Origin: Xestospongia bergquistia | Taxonomy: Eukaryota > Porifera > Demospongiae > Haplosclerida > Petrosiidae | NCBI GenBank assembly: GCA_963965975.1 | Contig: OZ014411.1 | Location: 17,202,446 to 17,266,445 of the forward strand | Direction of reading: 5' to 3' | Length of the DNA stretch: 64,000 nucleotides | Shown here: piece after piece, positions 1 through 64,000 of the stretch | How the letters are laid out: the number at the start of each line of letters is the position of its first letter | Position numbering within the stretch: the stretch's first letter is position 1 | The notes under the pieces: generated by a model | Told to the model about the DNA's origin: nothing | Databases searched by the model: none | What the model saw: the letters and a program-made list of their open reading frames with translations, nothing else | Position numbers and translations under genes: made by a program

Positions 1-2650
1 GATAGTTATGACCGATCAAGTTCTCATTATGTAGCTTCCCTCTCTGCATACATTTTTAGCATTGTATAGCTATTAGTCTTCCACTGACACTGCTACTAAT
101 CAAGCAATCTATATAAGTCTGTTTAGTGTGTCACAGTGAATTTAGTATTAGCAAAATCCATACCCAGCATGTTGTTGTTACACATAAAACAACTATTTAC
201 ACAGTGTAAATTTGATAAGCTAGGCTAATATAACACAAGTGTTCTGTGGACTTTATTATCAGATTTGGTAAATCAAATTTTAATAAACACTTGTGGGTTT
301 TTGCAGGTAATCGCATTCAAATATTTATTTATAAAGCTACAAGGTCTTGTGAAATAATTACTAAAGTGTTCTAGTTCTAAAAATTATTAAATCTTTTTTT
401 TAAAGATCTGCAGGTTCATACCCAGAAATGACATTACCATTACAAATGAGGTAAACAGTTTAACCAACTGAATATTAATTTATTAGCATGATCTATTTCA
501 CATCACAGGTTCATATCAAGGAAGAACATAGGCATTGCAAGTAACTACATTAAAACACATACCAGTACAATCTATTTCATAGTTCTTATACGCCCAATCA
601 CTGATACATAATATTATTAGTTGATATAGAAATTACTGTTAAATATTAGTATTACAAATAAACATATCATTTATACTGACAAAAAGATATAATCCATAAG
701 ACAATAATTAATCTATAAATCAAGTAAGAGTTGTTTCATATTATCTTTTTAACATAACATATATGTTATATGGCTTTTATCAAAGCTGTACTATAGAGTA
801 AGAGGTCATGTACTGAATAGACAATTAGAACAGATCATTCAGTCTTATTTGGAACATCGTAGCTATTTAAAGCACTAATTAATCCGATACAAATATGCTA
901 CAAAAACAATTGTCTTAATTTATTTGTAGAATTGCTTGATTATTCAATACCCACTTTTACCTTAGTTTAAAAATTATGTTATACCACTGCCTTGAAGAAA
1001 ATCCTTTACATCTTCAAGGAGAAACTTTTTTATTTCAGTCTATTTTAGTATGATAGACTGACTCATTATGTAAGCAACAGTGTTTTTGGTAATACTTTTT
1101 TGTTATATTTAGTTCTTGATGGCATGATTGACTATGTTACAATTGCATCATTATTATCAAATAATACTATAGTAAATGTTAAATTAATGTCTGTAATTCT
1201 GAAGACTATCTTCCAAAATAATAATAATTAAAGGATTATGATTTCAATTATGGTCTTATTTAAAATACATTTACTACAAATACTGCTAAATGGGAGAGGT
1301 GAATATTCTCTAATGGTATAATGATACCTAATACATTTAGTCTATCTATAATAGATAATTATCTGCTTGCTTGTACTGTGAAATGTTTGCACAGCACTAA
1401 CTACAGTAAACACAGTGTAATTCCCCACTCATTACATATTTTAAATACCTGTTGTAGTTCTTGTCAAATCATAGTGCAATTTGCTCAACTTGGTCAACTG
1501 AAGCAGCTCTGCCTAAACATTAAGAAAGTCTTTAATGTTTAGAGACATCAATTGAATTTGACACAACTGAGATATATTAATTGCCTCTACATAATATAAG
1601 CATATCATCCTATATCATCTCTTAATACTTATTAAATTGCTTATAATTCCATGCAAGTTCAGACTGTAGCATAATCATGATAATGTACAAATAAACGGAG
1701 GTGAATAGAGAGCTAAGATATCATGTGATAGGTAAGTTACTGTAAAAGGTACACGAGGTGCTGAAAATGGGAAAAATTATAGGTTTTTTCTTAACAAATA
1801 TAACACTATTTTACTAATACTAAGCCTATATGTATACCACATAGAAAAATAAAATTAATTGATAACAATGAACCTCTAATATAACTGGAATGCAGCTTGG
1901 TCAGCTCTAGTCAGGCCAGGCGACTCTTTCAGAGAGAAGAAGGGTCTGGTACTAGCGCACGCATAGCACAACTTCACTATGTTGGAATTTAGCCTCACAT
2001 TCACGAGCCTCACCTTCCTGAGAACAAATATTTGACATTGTTGTGGTTTGTGGTTTATCATTGGGTGAGGCTGCCTAATGTTTTGGAAGATTAAGAAATA
2101 TATCTAAATATTTACTTTTATTTAAATAAACCAGACGAATTAAGGTGCCTGAGCAGTAGCAGTAATAATATATATTGATGTGTATAGCATTAGAATGCTT
2201 ATTTATATTGGTTATAATAGAAATAAAAATTAAAGTCAAAAATTTTCACAATATATGAAACAAAGACATTACAACCAAACTACTTCTATGTCAACAGAAA
2301 CTTAATACGTAAAATAAACATTGAATTTTATCTTCGAATTTATTGCTGCAGAACTCGCTACCTACGTTGAAGCATTAGAGATAATACTTAAGGTTGGTTG
2401 GAAAACTATTATCAATCAGAAACATCAAAGTGTGTTAATTTTTATGATCAATTAACAATTAATACAACCAGCAGCACACCATAATAGGCCAACAATAATA
2501 ATTTTTCTTTTTATGCTTGGAGGAGACAACCGTATTTGTCCATACAAAATACATGTAAATATGGTTAATAGGTTTCGACTACATTTGAGCTACAAAACAT
2601 GATTAATACAATCAACCATAAGGCTTAATAGCTCAACAAAAAATTTGTAA
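1..2650. other. No gene seen (and its copy 7590-10239)
   Basis: AT-rich sequence with only short open frames of at most 73 codons that show no recognisable domain or codon bias. No RNA gene or transposon end was recognised. It lies downstream of the minus-strand phosphatase exons and may hold its 3' end, which I could not trace. Confidence 0.5.
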
Positions 2651-2659
2651 CATTTTTAG

Positions 2660-3705
2660 TTTTTGCTGGGCATAAGCACTACACCTACTCCTATAATGGT
2701 CTTCACTGCATTTATCTCATAATTTATACTATGAACATACATAGGCCTAGAAAGAAACAGCCATGATAATGCATACAAATTCTTACTACTTTACCCGTGA
2801 CCAACAAAAAATAAGCATGGAATTACTTCTCTATTCACTATAGACAATTGTTTTTGGAGGCACATATACTGGGGAGATCCCACTGTAAGGTTAGGGTCAG
2901 TACTCATTAATATTATCAATAACAAAATTGTACCTATATTAGTGAATATATACATTAGAATCAAGATAGATTATATCACTGCTTACCAATCCTGATCTGG
3001 TCCTGGTTTTGGCATAAGGAATCTTTTGTTGTAGAGAACACCACATTTGCCTCCAGAGTCAGTTCCTTATAGAAATAACTGGAAAGACAGGATACAAAAA
3101 CCAGCATAGCTAGTTCACTTACTTATACTGACTTGGGAAAGTCCTTTCGTGATTACTGATACATACCATATGTGGTGCTCGAGTTGATATTGGTTGAATA
3201 AAATCAAAGAATTCATCACACTACAAAGAAAGAGAATGAAAGACACTTTCATATTGACTTACCACTTCAGCATAGCTTATATCTCCAATATGTAATACAA
3301 GATCTATCATAGGCATGTCTGATTCAATGATGCAAGTTGTTTCAAGAGAAGGAACTTGTGAATGGATTGCTTGAAGACTACCATTACTTGGGCTTCACCC
3401 ATATCTGGAGGGAGAGAGTTCGAATAGAATGTAAAGGATCACATTTTAATTCCAAATGTTATAATTTTTATTTGGATATTTGGATCAAATTTTGGTGGTA
3501 CTTTAAATGAATAAACTGGACTCCACCCATAATTATCATCACCAAATTGGTTATTATACACGTGATCAGTGTTAGCCTGAAACAAAATCATGACAACATT
3601 AAAATATAAGGGACTAACCTGTTCATAGTGAACATATGAAGTACTCCAGGGTCTATTCAACCAACAGTTGTAGCAAGAGGTTCACACATGTCACTATCAG
3701 AATAG
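2660..3705 (-). pseudogene. Purple acid phosphatase (metallophosphoesterase) gene, probably decayed, copy 1
   Basis: Minus-strand exons read in order as a large plant/invertebrate-type purple acid phosphatase, a secreted di-metal phosphoesterase. They are: DMCEPLATTVG..IDPG (about 3700-3619); GDDNYGWSPVYSFKVPP (3576 down to about 3440); MGEAQ and DLVLHIGDISYAEV, the metal-binding GDxxYA block (about 3405-3263); FDFIQPISTRAPHMV with SNHE, the metal-binding NHE block (3220-3123); DSGGKCGVLYNKRF (about 3067-2990); STDPNLTVGSPQY (about 2925-2830); RPMYVHSINYE (about 2750-2680). Exon edges show GT..AG signals, for example donors at 3262 and 3122 and acceptors at 3577 and 3221, and introns are about 40-60 bp. 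A TGA replaces the usual Trp codon after TTVG and at least one frame slip precedes DSGG, so it is probably a pseudogene. The 5' exons and the C-terminal H-x-H region were not identified. Confidence 0.7.
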
Positions 3706-5112
3706 CTAGTGACATGTGTTGCCTATGGTTACATTTGAGTAACAATGAAATAAATAATATAATACAAGGCCACTAAATGGAGCAATATACTCTTGACCCT
3801 GAAAAATGTCATCAAAACCATCAACACTTGCTGAGCTTGTGCCATTGCTTATAAGAAAATGACATACATCAATGTAAAGAGTACTGACGATTACCTTAAT
3901 GATATCAGAAACATCATGAATTATTCCAAGTGAGGCCATACGAGTCAAGAATCAAGTCTCACTAGTCTTAAGGATCCACCTTGTCATGTCATCTTTCATG
4001 CTGACTTCAACACTTTCATTTTGTTGTTGGACATCAGGGACATCATCATTAAATGTTTCCTCACCAACGTCAATCTTCTCAGTAGTTATTCTTCAATTTG
4101 TGGATGAGCTCATGGATTCTTCCTCTCCTATGCGTCAGCAGGACATCCTTGATAGCCATTGTGATTTAGTGTCATTATTTGAAAAGTATTCAAGGAAAGA
4201 GAGGTAAAACATTTCTTTTTCTACTGATGGACATCTTTTTTGCACTTAAACCTATTGATGGAGATGCAGAGGCTTTATGACAACAGTATTACACTTAAAG
4301 TTCTCAAGATGCATGGCAAGAGCTTTATCCAATGTTACTTCAACAGGCTAATCTTGTAAAATTTGAAAAAAATTGTGACATACATAGGTAATGATTCATT
4401 GTTAGGTTTGGTTATCCTGCCAATGTTACTTCCAGATTCCAGGAAAAAAAAATACCAAAGCAAGGTTATCTAGTTTACGAAGGTATAGTATGACGAAAAG
4501 TGTTAATGTGAAATGAATTGTTTGACGTAGGGTGCCATGGATAGTGAGAAAATTGTAAAGTAAAATAAGCAGCCACAAACTTACCTTTTAGCAACTAGCG
4601 ATTTTGAAAGACTTGGTCAACACTACTTAGTTGCTGATTGTGTCATTATTCATGAGGTGAAGGAGTGTCCTCTATTGAGTCTTTTAGCTGCATACTTCAT
4701 CTCCAAAGTATGTCACTCACAGACAAAGTACCTCTACTAGTTAAAAACTTGTATAGTAATATGAAGCTTCCTTAGAACAAAGGGTTTCAACTTGTTTGTC
4801 TTAATACTTTTTCAATCATGTTTCATTTATTGTCCATTTATAAACAATTAAAATTCTTTGAGATAAGTGTTTACATCACACTGACAATAAGTGTTGAGAA
4901 CACACTTCATGGCAAAAGACATCAATACTATACAGCCATACTAGTTAAATCACTGTTTTTGCAGGTCTTGCCTCCTGTAAACATGGGAACTCGTGGTGGC
5001 ATATCTAATGACCTATGAGTGCCAATTGAAACCATTTCTGCACTATTGCTTGGTAGAATATTCATCCCCATGCATCCTTTAAGTCTTCAACAGTTCTAAT
5101 CCACAATTTCTG
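3706..5112. other. No confident gene; possible 5' part of the phosphatase locus (copy at 11295-12701)
   Basis: A minus-strand open frame at 3706-3948 (80 codons) contains a plausible donor inside it after codons for SDIIK, so it could hold upstream exons of the phosphatase gene, but I cannot match it to that family. The rest shows nothing recognisable on either strand. Confidence 0.3.
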
Positions 5113-5153
5113 TTAACCCTTTAAGGTCCAATGTTGCAGATTTGCAACATTTG
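5113..5153 (+). repeat. Possible piggyBac-like element end (copy at 12702-12742)
   Basis: TTAA (5113-5116) is followed at once by CCCTTTAAGG and a small palindrome GTTGCAGATTTGCAAC. TTAA plus CCY is the usual start of piggyBac-type transposons. Similar sequence (CCAATGTTGCAAAT) recurs at 37542-37555, just outside the other end of the hAT element, as expected if the hAT jumped into this end. No matching partner end or transposase was tied to it. Confidence 0.3.
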
Positions 5154-6801
5154 CAGGGTTTCATTTAGAAAAATGGACAAGGGTGAGCAAAATAATACTT
5201 TTGGAAAATTTAGGCGGGCAAAGGGACTATGCGTGACAGCATGTCCTCTAGGGGGTCAGAGGCATGCTCCCAAGAAACTTTTTGAATTTTAGACCCTCTG
5301 AGATTGCTTCTGGCACATTTTCAGATGATTTGTGGTATTCAAATGACATGATGAGATGACCATATTTCTGGCGCTGATAGGACACTTAGCACCTATAGAC
5401 CAAGTTATACTGGTGTGATAAGGCACTTAGGAGTAATTTAACACCCATTGACTATTGGTCAAAGAGTACTTAGCACCCTTTGTGTTAACAGCAATCCTAG
5501 TCAGCAACGGATCCAAAAATAGTAGCTCAAAGAGTTACATCATTTCACATTTGACAGAGAATATAAGGGATCAGAACTTTTCAGGCATATTTTTGTGAAG
5601 AAACTTCAAAGTAATGGATATTTGCTCTTACTTTGGTGAAGCTAGTACCCCATCTACATCAACTTCTAGGCTGAGTAGCAGCAGTAGTGAAGATGAGTCT
5701 GAGGTTGAGAGTTTGGATTTAGAAGTTAGTCCTCCCAAGAAGCACTGCACCAGTACAGTGAGACTGAGTACATCCATATCTGCAAGAAATGTGCAAAGCA
5801 TCATTCTACAACAAGCAGCAGGAAATACAATACGAAATGGGAAAAAGATTTATCCTGGCTGGGATATGATAAGGACTGCAAAGGTGCCCTCTGCAAAGTC
5901 TGCAGGATGTCTGGTAAGTCACTTCAGCGAACAGGGGGAGTATGGGTTACCAAACCATTTACCAATTGGAAGAAAGCTGTAGAGAAGATGGAAGCTCATG
6001 AAAAGAGTGATCTTCATTCCCAGGCTAATCTGGCTGCTTTGGCTGCGGAGTGAGCACTGAGAGAGGGCTCAATCATGCAACAGCTTCAGAAAGTAAATAG
6101 GCAAGAGAGGATGAGGAACAGAGCAGCAATCAAGTCTCTCATTCGCTGCACACACTTTCTCACACGACAACACATACACACTACAAACTTCGACAAACTG
6201 GTTGATTTAGTAGTAGCTTGTGGTGGCGAGGATCTCAAGCACTTCTTGGAGAATGCAGGAAAGAATGACATGTACACATCTCACATAGCTGTAATTGAGT
6301 TTATAGAAGCTTTAGGTACATGGGTTAAAGAATCCTTACTGAAACGGCTTTAAAAAGCATCCTACTACAGCATCATGGCAGATGAATGCACTGATGTTAC
6401 AACTGTGGAGAAGCTGTCAGTATTCTGTCGCTGGGAGGAAGATGGTTTGCTGGTGGAGCACTTTTTGGAGATAGTTCACTTGCAGCAAGCTGATGCAGAA
6501 AGCATCTACTCAGCACTTATTGAGTATTTAAAAAAGAAAAATCGTCAGGTAGGAAGGATCGTGGGGATGGGATTTGATGGAGCAGCCACATTCTCAGGTA
6601 AAAGATCTGGTGTTCAGGCTCGAATGAAGAACTTTTCACCCCATGCTCTATTTGTGCACTGCCACTGCCATATGCTGCAGTTGGCTTGCGTTCAAGCTGC
6701 AAATTCAACACCTGGAATTAAACACATTTATATAACTTTGACAGCACTGTGGAAATTCTTCCACTACTCTCCAAAGATAACAGAGTCTCTTAAAGAGGTA
6801 C
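5154..6801 (+). pseudogene. hAT transposon 5' half, copy 1 (TTF-type zinc finger / DUF4371 transposase)
   Basis: The element starts with terminal repeat CAGGGTTTCATTTAG at 5154. Open frames at 5614-5982, 6075-6353 and 6375-6812 encode successive parts of a hAT transposase of the type related to vertebrate ZMYM/FAM200/ZNF862 proteins. The parts are an acidic Ser-rich N-terminus; a TTF-type zinc finger (CKVCRMSG, TNWKKAVEKMEAHEKSDLH, read in another frame after about 5880); then the catalytic core with MADECTDVTTVEKLSVFCRW, GFDGAATFSGKRSGVQ and HCHCHMLQLA. A frame slip near 5880, a TGA near 6052 and a TAA near 6351 show it is dead. It ends at the virus-like terminal-repeat fragment that begins at 6795. 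Confidence 0.85.
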
Positions 6802-7017
6802 AATTACTATAAATTGAACTAACTGTACTAGTCCTTTATAAAGTGTACTTATGACAGGGGATTGACCTGGGTATACACTAGTACAGTTAGTACAGTTTAT
6901 TTCATAAGTGTACTCTAAATGAAACCTAATAAGTACATATTCAATAATACAATTTTATAGTAAACTGTAAAACTGTAATACAGTTTAAATTGTACTAATG
7001 TAATTAAAAATGTATAC
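6795..7017 (+). repeat. Terminal-repeat fragment of the virus-like element, in copy 1 of the duplication
   Basis: Matches the left end of element A from its outermost base up to GTATAC (7012-7017), then stops. The first 7 bases (GAGGTAC) are shared between the hAT gene and the element end, so the exact joint is ambiguous. No internal element sequence follows. Another fragment ending at the same GTATAC lies at 36373-36378. Confidence 0.85.
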
Positions 7018-7589
7018 TTAGTTTACTTAACTATAGTCCTATTCCACAATTTACTGAATTTAATGTTATTTTAGCTCTTTTTCTTATTGACAACATACCT
7101 AGGAGAATGCACTTCTTAACCTCCATCAACAGTATACAAGTAGGCTGTTAGTTTTGTAGTTATAATTAAGCTCTTATGTATTGCCTGCATATATTCTCAA
7201 AAGTAGTAGAAAAGTCTGAGTTGTCTTTGTAAATTATGGAGTATTGTACATGTATATGATCATCATGTCAAATCTTTATGATTTTTAGAATAACCTAGTC
7301 TAAGAAGCAAGAAACATATAGGAATTTGTCAAAAGAGCCATAAAACTACTATTGAAATGGTTTGGTGATGTTTTAACAAATCCTTTATGGAGTTCTATTA
7401 TATTATAATGAAGTTCACAGATTTTAAAAAGTCATGTAGTATCATATCATATCCAGTGAAAAGTGTATAGATACCAGTTGCATATCCACAAATATATACT
7501 TACAATAAAATTGACAGATGACAAATCCTTTAACCACCAACACAAAGTAAACAATACGTTTTATTAATAATACTCATGAGTGCTACAAT
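7018..7589. other. Unique spacer between duplication copies, no gene seen
   Basis: AT-rich, 572 bp, without an open frame of note and unlike anything else in the window. It begins directly after the broken viral terminal repeat and runs into the start of duplication copy 2. It probably represents the true left edge of the duplicated unit. Confidence 0.6.
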
Positions 7590-10248
7590 GATAGTTATGA
7601 CCGATCAAGTTCTCATTATGTAGCTTCCCTCTCTGCATACATTTTTAGCATTGTATAGCTATTAGTCTTCCACTGACACTGCTACTAATCAAGCAATCTA
7701 TATAAGTCTGTTTAGTGTGTCACAGTGAATTTAGTATTAGCAAAATCCATACCCAGCATGTTGTTGTTACACATAAAACAACTATTTACACAGTGTAAAT
7801 TTGATAAGCTAGGCTAATATAACACAAGTGTTCTGTGGACTTTATTATCAGATTTGGTAAATCAAATTTTAATAAACACTTGTGGGTTTTTGCAGGTAAT
7901 CGCATTCAAATATTTATTTATAAAGCTACAAGGTCTTGTGAAATAATTACTAAAGTGTTCTAGTTCTAAAAATTATTAAATCTTTTTTTTAAAGATCTGC
8001 AGGTTCATACCCAGAAATGACATTACCATTACAAATGAGGTAAACAGTTTAACCAACTGAATATTAATTTATTAGCATGATCTATTTCACATCACAGGTT
8101 CATATCAAGGAAGAACATAGGCATTGCAAGTAACTACATTAAAACACATACCAGTACAATCTATTTCATAGTTCTTATACGCCCAATCACTGATACATAA
8201 TATTATTAGTTGATATAGAAATTACTGTTAAATATTAGTATTACAAATAAACATATCATTTATACTGACAAAAAGATATAATCCATAAGACAATAATTAA
8301 TCTATAAATCAAGTAAGAGTTGTTTCATATTATCTTTTTAACATAACATATATGTTATATGGCTTTTATCAAAGCTGTACTATAGAGTAAGAGGTCATGT
8401 ACTGAATAGACAATTAGAACAGATCATTCAGTCTTATTTGGAACATCGTAGCTATTTAAAGCACTAATTAATCCGATACAAATATGCTACAAAAACAATT
8501 GTCTTAATTTATTTGTAGAATTGCTTGATTATTCAATACCCACTTTTACCTTAGTTTAAAAATTATGTTATACCACTGCCTTGAAGAAAATCCTTTACAT
8601 CTTCAAGGAGAAACTTTTTTATTTCAGTCTATTTTAGTATGATAGACTGACTCATTATGTAAGCAACAGTGTTTTTGGTAATACTTTTTTGTTATATTTA
8701 GTTCTTGATGGCATGATTGACTATGTTACAATTGCATCATTATTATCAAATAATACTATAGTAAATGTTAAATTAATGTCTGTAATTCTGAAGACTATCT
8801 TCCAAAATAATAATAATTAAAGGATTATGATTTCAATTATGGTCTTATTTAAAATACATTTACTACAAATACTGCTAAATGGGAGAGGTGAATATTCTCT
8901 AATGGTATAATGATACCTAATACATTTAGTCTATCTATAATAGATAATTATCTGCTTGCTTGTACTGTGAAATGTTTGCACAGCACTAACTACAGTAAAC
9001 ACAGTGTAATTCCCCACTCATTACATATTTTAAATACCTGTTGTAGTTCTTGTCAAATCATAGTGCAATTTGCTCAACTTGGTCAACTGAAGCAGCTCTG
9101 CCTAAACATTAAGAAAGTCTTTAATGTTTAGAGACATCAATTGAATTTGACACAACTGAGATATATTAATTGCCTCTACATAATATAAGCATATCATCCT
9201 ATATCATCTCTTAATACTTATTAAATTGCTTATAATTCCATGCAAGTTCAGACTGTAGCATAATCATGATAATGTACAAATAAACGGAGGTGAATAGAGA
9301 GCTAAGATATCATGTGATAGGTAAGTTACTGTAAAAGGTACACGAGGTGCTGAAAATGGGAAAAATTATAGGTTTTTTCTTAACAAATATAACACTATTT
9401 TACTAATACTAAGCCTATATGTATACCACATAGAAAAATAAAATTAATTGATAACAATGAACCTCTAATATAACTGGAATGCAGCTTGGTCAGCTCTAGT
9501 CAGGCCAGGCGACTCTTTCAGAGAGAAGAAGGGTCTGGTACTAGCGCACGCATAGCACAACTTCACTATGTTGGAATTTAGCCTCACATTCACGAGCCTC
9601 ACCTTCCTGAGAACAAATATTTGACATTGTTGTGGTTTGTGGTTTATCATTGGGTGAGGCTGCCTAATGTTTTGGAAGATTAAGAAATATATCTAAATAT
9701 TTACTTTTATTTAAATAAACCAGACGAATTAAGGTGCCTGAGCAGTAGCAGTAATAATATATATTGATGTGTATAGCATTAGAATGCTTATTTATATTGG
9801 TTATAATAGAAATAAAAATTAAAGTCAAAAATTTTCACAATATATGAAACAAAGACATTACAACCAAACTACTTCTATGTCAACAGAAACTTAATACGTA
9901 AAATAAACATTGAATTTTATCTTCGAATTTATTGCTGCAGAACTCGCTACCTACGTTGAAGCATTAGAGATAATACTTAAGGTTGGTTGGAAAACTATTA
10001 TCAATCAGAAACATCAAAGTGTGTTAATTTTTATGATCAATTAACAATTAATACAACCAGCAGCACACCATAATAGGCCAACAATAATAATTTTTCTTTT
10101 TATGCTTGGAGGAGACAACCGTATTTGTCCATACAAAATACATGTAAATATGGTTAATAGGTTTCGACTACATTTGAGCTACAAAACATGATTAATACAA
10201 TCAACCATAAGGCTTAATAGCTCAACAAAAAATTTGTAACATTTTTAG

Positions 10249-11294
10249 TTTTTGCTGGGCATAAGCACTACACCTACTCCTATAATGGTCTTCACTGCAT
10301 TTATCTCATAATTTATACTATGAACATACATAGGCCTAGAAAGAAACAGCCATGATAATGCATACAAATTCTTACTACTTTACCCGTGACCAACAAAAAA
10401 TAAGCATGGAATTACTTCTCTATTCACTATAGACAATTGTTTTTGGAGGCACATATACTGGGGAGATCCCACTGTAAGGTTAGGGTCAGTACTCATTAAT
10501 ATTATCAATAACAAAATTGTACCTATATTAGTGAATATATACATTAGAATCAAGATAGATTATATCACTGCTTACCAATCCTGATCTGGTCCTGGTTTTG
10601 GCATAAGGAATCTTTTGTTGTAGAGAACACCACATTTGCCTCCAGAGTCAGTTCCTTATAGAAATAACTGGAAAGACAGGATACAAAAACCAGCATAGCT
10701 AGTTCACTTACTTATACTGACTTGGGAAAGTCCTTTCGTGATTACTGATACATACCATATGTGGTGCTCGAGTTGATATTGGTTGAATAAAATCAAAGAA
10801 TTCATCACACTACAAAGAAAGAGAATGAAAGACACTTTCATATTGACTTACCACTTCAGCATAGCTTATATCTCCAATATGTAATACAAGATCTATCATA
10901 GGCATGTCTGATTCAATGATGCAAGTTGTTTCAAGAGAAGGAACTTGTGAATGGATTGCTTGAAGACTACCATTACTTGGGCTTCACCCATATCTGGAGG
11001 GAGAGAGTTCGAATAGAATGTAAAGGATCACATTTTAATTCCAAATGTTATAATTTTTATTTGGATATTTGGATCAAATTTTGGTGGTACTTTAAATGAA
11101 TAAACTGGACTCCACCCATAATTATCATCACCAAATTGGTTATTATACACGTGATCAGTGTTAGCCTGAAACAAAATCATGACAACATTAAAATATAAGG
11201 GACTAACCTGTTCATAGTGAACATATGAAGTACTCCAGGGTCTATTCAACCAACAGTTGTAGCAAGAGGTTCACACATGTCACTATCAGAATAG
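10249..11294 (-). pseudogene. Purple acid phosphatase gene, probably decayed, copy 2
   Basis: Exact second copy of the minus-strand phosphatase exons at 2660-3705, shifted by 7589 bp. It carries the same exons, splice signals, in-frame TGA and frame slip, so the decay came before the duplication (or the two copies are one locus assembled twice). Confidence 0.7.
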
Positions 11295-13202
11295 CTAGTG
11301 ACATGTGTTGCCTATGGTTACATTTGAGTAACAATGAAATAAATAATATAATACAAGGCCACTAAATGGAGCAATATACTCTTGACCCTGAAAAATGTCA
11401 TCAAAACCATCAACACTTGCTGAGCTTGTGCCATTGCTTATAAGAAAATGACATACATCAATGTAAAGAGTACTGACGATTACCTTAATGATATCAGAAA
11501 CATCATGAATTATTCCAAGTGAGGCCATACGAGTCAAGAATCAAGTCTCACTAGTCTTAAGGATCCACCTTGTCATGTCATCTTTCATGCTGACTTCAAC
11601 ACTTTCATTTTGTTGTTGGACATCAGGGACATCATCATTAAATGTTTCCTCACCAACGTCAATCTTCTCAGTAGTTATTCTTCAATTTGTGGATGAGCTC
11701 ATGGATTCTTCCTCTCCTATGCGTCAGCAGGACATCCTTGATAGCCATTGTGATTTAGTGTCATTATTTGAAAAGTATTCAAGGAAAGAGAGGTAAAACA
11801 TTTCTTTTTCTACTGATGGACATCTTTTTTGCACTTAAACCTATTGATGGAGATGCAGAGGCTTTATGACAACAGTATTACACTTAAAGTTCTCAAGATG
11901 CATGGCAAGAGCTTTATCCAATGTTACTTCAACAGGCTAATCTTGTAAAATTTGAAAAAAATTGTGACATACATAGGTAATGATTCATTGTTAGGTTTGG
12001 TTATCCTGCCAATGTTACTTCCAGATTCCAGGAAAAAAAAATACCAAAGCAAGGTTATCTAGTTTACGAAGGTATAGTATGACGAAAAGTGTTAATGTGA
12101 AATGAATTGTTTGACGTAGGGTGCCATGGATAGTGAGAAAATTGTAAAGTAAAATAAGCAGCCACAAACTTACCTTTTAGCAACTAGCGATTTTGAAAGA
12201 CTTGGTCAACACTACTTAGTTGCTGATTGTGTCATTATTCATGAGGTGAAGGAGTGTCCTCTATTGAGTCTTTTAGCTGCATACTTCATCTCCAAAGTAT
12301 GTCACTCACAGACAAAGTACCTCTACTAGTTAAAAACTTGTATAGTAATATGAAGCTTCCTTAGAACAAAGGGTTTCAACTTGTTTGTCTTAATACTTTT
12401 TCAATCATGTTTCATTTATTGTCCATTTATAAACAATTAAAATTCTTTGAGATAAGTGTTTACATCACACTGACAATAAGTGTTGAGAACACACTTCATG
12501 GCAAAAGACATCAATACTATACAGCCATACTAGTTAAATCACTGTTTTTGCAGGTCTTGCCTCCTGTAAACATGGGAACTCGTGGTGGCATATCTAATGA
12601 CCTATGAGTGCCAATTGAAACCATTTCTGCACTATTGCTTGGTAGAATATTCATCCCCATGCATCCTTTAAGTCTTCAACAGTTCTAATCCACAATTTCT
12701 GTTAACCCTTTAAGGTCCAATGTTGCAGATTTGCAACATTTGCAGGGTTTCATTTAGAAAAATGGACAAGGGTGAGCAAAATAATACTTTTGGAAAATTT
12801 AGGCGGGCAAAGGGACTATGCGTGACAGCATGTCCTCTAGGGGGTCAGAGGCATGCTCCCAAGAAACTTTTTGAATTTTAGACCCTCTGAGATTGCTTCT
12901 GGCACATTTTCAGATGATTTGTGGTATTCAAATGACATGATGAGATGACCATATTTCTGGCGCTGATAGGACACTTAGCACCTATAGACCAAGTTATACT
13001 GGTGTGATAAGGCACTTAGGAGTAATTTAACACCCATTGACTATTGGTCAAAGAGTACTTAGCACCCTTTGTGTTAACAGCAATCCTAGTCAGCAACGGA
13101 TCCAAAAATAGTAGCTCAAAGAGTTACATCATTTCACATTTGACAGAGAATATAAGGGATCAGAACTTTTCAGGCATATTTTTGTGAAGAAACTTCAAAG
13201 TA

Positions 13203-14390
13203 ATGGATATTTGCTCTTACTTTGGTGAAGCTAGTACCCCATCTACATCAACTTCTAGGCTGAGTAGCAGCAGTAGTGAAGATGAGTCTGAGGTTGAGAG
13301 TTTGGATTTAGAAGTTAGTCCTCCCAAGAAGCACTGCACCAGTACAGTGAGACTGAGTACATCCATATCTGCAAGAAATGTGCAAAGCATCATTCTACAA
13401 CAAGCAGCAGGAAATACAATACGAAATGGGAAAAAGATTTATCCTGGCTGGGATATGATAAGGACTGCAAAGGTGCCCTCTGCAAAGTCTGCAGGATGTC
13501 TGGTAAGTCACTTCAGCGAACAGGGGGAGTATGGGTTACCAAACCATTTACCAATTGGAAGAAAGCTGTAGAGAAGATGGAAGCTCATGAAAAGAGTGAT
13601 CTTCATTCCCAGGCTAATCTGGCTGCTTTGGCTGCGGAGTGAGCACTGAGAGAGGGCTCAATCATGCAACAGCTTCAGAAAGTAAATAGGCAAGAGAGGA
13701 TGAGGAACAGAGCAGCAATCAAGTCTCTCATTCGCTGCACACACTTTCTCACACGACAACACATACACACTACAAACTTCGACAAACTGGTTGATTTAGT
13801 AGTAGCTTGTGGTGGCGAGGATCTCAAGCACTTCTTGGAGAATGCAGGAAAGAATGACATGTACACATCTCACATAGCTGTAATTGAGTTTATAGAAGCT
13901 TTAGGTACATGGGTTAAAGAATCCTTACTGAAACGGCTTTAAAAAGCATCCTACTACAGCATCATGGCAGATGAATGCACTGATGTTACAACTGTGGAGA
14001 AGCTGTCAGTATTCTGTCGCTGGGAGGAAGATGGTTTGCTGGTGGAGCACTTTTTGGAGATAGTTCACTTGCAGCAAGCTGATGCAGAAAGCATCTACTC
14101 AGCACTTATTGAGTATTTAAAAAAGAAAAATCGTCAGGTAGGAAGGATCGTGGGGATGGGATTTGATGGAGCAGCCACATTCTCAGGTAAAAGATCTGGT
14201 GTTCAGGCTCGAATGAAGAACTTTTCACCCCATGCTCTATTTGTGCACTGCCACTGCCATATGCTGCAGTTGGCTTGCGTTCAAGCTGCAAATTCAACAC
14301 CTGGAATTAAACACATTTATATAACTTTGACAGCACTGTGGAAATTCTTCCACTACTCTCCAAAGATAACAGAGTCTCTTAAAGAGGTAC
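13203..14390 (+). pseudogene. hAT transposase, N-terminal and core part, copy 2
   Basis: Identical to the copy at 5614-6801: Ser-rich acidic start, TTF-type zinc finger, DUF4371-like core with MADECTDVTT and FDGAATFSG. It runs up to ..KITESLKEV, where the virus-like element begins. It carries the same slip and stops as copy 1. The enzyme would have cut and joined element ends in the nucleus. It is inactive here. Confidence 0.85.
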
Positions 14391-14526
14391 AATTACTATA
14401 AATTGAACTAACTGTACTAGTCCTTTATAAAGTGTACTTATGACAGGGGATTGACCTGGGTATACACTAGTACAGTTAGTACAGTTTATTTCATAAGTGT
14501 ACTCTAAATGAAACCTAATAAGTACA
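14386..14526 (+). repeat. Left terminal inverted repeat of element A
   Basis: About 141 bp matching in reverse complement the right end 28059-28203. Starts (G)AGGTACAATTACTATA and ends CCTAATAAGTACA. It contains its own short inverted repeats (AACTAACTGTACTAG with CTAGTACAGTTAG). Beyond 14526 the two ends diverge. Confidence 0.85.
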
Positions 14527-14663
14527 TATTCAATAATACAATTTTATAGTAAACTGTAAAACTGTAATACAGTTTAAATTGTACTAATGTAATTAAAAAT
14601 GTATACATTTACTAGTGTGTGCCCACACATGTATGTGTACACATGTAGACATAAATATGGAGT

Positions 14664-14753
14664 CCATATATGGATAAATATTTACATATTTATAATCTTG
14701 ACACCATATATGGATAAATATTTACATATTTATAATTTAGACACCATATATGG
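14664..14753. promoter_or_regulatory. Three perfect CArG boxes at 40 bp spacing
   Basis: CCATATATGG occurs at 14664-14673, 14704-14713 and 14744-14753 as part of a 40 bp tandem repeat. CC(A/T)6GG is the established binding site of the MADS-box factor SRF. The boxes sit 184-273 bp upstream of a TATA box, so host SRF-type control of the rightward genes is plausible. Two of the three are kept in the plus arm of element B (28716-28725, 28756-28765). Confidence 0.55.
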
Positions 14754-14936
14754 AAATAGTAGTAATTAGTACAGTTTTTTATAAATACTGTATTACAGTT
14801 TGTTCAGTTTTTTCTAAATTGTATAATTTAAATTTGCATAATTAATTAGTACAGTTTACTTTCAGTACAGTTTACACTTTAAATGTAAACTGTATTATTT
14901 GGGTGTGGTATACATAAAATATGTCTACTTTTTATC

Positions 14937-14945
14937 TATAAAAGG
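14937..14945 (+). promoter_or_regulatory. TATA box for rightward genes
   Basis: TATAAAAGG, 63 bp before the ATG at 15008, in a region of repeated AGTACAGTTTA words. The same box is kept in both arms of element B (28950-28958, and 35505-35497 on the minus strand). Confidence 0.65.
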
Positions 14946-15007
14946 CCAATGTTTAGTTTACATATTCAGTCTTTTGAATCTATATTTCTTCCTTCAGGTT
15001 AGATAAT

Positions 15008-15550
15008 ATGGCTACTTCAGGGACTCAAGACAAGTCAAAGAATAATCCTCCATCAAGGAAACGTTGCAAGTATGAAGTCAAACTTTGTGGCGTTGGTGGA
15101 GGACCAGATATGCCTGAAGAAATGGAAATGGCTCAAACTTCAATGATTGAAACGATTTCATGTCCAAAGAAAATTGCCAAATGGTATGAATGGTGGTGTG
15201 GTGTTGACAAATGGTTTTGTAAACAAGCTGTGAGGCATCCTGACCATATTGAAAATAGAGAAGAGAGTTGTACGTGGGAGTACGCCTTAGAACAACAGAT
15301 TGAATTTACAGGTCAAAATATGTTTTTTATTAATGATGCTGTTACTTTCGCCATGTTTAGTGATGATATTAGTTTGAAAAAGCAATATTTGGGTATGTAC
15401 GGATCACGATTTCTTAGACATAATTTAATTCATTATTTCTGGTGTTGCGGAAATAACGAAATGGTCAAGTTGTTATGTTCAGCTCGTTTATCTCCATTAG
15501 ATGTATATGAAGAAGCTTTTAAATTTGTTCCTAATTGTGCAGTTCAGTGA
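15008..15550 (+). CDS. Element A part: first rightward gene, unknown 180 aa protein
   Basis: First open frame behind the TATA box. The product has a Lys/Arg-rich start (PPSRKRCKYEVKLCG), then a Cys/Trp/His-rich body (KWYEWWCGVDKWFCKQAVRH, HYFWCCGNN). The pairs of Cys and His could bind zinc, but I recognise no named domain. Its place at the terminal promoter suggests an early or regulatory role, by analogy only. Copies of this part occur in both arms of element B, which shows it belongs to the element and not the host. Confidence 0.55.
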   Translation: MATSGTQDKSKNNPPSRKRCKYEVKLCGVGGGPDMPEEMEMAQTSMIETISCPKKIAKWYEWWCGVDKWFCKQAVRHPDHIENREESCTWEYALEQQIEFTGQNMFFINDAVTFAMFSDDISLKKQYLGMYGSRFLRHNLIHYFWCCGNNEMVKLLCSARLSPLDVYEEAFKFVPNCAVQ

Positions 15551-15690
15551 ACTTATATTTCAGTTTTTCTAAATACTGTATTTTCAAAAGTACTGTATAT
15601 TTTGAAATTGTAAAGTGTACTTAAGTACGCGTGTTTATTATTATAAAATTATAAAATAAGTGTTTTGCGAGAAATTAGTCATTAGTTACT

Positions 15691-16240
15691 ATGAGTAGTA
15701 ACGCTCCTTTGGGCAAGAACGCAAGAGAGGTTGTTGAAAACGGTCAAGTCAGGGTTATTGTTACTCACAAAAATGGCAAAGAGAGACGATTCATGAGAGA
15801 TACATACACTAAAATGTTCAACAATCTCTGCGCGGGCAAGGCATCTTCGGGAGGGAGTAGCCAAGTCTCTTCCACAGTACCGAAGTCAAGTAGTCGTCCC
15901 AAGGCGTCTAGATGTAACTATGATAGAGGAGGGAGTAATAGAGAGAGGGGACGTCAAAGCTTTAGAGCAGATCCTCCTCAACGATCCGGAGAGATTGATA
16001 ATTCTGTGGTTTGTACTCTCTAAGCTCTCACAAAGAAGGTATCTCAGCTTTCAGAATCCAAGAGCACAAGCAAAAATAAGGGAAATGCAAAATCTAGTTC
16101 TAAGTCTGGCGGGGGACACAGAAGCAAAACTACCAGAAGTAGAAGTCCGATCAGCAGAAAACCCAACCCAAAAGATATACCTCACTCCAACAGAGATATA
16201 GACGTCATTGAAAACATACAAACGGAAGACTTTGAACCTG
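15691..16240 (+). CDS. Element A part: basic Ser/Arg/Lys-rich protein
   Basis: Starts MSSNAPLGKNAREVVENG and passes through a long region rich in Ser, Lys and Arg (SKSTSKNKGNAKSSSKSGGG type composition). Highly basic low-complexity tails of this kind are common in DNA-packaging or N-terminal capsid segments. No domain is recognised, so a DNA-binding structural role is inference. The part is also present in both arms of element B. Fossil, broken. Confidence 0.4.
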
Positions 16241-16245
16241 AGGAC

Positions 16246-16707
16246 GTGGCACTGGGGATTGTCCAAGTGAACAAGGATACTTACAATTTGAGGCCATCTA
16301 ATGACATGCCTCCTGGTGAACGAGGAATATTTCTTCATAAAAATCTCCTTGCAGCTAATAAACATTCTAAGGTAGATCCAGATGATGAAGATCCTATGGA
16401 GCTTATAAAGGATGAAGATCCTGTGCATGCTCTTATTAACACTGCACCTGCACTTTTAGCAGATTTGGGTGTAATGGTTTCTGACAGAACTATTGAAACT
16501 TATATTCACGTTGTTGATGAAGAAGCTCGTGATCCAGCATATCGTATTGGCAATGATAAAGATGGCAATCCTCATTTGTATCAAATCCACACTGACAAGT
16601 TTTTGATGGGTGAATTTAAGTTTCCAATAGACCATCCAGAAATAGAATTTACTACTGATTTTTGTCTCATTCCGTACATACAAGAAATGTCTGTACTTTT
16701 GGAGTAG
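16246..16707 (+). CDS. Element A part: acidic protein, unknown
   Basis: Open frame of 153 codons, acidic (DPDDEDPMELIKDEDP), followed by a compact-looking region (VMVSDRTIETYIHVVDEEA, KFPIDHPEIEFTTDFCLIP). No named family is recognised. It lies between the basic protein and the main structural block and is repeated in the arms of element B. Confidence 0.4.
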   Translation: MALGIVQVNKDTYNLRPSNDMPPGERGIFLHKNLLAANKHSKVDPDDEDPMELIKDEDPVHALINTAPALLADLGVMVSDRTIETYIHVVDEEARDPAYRIGNDKDGNPHLYQIHTDKFLMGEFKFPIDHPEIEFTTDFCLIPYIQEMSVLLE

Positions 16708-16739
16708 AATTTAGAGTACGAAGTTAACCTTATCAATAT

Positions 16740-17992
16740 GCATAATGCAATTAAGGAAGGTTACGTGCAACAATCATCAACAATAAATGTGCAAGTTGCG
16801 CTAAAGCTTTTTTTATGTCAGAACCACCAGATATGACACATTTTAAACCTTTGTTAAAGGTCGATGATGAGGAACCAAAGTATGAAGCAATGAAGGAAGA
16901 GAGTCCTTACAATGATCAAGGTTTCATGTTACATAAAGATCTTGAACCTGCTAATCCTGAAAAGATCATTGCAGCTATTGAAACGATGCTTAGCAAAAGG
17001 ATATCATTTAAACAGAAGGTTGCAATGGATGCATTTGTGTATGAGACAATTGACAAGATGATTGGAGAGAAGGTTACGAAAAAGGTCAAGGTGTTACTGT
17101 AACTCACATGCCTGACAATATTTATGGTTATTTTTGTCCAGATCAAACCATGCATGTTTTGGTTCACTATACGTACACAGTTATGTATTTGCCAAACATG
17201 GATGTACCTTACGATCAAAGGTCATTACCAGAGGATGCTTCTGAACTTTTGGGTGCTTTAGGTATATCTTCTCCATTATCCTATAATTTGAAAATCTATT
17301 GGACAACAACATATTGGAATGATTTAGCTTTGGATGATAATGATTTCTTTGAATATGATGATTTGGAAGAGGATGACAATGGATACCCTGATCCTAAGGA
17401 AATGAAAGAAAACGACTTACCTGAATATAATATCTTGACGGATGAAAGTGATCAACCTGTGAACTTTGTTAAAAGTGATGTTTACACTTCTGCGTCTAGG
17501 TTTCTTCAAGCCCGTCAAATACATCGTAAGGGAGTTTATGCTGTTGTTCATCCAAAGTACAAGTATCCAATGAAACATAACGTAGTACATCATATAGCTG
17601 TTGATCCTGGACATAGAGAAGATGAGAAGCAATTAAAAGCTTTTGCAATGCATAAAGATCCATACTTTAGGAGGGAAAATTTATGTAAAGTGTATGCAAG
17701 AAGTAGAGGAGATAAATGTAGGTTGGGTTTACATCGTAATTCTCAGACTGTTACTGCATTAGGAGTTTCATTCAATGATATTGTTGGAGGCATTTTTAGC
17801 ACAGCCAGAGAAATAGGTGCTACTGTACAGCAATTTCTACCCTTTGCACAACTTGCAGGAGGACTTCTTGCTGCTACTCCAAATATGTTTCAGAAAAGTA
17901 AATCTGAGTATTACAAATCCCTAGTTCCTAAATATAATGGTATTTTATATCCTTACAGTTTTCTGAGTGGACATAAATTAAGCAACAAGTAA
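16740..17992 (+). CDS. Element A part: candidate structural protein, first block
   Basis: A stretch coding for acidic and Tyr-rich sequence (FFEYDDLEEDD, NVVHHIAVDPGHREDEKQLK), then a Gly/Ala-rich amphipathic segment (VSFNDIVGGIFSTAREIGA, FLPFAQLAGGLLAATPNMF) that resembles membrane-active or minor-capsid helices. It is directly followed by two further structural-type parts. Identity as capsid is inference from composition and position. A counterpart lies on the minus strand of element B (32918-34174). Confidence 0.4.
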
Positions 17993-18590
17993 ATGTTGGG
18001 TCATCATGAAAATGAAACTTTGACAAAGATGAATTTACCATTGATGGGGTCTAAGCCTCAAGTTGGAAGGGCGCTTGATGGTTCTATGGTTCAAGTCACG
18101 GGTTTTGCTATGCAATTGGAACTTACTCCTAGTGCGTCTATAATGGAAGTTATTGATCCTGTTGGTGATCAAGCAAAGCCTTTGTATGGAGTTAAAACTT
18201 ACGTACATAACGAAGGGGGGGAAACTAATAATGATGCATATTTAGGTTTGACATTACCTATGGCTATTAAAAATGAATCTTCAACAAAATTAGATGACAT
18301 AGCGTTACCAACTGTACCATCTTCTAAACCTTACAGTAGTACTGATCCTACAATTTTAGCAGGTGGTGGTTTGCATTCAAGAGTGAAAGTGCTTTTAATA
18401 CAGGTAACGGAGCCACAAACAACAGAGATTTATTTGTAGCAGGCATTTTAGCTGAATCAAGAAATGAAAATGGTGATGTACGTACGGGTTACAAAATTCT
18501 GATACTGATGGAAGAACTGATCATGGATGGCAACAGAACAAAACACCAGAAAGAACAGCAGCCTTAGAGATTATTGGTGCTGCTAGACTT
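17993..18590 (+). CDS. Element A part: candidate structural protein, second block
   Basis: Begins MLGHHENETLTKMNLPLMG and has alternating polar/hydrophobic strands (SMVQVTGFAMQLELTPSAS) that look beta-rich. It sits without a gap between the preceding and following structural parts, as in a set of capsid or precursor proteins. No family is recognised. Fossil, broken. Confidence 0.35.
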
Positions 18591-18599
18591 CAAGAAGAA

Positions 18600-19589
18600 A
18601 TGCCCAAAAAATTGGCTAATGAACTCTGGTTAAATACGGTTGTTCAAGCAAGACTTTTCAAACAAATCAAAGATTCTCAGAAAGCTCAACCGGGTACTTT
18701 GTACTTTCATAATGATGTCGCTCAAGTTGTACCAATTAATATCAACAATTTTGATTGGTATACGCATGTTGATTTTGAAGTCTATGCAAATGATTGTAAA
18801 CAAGTTGGATCAGGTTGTACTTTCAAGGTTCGTGTTAACGTAGATGTATCGATTGATAATGTACGTTTACCTTTTAAACTTGATCTCTTAGAAAATGTTA
18901 GAATAGTAGATGGTATTACTTTTGTTGAAGGTAATGGCCATCTCATTGTTGGTCAACTTCTCTTGCAAGGTTTGTGGTCTTCAACAGATTTTACACCACC
19001 ATATGATATTAAAGCAGTTGATACAGGTCATCAATGTCTATGGGGTGCAACGACAAGAAATGACAATGACAAAAAATTTTATGTAATGATTAAGCCTCTT
19101 TATAATTCAGCTGCTACAAGTTACACTTGGAAATTGACTTTTAGCACTTTGGACAAAACATATAATATTCAATCTAATGCACTTGGTATTGCTGTATGGA
19201 TTCCTGATAAGATTAAACCTGATCAAAGGTACATTTATACTCACCTCAATTATGGCAACGGTAATCTAAACCAATTTTTGTTTATAAAATGTTTTGGTTG
19301 GTATAATGGACAAGTTGCTTCTATGCAACATCACAACATCATACGTTTGCCATATATTTTACAAGCATCGCCTGGTTTTACGGTTCATGTTATCGAAGAA
19401 GGAGAAGATACTTACAATCTCACTCCTAATATTGGAAATTTATGGAGTGGTGTTACTACTTATGGAACTGTTAATTTAACAAGTTATGGTAATTACACTT
19501 TCAGCAGTGCTTCTTTATCTAACATAACAATTGGGGGAAGCTCTTATACATACTGTTATTACCCTAGTAATTTGTATAATTTTTATTGA
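18600..19589 (+). CDS. Element A part: beta-rich protein of 329 aa, capsid candidate
   Basis: Long open frame rich in Thr, Asn, Tyr and Val with a regular strand-like pattern (HVDFEVYANDCKQVGSGCTF, FKVRVNVDVSIDNVRLPFKL, YVMIKPLYNSAATSYTWKL) and a Ser/Thr/Tyr-rich tail. Size and pattern fit a jelly-roll-like coat protein, but I cannot name a family, and it could be a fibre or spike. The outer part of it is present in inverted form in element B, where the two arms meet. Confidence 0.4.
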   Translation: MPKKLANELWLNTVVQARLFKQIKDSQKAQPGTLYFHNDVAQVVPININNFDWYTHVDFEVYANDCKQVGSGCTFKVRVNVDVSIDNVRLPFKLDLLENVRIVDGITFVEGNGHLIVGQLLLQGLWSSTDFTPPYDIKAVDTGHQCLWGATTRNDNDKKFYVMIKPLYNSAATSYTWKLTFSTLDKTYNIQSNALGIAVWIPDKIKPDQRYIYTHLNYGNGNLNQFLFIKCFGWYNGQVASMQHHNIIRLPYILQASPGFTVHVIEEGEDTYNLTPNIGNLWSGVTTYGTVNLTSYGNYTFSSASLSNITIGGSSYTYCYYPSNLYNFY

Positions 19590-19659
19590 AATTTTGTTTA
19601 TGTGCATAATTAGAAATTAATTTTTTTTGCATTAATTAGAATAAATGCAGTTATTGCTC

Positions 19660-20480
19660 AAGCTCAAGTGTGGCGTGATAAGAGACTAGGTTATCAAATA
19701 TACCAGAGACCTCAAGGGGATCCAAGTTTGTGAAGAGTCTACACTTTGGAGTGTCTTGTGGTTGATTTGACAAATCGATACAATTATCCTCAGTATTCTT
19801 ATCCTGTTGGTAAGCCAGTAAGGCAGAGGGGACAAGCACGTGGTACGTCAGATTCTGAACATGATCTCTATCAGACAAACTTCTCTCTTACATGGAAGGC
19901 TGTTTGTCATCCTTTGAACACGACTGTTCTGTTGAGATCCTGTCGTGTTACTTATGAAGGATTGAGGGGATGTAAGGGTAACTCTTTTCACATGATAAGT
20001 GGATATATAAACGGATTGGATCATGCTCATCTTCTTGGCTTGGAAGCTGAAATAACACAAGCATACGAAAATGCTGGTCGACATTGTTGGATGAAAAGTT
20101 TATGGAAACCTGAAGAATTGAGAACTGCAGACGATTGGAAATATCAAAACAGAGTTCTTGCTAGTCATTGACAAGGACTTCGTCTAGTTGGAAACCCAGC
20201 TTCAGTTGGTTCTAGTATTGGTGTTAGAGAGGCTGGGGATATCCTCCCACTTCTCCAGCTTTAACAGGAGCTGCTTATTCACCTAGAGGGGGAATTGTAA
20301 CACCTCCCGCTTTGCCGTCTCCTACTGGTGAGGATTTATTTAGAGCACAATATGAGAACTTGTTGAGAACTACAATGGGCTCTGAATATGTTTCTCCTTC
20401 TCCTTAGGTGCTGGACCTTCTGGTTATGTGCCTGCCCCATACTCACCTATCGCACATCACACAAGAACACAAGTAACTTA
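19660..20480 (+). CDS. Element A part: unknown rightward protein
   Basis: The clearest open frame is 19746-20171 (141 codons), with NRYNYPQYSYPVGKPVRQRG near its start and HMISGYINGLDHAHLLGLEA near its end. A Pro/Ser-rich stretch follows. No domain is recognised. It is present in element A only, since element B ends inside the previous gene. Confidence 0.35.
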
Positions 20481-20545
20481 CCCTAGGGTGAGTAAGACAT
20501 GTACATAATTTATTAATTATTATTTCTTATTAGTAGCCTTTTAGT

Positions 20546-21079
20546 TTGTTTCAAGTACCTTGCCTTTCGCACCCACCTGCATACATTAATCCGCCTCCAC
20601 CTGCACCTTTTCCTCCTCTACCTCCTCCTATAGTAGAAGAACCTGAAGATGTACCTGCACTTACCTTAGATATACCTCCCCCTCCACAAGAGACTTTACC
20701 ATTAATGCACGTACCTGTAATTCCGCCAGTAGATAGACCAGACGTACCAGTAAATAGACCCGTAAGTACTATTAATGTAGGAGAAATAGAGCCGACTCAA
20801 TTTGTTCATCTCTCGGGATTAGGATGATTGCAGTATAATCCCGAACTGCAAATGCTTATGCCTCCTCCACCTACACCTCCTTTGCCTCCACCACCTGGAG
20901 CGTCTGATGAAGAAGTTATGATATACGAAAATACTTTATCTCCCCCGACTGCACAGATTGTTACTACGGCAGGTTTGCAAGAAGTTCGTTTGGAACCTCC
21001 ATCTCCAATTGACGAAATGGGTGATGATGAGATAACGGCGATGGAAGTTCAACCTGAATATTGGAGATGGAAAGTTTAA
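20546..21079 (+). CDS. Element A part: proline-rich protein
   Basis: Two adjoining open frames (20546-20827, 20828-21079) code for strongly Pro-rich sequence (PPPPAPFPPLPPPIVEEPED, MPPPPTPPLPPPPGASDEE). Such tracts are typical of extended linkers or of docking sites for SH3/WW domains. A probable short intron-like segment (GT..AG) precedes it. Function unknown. Confidence 0.4.
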
Positions 21080-21157
21080 GATTGAAGTGAAAAAGGAACA
21101 GAAATTCACAGTCAAGGGAGCTTAAAGGAAGAGAATGCACTAGGAGAGACAAGACTC

Positions 21158-21886
21158 ATGCAAGCTACTGAGGAAGAAATGTTGTCTCAGACTCCTTCCG
21201 AATTTAATTTGTTGACTGATGTACAACCCACAGGAATACCGAGGGAAGAGATACCTCCCGAAGAGTTTCTTGAACAAATACCTACAAGAGTACAGGATTT
21301 GGTGATTTGTATCCATACAGGCCAGAAATGTCTAGAGAGCAGTTGCAAAGAGAAGCGGAAGCTTTGGCTGAAGGCCATAGGATATACGAACAACCTAGTG
21401 AAACAGAGAGCATTCACCCATAAGGGTTGTTGACTTGACAAAGGAACCTACCCTGAGGTTGTCCGAACGTGAGAGAGTTGAAAGGGAAATCAAACAAGAA
21501 CAAGAAGCCGAACAAATCAGGCTGGCTCATGAACAGATACTGTCGTAAGTAGATCCTAAAGAGCTTATTTATGAAGAGCAGACGCAAAAGCTTTAGAGTA
21601 TGTTTAAGACAATCCACCACTAATCGATCCTGTACAAAACGAAGCGGAAACCTTTTTGCAGGAAATAACTGAAGTTTTAGCTGAAAATGAACCGCATGTG
21701 AAGCAAGAAGTCCAAGAAGCTGAGGAGGCTGTTTTAGGCATTAAACAAGTAGGAATCGAAGGCACCAGCAAAGAGAAGATAATTGAAGAACAAACGCCTT
21801 CAGTTGTAAGTCCACCTGTACCAGGTGGTGTTTACATACATTTTGACAAATTGACGCCTACGATGCTGAAACTCATAGATATATAG
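21158..21886 (+). CDS. Element A part: acidic Glu-rich protein
   Basis: Open frames at 21158-21433 and 21656-21886 are rich in Glu, Gln and Pro (REEIPPEEFLEQIP, QEVQEAEEAVLGIKQ). They continue the low-complexity character of the Pro-rich part upstream and of the coiled-coil part downstream, so all may derive from one long rod-like protein. Fossil, broken. Confidence 0.35.
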
Positions 21887-21913
21887 GACACTATTGGTAA
21901 TGGATATGCAAAA

Positions 21914-22456
21914 TTGTCTGATTTAGAGACTGATGTCAACAAAGCCACAGAGTATCGCAAAAACAAACGAAACTTTTTGACTACTTCCAATCAGTTAATG
22001 GAAATATTGCAATTGAGAAAGAGACTTGGAATCCAAATTGATGATGAACAGCTCCAGGCACAGATAGCTAGTTACAGAAAGAGAGCTAGGCTAGTTCAAA
22101 GCAAGTTGGCAGCAGCTTTGTCTCAGGAGTCTGCGCAAGGGATACCTGACAATCCCAGTCAGGCTAATATCAAATCCAAGTACGCAGTTATAGAAAAGAA
22201 AAAGAAGAAAGGCGTTAGATCTGACAAACAAAAACGTGAAGTAGTCTATGAAGAGTTGCAAGTGCAGAAGGCTATGGATACTGGGATGCCAAGTGAACTT
22301 ACGGATGCTATAATGAAAAAAATTAAAATAGAAATGTTACCTGATGAGTTGAGGCCAGCAGAGTCTTCTCATCCTCTACCTGTTAAAAAAGAAATAAAGT
22401 CTGAACCTGAAGATGTAATATTTGAGTCTAGTTTGAGATCTTTGTATGATCAATAA
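21914..22456 (+). CDS. Element A part: last rightward gene, Lys/Glu-rich coiled coil
   Basis: 180 codons with heptad-like spacing (LMEILQLRKRLGIQIDDEQL, YRKRARLVQSKLAAALSQE) and a basic patch (KKKKKGVRSDKQKRE) that could act as a nuclear signal. It ends 54 bp before the AATAAA at 22510, so it is the last gene of the rightward transcripts. Confidence 0.4.
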   Translation: MSDLETDVNKATEYRKNKRNFLTTSNQLMEILQLRKRLGIQIDDEQLQAQIASYRKRARLVQSKLAAALSQESAQGIPDNPSQANIKSKYAVIEKKKKKGVRSDKQKREVVYEELQVQKAMDTGMPSELTDAIMKKIKIEMLPDELRPAESSHPLPVKKEIKSEPEDVIFESSLRSLYDQ

Positions 22457-22584
22457 TTTTGTTTAATTTTTATTTTTGAAAAAAAAGAAATTTGGTGAAT
22501 TACAGAAATAATAAAGTAAATATAGCATATAGTTAAAGCAGCATTTAATAATAGCCTATAGTTAAAGCAGAATACATTACTGTT
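22457..22584. terminator. Opposed poly(A) signals where the two gene blocks meet
   Basis: AATAAA on the plus strand at 22510-22515 and on the minus strand at 22474-22469. The two transcript blocks would therefore end within about 50 bp of each other and slightly overlap, as in ambisense densoviruses. Confidence 0.55.
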
Positions 22585-23360
22585 AAGTCAAAAAGGTATT
22601 AGACCAATTTCTTGTTCTAAATCAAAAAAACCTGGGGAAACATCTAATCTAAGAGAGAGTATATCGTTTTCTGGCTTATAGGCGATGAGTTGTCCAAATT
22701 CGTTGATGTAATGTGTTGTTGTTACGTTGTGTTCGGGTGCTGTGACAGTGTTACAACCGCTGTTTTTTATTAGGTTGATAATCACTTTCGGAGGAATTTG
22801 AATGTTGTTCGGGTTGCTGAAGGTGACTTCGAATCTATAAAAATGTAATATAAGTTAGTAATAATAATAATAATGTGATTACTTGTATGTATATATTCTA
22901 TTCATAAATGCTTTGAAAGATGTTTGGTCTCCATCACAAAGTTTATTTATGAGGACGTCAGGCGAATAGTTAGTTGTTATTATTATAGGCACAGATGATA
23001 CTTTTATAGGTCTGGAGTATTTGACGTCCACAACTTCTTCGTCTCCTTTGAAGAGCTTTTTGAGAGTACTTTGAAATGAAATTGATAAAGTTTGTGGATC
23101 TAGTTCTTCGAAATGTATCAATCTAGAGTGTGCAAAATTATAAAATTTGAAGTTGTTCGATCTTACAAGATGCAGATGGTTCGACAAGTCCAACAATGTG
23201 ATGGTGAATAGTGCTCATGCATTTCTTACTTGCGTGTTTGCAATTTACTGACATCAATTGTTGTATGCAGTACCTCTTTGTAGTGACGTTAACTAGTTTG
23301 TCAAAAAGCTTGTAATAGGGGAGACTGTCTTTGCTTCTAAAATGAAGAGGAAACATCTTT
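22585..23360 (-). CDS. Element A part: SF3-type helicase, NS1-like C-terminal region
   Basis: Minus-strand coding shows, in order, a Walker-A-like loop (about 23182-23170), a Walker-B-like strand (NFAHSRLIHFEELD), and a motif-C-like strand ending in Thr-Asn (VSSVPIIITTNYSPD) with the usual basic follow-on (FKAFMNRIYTYK). This order and spacing is that of superfamily 3 helicases such as parvovirus NS1, which unwind viral DNA during replication. No nicking (HUH) domain was seen in front of it. A short GT..AG segment suggests splicing. It is missing from element B. Fossil. Confidence 0.55.
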
Positions 23361-23463
23361 TGGGTAATATTTTAGGTCTGAGTGATGCATTGTGACGTTC
23401 TTTTTCTGTGAGTGTGCGTGATTCAATGTTCTTGTGTATGATTGGAATGTTTTTTACAACATT

Positions 23464-26400
23464 TCATGGCGCTGGCGCCGTTTCAGGGGTGGCCTGTTCT
23501 TTGTTCTTCATTGTTTTTGGTTCATGTGTTGGAGGAAGCATTTGCGATGGAGGACTCATTTCTCTCCCCACTGTGAACGATTCTTGGTGGAAGAGGCTCA
23601 GGTGAGAGTGACTGCTCAATGACTGTAGGGGAATCATTTCTACTGTCTCGTCCTTTTTTTCGTCCTCTGTTTCCGAAAGGGGATTGCCTGGATGAGGGCC
23701 GGGACGTCTCTTTTGGCATGTCGTAGGCGAGTATGTCTCCCTGGAAAATGTTATGCTTGGCAGATGGCTTTGTTCCTTTATATAGAGATGAGACTCTTCA
23801 TATTGCTTTTTTGAGTGATCTTGTGAGCTTTTGTCCTCATCTTCTTCTCCGTCGTGGACTTCTGCTTCTATCGTCATCTCATGATGATGAGGATAGGTCG
23901 TGCCATTGTCTGTAGTCATTCCTCCCATCATATCTTGAATTTGGGCTGCTTCCTCTGATGTCATCTGCATATGTTGGTTCTGGGGAAGGAGTGGGGGAGG
24001 ATTTGTCCCCATCCTCGAATATAGGTCCTTGTTCCACCAATTGACGTCTTGTTGATGTTCGTAATCTGCGTCCAGTTGAGCTGTGTGTTTGTTGACTTGT
24101 TCTACAAGGCGTTCCTGACCTGCTGTGACTGCTCTCATATCTTTTTCCATGGGTCTTAGAAACTCTTTGCTCAATTTCCTTTCTTCCACTTTTTTTATTT
24201 CCACTACTGTATCCCCAAAACTGTTTGTGATCTCTCTTGTAATCTCTGGAGCCATAATGTTTTTGAGGTACGTCATCATCTCCTTCAGTACTAACATCCT
24301 CTCATCTTCCTTGGCTAGATCTTCTTGTTTTCCTCCTTGACTTTGGCTAGTTCCGACTTGAGATGTTTCTCCTCCACCATTATACCTCTCACTGTTGTCA
24401 GTGTCTTCTCCTCTTTGTTCATCAAGTCCATGTATTCCCTCTTGAGATGATCCATCTTTTCGTACATTTTCTCCATCGACTTTGCCAGGGATTGCCTCAT
24501 CGTTCGTTCTGCTTCCAGTTCCTCCTCCAACACTGTCACTTTCCCAGATTCCTTCTTCAGATTCACTGCCAGTTATATTTCATTCCTCTCTAGCATGTGA
24601 AGTCATTCCATTATTCCTGTCAGAGTATTTTCTGGATTCTCTGCTTTCATCAGAATTTTGATTTGATCCTCCATCACTGCTATTTTCTCCTTGAGAACGT
24701 CTTGTATTTCCACTATCTTGTCCATCACTTCCTCCTGCTTTTGTTCTTTTTTTCGGAGGAGAACCTGTTGCTCCATGAAATTGGGGAATTGTGTATTCTT
24801 CAATGTTTCCACAGTGTCTTGCAGCTGGTTCACTTTGTCCCTCAAAATAGACATCCTTTCCATGAGAGATCCGTTCACCATTGGATCGTCCGAGTAATCT
24901 CCCACCTCCTTTATGAGCATCGACACGAGACAATCTAACGATATAATTCTTTTGGCCTGGCTTTCTACATTTGACTGTGTAGAGTTGGCCTGCTGGAGAG
25001 CTCGTTTCACATTGTCGCTTATCTCCTGGTACTCTGGATCCCAGTTGTCCCCGCACTCTTCCATCTGAAAGTCTTCGTTCCTCTTTATAAGGACTTTCAT
25101 TTCCGTGCATGATTCCTCCAAAGTACTTATCTCTGACAGCTGGGTTTCTTTCGTCTCCTCTAATTTGCTCAGTCGAACTTGAATTGATGCAAAGTAAGTT
25201 TCCACACTTTTCACATCTTTGGCCAATTTTAATTGTTCTTGGTGAAACCTCGAATTGCTCTTTAAAATGTTGTCGATCCTCTTCTCTAACATTCTCACTG
25301 AAGTCAGAATGTCAGAAACTAGTCTTTCGAGACTCATCACTTAATCCCACTCGTCCATAAACTTCTTGTTCATGTTTGTCAGTTTTCTTAATTTTCTTCC
25401 ATTCCCATTTGAAAACCTTCCACTGACACCTGTGAAAAGGAACCAGCTAAAGTGTTAGTATAACTAATCCCTCTACCTTCAGAGAGGATATTGCCACAAA
25501 GTTCTTCTCTATCGAAGTCGTCACTTCGCTTATCTGTAAGTCCAGAGTCCCTACATTTTCCTGTAATAACAGATAAGATATAATTAAAATAAGATATAAT
25601 TAAATACACATTATACCTCATCCATTATTACCTCCACTGTCTTCAGGTTCTTGGCAAGTTCTTGGCAGGTTCTTGGCAAGTTCGTCCACAGTTGTCGATA
25701 GTTGTGGGAGAGATGGTACAAGAGGAATCACAGGAATATCCTTCTGATGACCACTTTGGAATTTCTCTAGGTTCGCTTGAATGTCTTTGACATTTGTATC
25801 CAAATCTTCCAACATTGTGTGATGATGTTCCTTGCAATCTTTTACACCTTTGTGGACTCGGGGGAGCAGATCTCGAACGGCTTGGTTTACTGAGCCAACA
25901 ACTCCACTCAGAGAGTTCAGACTCTTGAAAAGGAGTGAAACGGCTGCACTTTATCCCACCAAGTTTCACAGAATGTTCCGATGCAGTTTGGTAATGAACT
26001 TTCTGCACACCGTCTAAGCCATTCTTCAGCGACTTCAACTCTCTCTCTAATTCATTGGATCTCTTTGGAAATTCATCTTTGTGCAAACATGTCGCAGAGT
26101 ACTTCCTCGTCTGATAAAGAGTCTCGTCCATTTTCTTGTTCATTTGGGTTTCCAACTTCACTATCTGCAATTCGATCTGCGTAAGTTTGTCCTTGTTGTG
26201 CTTCACTACGACAATTGCTTCTGACACACGTCCATTGGTCTCCTCCAAATGGTCCTGAACTTTCTTGATCCATTCTTCGCAGATGACTACATCTCCACCA
26301 ATACTCTTCATCTCCTTGTACACGTCTCCCAGGCATACTTTCACACCTGCAACCCATATGCATACATCCACCACAATACGGTCGTCTCCTGGGCCATGTG

Positions 26401-26479
26401 GCAAACCTCCCTTTGTTAAGAGTTGCATGATTTGACTCTCCATTTGACTTCTCCATGCTGAATAGGTCAACTTGTGCAA
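23464..26479 (-). CDS. Element A part: long coiled-coil protein block
   Basis: Minus-strand open frames at 26479-25643, 25340-24603, 24566-24315 and 24297-23464 all show dense heptads (KRIDNILKSNSRFHQEQLKL, VSVLEEELEAERTMRQSLA-like runs) over about 3 kb. The last part turns Ser/Pro/His-rich. So long a coiled coil in a virus-like setting suggests a fibre, tail or scaffold protein, but it could also be a tether to host structures. No named family is recognised. Fossil, broken. Confidence 0.45.
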
Positions 26480-26682
26480 TTGTAACTCTTCAGTGACAGC
26501 GTTTATTGTTAACTAAACAAAACAGTTATTTTTCAAAAATAAATCATGATCACATAAGATACAAACATCACTAGTGAAAGTTACAAAAAATTTATGTCAT
26601 ACACTACAAGGTTTAGCTAAATAAAGTTGGTTCATAATGAACTAAACGAACATGTGTTCATAATGAACTAAACGAATGAGGT

Positions 26683-27252
26683 CTACTCATTTTCCACATC
26701 TTCTTCTTTGTACAAGCTTGCATAGGATTGCAAATCAACTTCATTTTGTATGGATTTGACTTCACGACATTCTTTACAAGGTTGTTTGTCATCATTGGTA
26801 TAATATACATGACAGGAAATACATCTATGATAAAGCTTTGTGTTTTTGGTAGTACATTCATGAGGCTTAAATCCAGCATTAATTAAACGACATTTGTTTG
26901 CACTACAAATTGATGAAGGGACTTCACAAAAAATGCGACCCTTACATACTAAACAATGTGTAGTGTACTTGTCACCATTTAGCCAAGTAAACAAACCTTG
27001 TTTGTTACGTAAAGCTTCAATCATTGTTTGTTGGGCACAATCATATTCTGCATTAATTTCTTGTAATGCTTGTGATATTGTAACATATTGTGGATCGTAA
27101 TGTACTCTAACAAAACCACTTACAAGTAAGTCCTCCTTCGTAATAGTTGAGGCAGAAGAGTCTTGATCGTGCTTGCAATCTGCTGATTTGTTCGTACTTG
27201 TTCCAGACGAATCGTTTACGATTGGGACACCAGTCTTTGAGTACTTTTGCAA
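26683..27252 (-). CDS. Element A part: Cys-rich zinc-binding protein, 189 aa
   Basis: An N-terminal polar region is followed by a Cys/His cluster: CLVCKGRIFC, CSANKC, HECTTKN, YHRCISCHVYYTND and CKEC, enough for two or three zinc sites (ribbon or treble-clef style). It lies near the right terminal promoter, in the mirror position of the Cys/His-rich 180 aa protein at the left end. A transcription or nucleic-acid-binding role is inference. Confidence 0.45.
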   Translation of the reverse strand: MQKYSKTGVPIVNDSSGTSTNKSADCKHDQDSSASTITKEDLLVSGFVRVHYDPQYVTISQALQEINAEYDCAQQTMIEALRNKQGLFTWLNGDKYTTHCLVCKGRIFCEVPSSICSANKCRLINAGFKPHECTTKNTKLYHRCISCHVYYTNDDKQPCKECREVKSIQNEVDLQSYASLYKEEDVENE

Positions 27253-27457
27253 AGAAACAGACCGTAGTGTTACCTTGGCCTTCTATAATGTATAAATATG
27301 AATATTATTAAATTATAAATTTACGAACCTGCTTGTCCTGCCAAGTAGTCAAGGGTAGTTTCTCCTCTTTCCCAAGACAGGGCTTCTTCAAAAGTAAAGG
27401 ACAATCCTCTGAACTGACTTTTGTTGTCGGTGAGGAACTGCACAAGGAACGTTTTTG

Positions 27458-27664
27458 TTAACCTGGTCGAGAGGAGATGGGTTCTTGTATCGAGGGATTC
27501 AAACTGAAAACAAGTGACCCGTCCATGGATTCAACGACAGGACGAATACCTGCTGGTGATTGATATTGCTTTGAACTTTCTGTAGACTCTTGACTGGCAG
27601 ACAAAGACTTCAACAAAGGACTTGGCGGAAGTTCTTGAGAGTCGCAAGGAGTCTGACTTAACAT
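27458..27664 (-). CDS. Element A part: first leftward frame, Ser/Gln/Pro-rich
   Basis: 68 codons, Ser/Pro-rich, directly behind the right-end promoter (minus-strand TATATAA at 27796-27790). It could be the first exon of the leftward gene block. No domain. Confidence 0.3.
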   Translation of the reverse strand: MLSQTPCDSQELPPSPLLKSLSASQESTESSKQYQSPAGIRPVVESMDGSLVFSLNPSIQEPISSRPG

Positions 27665-27789
27665 TGCAAGAAGTAAAATGAGAGTCTTAAAATTCTTGAC
27701 AATATTCTTGAGAACCTTTTGAGTCTTCTTTCCTTGAGTCCACTTCGAAGAGAAACTGTACTAACTGAAATTGCACCAAAACTGTACAC

Positions 27790-27796
27790 TTATATA
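27790..27796 (-). promoter_or_regulatory. TATA-like box for leftward genes
   Basis: TATATAA on the minus strand, 126 bp before the ATG at 27664, between the right terminal repeat and the leftward genes. Confidence 0.4.
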
Positions 27797-28058
27797 CTAT
27801 TTGGAGTATGTGGGTGGAATGGTAAGACCCTTCCAATTAAATCCATTATCCATATATAAAGTATGGTTGTGAATGTATGGAGTTTTGAATATAAGGATAG
27901 TTTAGTATAGGCTTTAGTACAATAAAGGTATACTTTTGTATAATACACTCATGAATATTTAATAGTACAGCTTATATTATAACTGTACAAACTATACTTT
28001 TATAAAACTGTACTTTAATACAATATACATAATAATTACATATTAATTATATGTAATC

Positions 28059-28203
28059 TGTACTTATTAGGTTTTATTTAGAGTACACTTATGAAATAAA
28101 CTGTACTAACTGTACTAGTGTATACCCAGGTCAATCCCCTGTCATAAGTACACTTTATAAAGGACTAGTACAGTTAGTTCACTTTATAGTAATTGTACCT
28201 CCC
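28059..28203 (-). repeat. Right terminal inverted repeat of element A
   Basis: Reverse complement of 14386-14526, with very few differences. It ends at the centre of the first palindrome (CCCGGG at 28201-28206). Confidence 0.85.
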
Positions 28204-28440
28204 GGGAGGTACAATTACTATAAAGTGAACTAACTGTACTAGTCCTTTATAAAGTGTACTAGTACAGTTAGTTCACTTTATAGTAATTGTACCTCCCGGG
28301 AGGTACAATTACTATAAAGTGAACTAACTGTACTAGTCCTTTATAAAGTGTACTAGTACAGTTAGTTCACTTTATAGTAATTGTACCTCACGGGAGGTAC
28401 AATTACTATAAAGTGAACTAACTGTACTAGTCCTTTATAA
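28150..28440. repeat. Palindromic joint between elements A and B
   Basis: Three palindrome centres spaced 94 bp apart (28201-28206 CCCGGG, 28295-28300 CCCGGG, 28389-28394 CACGGG), each flanked by GTAATTGTACCT and AGGTACAATTAC arms. Between centres lies another inverted repeat (AACTAACTGTACTAG / CTAGTACAGTTAGTT) around a TCCTTTATAAAGTGTA loop. The joint equals two element ends fused head to head, with the outer part repeated. Confidence 0.9.
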
Positions 28441-31400
28441 AGTGTACTTATGACAGAGGGGATTGACCTGGGTATACACTAGTACAGTTAGTACAGTTTA
28501 TTTCATAAGTGTACTCTAAATGAAACCTAATAAGTACATATTCAATAATACAATTTTATAGTAAACTGTAAAACTGTAATACAGTTTAAATTGTACTAAT
28601 GTAATTAAAAATGTATACATTTACTAGTGTGTGCCCACACATGTATGTGTACACATGTAGACGTAAATATGGAGTCTATATATGGATAAATATTTACACA
28701 TTTATGATCTTGACACCATATATGGATAAATATTTACATATTTATAATTTAGACACCATATATGGAAGTAGTAGTAATTAGTACAATTTTTTATAAATAC
28801 TGTATTACAGTTTGTTCACTTTTTTTCTAAATTGTATAATTTGAATTTGCATAATTCATTAGTACAGTTTACTTTCAGTACAGTTTACACTTTAAATGTA
28901 AACTGTATTATTTGGGTGTGGTATACATAAAATATGTCTACATTTTATCTATAAAAGGCCAATGTTTAGTTCACATATTCAGTCTTTTGAATCTATATTT
29001 CTTTCTTCCTTTAGGTTAGATAATATGGCTACTTCAGGGACTCAAGACAAGTCAAAGAATAATCCTCCATCAAGGAAACGTTGCAAGTATGAAGTCAAAC
29101 TTTGTGGCGTTGGTGGAGGACCAGATATGCCTGAAGAAATGGAAATGGCTCAAACTTCAATGATTGAAACGATTTCATGTCCAAAGAAAATTGCCAAATG
29201 GTATGAATGGTGGTGTGGTGTTGACAAATGGTTTTGTAAACAAGCTGTGAGGCATCCTGACCATATTGAAAATAGAGAAGAGAGTTGTACGTGGGAGTAT
29301 GCCTTAGAACAACAAAGTCAAAATATGTTTTTTATTAATGATGCTGTTACTTTCGCCATGTTTAGGGATGATATTAGTTTGAAAAAGCAATATTTGGGTA
29401 TGTACAGATCACGATTTCTTAGACGTAATTTAATTCATTATTTCTGGTGTTGCGGAAATAACGAAATGGTCAAGTTGTTATGTTCAGCTCGTTTATCTCC
29501 ATTAGATGTATATGAAGAAGCTTTTAAATTTGTTCCTAATTGTGCAGTTTAGTGAACTTATATTTCAGTTTAATACTGTATTTTCAAAAGTACTGTATAT
29601 TTTGAAATTGTAAAGTGTACTTAAGTACGCGTGTTTATTATTATAAAATTATAAAATAAGTGTTTTGCGAGAAATTAGTCATTAGTTACTATGAGTAGTA
29701 ACGCTCCTTTGGGCAAGAACGCAAGAGAGGTTGTTGAAAACGGTCAAGTCAGGGTTATTGTACTCACAAAAATGGCAAAGAGAGACAATTCATGAGAGAT
29801 ACATACACTAAAATGTTCAACAATCTCCGCGCGGGCAAGGCATCTTCGGGAGGGAGTAGCCAAGTCTCTTCCACAGTACCGAAGTCAAGTAGTCATCCCA
29901 AGGCGTCTAGTTGTAACTATGATGGAGGAGGGAGCAATAGAGAGAGGGAACATCAAAGCTTTAGAGCAGATCCTCCTCAACGATCCGGAGAGATTGATAA
30001 TTCTGTGGTTCGTACTCTCGAAGCTCTCACAAAGAAGGTATCTCAGCTTTCAGAATCCAAGAGCACAAGCAAAAATAAGGGAAATGCAAAATCTAGTTCT
30101 AAGTCTGGAGGGGGACACAGAAGTAGAACTACCAGAAGTAGAAGTCCGATCAGCAGAAAACCCAACCCAAAAGATATACCTCACTCCAACAGAGATACAG
30201 ACGTCATTGAAAACATACAAATGTATAAAGGATGAAGATCCTGTGCATACTCTTATTAACACTGCACCTGCACTTTTAGCAGATTTGGGTGTAATGGTTT
30301 CTGACAGAACTATTGAAACTTATATTCACGTTGTTGATGAAGAAGCTCGTGATCCAGCATATTGTATTGGCAATGATAAAGATGGCAATCCTCATTTGTA
30401 TCAAATCCACACTGACAAGTTTTTGATGGGTGAATTTAAGTTTCCAATAGACCATCCGGAAATAGAATTTACTACTGATTTTTGTCTCATTCCATACATA
30501 CAAGAAATGTCTGTACTTTTGGAGTAGAATTTAGAGTACGAAGTTAACCTTATCAATATGCATAATGCAATTAAGGAAGGTTACGTGCAACAATCATCAA
30601 CAATAACTGTGCAAGTTGCGGCCAAGGCTTTTTTTATGTCAGAACCACCAGATATGACACATTTTAAACCTTTGTTAAAGGTCGATGATGAGGAACCAAA
30701 GTATGAAGCAATGAAGGAAGAGAGTCCTTACAATGATCAAGGTTTCATGTTACATAAAGATCTTGAACCTGCTAATCCTGAAAAGATCATTGCAACTATT
30801 GAAACGATGCTTAGCAAAAGGATAGGTTTCATGTTACATAAAGATCTCGAACCTGCTAATCCTGAAAAGATCATTGCAACTATTGAAACGATGCTTAGCA
30901 AAAGGATAGGTTTCATGTTACATAAAGATCTCGAACCTGCTAATCCTGAAAAGATCCTTGCAACTATTGAAACAATGCTTAGCAAAAGGATATCATTTAA
31001 ACATTTTACAGTTGCAATGGATGCATTTGTGTATGAGACAATTGAACAAGATGATTGGAGAGAAGGTTACGAGAAAGGTCAAGGTGTTACTGTAACTCAC
31101 ATGCCTGACAATATTTATGGTTAATTTTGTCCAGATCAAACCATGCATGTTTTGGTTCACTATATGTACACAGTTATGTATTTGCCAAACATGGATGTAC
31201 CTTACGATCAAAGGTCATTACCAGAGGATGCTTCAGAAATTTTGGGTGCTTTAGGTATATCTTCTCCATTATCCTATAATTTGAAAATCTATTGGACACC
31301 AACATATTAGAATGATTTAGCTTTGGATAATAACTATTTCTTTGAATATTATGATTTGGAAGAGGATGACGATGGAGAGTTAATATACCCTGATCCTAAG

Positions 31401-31689
31401 GAAATGAAAGAAAACAACTTACCTGAATATAATATCTTGACGGATGAAAGTGATCAACCTGTGAACTTTGTTAAAAGTGATGTTTACACTTCTGCGTCTA
31501 GGTTTCTTCAAGCCCGTCAAATACATCGTAAGGGAGTTTATGCTGTTGTTCATCCAAAGTACAAGTATCCAATGAAACATAACGTAGTACATCATATAGC
31601 TGTTGATCCTGGACATAGAGAAGATGAGAAGCAATTAAAAGCTTTTGCAATGCATAAAGATCCATACTTTAGGAGGGAAAATTTATGTA
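28391..31689 (+). other. Element B plus arm: left end plus first gene parts
   Basis: Contains, in A's order, the terminal repeat, two CArG boxes, a TATA box (28950-28958), the Cys/His-rich first gene (open frame 29025-29552, or 28962 if an upstream ATG is used), the basic protein (about 29690-30230), the acidic protein and the first structural block (from about 30558). It differs from A and from the minus arm at scattered sites, so it is not a simple mirror image of either. Confidence 0.8.
30741..30992 (+). repeat. Three tandem copies of an 84 bp in-frame unit
   Basis: An 84 bp unit coding for 28 residues (GFMLHKDLEPANPEK then TIETMLSKRI) is present three times in a row in the plus arm of B, and once in A and in the minus arm of B. 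The copies are nearly identical, so the expansion is recent. Confidence 0.9.
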
Positions 31690-31691
31690 TC

Positions 31692-34600
31692 TCTTATCAG
31701 GAATCCATACAGCAATACCAAGTGCATTAGGTTGAATATTATATGTTTTGTCCAAAGTGCTAAAAGTCAATTTCCAAGTGTAACTTGTAGCAGCTGAATC
31801 ATAAGGAATTTTAATCATCACATAAAATTTTTTGTCATTGTCATTTCTTGTCGTTGCACCCCATAGACATTGATGACCTGTATCAACTGCTTTAATATCA
31901 TACAGTGGTGTAAAATCTGTTGAAGACCACAAACCTTGCAAGAGAAGTTGACCAGAATGAGATGGCCATTACCTTCAACAAAAGTAATATCATCTACTAT
32001 TCTAACATTTTCTAAGAGATCAAGTTTAAAAGGTAAACGTACATCAATTAATACATCTACGTTAACACGAACTTTGAAAGTACAACCTGATCCAACTTGT
32101 TTACAATCATTTGCATGGACTTCAAAATCAACATGCGTATACCAATCAAAATTGTTGATATTAATTGGTACAACTTGAGCAACATAATTATGAAAGTACA
32201 AAGTACCCGGTTGAGCTTTCTGAGAATCTTTGATTTGTTTGAAAAGTCTTGTTTGAACAACCGTATTTAACCAGAGTTCATTAGCCAATTTTTTGGGCAT
32301 TTCTTCTTGAAGTCTAGCAGCACCAATAATCTCTAAGGCTGCTGTTCTTTCTGGTGTTTTGTTCTGTTGCCATCCATGATCAGTTCTTCCATCAGTATCA
32401 GAATTTTGTAACCCGTACGTACATCACCATTTTCATTTCTTGATTCAGCTAAAATGCCTGCTACAAATAAATCTCTGTTGTTTGTGGCTCCGTTACCTGT
32501 ATTAAAAGCACTTTCACTCTTGAATGCAAAACCACCACCTGCTAAAATTGTAGGATCAGTACTACTGTAAGGTTTAGAAGATGGTACAGTTGGTAACGTT
32601 ATGTCATCTAATTTTGTTGAAGATTCATTTTGTAATAGTATGACTAGCCATAGGTAATGTCAAACCTAAATATGCATCATTATTAGTTTCCCCCCCTTCG
32701 TTACGTACGTAAGTGTAACTCCATACAAAGGCTTTGCTTGATCACCAACAGGATCAATAACTTCCATTATAGACGCACTAGGAGTAAGTTCCGATTGCAT
32801 AGCAAAACCCGTGACTTGAACCATAGAACCATCAAGCGCCCTTCCAACTTGAGGCTTAGACCCCATCAATGGTAAATTCATCTTTGTCAAAGTTTCATTT
32901 TCATGATGACCCAACATTTACTTGTTGCTTAATTTATGTCCACTCAGAAAACTGTAAGGATATAAAATACCATTATATTTAGGAACTAGGGATTTGTAAT
33001 ACTCAGATTTACTTTTCAGAAACATATTTGGAGTAGCAGCAAGAAGTCCTCCTGCAAGTTGTGCAAAGGGTAGAAATTGCTGTACAGTAGCACCTATTTC
33101 TCTGGCTGTGCTAAAAATGCCTCCAACAATATTGTTGAATGAAACTCCTAATGCAGTAACAGTCTGAGAATTACGATGTAAACCCAACCTACATTTATCT
33201 CCTCTACTTCTTGCATACACTTTACATAAATTTTCCCTCCTAAAGTATGGATCTTTATGCATTGCAAAAGCTTTTAATTGCTTCTCATCTTCTCTATGTC
33301 CAGGATCAACAGCTATATGATGTACTACGTTATGTTTCATTGGATACTTGTACTTTGGATGAACAACAGCATAAACTCCCTTACGATGTATTTGACGGGC
33401 TTGAAGAAACCTAGACGCAGAAGTGTAAACATCACTTTTAACAAAGTTCACAGGTTGATCACTTTCATCCGTCAAGATATTATATTCAGGTAAGTCGTTT
33501 TCTTTCATTTCCTTAGGATCAGGGTATCCATTGTCATCCTCTTCCAAATCATCATATTCAAAGAAATCGTTATCATCCAAAGCTAAATCATTCCAATATG
33601 TTGTTGTCCAATAGATTTTCAAATTATAGGATAATGGAGAAGATATACCTAAAGCACCCAAAAGTTCAGAAGTATCCTCTGGTAATGACCTTTGATCGTA
33701 AGGTACATCCATGTTTGGCAAATACATAACTGTGTACGTATAGTGAACCAAAACATGCATGGTTTGATCTGGACAAAAATAACCATAAATATTGTCAGGC
33801 ATGTGAGTTACAGTAACACCTTGACCTTTTTCGTAACCTTCTCTCCAATCATCTTGTTCAATTGTCTCATACACAAATGCATTCATTCCAACCTTCTGTT
33901 TAAATGATATCCTTTTGCTAAGCATCATTTCAATAGTTGCAATGATCTTTTCAGGATTAGCAGGTTCGAGATCTTTATGTAACATGAAACCATGATCATT
34001 GTAAGGACTCTCTTCCTTCATTGCTTCATACTTTGGTTCCTCATCATCGACCTTTAACAAAGGTTTAAAATGTGTCATATCTGGTGGTTCTGACATAAAA
34101 AAAGCCTTGGCCGCAACTTGCACAGTTATTGTTGATGATTGTTGCACGTAACCTTCCTTAATTGCATTATGCATATTGATAAGGTTAACTTCGTACTCTA
34201 AATTCTACTCCAAAAGTACAGACATTTCTTGTATATACGGAATGAGACAAAAATCAGTAGTAAATTCTATTTCCGGATGGTCTATTGGAAACTTAAATTC
34301 ACCCATCAAAAACTTGTCAGTGTGGATTTGATACAAATGAGGATTGCCATCTTTATCATTGCCAATACGATATGCTGGATCACGAGCTTCTTCATCAACA
34401 ATGTGAAGATAAGTTTCAATAGTTCTGTCAGAAACCATTACACCCAAATCTGCTAAAAGTGCAGGTGCAGTGTTAATAAGAGCATGCACAGGATCTTCAT
34501 CCTTTATAAGCTCCATAGGATCTTCATCATCTGGATCTTCTTTAAATCCATTCAGAACTACCTTAGAATGTTTATTAGCTGCAAGGAGATTTTTATGAAG

Positions 34601-36058
34601 AAATATTCCTTGTTCACCAGGAGGCATGTCATTAGATGGCCTCAAATTGTAAGTATCCTCGTTCACTTGGACAATCTCCGGTGCCATGTCCTCAGGTTCA
34701 AAGTCTTCCGTTTGTATGTTTTCAATGACGTCTGTATCTCTGTTGGAGTGAGGTATATCTTCTGGGTTGGGTTTTCCGCTGATTGGACTTCTACTTCTGG
34801 CAGTTCTACTTCCTTGTCCCCCGCCAGACTTAGAACTAGATTTTGCATTTCCCTTATTTTTGCTTGTGCTGTTGGATTCTGAAAGCTGAGATACCTTCTT
34901 TGTGAGAGCTTTGAGAGCACAAACCACAGAATTATCAATCTCTCTGGATCGTTGAGGAGGATCTGCTCTAAAGCTTTGATGTTCCCTCTCTCTATTGCTC
35001 CCTCCTCCATTATAGTTACATCTAGACGCTAATCGTGATCCTTACATACCCAAATATTGCTTTTTCAAACTAATATCATCACTAAACATGGCGAAAGTAA
35101 CAGCATCATTAATAAAAAACATATTTTGACCTGTAAATTCAATCTGTTGTTCTAAGGCGTACTCCCACGTACAACTCTCTTCTCTATTTTCAATATGGTC
35201 AGGATGCCTCACAGCTTGTTTACAAAACCATTTGTCAACACCACACCACCATTCATACCATTTGGCAATTTTCTTTGGACATGAAATCGTTTCAATCATT
35301 GAAGTTTGAGCCATTTCCATTTCTTCAGGCATATCTGGTCCTCCACCAACGCCACAAAGTTTGACTTCATACTTGCAACGTTTCCTTGATGGAGGATTAT
35401 TCTTTGACTTGTCTTGAGTCCCTGAAGTAGCCATATTATCTAACCTGAAGGAAGAAATATAGATTCAAAAGACTGAATATGTAAACTAAACATTGGCCTT
35501 TTATAGATAAAATGTAGACATACTTTATGTGTACCACACCCAAATAATACAGTTTACATTTAAAGTGTAAACTGTACTGAAAGTAAACTGTACTAATGAA
35601 TTATGCAAATTTAAATTATACAATTTAGAAAAAAAGTGAACAAACTGTAATACAGTATTTATAAAAAATTGTACTAATTACTACTATTTCCATATATGGT
35701 GTCTAAATTATAAATATGTAATATTTATACATATATGGTGTCAAGATTATAAATATGTAAATATTTATCCATATATAGACTCCATATTTATGTCTACATG
35801 TGTACACATACATGTGTGGGCACACACTAGTAAATGTATACATTTTTAATTACATTAGTACAATTTAAACTGTATTACAGTTTTACAGTTTACTATAAAA
35901 TTGTATTATTGAATATGTACTTATTAGGTTTCATTTAGAGTACACTTATGAAATAAACTGTACTAACTCTACTAGTGTATACCAAGGTCAATCCCCTGTC
36001 ATAAGTACACTTTATAAAGGACTAGTACAGTTAGTTCACTTTATAGTAATTGTACCTC
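31692..36058 (-). other. Element B minus arm: left end plus structural gene parts, inverted
   Basis: Reading leftward from 36058: terminal repeat, CArG-like box (35690-35699), TATA (35505-35497), the Cys/His-rich first gene (from 35434), the basic protein, the acidic protein, the first structural block (34174-32918), the second (from 32917) and the outer part of the beta-rich capsid candidate (from 32300). It stops inside that last gene, where it meets the plus arm. Confidence 0.8.
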
Positions 36059-36230
36059 CCGGGAGGTACAATTACTATATAGTGAACTAACTGTACTAGT
36101 ACACTTTATAAAGGACTAATACAGTTAGTTCACTTTATAGTAATTGTACCTCCCGGGAGGTACAATTACTATAAAGTGAACTAACTGTACTAGTACACTT
36201 TATAAAGGACTAGTACAGTTAGTTGACCTG
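36000..36230. repeat. Palindromic joint after element B
   Basis: Two CCCGGG-centred palindromes at 36058-36063 and 36152-36157, again 94 bp apart and built from the same arms as the joint at 28150-28440. Confidence 0.9.
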
Positions 36231-36378
36231 GGTATACACTAGTACAGTTAGTACAGTTTATTTCATAAGTGTACTCTAAATGAAACCTAATAAGTACATA
36301 TTCAATAATACAATTTTATAGTAAACTGTAAAACTGTAATACAGTTTAAATTGTACTAATGTAATTAAAAATGTATAC
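36158..36378 (+). repeat. Third terminal-repeat fragment, joined to the hAT 3' half
   Basis: Rightward-facing end of a further element copy, with part of the inner repeat rearranged near 36200-36226. It stops at GTATAC (36373-36378), the same base at which the fragment in duplication copy 1 stops (7017). hAT coding sequence (TRWLAH) follows directly. Confidence 0.85.
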
Positions 36379-37334
36379 ACGCTGGCTGGCACATAAGGGG
36401 TGAAGGTAAGCTATGCTGCAATTGTGACTGCTTTTGACAATATCCATGAACATACACACGAGCCAGAGGCACTGGGACTGAGCAAAGCTCTTAGTAAGAA
36501 GGAAACAACTGCAACTATTTTCTTACTTGACTACACTCTTCCACAGGTAGCCAAACTTAACAAAACACTCCAGACAGAGCACCTGGACTTGTCAATCGTA
36601 TCCAGCTTTGTCAATGCAACCCTTCATACATCGGAAAATGCAATTACACCTGCAGCAAACTGGGTTCTTGAACTTTGGGAAGAATGTGTGAATCTAGAAA
36701 GAGCAACTGTTTCAGAAATATCTCACACAGACATTCCAGGAAACCATAGCTAAGCCATTTATTGCCAATCTGAAGGATAACATTTCAAGCCGTTTCGCTT
36801 CTTCTGGAGATGTTTTGTCAGCACTAAGTATATTCGATCTAATGAAAGTACCAGTGGATCCTCATGATTTGTCCCATTATAGAGAAGACTCAATTAGCAT
36901 ACTTCTTGCCCATTATGGCATAGACAGACCTGCAGAGACATTGCAGGGTGAGGAAACAGTAAAAGAAGCAATGATCTCCCCTGACACAACTACAGAGTGG
37001 AAAACCTTCCATCAGTTTATGGGTAAGCAACCTAAAGAGAACACGAAGTTGCAGTTGAAGGAATTAGCAACAAATGAAATGTTAAAATATATGTTTCCAA
37101 ACATGAACACACTTGCAACCATCAGTCTGTCCATTCCCATTGCTACTGCCTCTGTAGAGAGAAGTTTCTCTCAGATGAAGTTAATAAAAACTCGGTCTAC
37201 GCAACCGCTTAAGTGACACCAGCCTTTCACATCTTATGAAAATAGCCATTGAATTTCATGACACTTTGCTAGATAGTGACTTTGAAGACATTGTAGATAT
37301 GTGGAATAGAAAGAGTAGAAGAATAGCTGTTTAG
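36376..37334 (+). pseudogene. hAT transposase, C-terminal part
   Basis: Resumes with TRWLAHKG (36376-36399) and SYAAIVTAFDNIHEHTHEP, then continues in frames 36400-36753 and 36740-37216 to the conserved hAT dimerisation region (LATISLSIPIATASVERSFSQMKLIKT) and ends LRNRLSDTSLSHLMKIAIEF..NRKSRRIAV with TAG at 37332-37334. Three slips are visible: after the LAHKG codons, around 36740 and near 37195. By comparison with the family, only some 15-20 residues are missing between ..KEV at 14390 and TRWLAH here, so the virus-like insertion cost the target about 50 bp. Confidence 0.85.
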
Positions 37335-37515
37335 GTTTAAAAATGTACATTCTCCTTGTGTTGAACCTAAGGTTATCTTATGTATATTCCATTATTCCTT
37401 GTGTTGAGTTTCAGTTCTGTATTCATTACATCCAATTACCCCTTGAAAAAAAAAAGGCAAACCTAATTTCCAAGGGGGGGCAAATGCCCCCCCTGCCCCA
37501 CTAAATGAAACCCTG

Positions 37516-38590
37516 ATTTTTGACAAGTTGCTGTTAGCACCCAATGTTGCAAATCTTCAACAAATTTCTTATCATTCATAACCAGTTGATTTCTCATCCT
37601 TTCTTGTTACTTTTAAGTTTTGTAACAACCATTACAATATTAGATAAATATTTTTATGCCTGTAGTAAAGGCTCAGCTATAAAAAGAAATGTGGAGCGCT
37701 TCTCATACATACTATACGTTCATACTTTCAGCAGCTACCACTCCCACTTTACTCCAGCAAGCAGGTGAATGTACTAGTATTGAAGATATGAATTACAGCA
37801 TGGAGTATATTGTAGATATGATTGAGAATGACTGGGAAAGAGCAGGAGAAGTAATTTGCTAGTATAGTGATGATGATTTCGAGTGTGGAATAAATGAAGA
37901 AATTGCTGAGGCCAGATATGAAATAAACTGTGACTGTAATTTTTGTATTATGATTTTCTTCAACAATAAAATATAAAATATTGAATGAATAGAATGACAA
38001 AGAGCATGTGCTTGGAATTTTCTTCATACTTTTGAACAGTTATGTGCATGAAACATAAATGTGTCACTACATATTATCCTACTGAAAAAATAAAATTATC
38101 TTTATAAAGAGTTGAGGATTCTGAACATGATCAGGAGTTCATAGTGATTGGTGTGAAGATAAGCATGAGAGAGATGAACAAACAGAGAATGGTGCAGAAT
38201 ATATGGACCTAGACGAAAATGTGAATGATGAACACAACGATGAAGATTGACGATGAAAACAACAAGGAGGAAAGTGGTGATGAAGATGGTGATAATAATG
38301 GTGATGAGGATGAAGACAATAATGATGACAATTTCACAGTACACGAGTGCACTAACCGATGTGAACCACTGTTTCCTTTATCCACACTGTTACTGGATAT
38401 CTTCCATCTTTCATTACAGATTAACCTCTGTTTTGTATTAATATATGCATTGTAATGTATTATTCATTCTTACTGTTATTAGTTTGTGTATGCACATGTG
38501 TGGTAAGGACCACATGTCAATAGTGTGTTGTCTTACTTACTCTGAGTTTGTAACTGTCAGTATAAGATCATTTTAAGTTGAACTCACTGT
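37516..38590. other. No confident gene; acidic low-complexity frames
   Basis: Contains short frames coding for Asp/Glu/Asn-rich repeats (38225-38455), which come from GATGAN simple repeats. The sequence around 37542 resembles the piggyBac-like end at 5117, and acidic codons at about 37780-37940 could be the decayed N-terminus of such a transposase. Neither is provable here. Confidence 0.3.
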
Positions 38591-40996
38591 CCATCACTCT
38601 AATAATTGGCGAAGAGGATGGGAGAATTCGACCCTCTTAAGGAAGATTGGGATAGCTACATGGATCGTGGTGCTCTCTATCTAGAAGCACACAATATCAT
38701 GGAAGGCACGAAGAAGCGGGTATTGCTACTTACATTGTGTGGCAAGGAGACGTACTACACTATTAGAAACCTCATAACCCCGATAAACCGTCTGAAGTTG
38801 ACTACAATGAGATAGTTCAGCTCGTGAAGCAGCATTTCAACCAGAAACCAATCGTTACCATACACATTTAAAGTTTATCATGCACATCAGAGCCAAGGAT
38901 AAGTCAGTTGAAAAGTATGTAGAAGAGTTACAGCATATAGTTATACACTGTGACTATGGAGATTCTCTGAAGGACATGCTCAGACATCGTATTATCTGTG
39001 GTATTAATAATAAGCAGATACAGTGTCGCCTACTCACAGAAAGGAAGACTGACTTTGAGAGTCTCTTGGAGATTGCTCAGTTAATGGAGTCAGCTGCCAG
39101 AGATGCAAAAAATTTGGCATTAGCTGGAGCAGGCAAAAGATTTGGCATTAGCTGAAGAAGAGAAAGCAATTGTGAAAGAAGAAGCTGACATTAAGAAAAT
39201 TTCCAAGGGGAAGAAACCACAAAACAATAGTTGGTGGGACCCTATTGTACACAGTTGCTATAGGTGTGGATGTAAACACTCCCCCATAAGTGGATTTACA
39301 GAAACTGTTTCCCATTTTTGTCATAAAAGAGGACACATAGCAAAAGTGTGTAGAATGAAGCAGAAAGGCACTAATGAACATTCCAACACACCAATACTGT
39401 TGAAGAGAATGAAATCTAGTCGGAACAAATTTATGATTTGTACACGGTTACTAAAAATCATAACAAGCCTATTTATGTAACAGTAACATCTCACAAAAAA
39501 ACATTAAAGATGGAGATTGATATGGGAGCCACAGTATCTATTATCAGTAAATTAAAATACGACACACTATGGAGTTACAATGATGCACCACCACTAGAAC
39601 CGTTTGCTATTACATTACGTACATACACAGGAGAAGTGGTGAAAGCAGTGGGAAGAATCAATATAGATGTAGAACACAGAGGAGGAAAAGACTTTCCCTC
39701 ATCATTGCTCTTGGATTGGATCCAAGTCTATTAGGACGAGTTTGGTTATGAGAAATAAAACTGGACTGGAGAGATATCTACAGAGTAAACGAACTCAATA
39801 CAAGTGAATTGCTGGGCATACTCACAGACCATGAAATTGTGTTCCAAGATGAGTTTGGAACAATAGGAGAGTAGCGAGACTACTGGTAGACCCGAGAGTC
39901 CATCTGAAATTCTACAAACCCTGTTTAGTTCTGTTCGCATTAAAGCATAAAGTTTAAAAAGAATTAAACAGGTTAAAGGAGGAAGGAATAATACAGAAGG
40001 TACAGTCAGCAGAATGGGTTGCCCCAATAGTTCCTGTTATGAAGGAGGATGGCACAATAAGAGTATGTGGTGACTATAAAGTCACAGCAAATCAGGCAAT
40101 ACTTGTCGAGTCACACCCAATTCCTAGAATTGAGAAAATATTTACTAAAATGTCAGGTGGAGTCATATTTACTAAATTAGATTTATCTCATGCCTATCTT
40201 AAATTGAGGCTAGATGAGACTGCGAAAAAATACTTGGTCATAAACACACATAAAGAACTATATGAGTATAATAGGTTACCATTTGGAGTCTCCTCCGCCC
40301 CCACTATATTCCAGCAAACAAAGGAGGATCAACTGCAAGGACTAGAGCACATAGGATTTATATGTCATGACATCCTGATCACAGGCTGTACTAAGGAGGA
40401 GCATCTGAAGACGCGAGATGTGGTTCTCACAAGATTAGAACGAGCTGGAATGTGGTTAAAGAAGGTCAAGTGTCAGTCCTTACTTCCCAGTGTTGAGTAT
40501 CTTGGACACAAAATAAGTAAAGAAGGACTCAAACCCACAGATGAAAAGGTTAGAGCAATAAGTGATGCACCTAGGCCTAGGCCTACAAATTGATCACAAT
40601 TAAAAGCATTCTTAGGTTTAATTAATTGTTACAGTAAATTTTAAACCCAATATGTCAACTATTGTGTCACCTCTCTATAAGTTATTACAGACAAATGTAT
40701 CATGGAGGTGGTTGAAGGAAGAAGATGATTCTGATTCTACAGTTGCCTGATCTACTTCTTCATTATGACTATTCAAAACCATTAATATTATCGTGTGACA
40801 CCTCACCAGTAGGAGAGTGAGAGCGAGAGACATAGTCTTGTCAAAGGTTAAGAAATACTTCCTACAGGGGTGGCCAGAAAACATCATCAGCAAAGAGATA
40901 ACACTTTATAAACAGAGAAACGATGAGTTGAGTGTAGAGGACAGCTGTCTATGGTGTACTAGTGTTATTATACCACATCAGGTCCCTAAGAATAAC

Positions 40997-41343
40997 ATGT
41001 CCAATGTTCGACATTATTCTAACTCCTACTTTCTATCTTTCACTAGATAGAAAGTAGGAGTTAGAAGGTAGAGTGATAACAGCACGAGTTCTCTGAAAAT
41101 ACCTTGTATGTTTTTTTGTCGTGTTACTAGGAACATCAGTATTCCTATCAGATGTTACAGTCGAGTCCATAGTATATGGATTAGGTTGAGTTGTGTCTGC
41201 AGGGTGCACAGGTCCCTTCTCCTGCATCTCTTCTGATGATCATTGGTCTCATCTACTTGATCAGTAGTAGTTCATTCTTCACTTATTTCTCCAGACATTG
41301 TCAGTGGATCTATATTCTCTTCACCTTGTGGGCTACTAAAAGT
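40997..41343. repeat. Inverted repeat arm 1 inside Gypsy fossil 1
   Basis: 347 bp that match 42232-42578 in reverse complement with few differences. The sequence is the 3' tail of the retroelement, placed backwards between reverse transcriptase and integrase parts. The arm carries its own short palindrome (CTACTTTCTATC / GATAGAAAGTAG). Confidence 0.9.
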
Positions 41344-42231
41344 GATCATCAGGTGAGGCAACAAATAATCCATGTAGGCCATCCAGGAATTGTCAGAACG
41401 AAATGTTTTGCCAAAAGTTATGTGTGGTGGCTGTCTTTGAATGTAGATCTGGAGAAACAAGTGCATGAATGTATAAAGTGTCAACAAGAAAGAAAAATGC
41501 CTCCAGCAAGACACTGAAAAGCATGGCAGTGGCCAGAGAAGCCATGGACATGATTACATGTGGATCAGGCAGGACCAATTATGGGTAAAACTCTGCTAAT
41601 TATTATTGATGCTTATTCGGAATGGATGGAAGTTTTTAATGTACTATCAATCTCCTCTGAATCTACTATATTAAAATTGAGAACAATTTTTACTATATAC
41701 AGGCTTCCTGAAGTATTTCGATCTGACAATAGTCCAGCTTTTACAAGTCAAGAATTTAAAGAGTTTATACAATGGAACGGAATTTGACATGCGTCCACAC
41801 CTCCGTATCACCAAGCTTCGAATGAATTATCTGAGCGTGCAGGCAAAACAGAGGACTGAGGAAGATGGAGAGTCCATTACAAACAAGAATTCCACATTTG
41901 TTGGTCAATATGTCTTCTCCATATCTTTCCATCAGTCAATTTAATATTAACTAGATTTCTTCCCTCTTTACTTACTATTTTCTCTGGTAAACATTTATTT
42001 CCAGAGCCAAAATTACGAGCCATTACTCTCTCTCTAATATTCAAATATATATGTTTCTGATTTAGAATGAAATATTTCTCTTTCCGATTTCTTGCTTTCT
42101 TGTGGTTTGTCAGATACAAAAGGTCTAAATGGGTTCTTATCCTCCTTCTATTAGCAATTCAGCTGGTGCTGTACCCATAGTCCTTTGAGGCGTTACTGTG
42201 TATTTTAACCATGTGATTGTCGGCAAAACAA

Positions 42232-42578
42232 ACTTTTAGTAGCCCACAAGGTGAAGAGAATATAGATCCACTGACAATGCCTGGAGAAATAAGTGAAGAA
42301 TGAACTACTACTGATCAAGTAGAGGAGACCAATGATCATCAGAAGAGATGCAGGAGAAGGGACCTGTGCACCCTGCAGACACAACTCAACCTAATCCATA
42401 TACTATGGACTCAACTGTAACATCTGATAGGAATACTGATGTTCCTAGTAACATGACAAGAAAACATACAAGGTATTTTCAGAGAACTCGTGCTGTTATC
42501 ACTCTACCTTCTGACTCCTACTTTCTATCTAGTGAAAGATAGAAAGTAGGAGTTAGAATAATGTCGAACATTGGACAT
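42232..42578. repeat. Inverted repeat arm 2 inside Gypsy fossil 1
   Basis: Partner of 40997-41343, in forward orientation. The segment just before it (about 41877-42200) codes for an integrase tail on the minus strand, so the 3' part of this fossil was inverted and duplicated. Confidence 0.9.
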
Positions 42579-42689
42579 TTTCTGACCATTTTTTATGTTT
42601 GTCCTATATGTTTGATTTGATCGGACAGAATGTCTGAAGAAGAAACCTAGGCCAAAAACAGTCGACAGAAATTAAAAGCTGAATCAGCA

Positions 42690-44150
42690 AATACGTATTA
42701 CGTAATTTAATTGCACGTGACTTCATACTTCGCTTGTTCACCAACGATCATAAAATGCAGCTGGATCTCTTCGTCTACTTCTGGTACTGAAGTACCAGCC
42801 AAGCAAAGGAAACTGAAACATGAGACATTCAAAAAATGGACAAATCAGTATGATCAAGAGTGGCAAATAATCATATGGTTTGATTGTGAGATGATACTGA
42901 GGGTGGCACAAAAGTGGTTGTAAAGCTGAAGTGTCGATTGCGCACCAAGTATAAGGACAAAATCGTTGGTAGAAAGAACTTTAGTGACAAGTGGAGAAGT
43001 GGTGTCGAATCTGTTAGAAGTACCAACATAGTTGATCATGCCAAGTCTGATCAGCACACACATACAAAGAATCTACACAAGAATTGGCTCAGGAATGACG
43101 TTCGAGTGTTGCTTCATATGCTCCTATCGCACAGTTGTTAAATTCTTTACCAGATGATGAATGAAGTAAACTAAACTTAAAATTTTATATTGTTTATTTA
43201 GTAGCTACAGAACAGTTAGCCTACTAAAAGTACTCCAAAATTTGTGAACTTATAGCAAGACATGGAGTAAAGATCGGTAACTCGTACCTCCATGAATATG
43301 CTGCTAAGGAGTTTACGCACTTTATAAGTGAATCAAAAAGGCAAAGTATGCTTTCTTCTACTTCCAGTGCTAATATTTTTTCTTGTTTATTGGATGGTGC
43401 TACTGACAAGAGCAATACTGATAACCAGCTTTTGCTAGTTCTCTGGTGTGACGCCAAAAGTGCAGATGAAAAGATTCATATTTGAATGAGTTTCTTATCT
43501 TTACATAAACCCCAAAATGTCACTGCAGAAGGTCTGCTTGAGTCACTGAAGTATGGACTACAGCTGGAACCCAATCTTTGACAAGGGAGTTGGTTGGTAG
43601 GAATTGCTACTGATGGTGCATCGGCAAATGTGGCTGCCAATGGTCTAAAAGGGTTGGTAGAAAAAGAAGTTCAAGGGATTTTTTGGATGTTGTGCTTGGC
43701 GCACTGACTTGAACTAACTGTCAAGGTTGTACTTCAAGGAACATCCTTTGACTTAATTGATCAAATGCTCCTTTGCATATACCACATTTATGAAAAGTCT
43801 CCTAAGAAGTGTAGAGAGTTGGACAGCATTGTTAATGACCTGAAGGAAGTATTCAACCTTGCTGATGAGGTAAAAGGAGTTTGACCAATACGCATATGTG
43901 GAATTCGATGGGTATGCCACAAGCTGAGCACCTTAAAAAGAGTTCTTGCTAAATGCAGTGCCTATACTGCTCACCTAGCAACATTTTGGAGGATCCTTCA
44001 GTAAAACCAGCTGATTGAGCAAAATTGAAGGGATACCTGAAGAAGTGGACTGATGCTAAGTATATTCTTGGTTGCACATGGTGTAAGGGGGTAGTGATGT
44101 TGACGAGGAATCATTAAACATGTCTGAACTTGACGATGACTATGACTGGT
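42690..44150 (+). pseudogene. hAT transposase pseudogene 2 (KIAA1586/ZNF862-like)
   Basis: Frames on the plus strand show a TTF-type zinc-finger-like start (KLKHETFKKWTNQYDQEW, SDKWRSGVESVRSTNIVDHAKS) followed by the core (LLDGATDKSNTDNQLLLVLW, WLVGIATDGASANVAANGLK, CGIRWVCHKLSTLKRVL). This is the order of DUF4371-type hAT transposases related to vertebrate KIAA1586 and ZNF862. Several in-frame stops (near 43485, 43580, 43710, 43885) and at least two slips make it dead. Its ends were not found. It sits between two Gypsy fossils. Confidence 0.75.
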
Positions 44151-44399
44151 GAGAAATGTGGTATTAATATGTTGTAAATTTTGTCTCTCGTAGGTGATAT
44201 AACTACCTTGATGACTCAAGGTGAAGACTTAGAAGATAATTATTATCCTATCCCTAGCAAAACATTTTGCTTTGCTGTATCTTTTGGTAAACAGACCTTG
44301 TCCAGGTGTACATTAACAAGGGATTGTTATTTGTACCTCTATAATAAATCTATGCATACATTATGCTTATGTATGTATATATTATATTTTTTAAATGAA

Positions 44400-47160
44400 A
44401 ACTTGTTAACCTGTAAAATCAGTGGTAAGATAGGACACACCCAAAGGTATTGCAGAACCAGATCAAACCCAAGGCAAAGTAAACCCCAAGCTGTTAAAAG
44501 CCTAACAAAAGAAGACACCACATTAGAAGAGTATCCATTGAACAACATGAATAAACAAGGATCACAACCACTCAAGTTAAAATTAGTGATCAACCAGAAA
44601 GATTTAGAAATGGGATTAGACGCCAGATCAGCTGTTAGTTTAGTTTCACAACAAACACTTGCTCAAATGTGGCCAAAGATGCCTTTAGAAGCATCAGACA
44701 TTGTCCTCAAGACATATTCGGGAGAATAAATTAAAACTTTAGGAAAGCCAGAGTGACAGTTATAAAACAAGCATATCAACAATTGTTATTGGATGAGGAG
44801 AGTAACCAGTTTGTGGTAATAAATACTCACAAAGGGTTATTTCATTACAATCGCCTTCCATATGGTATTTCATCAGCACCAGGAATCTTCCAAGGAACAA
44901 TGGATAATTTGGTGCAGGGCATACCAGGAGTGGTAGTGTATATTGACGATGTTTTGATTACTGGCCCTACTAATGAAGAGGACCTTAAATCATTAGAAGA
45001 AGTTTTAAAGTGTATGAAGGAGGCAGGTCCAAAGCTACGACAAGACAAATGTTCATTTATGAGTCCTTCAGTCACATATTTAGGGTATAAAATTGATGCA
45101 GAGGAACTTCACCCTTACCAGAGAAAGTGGAAGCAATTGTGAAAGCTCCTAGTCCAACTAATGTCACACAACTCAAGTCATATTTGGGATTGGTAAGTTA
45201 TTACAGTAGATTTCTACCTAACCTCACCTTTACATTATGTCTTTTGTATAGGTTACTGAGAAGGAATGTTAAATGGAAATGGACTAGTAAAGAAGAACTA
45301 GCATTTGCATCATCAAAAAAACTGTTAACGTCCTCAAAAGTACTTGCACATTTTGACCCGAAATTACCAATAGTTCTGTCATGTGACGCATCTTCATATG
45401 GTATAGGAGCTGTTTTAGCCCAAAAATTACCCGATGGATCAGACAGACCAGTTGGCTACGTCTCCAGAACCTTATCATCATCTGAAGCAAATTATTCACA
45501 AATAGAAAAAGAAAGATTAGCTTGTGTATTTGTAGTTACAAATTTAATGCTTATCTGTATGGACACCCTTTCACCCTATACACAGAACATCTACCACTAA
45601 AGAGTTTATTTCAGGAACATACTAACATCCCAGTACATGCCTCAGGTTGAATACAACGATGGTCATTGTTACTAGTGTCATACGAGTACACCATTGCATA
45701 TCGACCAACACAAAAGCATGGAAATGCAGATGCTATGAGTCAATTACCACTAGCTGATAAACCAGTAGATGTACCAGTACCTCAGGAACTTGTTTTATTG
45801 ATAGAAACTCTTCAGAATTCACTGATCATAGACAAAGATATTCATGAGTGGACCAGAAAGGACCATTACTTTCAACTGTTTATCGTCATATTCAATTTGG
45901 TTGGCCACGTAAGGTTAGCTCTGAATTACAACCTTTTTTCATTATACAGAAAGAACTATCGTCTATTAACTGATGCATAAGTACCTGAACCAGGTCGACA
46001 AGCGTTATTAAAACAACTTCATGAAGGTCACCCAAGTATTTGTCACATGAAGAGTTTGGCTCGGTTATACATTTGGTGGCCAGGTATGGATAAACAAATT
46101 GAAGAATTCGTAAAAAATTGTGAAAAACGTCAAGTAAATCAGGCAAATCCAGCAACCATACAACCGATATCTTGGTCATGGCCAAGAAAAACCACGGTCA
46201 AGACTCTATTTAGATTATGCGGGACCCGTTGAGAACAAAATGTTTCTTATTGTAGTTGATTCTCATACCAAGTGGACGGAAAATTTCTCCACCTTGACAG
46301 CAACACCCACTGCTACTATTACAAAACTAAGATGGACTTTTGCTCATTATGGACTTCCTCAACTATTCTTACAGATAATGGCACATGGTTTACTAGTCAA
46401 GAATTTAAGTCTTTTCTAAAATCCTTAGGATAACAGCATATTACAACTGCCCCATACCACCCACAATCTAATGGGATGGCAGAGCAATGTGTACAAATTT
46501 TTAAGAAAAGTATGAAGAAGATTACTAGTGGAACTCTAGATGAACGACTATCTAATATATTATTTACGTATCGTACTACACCACAATTCACTGCAGAGCT
46601 CATGTTCGGTCGATGCATTAGAACAGAGTTTGATCTTTTAAATCCTAGTGATTTTAAGGAATTGACAGCACAAAACCAGTCAAAGAAAAAAATTGTTCAA
46701 GATTTACTTCAAATTTTCATCAGGGGGAGAGGTGGTTACCAGCAAAAGTAGGTGGAGTTGTTGGAAACATAATATATGAACTTAAATTAGAAAACTTACA
46801 TAAAGTAGTCTGAAGACATGTTAACCAAATTCCCAATCATTCTACTCTTGATTTTGATATGGACATTGGTCGAGATATGACTAACACTCCTAACAGGAAT
46901 ATCGAATTAAACACAGATACACCAGGAAATTCGTCAATACCACAATCACGTTATCCTAGTTGGATTTGCATTCCAACAGATTGTTATATTACTTATGTTT
47001 GTTGTTGACTAAATTAAGAGGGGGAAGAACTGATGTATTTGTATTTTGAATAATGTATTATGTGCACGTGATGTTTTGCATAGAATAGTGCTGTTTTGTT
47101 GTTATAGTGTCAGTCAACATTTTGGAGTTGTTTTCATTATTATAAAGTCAACTGGAGAAT
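44400..47160 (+). mobile_element. Ty3/Gypsy-type retroelement fossil 2
   Basis: Parts in order: zinc knuckle (CKISGKIGHTQRYC, about 44410-44455), aspartic protease region (about 44570-44730), reverse transcriptase (about 44750-45140, with VVYIDDVLITGP), RNase H (about 45350-45600, LSCDASSYGIGAVLAQ), chromosomal linker and integrase zinc domain (about 45990-46140) and integrase core (about 46200-46760). A polypurine tract AAGAGGGGGAAG (47016-47027) marks the 3' end, and the probable start of a 3' long terminal repeat follows (about 47031). A different subfamily from fossil 1. Old, with several breaks. Confidence 0.85.
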
Positions 47161-47293
47161 ATAACATATGGCAATGTCATCAACTCTTCCAAGTGCAAAT
47201 TAGGTGTCACCAAACTCACCTTTTTGGGACACCAAGTTAATCAGCACGGTATCACTCCATCAGATGACAAAGTCGCAGTTATCCAGAACTATA
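47161..47293 (+). mobile_element. Gypsy reverse-transcriptase scrap
   Basis: Nearly identical to 48766-48897 in Gypsy fossil 3 (KLGVTKLTFLGHQ region). A short piece copied or broken off from the same element family. Confidence 0.75.
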
Positions 47294-47640
47294 TGTGAAC
47301 TGACTACAGTTGAAGGAGCACTAACAGGACCAAACAAAGATAAATGGAAAAATACAATGGATGCTGAGTATGAGTCTATCACATCCAACAATGTTTGGAT
47401 TTGGTTGAGTTACCCAAGGATGGTAAAGTGGTAAATTGTAAGTGGATTTTTAAGTGTAAGTTAGGAGTCAATGGTTTGGTTGAACGGTACAAAGCAAGAT
47501 TAGTAGCCCAAGGATATTCACAAAGACCTGGAGTTGACTAAGAAGAGACATTCTCTCCAGTAGTTACATTCGAATATGTTAGAACTGTCATTGCTCTGTC
47601 AGTAAAATACAACCTGAAACTTCACCTGTTAAAAGAGACA
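47294..47640 (+). mobile_element. Ty1/Copia-type reverse-transcriptase fragment
   Basis: Codes for EGALTGPNKDKWKNTMDAEY, CKWIFKCKLGVNGLVERYKA and RLVAQGYSQRPGVDYEE-like sequence, the classic N-terminal part of Copia reverse transcriptase, ending near VKYNLKLH. Only about 115 codons remain. Fossil. Confidence 0.8.
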
Positions 47641-47964
47641 CTTAAACTAATTATTGCATACACTGTTGATTTTGTATATATATATTTAGGTTGAGTTGTT
47701 ATTCATTCATTTTGTTCGATGAGATAAAAGTAACAAGTATTACATGTTTCTTAATGATGGTTTTTGTCCCTATGTCCAAGCCACAAAACCAGTTAAGAGT
47801 TCAATGTGGGTATATATAGCCTATGAGGATCAATAGTGATATTCATCTAGGAATCCATTATGGCTGACTGTAAGTGTCCTTCTCTCTCAACTAACTCTCT
47901 CGTGAGTTCTGCTATATATTCCTTTGATTGGACAGTTTGTGTAATATGTAGCTATTAACTACAG
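47641..47964. other. No gene seen
   Basis: AT-rich stretch between the Copia fragment and the piggyBac pseudogene. It includes a TATATATAGCC word (47812-47822) that could be a leftover long-terminal-repeat promoter, but no partner repeat is visible. Confidence 0.3.
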
Positions 47965-48640
47965 CTACTTCAATGCTGCCCTTTTCCACCATTTGATGGT
48001 CCTATGAGAAAAGCTGTAATACAACACCATTTGGTTGGCCTTTTCAACTCCTTCCATGTGTCTATTATATTCTTCATTCATCACAGGTTTCATCACCTCT
48101 TCCTGTTCTCCATTAGCTAACTTTCTACTCCTAGTTTTATGAATCATAGTGTCATTGTGTATAGTACTGATCATTGTAACATCCCTCTTGTCTTTCCATT
48201 GTAAATCCTTCAAATTCCCTTTTAATTTTTTGATTCTTCTCCTTTTTTAGTGGTAGTAACGGCTTTATTGTAGTATCCTCTTTTGTCCACTTACTTTTTT
48301 CTGCCATTCTTTAGGCATCCCTGTTCTATTAAGTGAAATAGTTCCACATGCTCCTAAACCCTTTTCAGGCAAATCAAGGAAGAGATTGGGCTTGAGTGGT
48401 AGTTATCCATGTATACATGATGTCCTTTCGATTCAAGGCCTTCAATTACTTTCATAACTACTGCATGGGTAACTTTTGTGTAGGTAGTGATTCGTCTTTT
48501 CCTATATAATTTATGTATGTTGCATAAAATGATTAATTCTAACCTGTATATAGCTTCCAGTTATATATATAACCATAGTGTGACTCTGCCAAGACAAAAG
48601 CTTTCATGCCCCATCAAGTTGGCTTGTTAGGTATATACTG
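47965..48640 (-). pseudogene. piggyBac-type transposase fragment (PGBD4-like)
   Basis: Reading leftward: YIPNKPT.WGMKAFVLAES, a 60 bp GT..AG intron, VTHAVVMKVIEGLESKGHHV and YMDNYHSSP (the conserved DNY block), GLGACGTISLNRTGMPKEWQ, then KDVTMISTIHND-like and YNRHMEGVEKANQMVLYY followed by TIKWWKRAA. This is the catalytic and C-terminal half of a piggyBac transposase. One TGA (after NKPT) and two frame slips are visible. The 5' half is missing where Gypsy fossil 3 begins (about 48648), so that element probably inserted here. Confidence 0.85.
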
Positions 48641-48647
48641 CAGAAAG

Positions 48648-49985
48648 CTTTATAGACCACATATTGCGCGGAATGCACTTCACATATGCTTATATAGATG
48701 ATGTATTTATTGCTAGGAACAATGCAACTGAACATCTCAACCACCTTCGACAGGTTTTTCAAAGATTCAAACAATATGACATTGTCATCAACCCTTCCGA
48801 GTGCAAATTAGGTGTCACCAAACTCACCTTTTTGGGACACCAAGTTAATCAGCACGGTATCACTCCATCAGACGACAAAGTTACAGTTATCCAGAACTTT
48901 CCGCAACCAAGAACTCAATGAAAATTACAAAAATTTGTTGGACTAGTCAATTTTTACCACAGATTTATTCCAAAATGTCCACAGATTCTTAAACCACTCA
49001 ACGAGTTATTGTCTTCAACCTTGGAATGGACACCTACAGCCAATGAATTGTTTCATCTTATCAAAGATACTCTTGCCAATGTCTCTCTCTTGTTTCATTC
49101 AAAGGCCTGAATATCATGACAGATGCTTCTGATTCTGCTGTTGGAGCAGTATTTCAACAATTTGTCGACAACTCCTTGCAGCCTATTTCTTATTTCTCAC
49201 GTAAACTCAAACCAGCTGAAATTCGTTACAGCACCTTCGATCGAGAACTCCTTGCTATTTATTTGTCCATAAAGCAATTTCAACATTTTGTTGAAGGATG
49301 CAAGTTTCATGTCATTACTGATCATAAACCACTTACTTATTCTCTTTTCTCTAATTCCAACAGGTACTCCACCCGTTAAGTCAGACAACTTGACTTCATT
49401 TCAGAGTTCACCACAGATGTCAGACATGTCAATGGTACTGACAACCCAGTAGCTGATGCCCTCTTCTGCATTGACATTCAGGCAGTGAATCAACTTCTCC
49501 CATTTTTGACTTTACTGCAATGGCTGGTGCTCAAGTAACTGATGTTGAACTACAGAAGTTACGGTTGTCACCTACCTCCTCTCTGAAACTGAAGGGTATA
49601 CCCATTGAAGGTACAGATGTCAGTTTAGTTTGCAACAATTCCAGAGATGTGATGTTCCTACAAAGTTTCGCTATCCAGTATTTGAAAAGCTACATTCTCT
49701 ATCATATCTGGTGTTCGGGCCACACAATGACTCATCACTTCACATTACATATGGCCGAACATTAATGGAGATGTCCGAAATTGGACTCGTTGCTGTCTTT
49801 TGCGTCAACACTCAAAGATTCACAAACACACAGTTACTCCACTCTCTACCTTTGCCACTCCTGATGTTCACTTTGATTACATACATATTGATCTAGTTGG
49901 TCCACTCCCTCCATCAAATGGTTACAGTTACACTTACTAGTATTGATTGTTTCACTCATTGGGTAGAAGCCATCCCAATAGTAGA
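48648..49985 (+). mobile_element. Ty3/Gypsy-type retroelement fossil 3
   Basis: Starts inside reverse transcriptase (FTYAYIDDVFIARNN, 48682 on), then the connection (about 48920-49060), RNase H (about 49110-49440, MTDASDSAVGAVFQQF and FHVITDHKPLTYS) and integrase zinc/core start (about 49680-49985, DLVGPLPPSNGYSYT-like). Both ends are missing. A third subfamily, distinct from fossils 1 and 2. Broken. Confidence 0.85.
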
Positions 49986-50235
49986 TATAACTGCCCAAAC
50001 TGTCGGTCGTGTTTTTTTATAATTATGCTTTCTTTCACTCTCTACTCTTTATATAGTGATTCTATCTTGGTTTGTTGATGTTGAAGTAGATAATAGTGCA
50101 GTAGCAGATTATAAGATAGTAGAAGAGAACAATATTGAAGTTAGACCAGAAAACATATCTGTCTCATGCTTGTACGAGAATGTTTGTTTGGAAAGTTGTA
50201 GGAAGTATTGGAGTCAGATCGCTTGGTGAGCACTA

Positions 50236-50420
50236 TTGGGTGCTCAGGACATCCTTAAGGAAAACCCCATTTGGTACTGTGAAAGATGCACTAATCCAAT
50301 TCATAATGAAAGTCAAGGATCAGTTGTCTGTGATTGCTGCCTTAATTGGTTTCATTTTTCATGCTTGGATATGAAGAACCCACCAAAATCTAAGCTGTGG
50401 TTTTCAGGAAGTGCTATGAT
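50236..50420 (+). pseudogene. PHD-type zinc finger fragment
   Basis: Codes for WYCERCTNPIHNESQGSVVC, DCCLNWFHFSCLDMKNPPKS and KLWF, matching the PHD pattern C-x2-C ... C-x2-C ... H-x2-C ... W-[FY], with the last Cys pair lost (WFSGSAM). PHD fingers read histone tails, and they also occur in ORF1 of some CR1-like LINEs, so the origin may be a LINE or a host gene. The open frame continues to 50640 without domain content. Confidence 0.6.
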
Positions 50421-50621
50421 TGATTACTTGACTTGCATAAACTCAACTCCTAATGATGAGTGTATGAAGTTCGAAAAAATTCTTTACATTCTTCCATGCT
50501 TATTACTAATTATTATTATCATTATTAACTGTAGGAACAGGAAGAGGTTAAAAAATCTTTCTGTGCATACGCACACAGACTTCGGATTAATACCTATAAT
50601 TAATGCATCCGGCTGCCAGAT

Positions 50622-53084
50622 CAGTGTTGCCAGATTGTAAACAAAGTTCATAGATTTATGAACTTTCCTTCAACATGAACTGTTTGTGAACCATGAATAA
50701 ACTATGAACATATCATACTTTTATGAAGTTTTCATGAACTTATCAGTTTGTCCAGTCTAGCAGAACTTAGTTCAAGCCATCAAGGTTCAATTATATTCAG
50801 GGTACACCTAATGACTATATTAGGTATTAGATATGTATAATCCCTCCATGAACATAATAAACTTTGAAGTTGCTGAAATGGGTAGGGTAGCAAGGGTGTG
50901 GCTTCAATTTATCATGACAATGATGACATGTGCTCAAAATGTCATTATGTTTAGACTATGTAACTGAAGCAGACCTCGGGACAAACACTCCCAAAAGGCA
51001 AACGGTATCACAATAACTTGCAGTAGATCTATTTATAATTATGACTTTATTTGGCAATATATAAGCAGAAATATTGGTCTGCTTGGGAGAGTCAACTTAC
51101 AAAGGTTGGTTGGGTCCAGTATTGGGTAAACCAGAAAAAGCTTATTGCAAGCTTTGTCAAAAAGAATTCAGAGCTGTAGTAACAATATTATGTAAGCATA
51201 AAAGCACATTAAGCTACAAGGAGAACACAATTTGTCATTCAAGGCTATGGAGCATTCACTGAATTACTCCCCAAATTATGTCCTGATTCAAGTATATCAC
51301 AGCAATTTAAATCTAAGCAGACTTAAGACCAAGTATATTATCAAAAATGCTTTTTCATGATGTCTTAAAAATGAAACTCAGAAATGGAGCTTTCTCACTG
51401 GTAATCGACGAAACCATTGATATATCAATAACAAAAGATTTAGCGCTTGTGTGTCCATTTTACACAAAAGAAGAGAGTATTGGTTCAGTTTTATGACATA
51501 ATTTTACTTACCAGTAGTACAAGTGAATATGTGTTTCAGGTTAACATTTCTCTATTTGAGAGTGATGAAATTCCCCTTGAGAAGATGATTGGTGTCGCCG
51601 TGGATGCTACTAATGTGATCTTTGGTGAGCAAAAAATGTAGTGTCACGCATGAAAGATGTTAATCCTCACATTTACTTCATGCGATGTATATGCCATAGT
51701 GCACACCTATGTGCACGTCATGCTTATGAGAAATTACCAAGAACTGCTGAGGAACCCCTTAGAGATATTTACAATTATTCTTCCCACAGTGCAAAGTGGC
51801 AATTGGAGTATGCTGTTGTAGACCAATTTATCATTGTTGAGCCTCATAAGCTTTTGAGACCAATGCAAACTGTTGGTTTGTCATTTCATTCATGTGTCTC
51901 AAGAGTCTTAGAGCAATGGGGGATGCACTATGTTAATATTTTGAATCAGTTTCTCAGTGAGATAACTTATTCTCAGAATATACTTGCCAAACTTCAAAAT
52001 CCAATATGGGAGCTGTATTTTTACTTTTTAGGCTTTGTACTTTCTAAATTTTCTGATCTAATGTTACATTCCAAAGCTCAAGCACTACAATACATTGTGT
52101 GCATACCAGAATTGTAAGTGTATACAAAGAGTTACTTAGTTACTTTGTGTGTGCATCAATTTGGAGGTATGTGGCCAATATTTAAGAAATAAAGCCATCT
52201 TCCCCGACTAACCATCTTCCTATGAATAGCATGTATATGGGAGCTCATGTCTCTCTATGCCTTGCAGAAAATGTTTATAAAGAAAGAGCTAGGCTAGGAG
52301 AAGTATATCATTTTCTCAAATGTATTCAAGATTTCTACATCGAGGCTGCAGTTCAGATTAGGAAGAGGTTCCCATTACTCGACCCTGTTATGAAGATGCT
52401 ACAAGTGATAGATCCTAAAACATCAATGTCATTCCTTCCAAGTCTTCCACTTGCTTCAAGATTCAGTAACATTTTACTTGAATCAAAGATACAGCAACTA
52501 GATTCTGAATGGTGAAGATTGTCAATAGTCACACTACCTTTTGACAGGAATGACATGGATGCAGAATAAATTTGGGGCAAACTTGATGAAGTCACTGATT
52601 GACTTGGTACACCACAATTTCCAGTTTTGGCACATTTCATGCAACAACCTCTTGCCCTACCAAGCTCAAATGCTGATGTGGAGAGTGTATTTTCATCTGT
52701 CAATGAAATAAAGACCAAAAAAACAAGTTACATACAACTACTCTGTTTTCATTGGTAACTGTTAAAGATGGCATCAAATTTTCATCACGATCATGTTTAA
52801 GCCAACATCTGGAATTTATCAGAGGATGTGTGCAAATGTATTGTATACCAAAAATATTGACTCCATTGATATTGACTCAGATTAGTATTCAATTTATCAT
52901 TTTTTTGTAAAGTTTGTGCATTTAGTTCAGTGTTACACTTACTTAACCTTGCAAGCTGTTAGATACTAAATGTTAACTTGAAGTTGAAGCAAGGGGTCTC
53001 CCCCAATATCTGTGACATCAACGTTTTGTGAACATGAAACTATTTCTTTTGTGAACAATTAGAACTAACCATCTGGCAACACTG
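50622..53084 (+). mobile_element. hAT transposon 3 with visible ends
   Basis: A 13 bp terminal inverted repeat, CAGTGTTGCCAGA at 50622-50634, pairs with TCTGGCAACACTG at 53072-53084. Inside is a hAT transposase in pieces: BED-like finger (WLGPVLGKPEKAYCKLCQKE, 51104-51163), core (SLVIDETIDISITKDLALVC, about 51397-51456), frame 51641-52117 (RCICHSAHLCARHAYEKLP), frame 52222-52515, and the dimerisation end (ALPSSNADVESVFSSVNEIK, about 52650-52710). Stops and slips occur between these pieces. No 8 bp target duplication is evident. Confidence 0.8.
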
Positions 53085-53114
53085 GTCTTCACTGACTGCT
53101 TTTTGGCGGCTATA

Positions 53115-54590
53115 ATGGCAGAGCAGGGAATATCTTTGGACAATTTTGAGGATGTTATCAAAGTTCTCATTGGTAAGTGTTAATCATCATATGATTTTGT
53201 CCAATTCAATATTGTGCAGAAAATAAGTGGATGGTATGGCTTTCATTGAGTTAAGTCAATATGATGTGAAAAGTTTGATTAAACCTTTAGGTGTGGTTAA
53301 AAGAGTGATGAGATTGCAAAAGTCAAGTATTGAACTTACTCCTCCACTTTTGCTCAGCTCAAGCAGCCCAGAGTTTGTCCTCATTTTCCCCATCAAGAAA
53401 ATTGTCTACTATGAGAGATATATCTTATGATTTTTGGATCACTTCAAATTGGCAGGGAAGAGTGATGGCTGAACTAAAGATTGGGTCAATGCAATGAAGA
53501 TACTGCAACCCCTGAAAAATGGAAAAGGAAAAATGTATCACATTGACCTTTTAATCAAATAGATGCATGTCAAGTAACTTATAATAATTATGAGATATTG
53601 AGGCCTTTAAAAAGAATGGTCCTAAGAAATACCATCTAAAGATGCTGCGTTAGAATTAATGAGTAGTATCTTTATGATCCAATGGAAAAACATACTAGAA
53701 GAGAACATCACTGTAAGAAAAATTATTTGAACTATTTCCAATGCTACCATATGTGGTATGTTTGTTCATTGTATCTTACTATGCTAAACATTGGTCATCT
53801 TTATAGATAGTATTATTATATCTAATTTGTAATTAAAAATTTTGCTTTTATTATGACAACTTCAGCTCACACAAGAGATGGAACTAATTAACCAAGTAGA
53901 GCAATGGTCTTTGTATACATTATTTCAATTGAGGTAGCAGGACAAATGGCTTCTAGCAATTATTAATTATCAGAAAATGTTTTAAAATGATAGTGGTATC
54001 TTTTATGCCATTTATAATCCATTCACATTGCTTTTATTTTTATTAGATCAATCTGAACATCATGCTCTACAAAGTCTCTCTTCATTATTAGCCATTTTTT
54101 CACATAAAGACAAAAAAGAAGTGGATCCCCTCATTCACATATTTGAGATATATCATGTGAGTGATTGTGAAATATATCATGTAAGTGATTGTGTATTGTT
54201 TTTTTAGAAATCCATGCTTCCAGACAGTGCAGCAGTGGAACAACCACCTCGTAATTCACTGAGAATTGCTCAATTTGTAAATGATGGTGGGTGTGCTTTG
54301 TTTTATATTTTCATCGAACTGACTGTCTTCTGTCAATGCAGTGACTTCACACAAAACAATTTTCATATCGTTTACAAGTCATTATGTTTTCAACCTCAAA
54401 TATGACAAATATAATAATACAGATGTTGCTTGATTTATTCAAGAGTACTTATTTGAAATACCAGATGGTAGAAAATGTACCATTATTACCTAACTATAAC
54501 ATTCAAATTGTGGAAATGTTTACCCGAGTAAGGGCTAGAGACAGAATGTCAACAGAACAATTAAATCATTGAGTTTCTAATTATTTTAGT
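53115..54590 (+). pseudogene. SAM-domain gene remnant (SAMD3-like)
   Basis: Exon 1 (53115-53172) codes for MAEQGISLDNFEDVIKVLI, with donor GTAAGT at 53173 and acceptor GCAG at 53219. Exon 2 codes for DGMAFIELSQYDVKSLIKPL then GVVKRVMRLQ, a sterile alpha motif typical of the SAMD3-like families expanded in cnidarians and sponges. One base appears lost at the start of exon 2. Further downstream, about 53500-53720 (EKWKRKNVSH-like, LELMSSIF) and 54210-54300 (MLPDSAAVEQPPRNSLRIAQ) resemble later parts of that family, in broken frames. SAM domains bind other SAM domains or RNA. Function of this family is unknown. Confidence 0.65.
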
Positions 54591-54859
54591 TATGAGACTA
54601 TTAAAAATACTGCTTTGGCCAAGAAAAGGTTAATTTGTTGGCTCTTCAATATAATATGATAAATTCAGTTATTTTAAGTAATCCTTGTGGTAGAAACACA
54701 AAGTTTGTTTGCTTAAAATGATGGAGATGAATGACTTTAAAATAAAGGCAGCAACTTTACCCTGGTTTCAAAGTTATTTTAAAGATGTCTTTTGCTTAAA
54801 ATAAGAAAAATAATTACAATGTATAAAGTAATTAATATAATACATTCTTTTGTAAAGTG
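54591..54859. other. No gene seen
   Basis: AT-rich spacer between the SAM remnant and the decayed NYN copy. Confidence 0.4.
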
Positions 54860-56090
54860 AAGCCTTTATCAAACTAGAGAACACCTATCACCAATGTCTA
54901 AGGCTCTTTATGAACTGAGCTTATTGGGAGAGTAGGTAACAACAATCAATATAGAAAACTTTCTTCTCATTAATGGCGTAGAGGATAACAGAATTGTCAT
55001 TTTTGGAAGACAAATGTCTTTATGTCCTTAACAGCAGCATCCAGAAACCCTGATAGTCATTATACCTGCTATGCAATTTTGAGCTAACCATTATGCAAGG
55101 TGGTGCACAAAATTTTAAAATGCAACTCATCAGGGCTGTTATTACCACTTCATGCAAGCCACCTTGTGAAAACTAGAAGTAAAATCAGGAAGAGAAAGGA
55201 GAATAGAAACTCAATTGAGCACTTAAACAGTGGTAACTGTATATTGATGATTATCTTGTACATAAATTTGAAGCTGAGTTGTTGGGATCCAAAGGACAAG
55301 ATCATAGTTAAAACTTGTAGCAAAAGTTCATTAAATTGCTGAAATGAACCTTTATGGCTAAGAACCTCCTCCTCTTGATGCAGTATGGAAAAAGATAATA
55401 GGAAAAAGCTTGGAAGAAATACTACATAAACAAGGTCTAATCTCTGACAAGAAAAAACAAGTAAACACAATTTGTGACATGCGACAAGAATAACATGTAA
55501 AAAACTGGCAATAATACAATCATCATTATTGTTGGAGATGCTGATATGAAGCCAGCAAAAAATATAATGGAGGAAAGTTGGAATGTGGAAGTGCTTACGT
55601 AGATTTTCTGAGGATAAAAAATTGTCTGAAGAGAAAAGAAACACTATTTTTCAGTTCTTTCAGAAAGTGAAAACAGAGATCTAGATCTTGATTCACTTTT
55701 TTCTGATCATTATGCTGATGTTGATGGTGACAGTCTGTCTGGTGAGTGATGCTATGTAGAGTCTAAAGATCAAAAGGAAAAGCTCTATTCTTAATAATGT
55801 CAGGCTGGAATAAGATGTTGAAAAGTTCCTCTTGTTCATACAAACATGCTGAAGAGAGAGGCTTTTCAAAGACAAATAATGAGCGTGGAAGGCCAAAGAA
55901 TTGGAAATGTAAGCTGGGTTCCTATCATCCGAAATCCAAGAAAAATTCTGATAAATGTCACTTTTTGTATTTTTCAAGGTTTAGAATGAAGGCTGTATAT
56001 GACACATAATTTTTGACATTGAATGGGATTGTACTATCTGGATATGTAGAGCAGTCTTAAAAAGTAATGTCTAGTAATAAATAAAGACAA
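54860..56090 (+). pseudogene. Decayed copy of the NYN/CCCH gene
   Basis: Resembles 57490-59930 piece by piece. 54863-54980 matches 57500-57620 upstream. 55270-55620 matches the NYN part (KLLGSK-like, EPPPLDAVWKK, IIIVGDADMKP). 55640-55760 matches the acidic region. 55800-55960 matches the first CCCH finger. 55975-56090 matches the 3' flank (AAGTAATGTCTAGTAATAAA). Large internal deletions and many stops show it is dead. It arose by tandem duplication of the intact gene downstream, well before the Tigger element landed between them or soon after. Confidence 0.85.
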
Positions 56091-56224
56091 ATTCTAAATT
56101 GAATTACAGTGAGGAAAAAGGCAAGAGAGGAAATTCTCGATTCATTGGATTTATGATGAATCATTACAGGCGGAGGTATTTATGATACACTTGAAAGCAA
56201 ATTTAAGCAATTTTTATAAAATTA

Positions 56225-57392
56225 CAGTAGGACGTCGCTTATCCGAACGTCACTTATCCAAACACGTTGATTAACCGAATGCCATTGTGCACCACACCCA
56301 CTAACACGTGGCCATTTTCAACAAGTGAGCAGCTAGAGTATGGCTAGCATTGCTAGTGTTTCTAATCGCAAGAGAAAACAAACGGTACTCACTATAAGTA
56401 AAAAACTCGACGTATGGAAGCTAGTTAGAAATGGAAAAACTATGGATGCGTGGCAGACCGGTATAGCGTTGGAAAATCCACTGTTCATGATATCGTGAAA
56501 AACGAAAAGAAACTACAGGACTTCCAAACCCAGAATAGACACGAAGGCTGTATTAAGAAGAGGAAGACAGTGAAAAGAGCTAATTTAACAATTGTCTCCA
56601 TAGCAACTGTTGCTATAAACATGACTTACTCCTTCGTTTGCTCAATGAAGATGAGGTTGGCTCAATGAATATTGCTGAGTTTGCAAAGACATTGAACATA
56701 AAAGATGCTGTTTTGATGTCTGCAAAGAGCTGGAATGAAGTCGAGACCTCAACTATTATCAAAAGCTGGAGCAAGTTACTAAATCATTTCGATACATCTG
56801 ACATGGTTTCCAAAAGTGTAGGCAGTGATGTTGATGTTGACTCACTTTTGAATGATATGAATGTCCCTTCTGAAAAGAGGGAAGACTGGCTCAAAGCTGA
56901 TGAAGATGACCATGGCTATCGAGAATTCTCAGAAAATGAAATTGTGTCAATTGTAAGAGAGGAGGATACAGAATGTACTGAAGAAGAATTAGAAGATGAA
57001 GAAGGAATCACTCAAGTAACTGTTTCTCACGCAACTGCCTGCAATGCACTACAGACAGTGCTTACGTATCTCGAGCAGCAACCCGCCACACCCATGGATA
57101 CTGTAGTAATACTCAATGGACTATTGTTGGAAACTGCAAGAAAGAGATTAATAACTAAGAAACAAACACAAATCAAAGATTACTTTTCCAATTAATATTG
57201 GTTCTCTTGTGTATAACGTGTATATATTACATGTCAGTATGATTTTCAAAGTAAAATAAAATGTTTGTGTAATACATGTACATGGGTATATACAGACATT
57301 ACAGTATCTGTAATGATGTTCACTTATCCGAACATTTCGATTATCCGAATATGCCCCAGTCCCAGTGTGTTCGGATAAGTGACTTCCTACTG
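56225..57392 (+). mobile_element. pogo/Tigger-type DNA transposon, internally deleted
   Basis: Terminal inverted repeats CAGTAGGACGTCGCTTATCC (56225 on) and the complement ending AAGTGACTTCCTACTG (57392), about 24 bp with few mismatches, flanked by TA on both sides (56223-56224, 57393-57394), the usual Tc1/mariner-superfamily target. Inside, 56341-56580 codes for a CENP-B/psq-like helix-turn-helix start (MASIASVSNRKRKQTVLTIS then KKLDV), with slips. Frame 56638-57195 codes for the C-terminal tail (FAKTLNIKDAVLMSAKSWNE ... TQIKDYFSN). The DDE catalytic core is missing, so this is a deletion derivative that could only have moved with help. Confidence 0.9.
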
Positions 57393-57419
57393 TATATGAA
57401 ATTATTATAACACATTCTT

Positions 57420-58080
57420 TTATATATATACAGAAATCTCCCTACATAATAACAATGTGGAGTGATTGCTCAGTTACTAAGTGTTGCAACCACAAAATCA
57501 AACCTTTATCAAGCAGAAGAAACACCTACCCACCAACGTGTAAAATTCGTTCTGAACTGAACGTATCGGGAGAGTGGGTAACAACACTCAATGGAGAAAA
57601 AGTTCTTATCAGTGGTGCAGAGGATGATAAACCCGTCATTTCCGGAACACAAACGTCTTTATGTCACTTAACAGTTGCATCAACATGAAGCTTGATCCAG
57701 AAAACCGATAAGGGATTTTGAGCTAGCCATTGTGGTGAAAAGTAGAGTCTCTTCAAAAATGGTATGAATATCATTTCGTCCACCAAAGAGAAGAAAAGGG
57801 AAAAAAGAAAGGAAAGTAGAAACTCACTTTGAGCAGTGGCAACTACAAATGCTACTCACGTGACAAGCCATGCCCCACCCTCTTTTTTTCTAAGCAGAGT
57901 GTGGAAGTTCACCTTCTTGTTGAGTTTGGCGTTTTTTTGGTCCACTGTATAGGAGGAAGAGCAATAAGGGAAGCGAAGGTTCATGTGAACCGAAGCCTTG
58001 GAAAGGAAATCATACTGTAGTGGCCTAACTAACTTAGTACTCGTTTTCACAGCACAGCAAGAAATCTACTTCGGTCATTA
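57420..58080 (+). other. Upstream region of the NYN gene, with a possible small exon
   Basis: A 77-codon frame at 57455-57688 (CKIRSELNVSGEWVTTLNGE and KVLISGAEDDKPVIS) looks strand-rich but matches no domain I know. The decayed copy keeps the same stretch at 54863-55020, so it belonged to the duplicated locus. A second frame (57829-58020) shows nothing. A TATATATAA word lies at 58079-58087, just before the ATG at 58101, and could serve as promoter. Confidence 0.4.
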
Positions 58081-58100
58081 TATATAATTAAACAACTATA

Positions 58101-59633
58101 ATGGCATCTCCTCCTACTTGCGTTGACTGTACAGGGATAGGCATTGTTATCTTAGATTGTCAGCTGAACCATTTCATTTGTAGAGAATGTATTAAGAAGA
58201 GAAAGGGAGATTTATTCTGTAAGCTTTGTGGTCAACAGGATCAAGAGGAAGAAATTGTTTTTGTATATATGGATAATTCTAACACATGGATTGAAGCTAA
58301 GAAATTGTTGGGTTCCAAAGGACAAGAAGATCATCGTGTTAGAATAGATGTGGGAGAATTATTAAAAGTAGTAGCAAAAGGTCGTCATGTTGCTGAAGCT
58401 AATCTTTATGGCTCAGAACCTCCTCCTCTTGATACAGTATGGGAAAAAATGAGAGAAAAAGGTTGGAAAGTAATACCACATAAAAGAAGTCGAATCACTG
58501 ACAAAGAAAAACAAGTAGACACTCAACTTGTGACAGATGCAACAAGAATGGCATGTAAAACAAAACCTGGCAATAATACAATCATCTTTATTAGTGGAGA
58601 TGCTGACATGAAGCCAGCAATAGAAGCTATAATGGAGGAAGGATGGAAGGTAGAAGTATTTATGTGGAACCATGCACTCTCAAATGAGCTCAAAAAGTTA
58701 GCTCATGAAGTTCGTTGTACAATTTGTCCTCTGGACATTTACAAGGACATAATAACGTTCAATAGTATGAGATTTCCTATTGCTAATAACAATAATCTCC
58801 TCCGTATTGTCCGTGCAAAAGGTATAGTTTGCAAAATGAAAGCTAATTGCTTTAAAGGTCATGTGCCAACAGAACATTGGTGTAAAACAGTCTCAGATGC
58901 GTTGGGGTTACCTTTTCGCTACTTTTGGATGGAAGAGTTAAATGAAAAAACAAAAAAATGTGTTAACAATTCACTTGTTTTAGTGTTTACAACGATAACT
59001 GCTGCTAGCTTTGAGATTGCTAAAATTCTTAAGATTCACAGAAAATGTCCAATTAAATTTGTTCTAGAAATAAAAACGTACCTTCAATATGAACAAGATC
59101 AATCTGACAGTACTTCAAATTTTTTCTACCAGATTGGAAATTATACTTTAAGTTTACTATCAGAAGAGGGTGATAGTTTTTTTGGATTCACTAAGGATGA
59201 AAATTTATCTGAAGACGAAAATGATGACTATTTTTCAGTCCTTTCAGAAAGTGAACACAGAGATCTAGATCTTGACTCATCTCTTTTTGATCATGATGCT
59301 GATGTTGACAATGACAGTCAGTCTGGTGAGTGGATCGATGTAAGGTCTAAACAAAAGAAAAAGAAACAGCTATATTCTCAACAATGCCCTGATGGAATAA
59401 GATGTCGAAGAGGTTCCTCTTGTTCATATAAGCATACTGAAGAAGAGAGAGAGTTTTTCAAGACAAATAATGGGCGTGGTAGGCCTATGAATTGGAAAAC
59501 AGAACTCTGTCATCGTCATCCAAAATGCAGGAAAAGTTCAAATCAGTGTCGTTTTGCACATGGAGAAGGAGATGCTTTTTGTAGAACATGCAGAAAAGCA
59601 GGTCACTTCACTACCAACTGTAGTAGCAAATAA
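58101..59633 (+). CDS. RING-like / NYN ribonuclease-like / CCCH / CCHC zinc protein, 510 aa, intact
   Basis: Single uninterrupted frame of 510 codons. Residues 7-43 carry a RING-like set (C7, C10, C20, H24, C27, C30, C40, C43). Residues 52-215 form a LabA/DUF88-type NYN (PIN-like) domain with acidic residues D58 in MDNSN, D140 in QVDTQLVTD, and D167/D169 in ISGDADMKP, the expected metal-binding set of an RNase. Residues 380-430 are acidic. Two CCCH fingers follow (C429, C435, C441, H445; C470, C476, C483, H487), then a CCHC knuckle (C494, C497, H502, C507). The mix resembles the Regnase and MARF1 families in logic (NYN nuclease plus RNA-binding zinc fingers) but adds a RING-like N-terminus, which could give ubiquitin ligase activity. 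RNA decay in the cytoplasm is the likely role. No intron within the frame suggests a retrogene or an intron-poor family. Confidence 0.85.
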   Translation: MASPPTCVDCTGIGIVILDCQLNHFICRECIKKRKGDLFCKLCGQQDQEEEIVFVYMDNSNTWIEAKKLLGSKGQEDHRVRIDVGELLKVVAKGRHVAEANLYGSEPPPLDTVWEKMREKGWKVIPHKRSRITDKEKQVDTQLVTDATRMACKTKPGNNTIIFISGDADMKPAIEAIMEEGWKVEVFMWNHALSNELKKLAHEVRCTICPLDIYKDIITFNSMRFPIANNNNLLRIVRAKGIVCKMKANCFKGHVPTEHWCKTVSDALGLPFRYFWMEELNEKTKKCVNNSLVLVFTTITAASFEIAKILKIHRKCPIKFVLEIKTYLQYEQDQSDSTSNFFYQIGNYTLSLLSEEGDSFFGFTKDENLSEDENDDYFSVLSESEHRDLDLDSSLFDHDADVDNDSQSGEWIDVRSKQKKKKQLYSQQCPDGIRCRRGSSCSYKHTEEEREFFKTNNGRGRPMNWKTELCHRHPKCRKSSNQCRFAHGEGDAFCRTCRKAGHFTTNCSSK

Positions 59634-62600
59634 ATATTTATAGTTGATATTAGAGTAGTGCATATTTGTGTTAAAACTGAAATAGTACCACTACACGTTA
59701 ATTATGAATAATAACATTTATGTTAATGAATAATAATTATATTTTGTGTGCTAGTATTTTTATAAAAAATGTATTTACATGTACTAAAGTGGATCCCAAA
59801 ATCAAAAAATTATATGTCTAGGTTTCAAGGTTTAGAATACAGGGTGTATATAACACTTAATATTTGTTATTGCAAGGGATAGTTCTATCAGCAAATGAAA
59901 AACAGTCATAAAAAGTAACGTCTAGTAATAAATAAGGCAACTTCCTTTTCATGAAGCAATAACTTCTTGCCTAAAATATTAATAACTTATTGAGATCTGG
60001 TGGGGTCTGGAGGGAGAGAGAGAGAGGGAGATATTATACAAACAAACAAACAAAGCATGATATTAAGTCAGTCAAAGGTTATCTAAATACTAACATCTAT
60101 GTTGACATACAGTAATTTCAAATTTGAGTATTACCTTAATTTATAATTTATAAAAGTTATGCTGGCATTAAACATGGGAGAATGTACACTGTTATTGAGG
60201 ACTATATTAAAATAATATCTTAACTATTTAATGCTACAAAATTATATGGGATAGAAATAAGGACAGTTAGATTTTATCCTAATTCTCAAATTTATGAAAA
60301 GTAAAAACAAGGTATATGAACATACTCACCAACAAATGAACACACTCACTAACAAAGTCTAAACAAGCATAATTCAGAACATGGTGAGAAAACAGAGAGT
60401 TCTACCTTCATTATAGAGAGAGAAATTCATAACATATATTCCGTCATTGTTAATGGATCTTTGTTCCAAACTAGGTTATAATAATTTGTACAACGTGTAG
60501 GTATATCTTTAGTATGGCTGCATCAAGTGTATCAGGTTCATCACTGTTATCCTTATATAATTACAATATGTTTTAATTTTTATGAACTTGGAATAGTTAA
60601 TGTTTATCAGTATAGTTATCATATATGACACATGAACTGTACAACAGCATAACATTCTTAACCAGCTACATTCAAGTATTTGTCAACTTCAATATTCATC
60701 ATATAGCTTTGTTAAGTTGAATAAAATGTGAAGAAAAAAACAGTAAATTCATGACAAGTTCATTGATTAAAATACATTTGACATGTAACAATTGCCTCTT
60801 TATAATGTCAACAAATCATCTATATCATTTCTTAGTAATTAATTATTTGCATTTCCAAACTTTGGTAGTTTTACAATATGATAGCATTAAGTTAACTATA
60901 CTTCATATAAGACATCAAATGTACAACGTACAACATGTAGGTACAGGTACATGTACAACAAGACATAAGAAGTCCAAACAAACAAGAACACAAGAGTAAA
61001 GTGATTATCAAATATGATCAATGATGAGCAAAGTACTAATTTCACGTATCACTTGAATCTTTTACTTTCAACTAAGTCACTACATTTTGTATTTCACTGA
61101 TTATTATGATCATTTAAGAACAGTTAATGAGATTTGATTGATTTAATAGCCTATGTGTTTCTTCATGTGAATTGATGATACAAAACATGAATAAATAATT
61201 AGGTAAATCTAATTATATAGATCTCATATACTGGTGGCTAAAGCATTCTGTTGTATTAGTTCACTAACAAGGTGATTAAAGTTATAATGCTTTAATCCAA
61301 CTTTGTTGCAATATGAAAAAAATGAGTTAGCTGTTTCAATGAGTTGCTATGCACATTCATCTAGTAGATATGATATCACCCTAATCTTTAATCACTGACA
61401 CCTCTAGACTAAGATTATCATAACAATGTGACACAAATAAAATATACGAGTTCATTGTTTAATGGTAAGGAGGCTGATAACCTAGAAAGTACAAGTTTCA
61501 GTTAAAACAGATAGCGGCTATTTTAAGGAGCCAACCACACCTTTTTAAATTAACACTAATTGATGTCACAAACAAGTAGTGAGTTGGCAAGCTTTTGTAG
61601 GGGATATTACATGTAAATAATATTATTGTGCTTTGTAAGTGTTGGGAATATTGTACACATACTAATTTTTTCATAGAATTTCCTTCTAGAGATCCCAATA
61701 TTAAAATATAGCATTTGTAAATGATATGAAGATTTTTACATGTAAAAAATGATATATCATCAAATGAGAAAGATGAACTGATGTGGGATCAGTGGGAAGT
61801 TACAAGAAATTAATACAAGAGGAAAGATATCCTATTAACACTGAAGCTCTACAAGAAGTGGGAGGAGCAATACAATTCCAAGAATGGGGGAACAACCACC
61901 AATACAATGTATAAAATTTGAGACAATTGATGATCTAGTCACTATTGACCTTTATATTGTTCATTTGTCATGTCACATTCATTATTGTTTCATTTAATTA
62001 CATCTTTATAACTTCTAAGGGCAAGATGTAAGGGTTTGTTATAACAACATAATACAACAGAATATAGATGTACTCTATGTAGTACCTCTCATAATACTTT
62101 ACATACTGAAAATCTTATGAATTTCTCATGAATAATAACCATTACATGTGTATAAATGCATGAATTTAATTGAGTTGTCAACATTTCCAGTAAAGCTTCA
62201 GGTCTATTTGTTTAAAAATGCTATAATAATAGTGGGAATGGAATTATACAACTGTTCCTAGACGCCACCTTGTACAGTATAAGTATGTAATGCTAGCTCT
62301 TGAGATTATGAAAAGTCAAAAAAGTGTTTAATACATGCCAACACAAACAACGCCACCCATTAATATAATTTACACAAGTATAGATCAGAAAATGGAACGT
62401 TATAATTTGATTATTAAGATGGATAATTTTGTAAGACATATTAAATTATTGTTAGTAGATATTTGTGCCAAAATAAGTTAAAATAATTTGATAACATCAA
62501 GAGTAGGTTCATACTATCATTCTTCTTTGATTGTAAGCTCATGTAATCACTTGGAATAGTTAATAAGCTATCATATCTAAAACATCATGGACAGTTTTTT

Positions 62601-63453
62601 GAGCTCTTGCACTCCAAAAACAACATGTATTCATATTGAAGATTAATTTTTGATTAATTTCAGCTTAACATTCATTTCAACATATTGTAATGTAAGTAAT
62701 TGCAGATATTTTAACTTTAAATACTCTAAGTCAATTTTCAATATATTTATATTAAACTATGTGATATACTGAATTAGTTGAACACAAGGTAGTGGTGGTG
62801 GTATTATTCCAAATTTATATACAACTCTAAATTAAGATATAAAACTAAAGTAATTAAATTATTTACTGAATCCTTAAAATCACCAGAGCAGCCTAGCTTA
62901 TATATCAATAAATTGAGTCCTTAGCTTGGATAGATTCACTTATATGCTTGTTTACAAACTTTGCAATCATTGATTATTCAACCTAGTACACTTGTATATA
63001 CCTTTTGTATCTTGTTGTTAGGAATTGTTACTTGTTAGGTACAAGATGGCAGAGAGAGAGCAAGTTTCTTATATTTATGATTAAACCACACCCATTACTC
63101 ACTTCAAAATTTACTCCAAAAGTATTTTATGCTATAAATGGGTAGTGATCTCCCTTGTTTTTAGCTCCTGTTCTGTTATATTATGCATATATCAGGATGA
63201 TACAGCAGTATTAAATTTATCAATGACACTAATGATATTGATTAAAACATTAGATTGGATGAATAAAATTTGTTACCTCTTTAAATTAGTCTATTCTTTC
63301 CATTAATGAATTTTAGAATTGAAAATTTATTAAAAAGCAACATTGTATATATGCTAACTAGCTAAGTAAGGACTATTATCAAACCATAGTGCCTGATATA
63401 AAGCTAGACAGCTGACTTAAGTCTGAATGAAAACTGCTCTGTCTTAATTGTGG

Positions 63454-63495
<42 letters not shown>

Positions 63496-64000
63496 CATGT
63501 ATAATGGCAATTTATGTATATTGGTATACATGTATGTACACCAGTATACATACATGTACACTAGCACAAACGTACATGTATAACGAGTACACATAGAATA
63601 AAAACTTATGTGCAGATAATGATTACCTTTTTAGTGCAACATATGAATGTGTGGTATGTGTACTCTATAAAATGGCACATAGCAACCACATCTACACAAC
63701 TATTTCTTTGAATGTTTTAGTGGAACATGTGTGATTTTCCCAAAACAGGTACACGTATAATTATGTAGTCAGAGCTGACATTTGAATACAGGCTATACAT
63801 AGGATTAAGGGTTTCTGATAAGTGCTTCTAAAGTTTCAGAGGAACTGTAAGCAAACTTGCAGGCATTTATTAACTTTCTAAAGATTACCACAACATTTTA
63901 AACTTAAAAAAAGTGATTTCATCAATTCATTATAAGCATGGTAGAACACAGTATAAGTAAACATCAGATTTAAAATATAACAAAGATTTATGTTACAATA
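59634..64000. other. No gene seen
   Basis: AT-rich, with only short frames of at most 82 codons and no domain content. 59800-59945 is the 3' flank shared with the decayed NYN copy (AAGTAACGTCTAGTAATAAA). No RNA gene, transposon end or CRISPR-like array was recognised. Confidence 0.6.
63458..63486. repeat. (TA)n microsatellite
   Basis: About 14 TA units, followed to about 63590 by imperfect TATG/ACATGTACAC repeats. Confidence 0.9.

What the first reader, a model, noticed from the sequence alone, without database searches (positions are those of the whole stretch)
28391..36058. Snap-back derivative: two inverted left ends, right half missing
Element B repeats the left end of A in both directions and lacks the helicase and all right-hand genes. 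Known: viruses with hairpin ends throw off defective snap-back genomes of exactly this shape during replication. Finding one fixed in a host genome next to a longer form would record the replication mode of the element.
Basis: partly seen in the sequence, partly recalled or inferred. Interest (0 to 1): 0.9.

Follow-up and report, generated by a model that had tools for sequence, protein, structure and literature searches.

The report
Fossil snap-back virus genome
A eukaryotic chromosome carries, in a single insertion, a full-length copy of an unfamiliar 14-kb virus-like element with palindromic ends, joined to a defective mirror-image copy of its left end, a shape known from faulty replication of small DNA viruses but here preserved in an inherited genome.

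Summary
B (28392-36060) is the left 3.30 kb of element A, a 2-nt filler, then 4.83 kb of the same left end inverted: a 3.3-kb stem with a 1.53-kb loop. It lacks the rest of A, including the helicase. A, B and a 223-nt left-end stub form one 22-kb insertion (14384-36379) in a DUF4371-type transposon copy. Two of three paralogs compared run straight through the site; joints show 5-nt microhomologies, roughly 40-50 bp of target lost, no target-site duplication. The three left-arm copies differ pairwise by 1.8-2.3%, with near-equal private changes (17/29/24, p=0.21) and 15 of 59 coding changes synonymous, the neutral expectation. So they were alike when inserted; this argues against a later host inversion or a misassembly. 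Of nine diverged relatives read, four show head-to-tail joints and two (one event) an end turnaround. B is best read as an asymmetric snap-back genome, as in AAV. An internal deletion of a tail-to-tail dimer gives the same shape and is not excluded. The element (SF3 helicase, about 14 kb, palindromic ends) fitted none of the families tested. Host unidentified; no reads examined.

The parts
14384..28297 (+). Element A, full-length form of about 13.8-13.9 kb; left ORFs on +, helicase and right ORFs on -; left end cut within 3 nt of the palindrome centre
28050..28547 (.). Right:left joint of A and B: terminal repeat on both sides of three overlapping 114-nt palindromes of 94-nt period
28392..31689 (+). 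B, left arm (= A 14384-17687)
31690..31691 (.). 2-nt filler at the centre joint, no clear microhomology
31692..33222 (-). B, single-copy loop part of the inverted arm (= A 19212 to about 17688)
33223..36060 (-). B, inverted stem arm (= A about 17687 to 14384, 491 bp deleted)
36004..36227 (.). Left:left joint: two palindromes, then a truncated third fused to the stub
36157..36379 (+). Left-end stub, ends at the equivalent of A 14606; host DNA follows
28950..28958 (+). TATAAAAGG box of the left arm, same as A 14937
35497..35505 (-). TATAAAAGG box of the inverted arm, facing the first
13200..14391 (+). Host DUF4371-type transposon copy, left of the insertion (stretch compared)
36375..37521 (+). 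Same transposon copy, right of the insertion (stretch matched)
22588..23371 (-). Broken SF3 helicase of A (absent from B)
6795..7017 (+). Left-end stub in the tandem host unit, identical to A 14384-14606

Best explanation
B is an asymmetric snap-back (self-complementary) genome of the left end of a hairpin-ended DNA virus. During replication a left-end duplex was joined to a second left-end duplex in opposite orientation (broken ends joined, or a template jump), giving a molecule with the left terminus at both ends, a 3.3-kb stem and a 1.5-kb loop. It sat in a concatemer with a full-length genome (A right end : B left end; B right end : another left end). Host end joining then put the whole 22-kb array into a transposon copy in the germ line, and all copies decayed neutrally. 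Shown: anatomy, single insertion, arms alike at insertion, neutral decay. Inferred: that the centre joint formed in viral DNA before insertion, that genome ends are hairpins, and the joining route.
For: Arm geometry and palindromic joints on both sides of B. Empty site: of three transposon paralogs compared, L021 and L023 match both flanks in one piece, L022 only the left flank; junction microhomologies GAGGT and ATACA. Arm divergence A-L 1.87%, A-R 1.81%, L-R 2.29%; private substitutions away from gaps A 17, L 29, R 24 (p=0.21); 15 of 59 coding changes synonymous against 25.1% expected, 3 stops. 2-nt filler at the centre. A diverged relative has an end turnaround: 439-nt inverted repeat (86%) around a 108-nt spacer at the right end. 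AAV gives snap-backs with unequal arms (PMC8235507), joints with the D sequence on both sides, terminal-repeat runs, copy-back forms and mixed head-to-tail/alternating concatemers (PMC8195378, PMC11575299; passages).
Against: The centre joint cannot be dated apart from the arms, so a later internal deletion of a longer array fits too. The arm test rests on about 70 changes, so a modest difference in age between arms is not excluded. Head-to-tail joints are the commoner kind among the relatives read (4 of 9 loci). No copy in view ends in host DNA at an intact hairpin end. Only one left-left copy was found (copies that lost the first gene would be missed). No reads were available.
Confidence: 0.62

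Rival explanations
1. Internal deletion of a tail-to-tail dimer (left-right:right-left), in the virus or after insertion, removed both right halves and the unstable right:right palindrome, leaving two unequal left ends face to face.
For: Unequal arms; the neighbouring copy A is of full length; the centre joint looks like plain end joining; private deletions of 491 bp (inverted arm) and 149 bp (left arm) show that this locus loses DNA.
Against: Needs a dimer plus a deletion of about 20 kb spanning its joint; no neighbouring opposed pair of right ends appears among the 9 matches of the right-end protein search (the list is a lower bound).
Confidence: 0.22
2. Circular DNA virus with a palindromic origin: 'left' and 'right' ends are two sides of one intergenic region, and B arose by an inversion at the palindrome.
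For: In 4 of 9 relatives read, right and left sides are contiguous in head-to-tail order; the helicase's best Pfam match is papillomavirus E1.
Against: Three window junctions (A:host, A:B, B:stub) fall at or beside the palindrome, and turnarounds occur at the left end (window) and at the right end (C12/C7), as expected of hairpin ends.
Confidence: 0.12
3. Later host inversion or inverted duplication of A, or a misassembly.
For: The flank does hold tandem units without a difference in the window.
Against: Arms are about equally distant from each other and from A, with private indels; no host DNA at either joint.
Confidence: 0.04

Closest known systems
AAV asymmetric snap-back genomes (PMC8235507, passages; PMC11575299, passages)
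   Same: One terminus at both ends, unequal complementary arms, loop in the middle, rest of genome missing; found beside full-length forms
   Different: Here inherited in a eukaryotic genome, from a 14-kb element that is not AAV; seen as one integrated copy, not as packaged DNA
Minute virus of mice snap-back defective genomes (recalled, not read)
   Same: Hairpin terminus kept, foldback of one end
   Different: Different virus; not a genomic fossil
Tapeworm endogenous densoviruses (PMC6880638, passages)
   Same: Head-to-tail viral concatemers with terminal repeats in a host genome; SF3 helicase
   Different: Densovirus-sized genomes (size recalled); the term head-to-head does not occur in its main text
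AAV2 mixed concatemers with HSV-1 (PMC8195378, passages)
   Same: Head-to-tail and inverted units in one molecule; repeats of the terminal repeat
   Different: Replication intermediates in cells, not germline

Membership tests
Snap-back defective genome | Same terminus at both ends in inverted order, remainder missing | tested here: met
Snap-back defective genome | Arose in viral replication, not in the host | tested here: inconclusive
   arms date to insertion; centre joint not separately datable
Snap-back defective genome | Packaged or replicated as such | not testable with these tools
   needs virus particles
Parvoviridae | Palindromic terminal repeats | tested here: met
   152-nt inverted end repeat, 97%, and 114-nt palindromes; seen at joints, not as free ends
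Parvoviridae | Genome of about 4-6 kb (recalled) | tested here: not met
   A is 13.8-13.9 kb
Parvoviridae | NS1 with SF3 helicase | tested here: met
   relative L026: Parvo_NS1 8.6e-9, but PPV_E1_C 4.7e-16 is better
Parvoviridae | NS1 HUH nickase domain | tested here: inconclusive
   no Pfam match in the ORFs scanned; an HHH motif upstream of the helicase seen by eye only
Parvoviridae | Parvovirus capsid protein | tested here: not met
   no Pfam match in the left ORFs scanned of A or relatives; a very diverged capsid would be missed
Papillomaviridae | E1 helicase plus L1/L2 capsid, circular 8 kb (recalled) | tested here: not met
   helicase match only; no capsid match in the ORFs scanned
Bidnaviridae / Polinton-adintovirus | Protein-primed DNA polymerase B | tested here: not met
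   none in 21 ORF queries from A; a few short ORFs of A were not scanned
Polinton-adintovirus | Integrase-made target-site duplication | tested here: not met
   microhomology joints and roughly 40-50 bp of target lost

The most novel reading that the evidence does not exclude
An undescribed lineage of 14-kb hairpin-ended eukaryotic DNA viruses left a snap-back genome in the germ line which now works as a long hairpin-RNA locus: two identical TATA boxes face each other across a 3.3-kb stem of left-hand genes, so transcripts would be double-stranded and could silence incoming relatives.
Probability: 0.1. Interest if true: 0.85.

Novelty: new variant of a known kind. Interest (0 to 1): 0.6.

Why it matters
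Snap-back genomes are known as by-products of AAV and of AAV vectors in cells. An inherited one, next to its full-length parent in the same insertion, would show that such forms arose in a natural germ-line infection and would give indirect evidence of the replication mode of a virus known here only from a host genome. It also offers a test of whether such inverted viral copies feed small-RNA defence.

Tried and rejected
Flip/flop evidence: the inner 16-nt block lies in opposite orientations at the two window joints, but in the same orientation relative to the left end, and the relatives' spacer has one orientation in the three right:left joints whose letters I read (C13, C12 3751k, C7 5459k); I do not claim flip/flop. 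First arm count gave 65 left-arm changes, 31 of them in one 200-nt bin where the sequence ran past the arm; recounted on trimmed arms, where sites within 3 nt of gaps were dropped (A 19, L 33, R 26 became 17, 29, 24). By arm, coding changes were A 6 syn/7 nonsyn (p=0.10), L 6/20, R 3/17, stops counted as nonsyn. Exogenous relatives: IMG/VR scans with 4 queries gave one hit, L031, whose ORF I judge by eye to be a phage-type ATPase and not a relative. One bacterial/archaeal genome scan gave none. PDB searches with window ORFs gave only chance-level matches, among them a plant-virus coat protein at E=0.29. Structure predictions of two left ORFs failed (mean pLDDT 30.8 and 32.8) and were not used. 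PHROGs gave nothing for 6 proteins, NCBIfam one chance-level match among 7. Print searches; no report of an endogenous snap-back virus genome among the rows listed (searches listed 15 of 34, 15 of 57, 10 of 15 and 10 of 484). A paper search for Rep-driven amplification of flanks returned none.

Full report
What is there. The window lies in a 146-Mb genome of 21 contigs, host not identified; DUF4371 (below Pfam's cut-off), reverse-transcriptase and NYN-domain ORFs suggest a eukaryote, and the name hAT for the DUF4371 transposon is recalled. Element A runs from 14384 to the palindromic joint at 28050-28547. Element B follows without host DNA: 28394-31689 repeats A 14384-17687; 31692-36058 repeats A 19212 to 14384 inverted, less 491 bp. 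The innermost complementary arms leave 1533 nt between them. After B come a second palindromic joint and a left-end stub to 36379, then host DNA.

One insertion. Three paralogs of the interrupted transposon were compared. Two match the left flank (to 14391) and the right flank (from 36375) in one uninterrupted piece: C13 at 97% and 92%, C9 at 85% and 88%. The third (C3) matched the left flank only. The joints share GAGGT and ATACA with the target, roughly 40-50 bp of the target are missing, depending on the paralog, and there is no target duplication. This looks like end joining, not transposition. A, B and the stub therefore entered together as one 22-kb array.

Age of the arms. On trimmed arms A-left differ by 58 of 3107 sites, A-right by 51 of 2812, left-right by 60 of 2624. 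Private changes away from gaps are A 17, left 29 and right 24 (one further site differs in all three), not different from equal (p=0.21). Of 59 coding changes 15 are synonymous; 25.1% is expected without selection (p=1.0); 3 are stops. The arms were thus alike at insertion and have decayed without visible selection since. A later inverted duplication of A in the host would leave two arms clearly closer to each other than to the third; that is not seen, though some 70 changes cannot exclude a small difference. The test dates the arms, not the centre joint.

Ends. Left and right ends of A share 152 nt as inverted repeat at 97%. The A:B joint holds three overlapping 114-nt palindromes of 94-nt period, the B:stub joint two and a truncated third; one such palindrome folds at -46.7 kcal/mol against a mean of -10.2 for 200 shuffles. 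A starts within 3 nt of the palindrome centre. B is bounded by palindromes on both sides, as a linear genome with two left ends would be.

Relatives. Searches find diverged relatives on C7, C9, C12 and C13. Gene order was read in 9 loci, not all of them fetched to their ends. Right side and left side are joined head-to-tail in four: C13, C7 (5459k), C12 (3751k) and C7 (5514k). In C12 (3965k) and C7 (4462k) the right end turns around: in C12 a 439-nt inverted repeat at 86% flanks a 108-nt spacer. Their outer flank is a repeat present several times on C12, so I count these two as one event. C12 (3954k) has at its other side a right-side piece joined to a left-side piece with the joint itself missing. 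C12 (3905k), C12 (4084k) and C9 show no end joint in the stretches fetched. The first-gene protein has 7 matches; only the window has an opposed pair close together. So one left-left copy with long arms was found in this genome.

What the virus is. The helicase of A is broken and weak in Pfam (DUF5906 0.0026, PPV_E1_C 0.013, Parvo_NS1 0.045). The C9 relative has a clear SF3 domain: PPV_E1_C 4.7e-16, Parvo_NS1 8.6e-9; papillomavirus E1 (1.7e-9) and an NS1 (2.2e-7) in the PDB. No capsid, polymerase or integrase family was recognised in the ORFs scanned. Genes on the left run rightward and those on the right run leftward. At 14 kb with palindromic ends it fits none of the families tested. I name it a hairpin-ended virus-like element with an E1/NS1-type helicase.

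How it works. The best reading is an asymmetric snap-back made during replication, caught in a concatemer and inserted by end joining. AAV offers each part: snap-backs with unequal arms (PMC8235507), terminal-repeat runs and mixed concatemers (PMC8195378), joints with D on both sides and copy-back forms (PMC11575299). For AAV vectors, end joining has been suggested as one contributor to snap-back breakpoints (PMC13422874, passages), in line with the 2-nt filler here. A tail-to-tail dimer with an internal deletion is the main rival. The head-to-tail joints speak against rolling hairpin alone: MVM gave no head-to-tail reads (PMC8195378), whereas AAV2 with HSV-1 and bocavirus do show such joints (the bocavirus paper PMC3087758 seen as abstract only). 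Circles or recombination may thus play a part.

A loose end. The stub beside the host (36379) and the stub in the 7589-bp tandem unit (7017) stop at the same viral base, A 14606, within the few bases that microhomology leaves open. The tandem copy carries a base that A has and the other four copies of this end compared lack, so the tandem duplication is later than the insertion. This base may be the physical end or nick site of the left hairpin; chance is not excluded.

Possible role. Both arms of B keep a TATAAAAGG box about 28 nt before TTCAGTC, facing inward. Transcripts could form long double-stranded RNA. No expression data were available.

Noticed in passing
window 1-7017 and 7590-14606; third copy from C1:17194287: Three tandem copies of a 7589-bp unit of host DNA, without a difference between the two in the window; the joints between units hold 223 nt of the viral left end. 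Recent amplification or an assembly matter.
   Followed up: partly
window 7017 and 36379 (A 14606): Two different junctions with host DNA fall at the same viral base (..ATGTATAC), a possible terminus or nick site.
   Followed up: partly
window 30740-30992: An 84-nt stretch is triplicated in B's left arm only.
   Followed up: no
window 40994-41343 and 42232-42581: 350-nt inverted repeat, 98% alike, 888 nt apart; may be another mobile element.
   Followed up: no
L024 7703-10000; L036: Relatives on C13 and C9 sit beside arrays of tandem satellite-like repeats.
   Followed up: no
C12:3966115-3966500 and copies: The flank of a relative's end turnaround occurs five times on C12 at 98-100%, so relatives there may have spread by segmental duplication.
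   Followed up: partly
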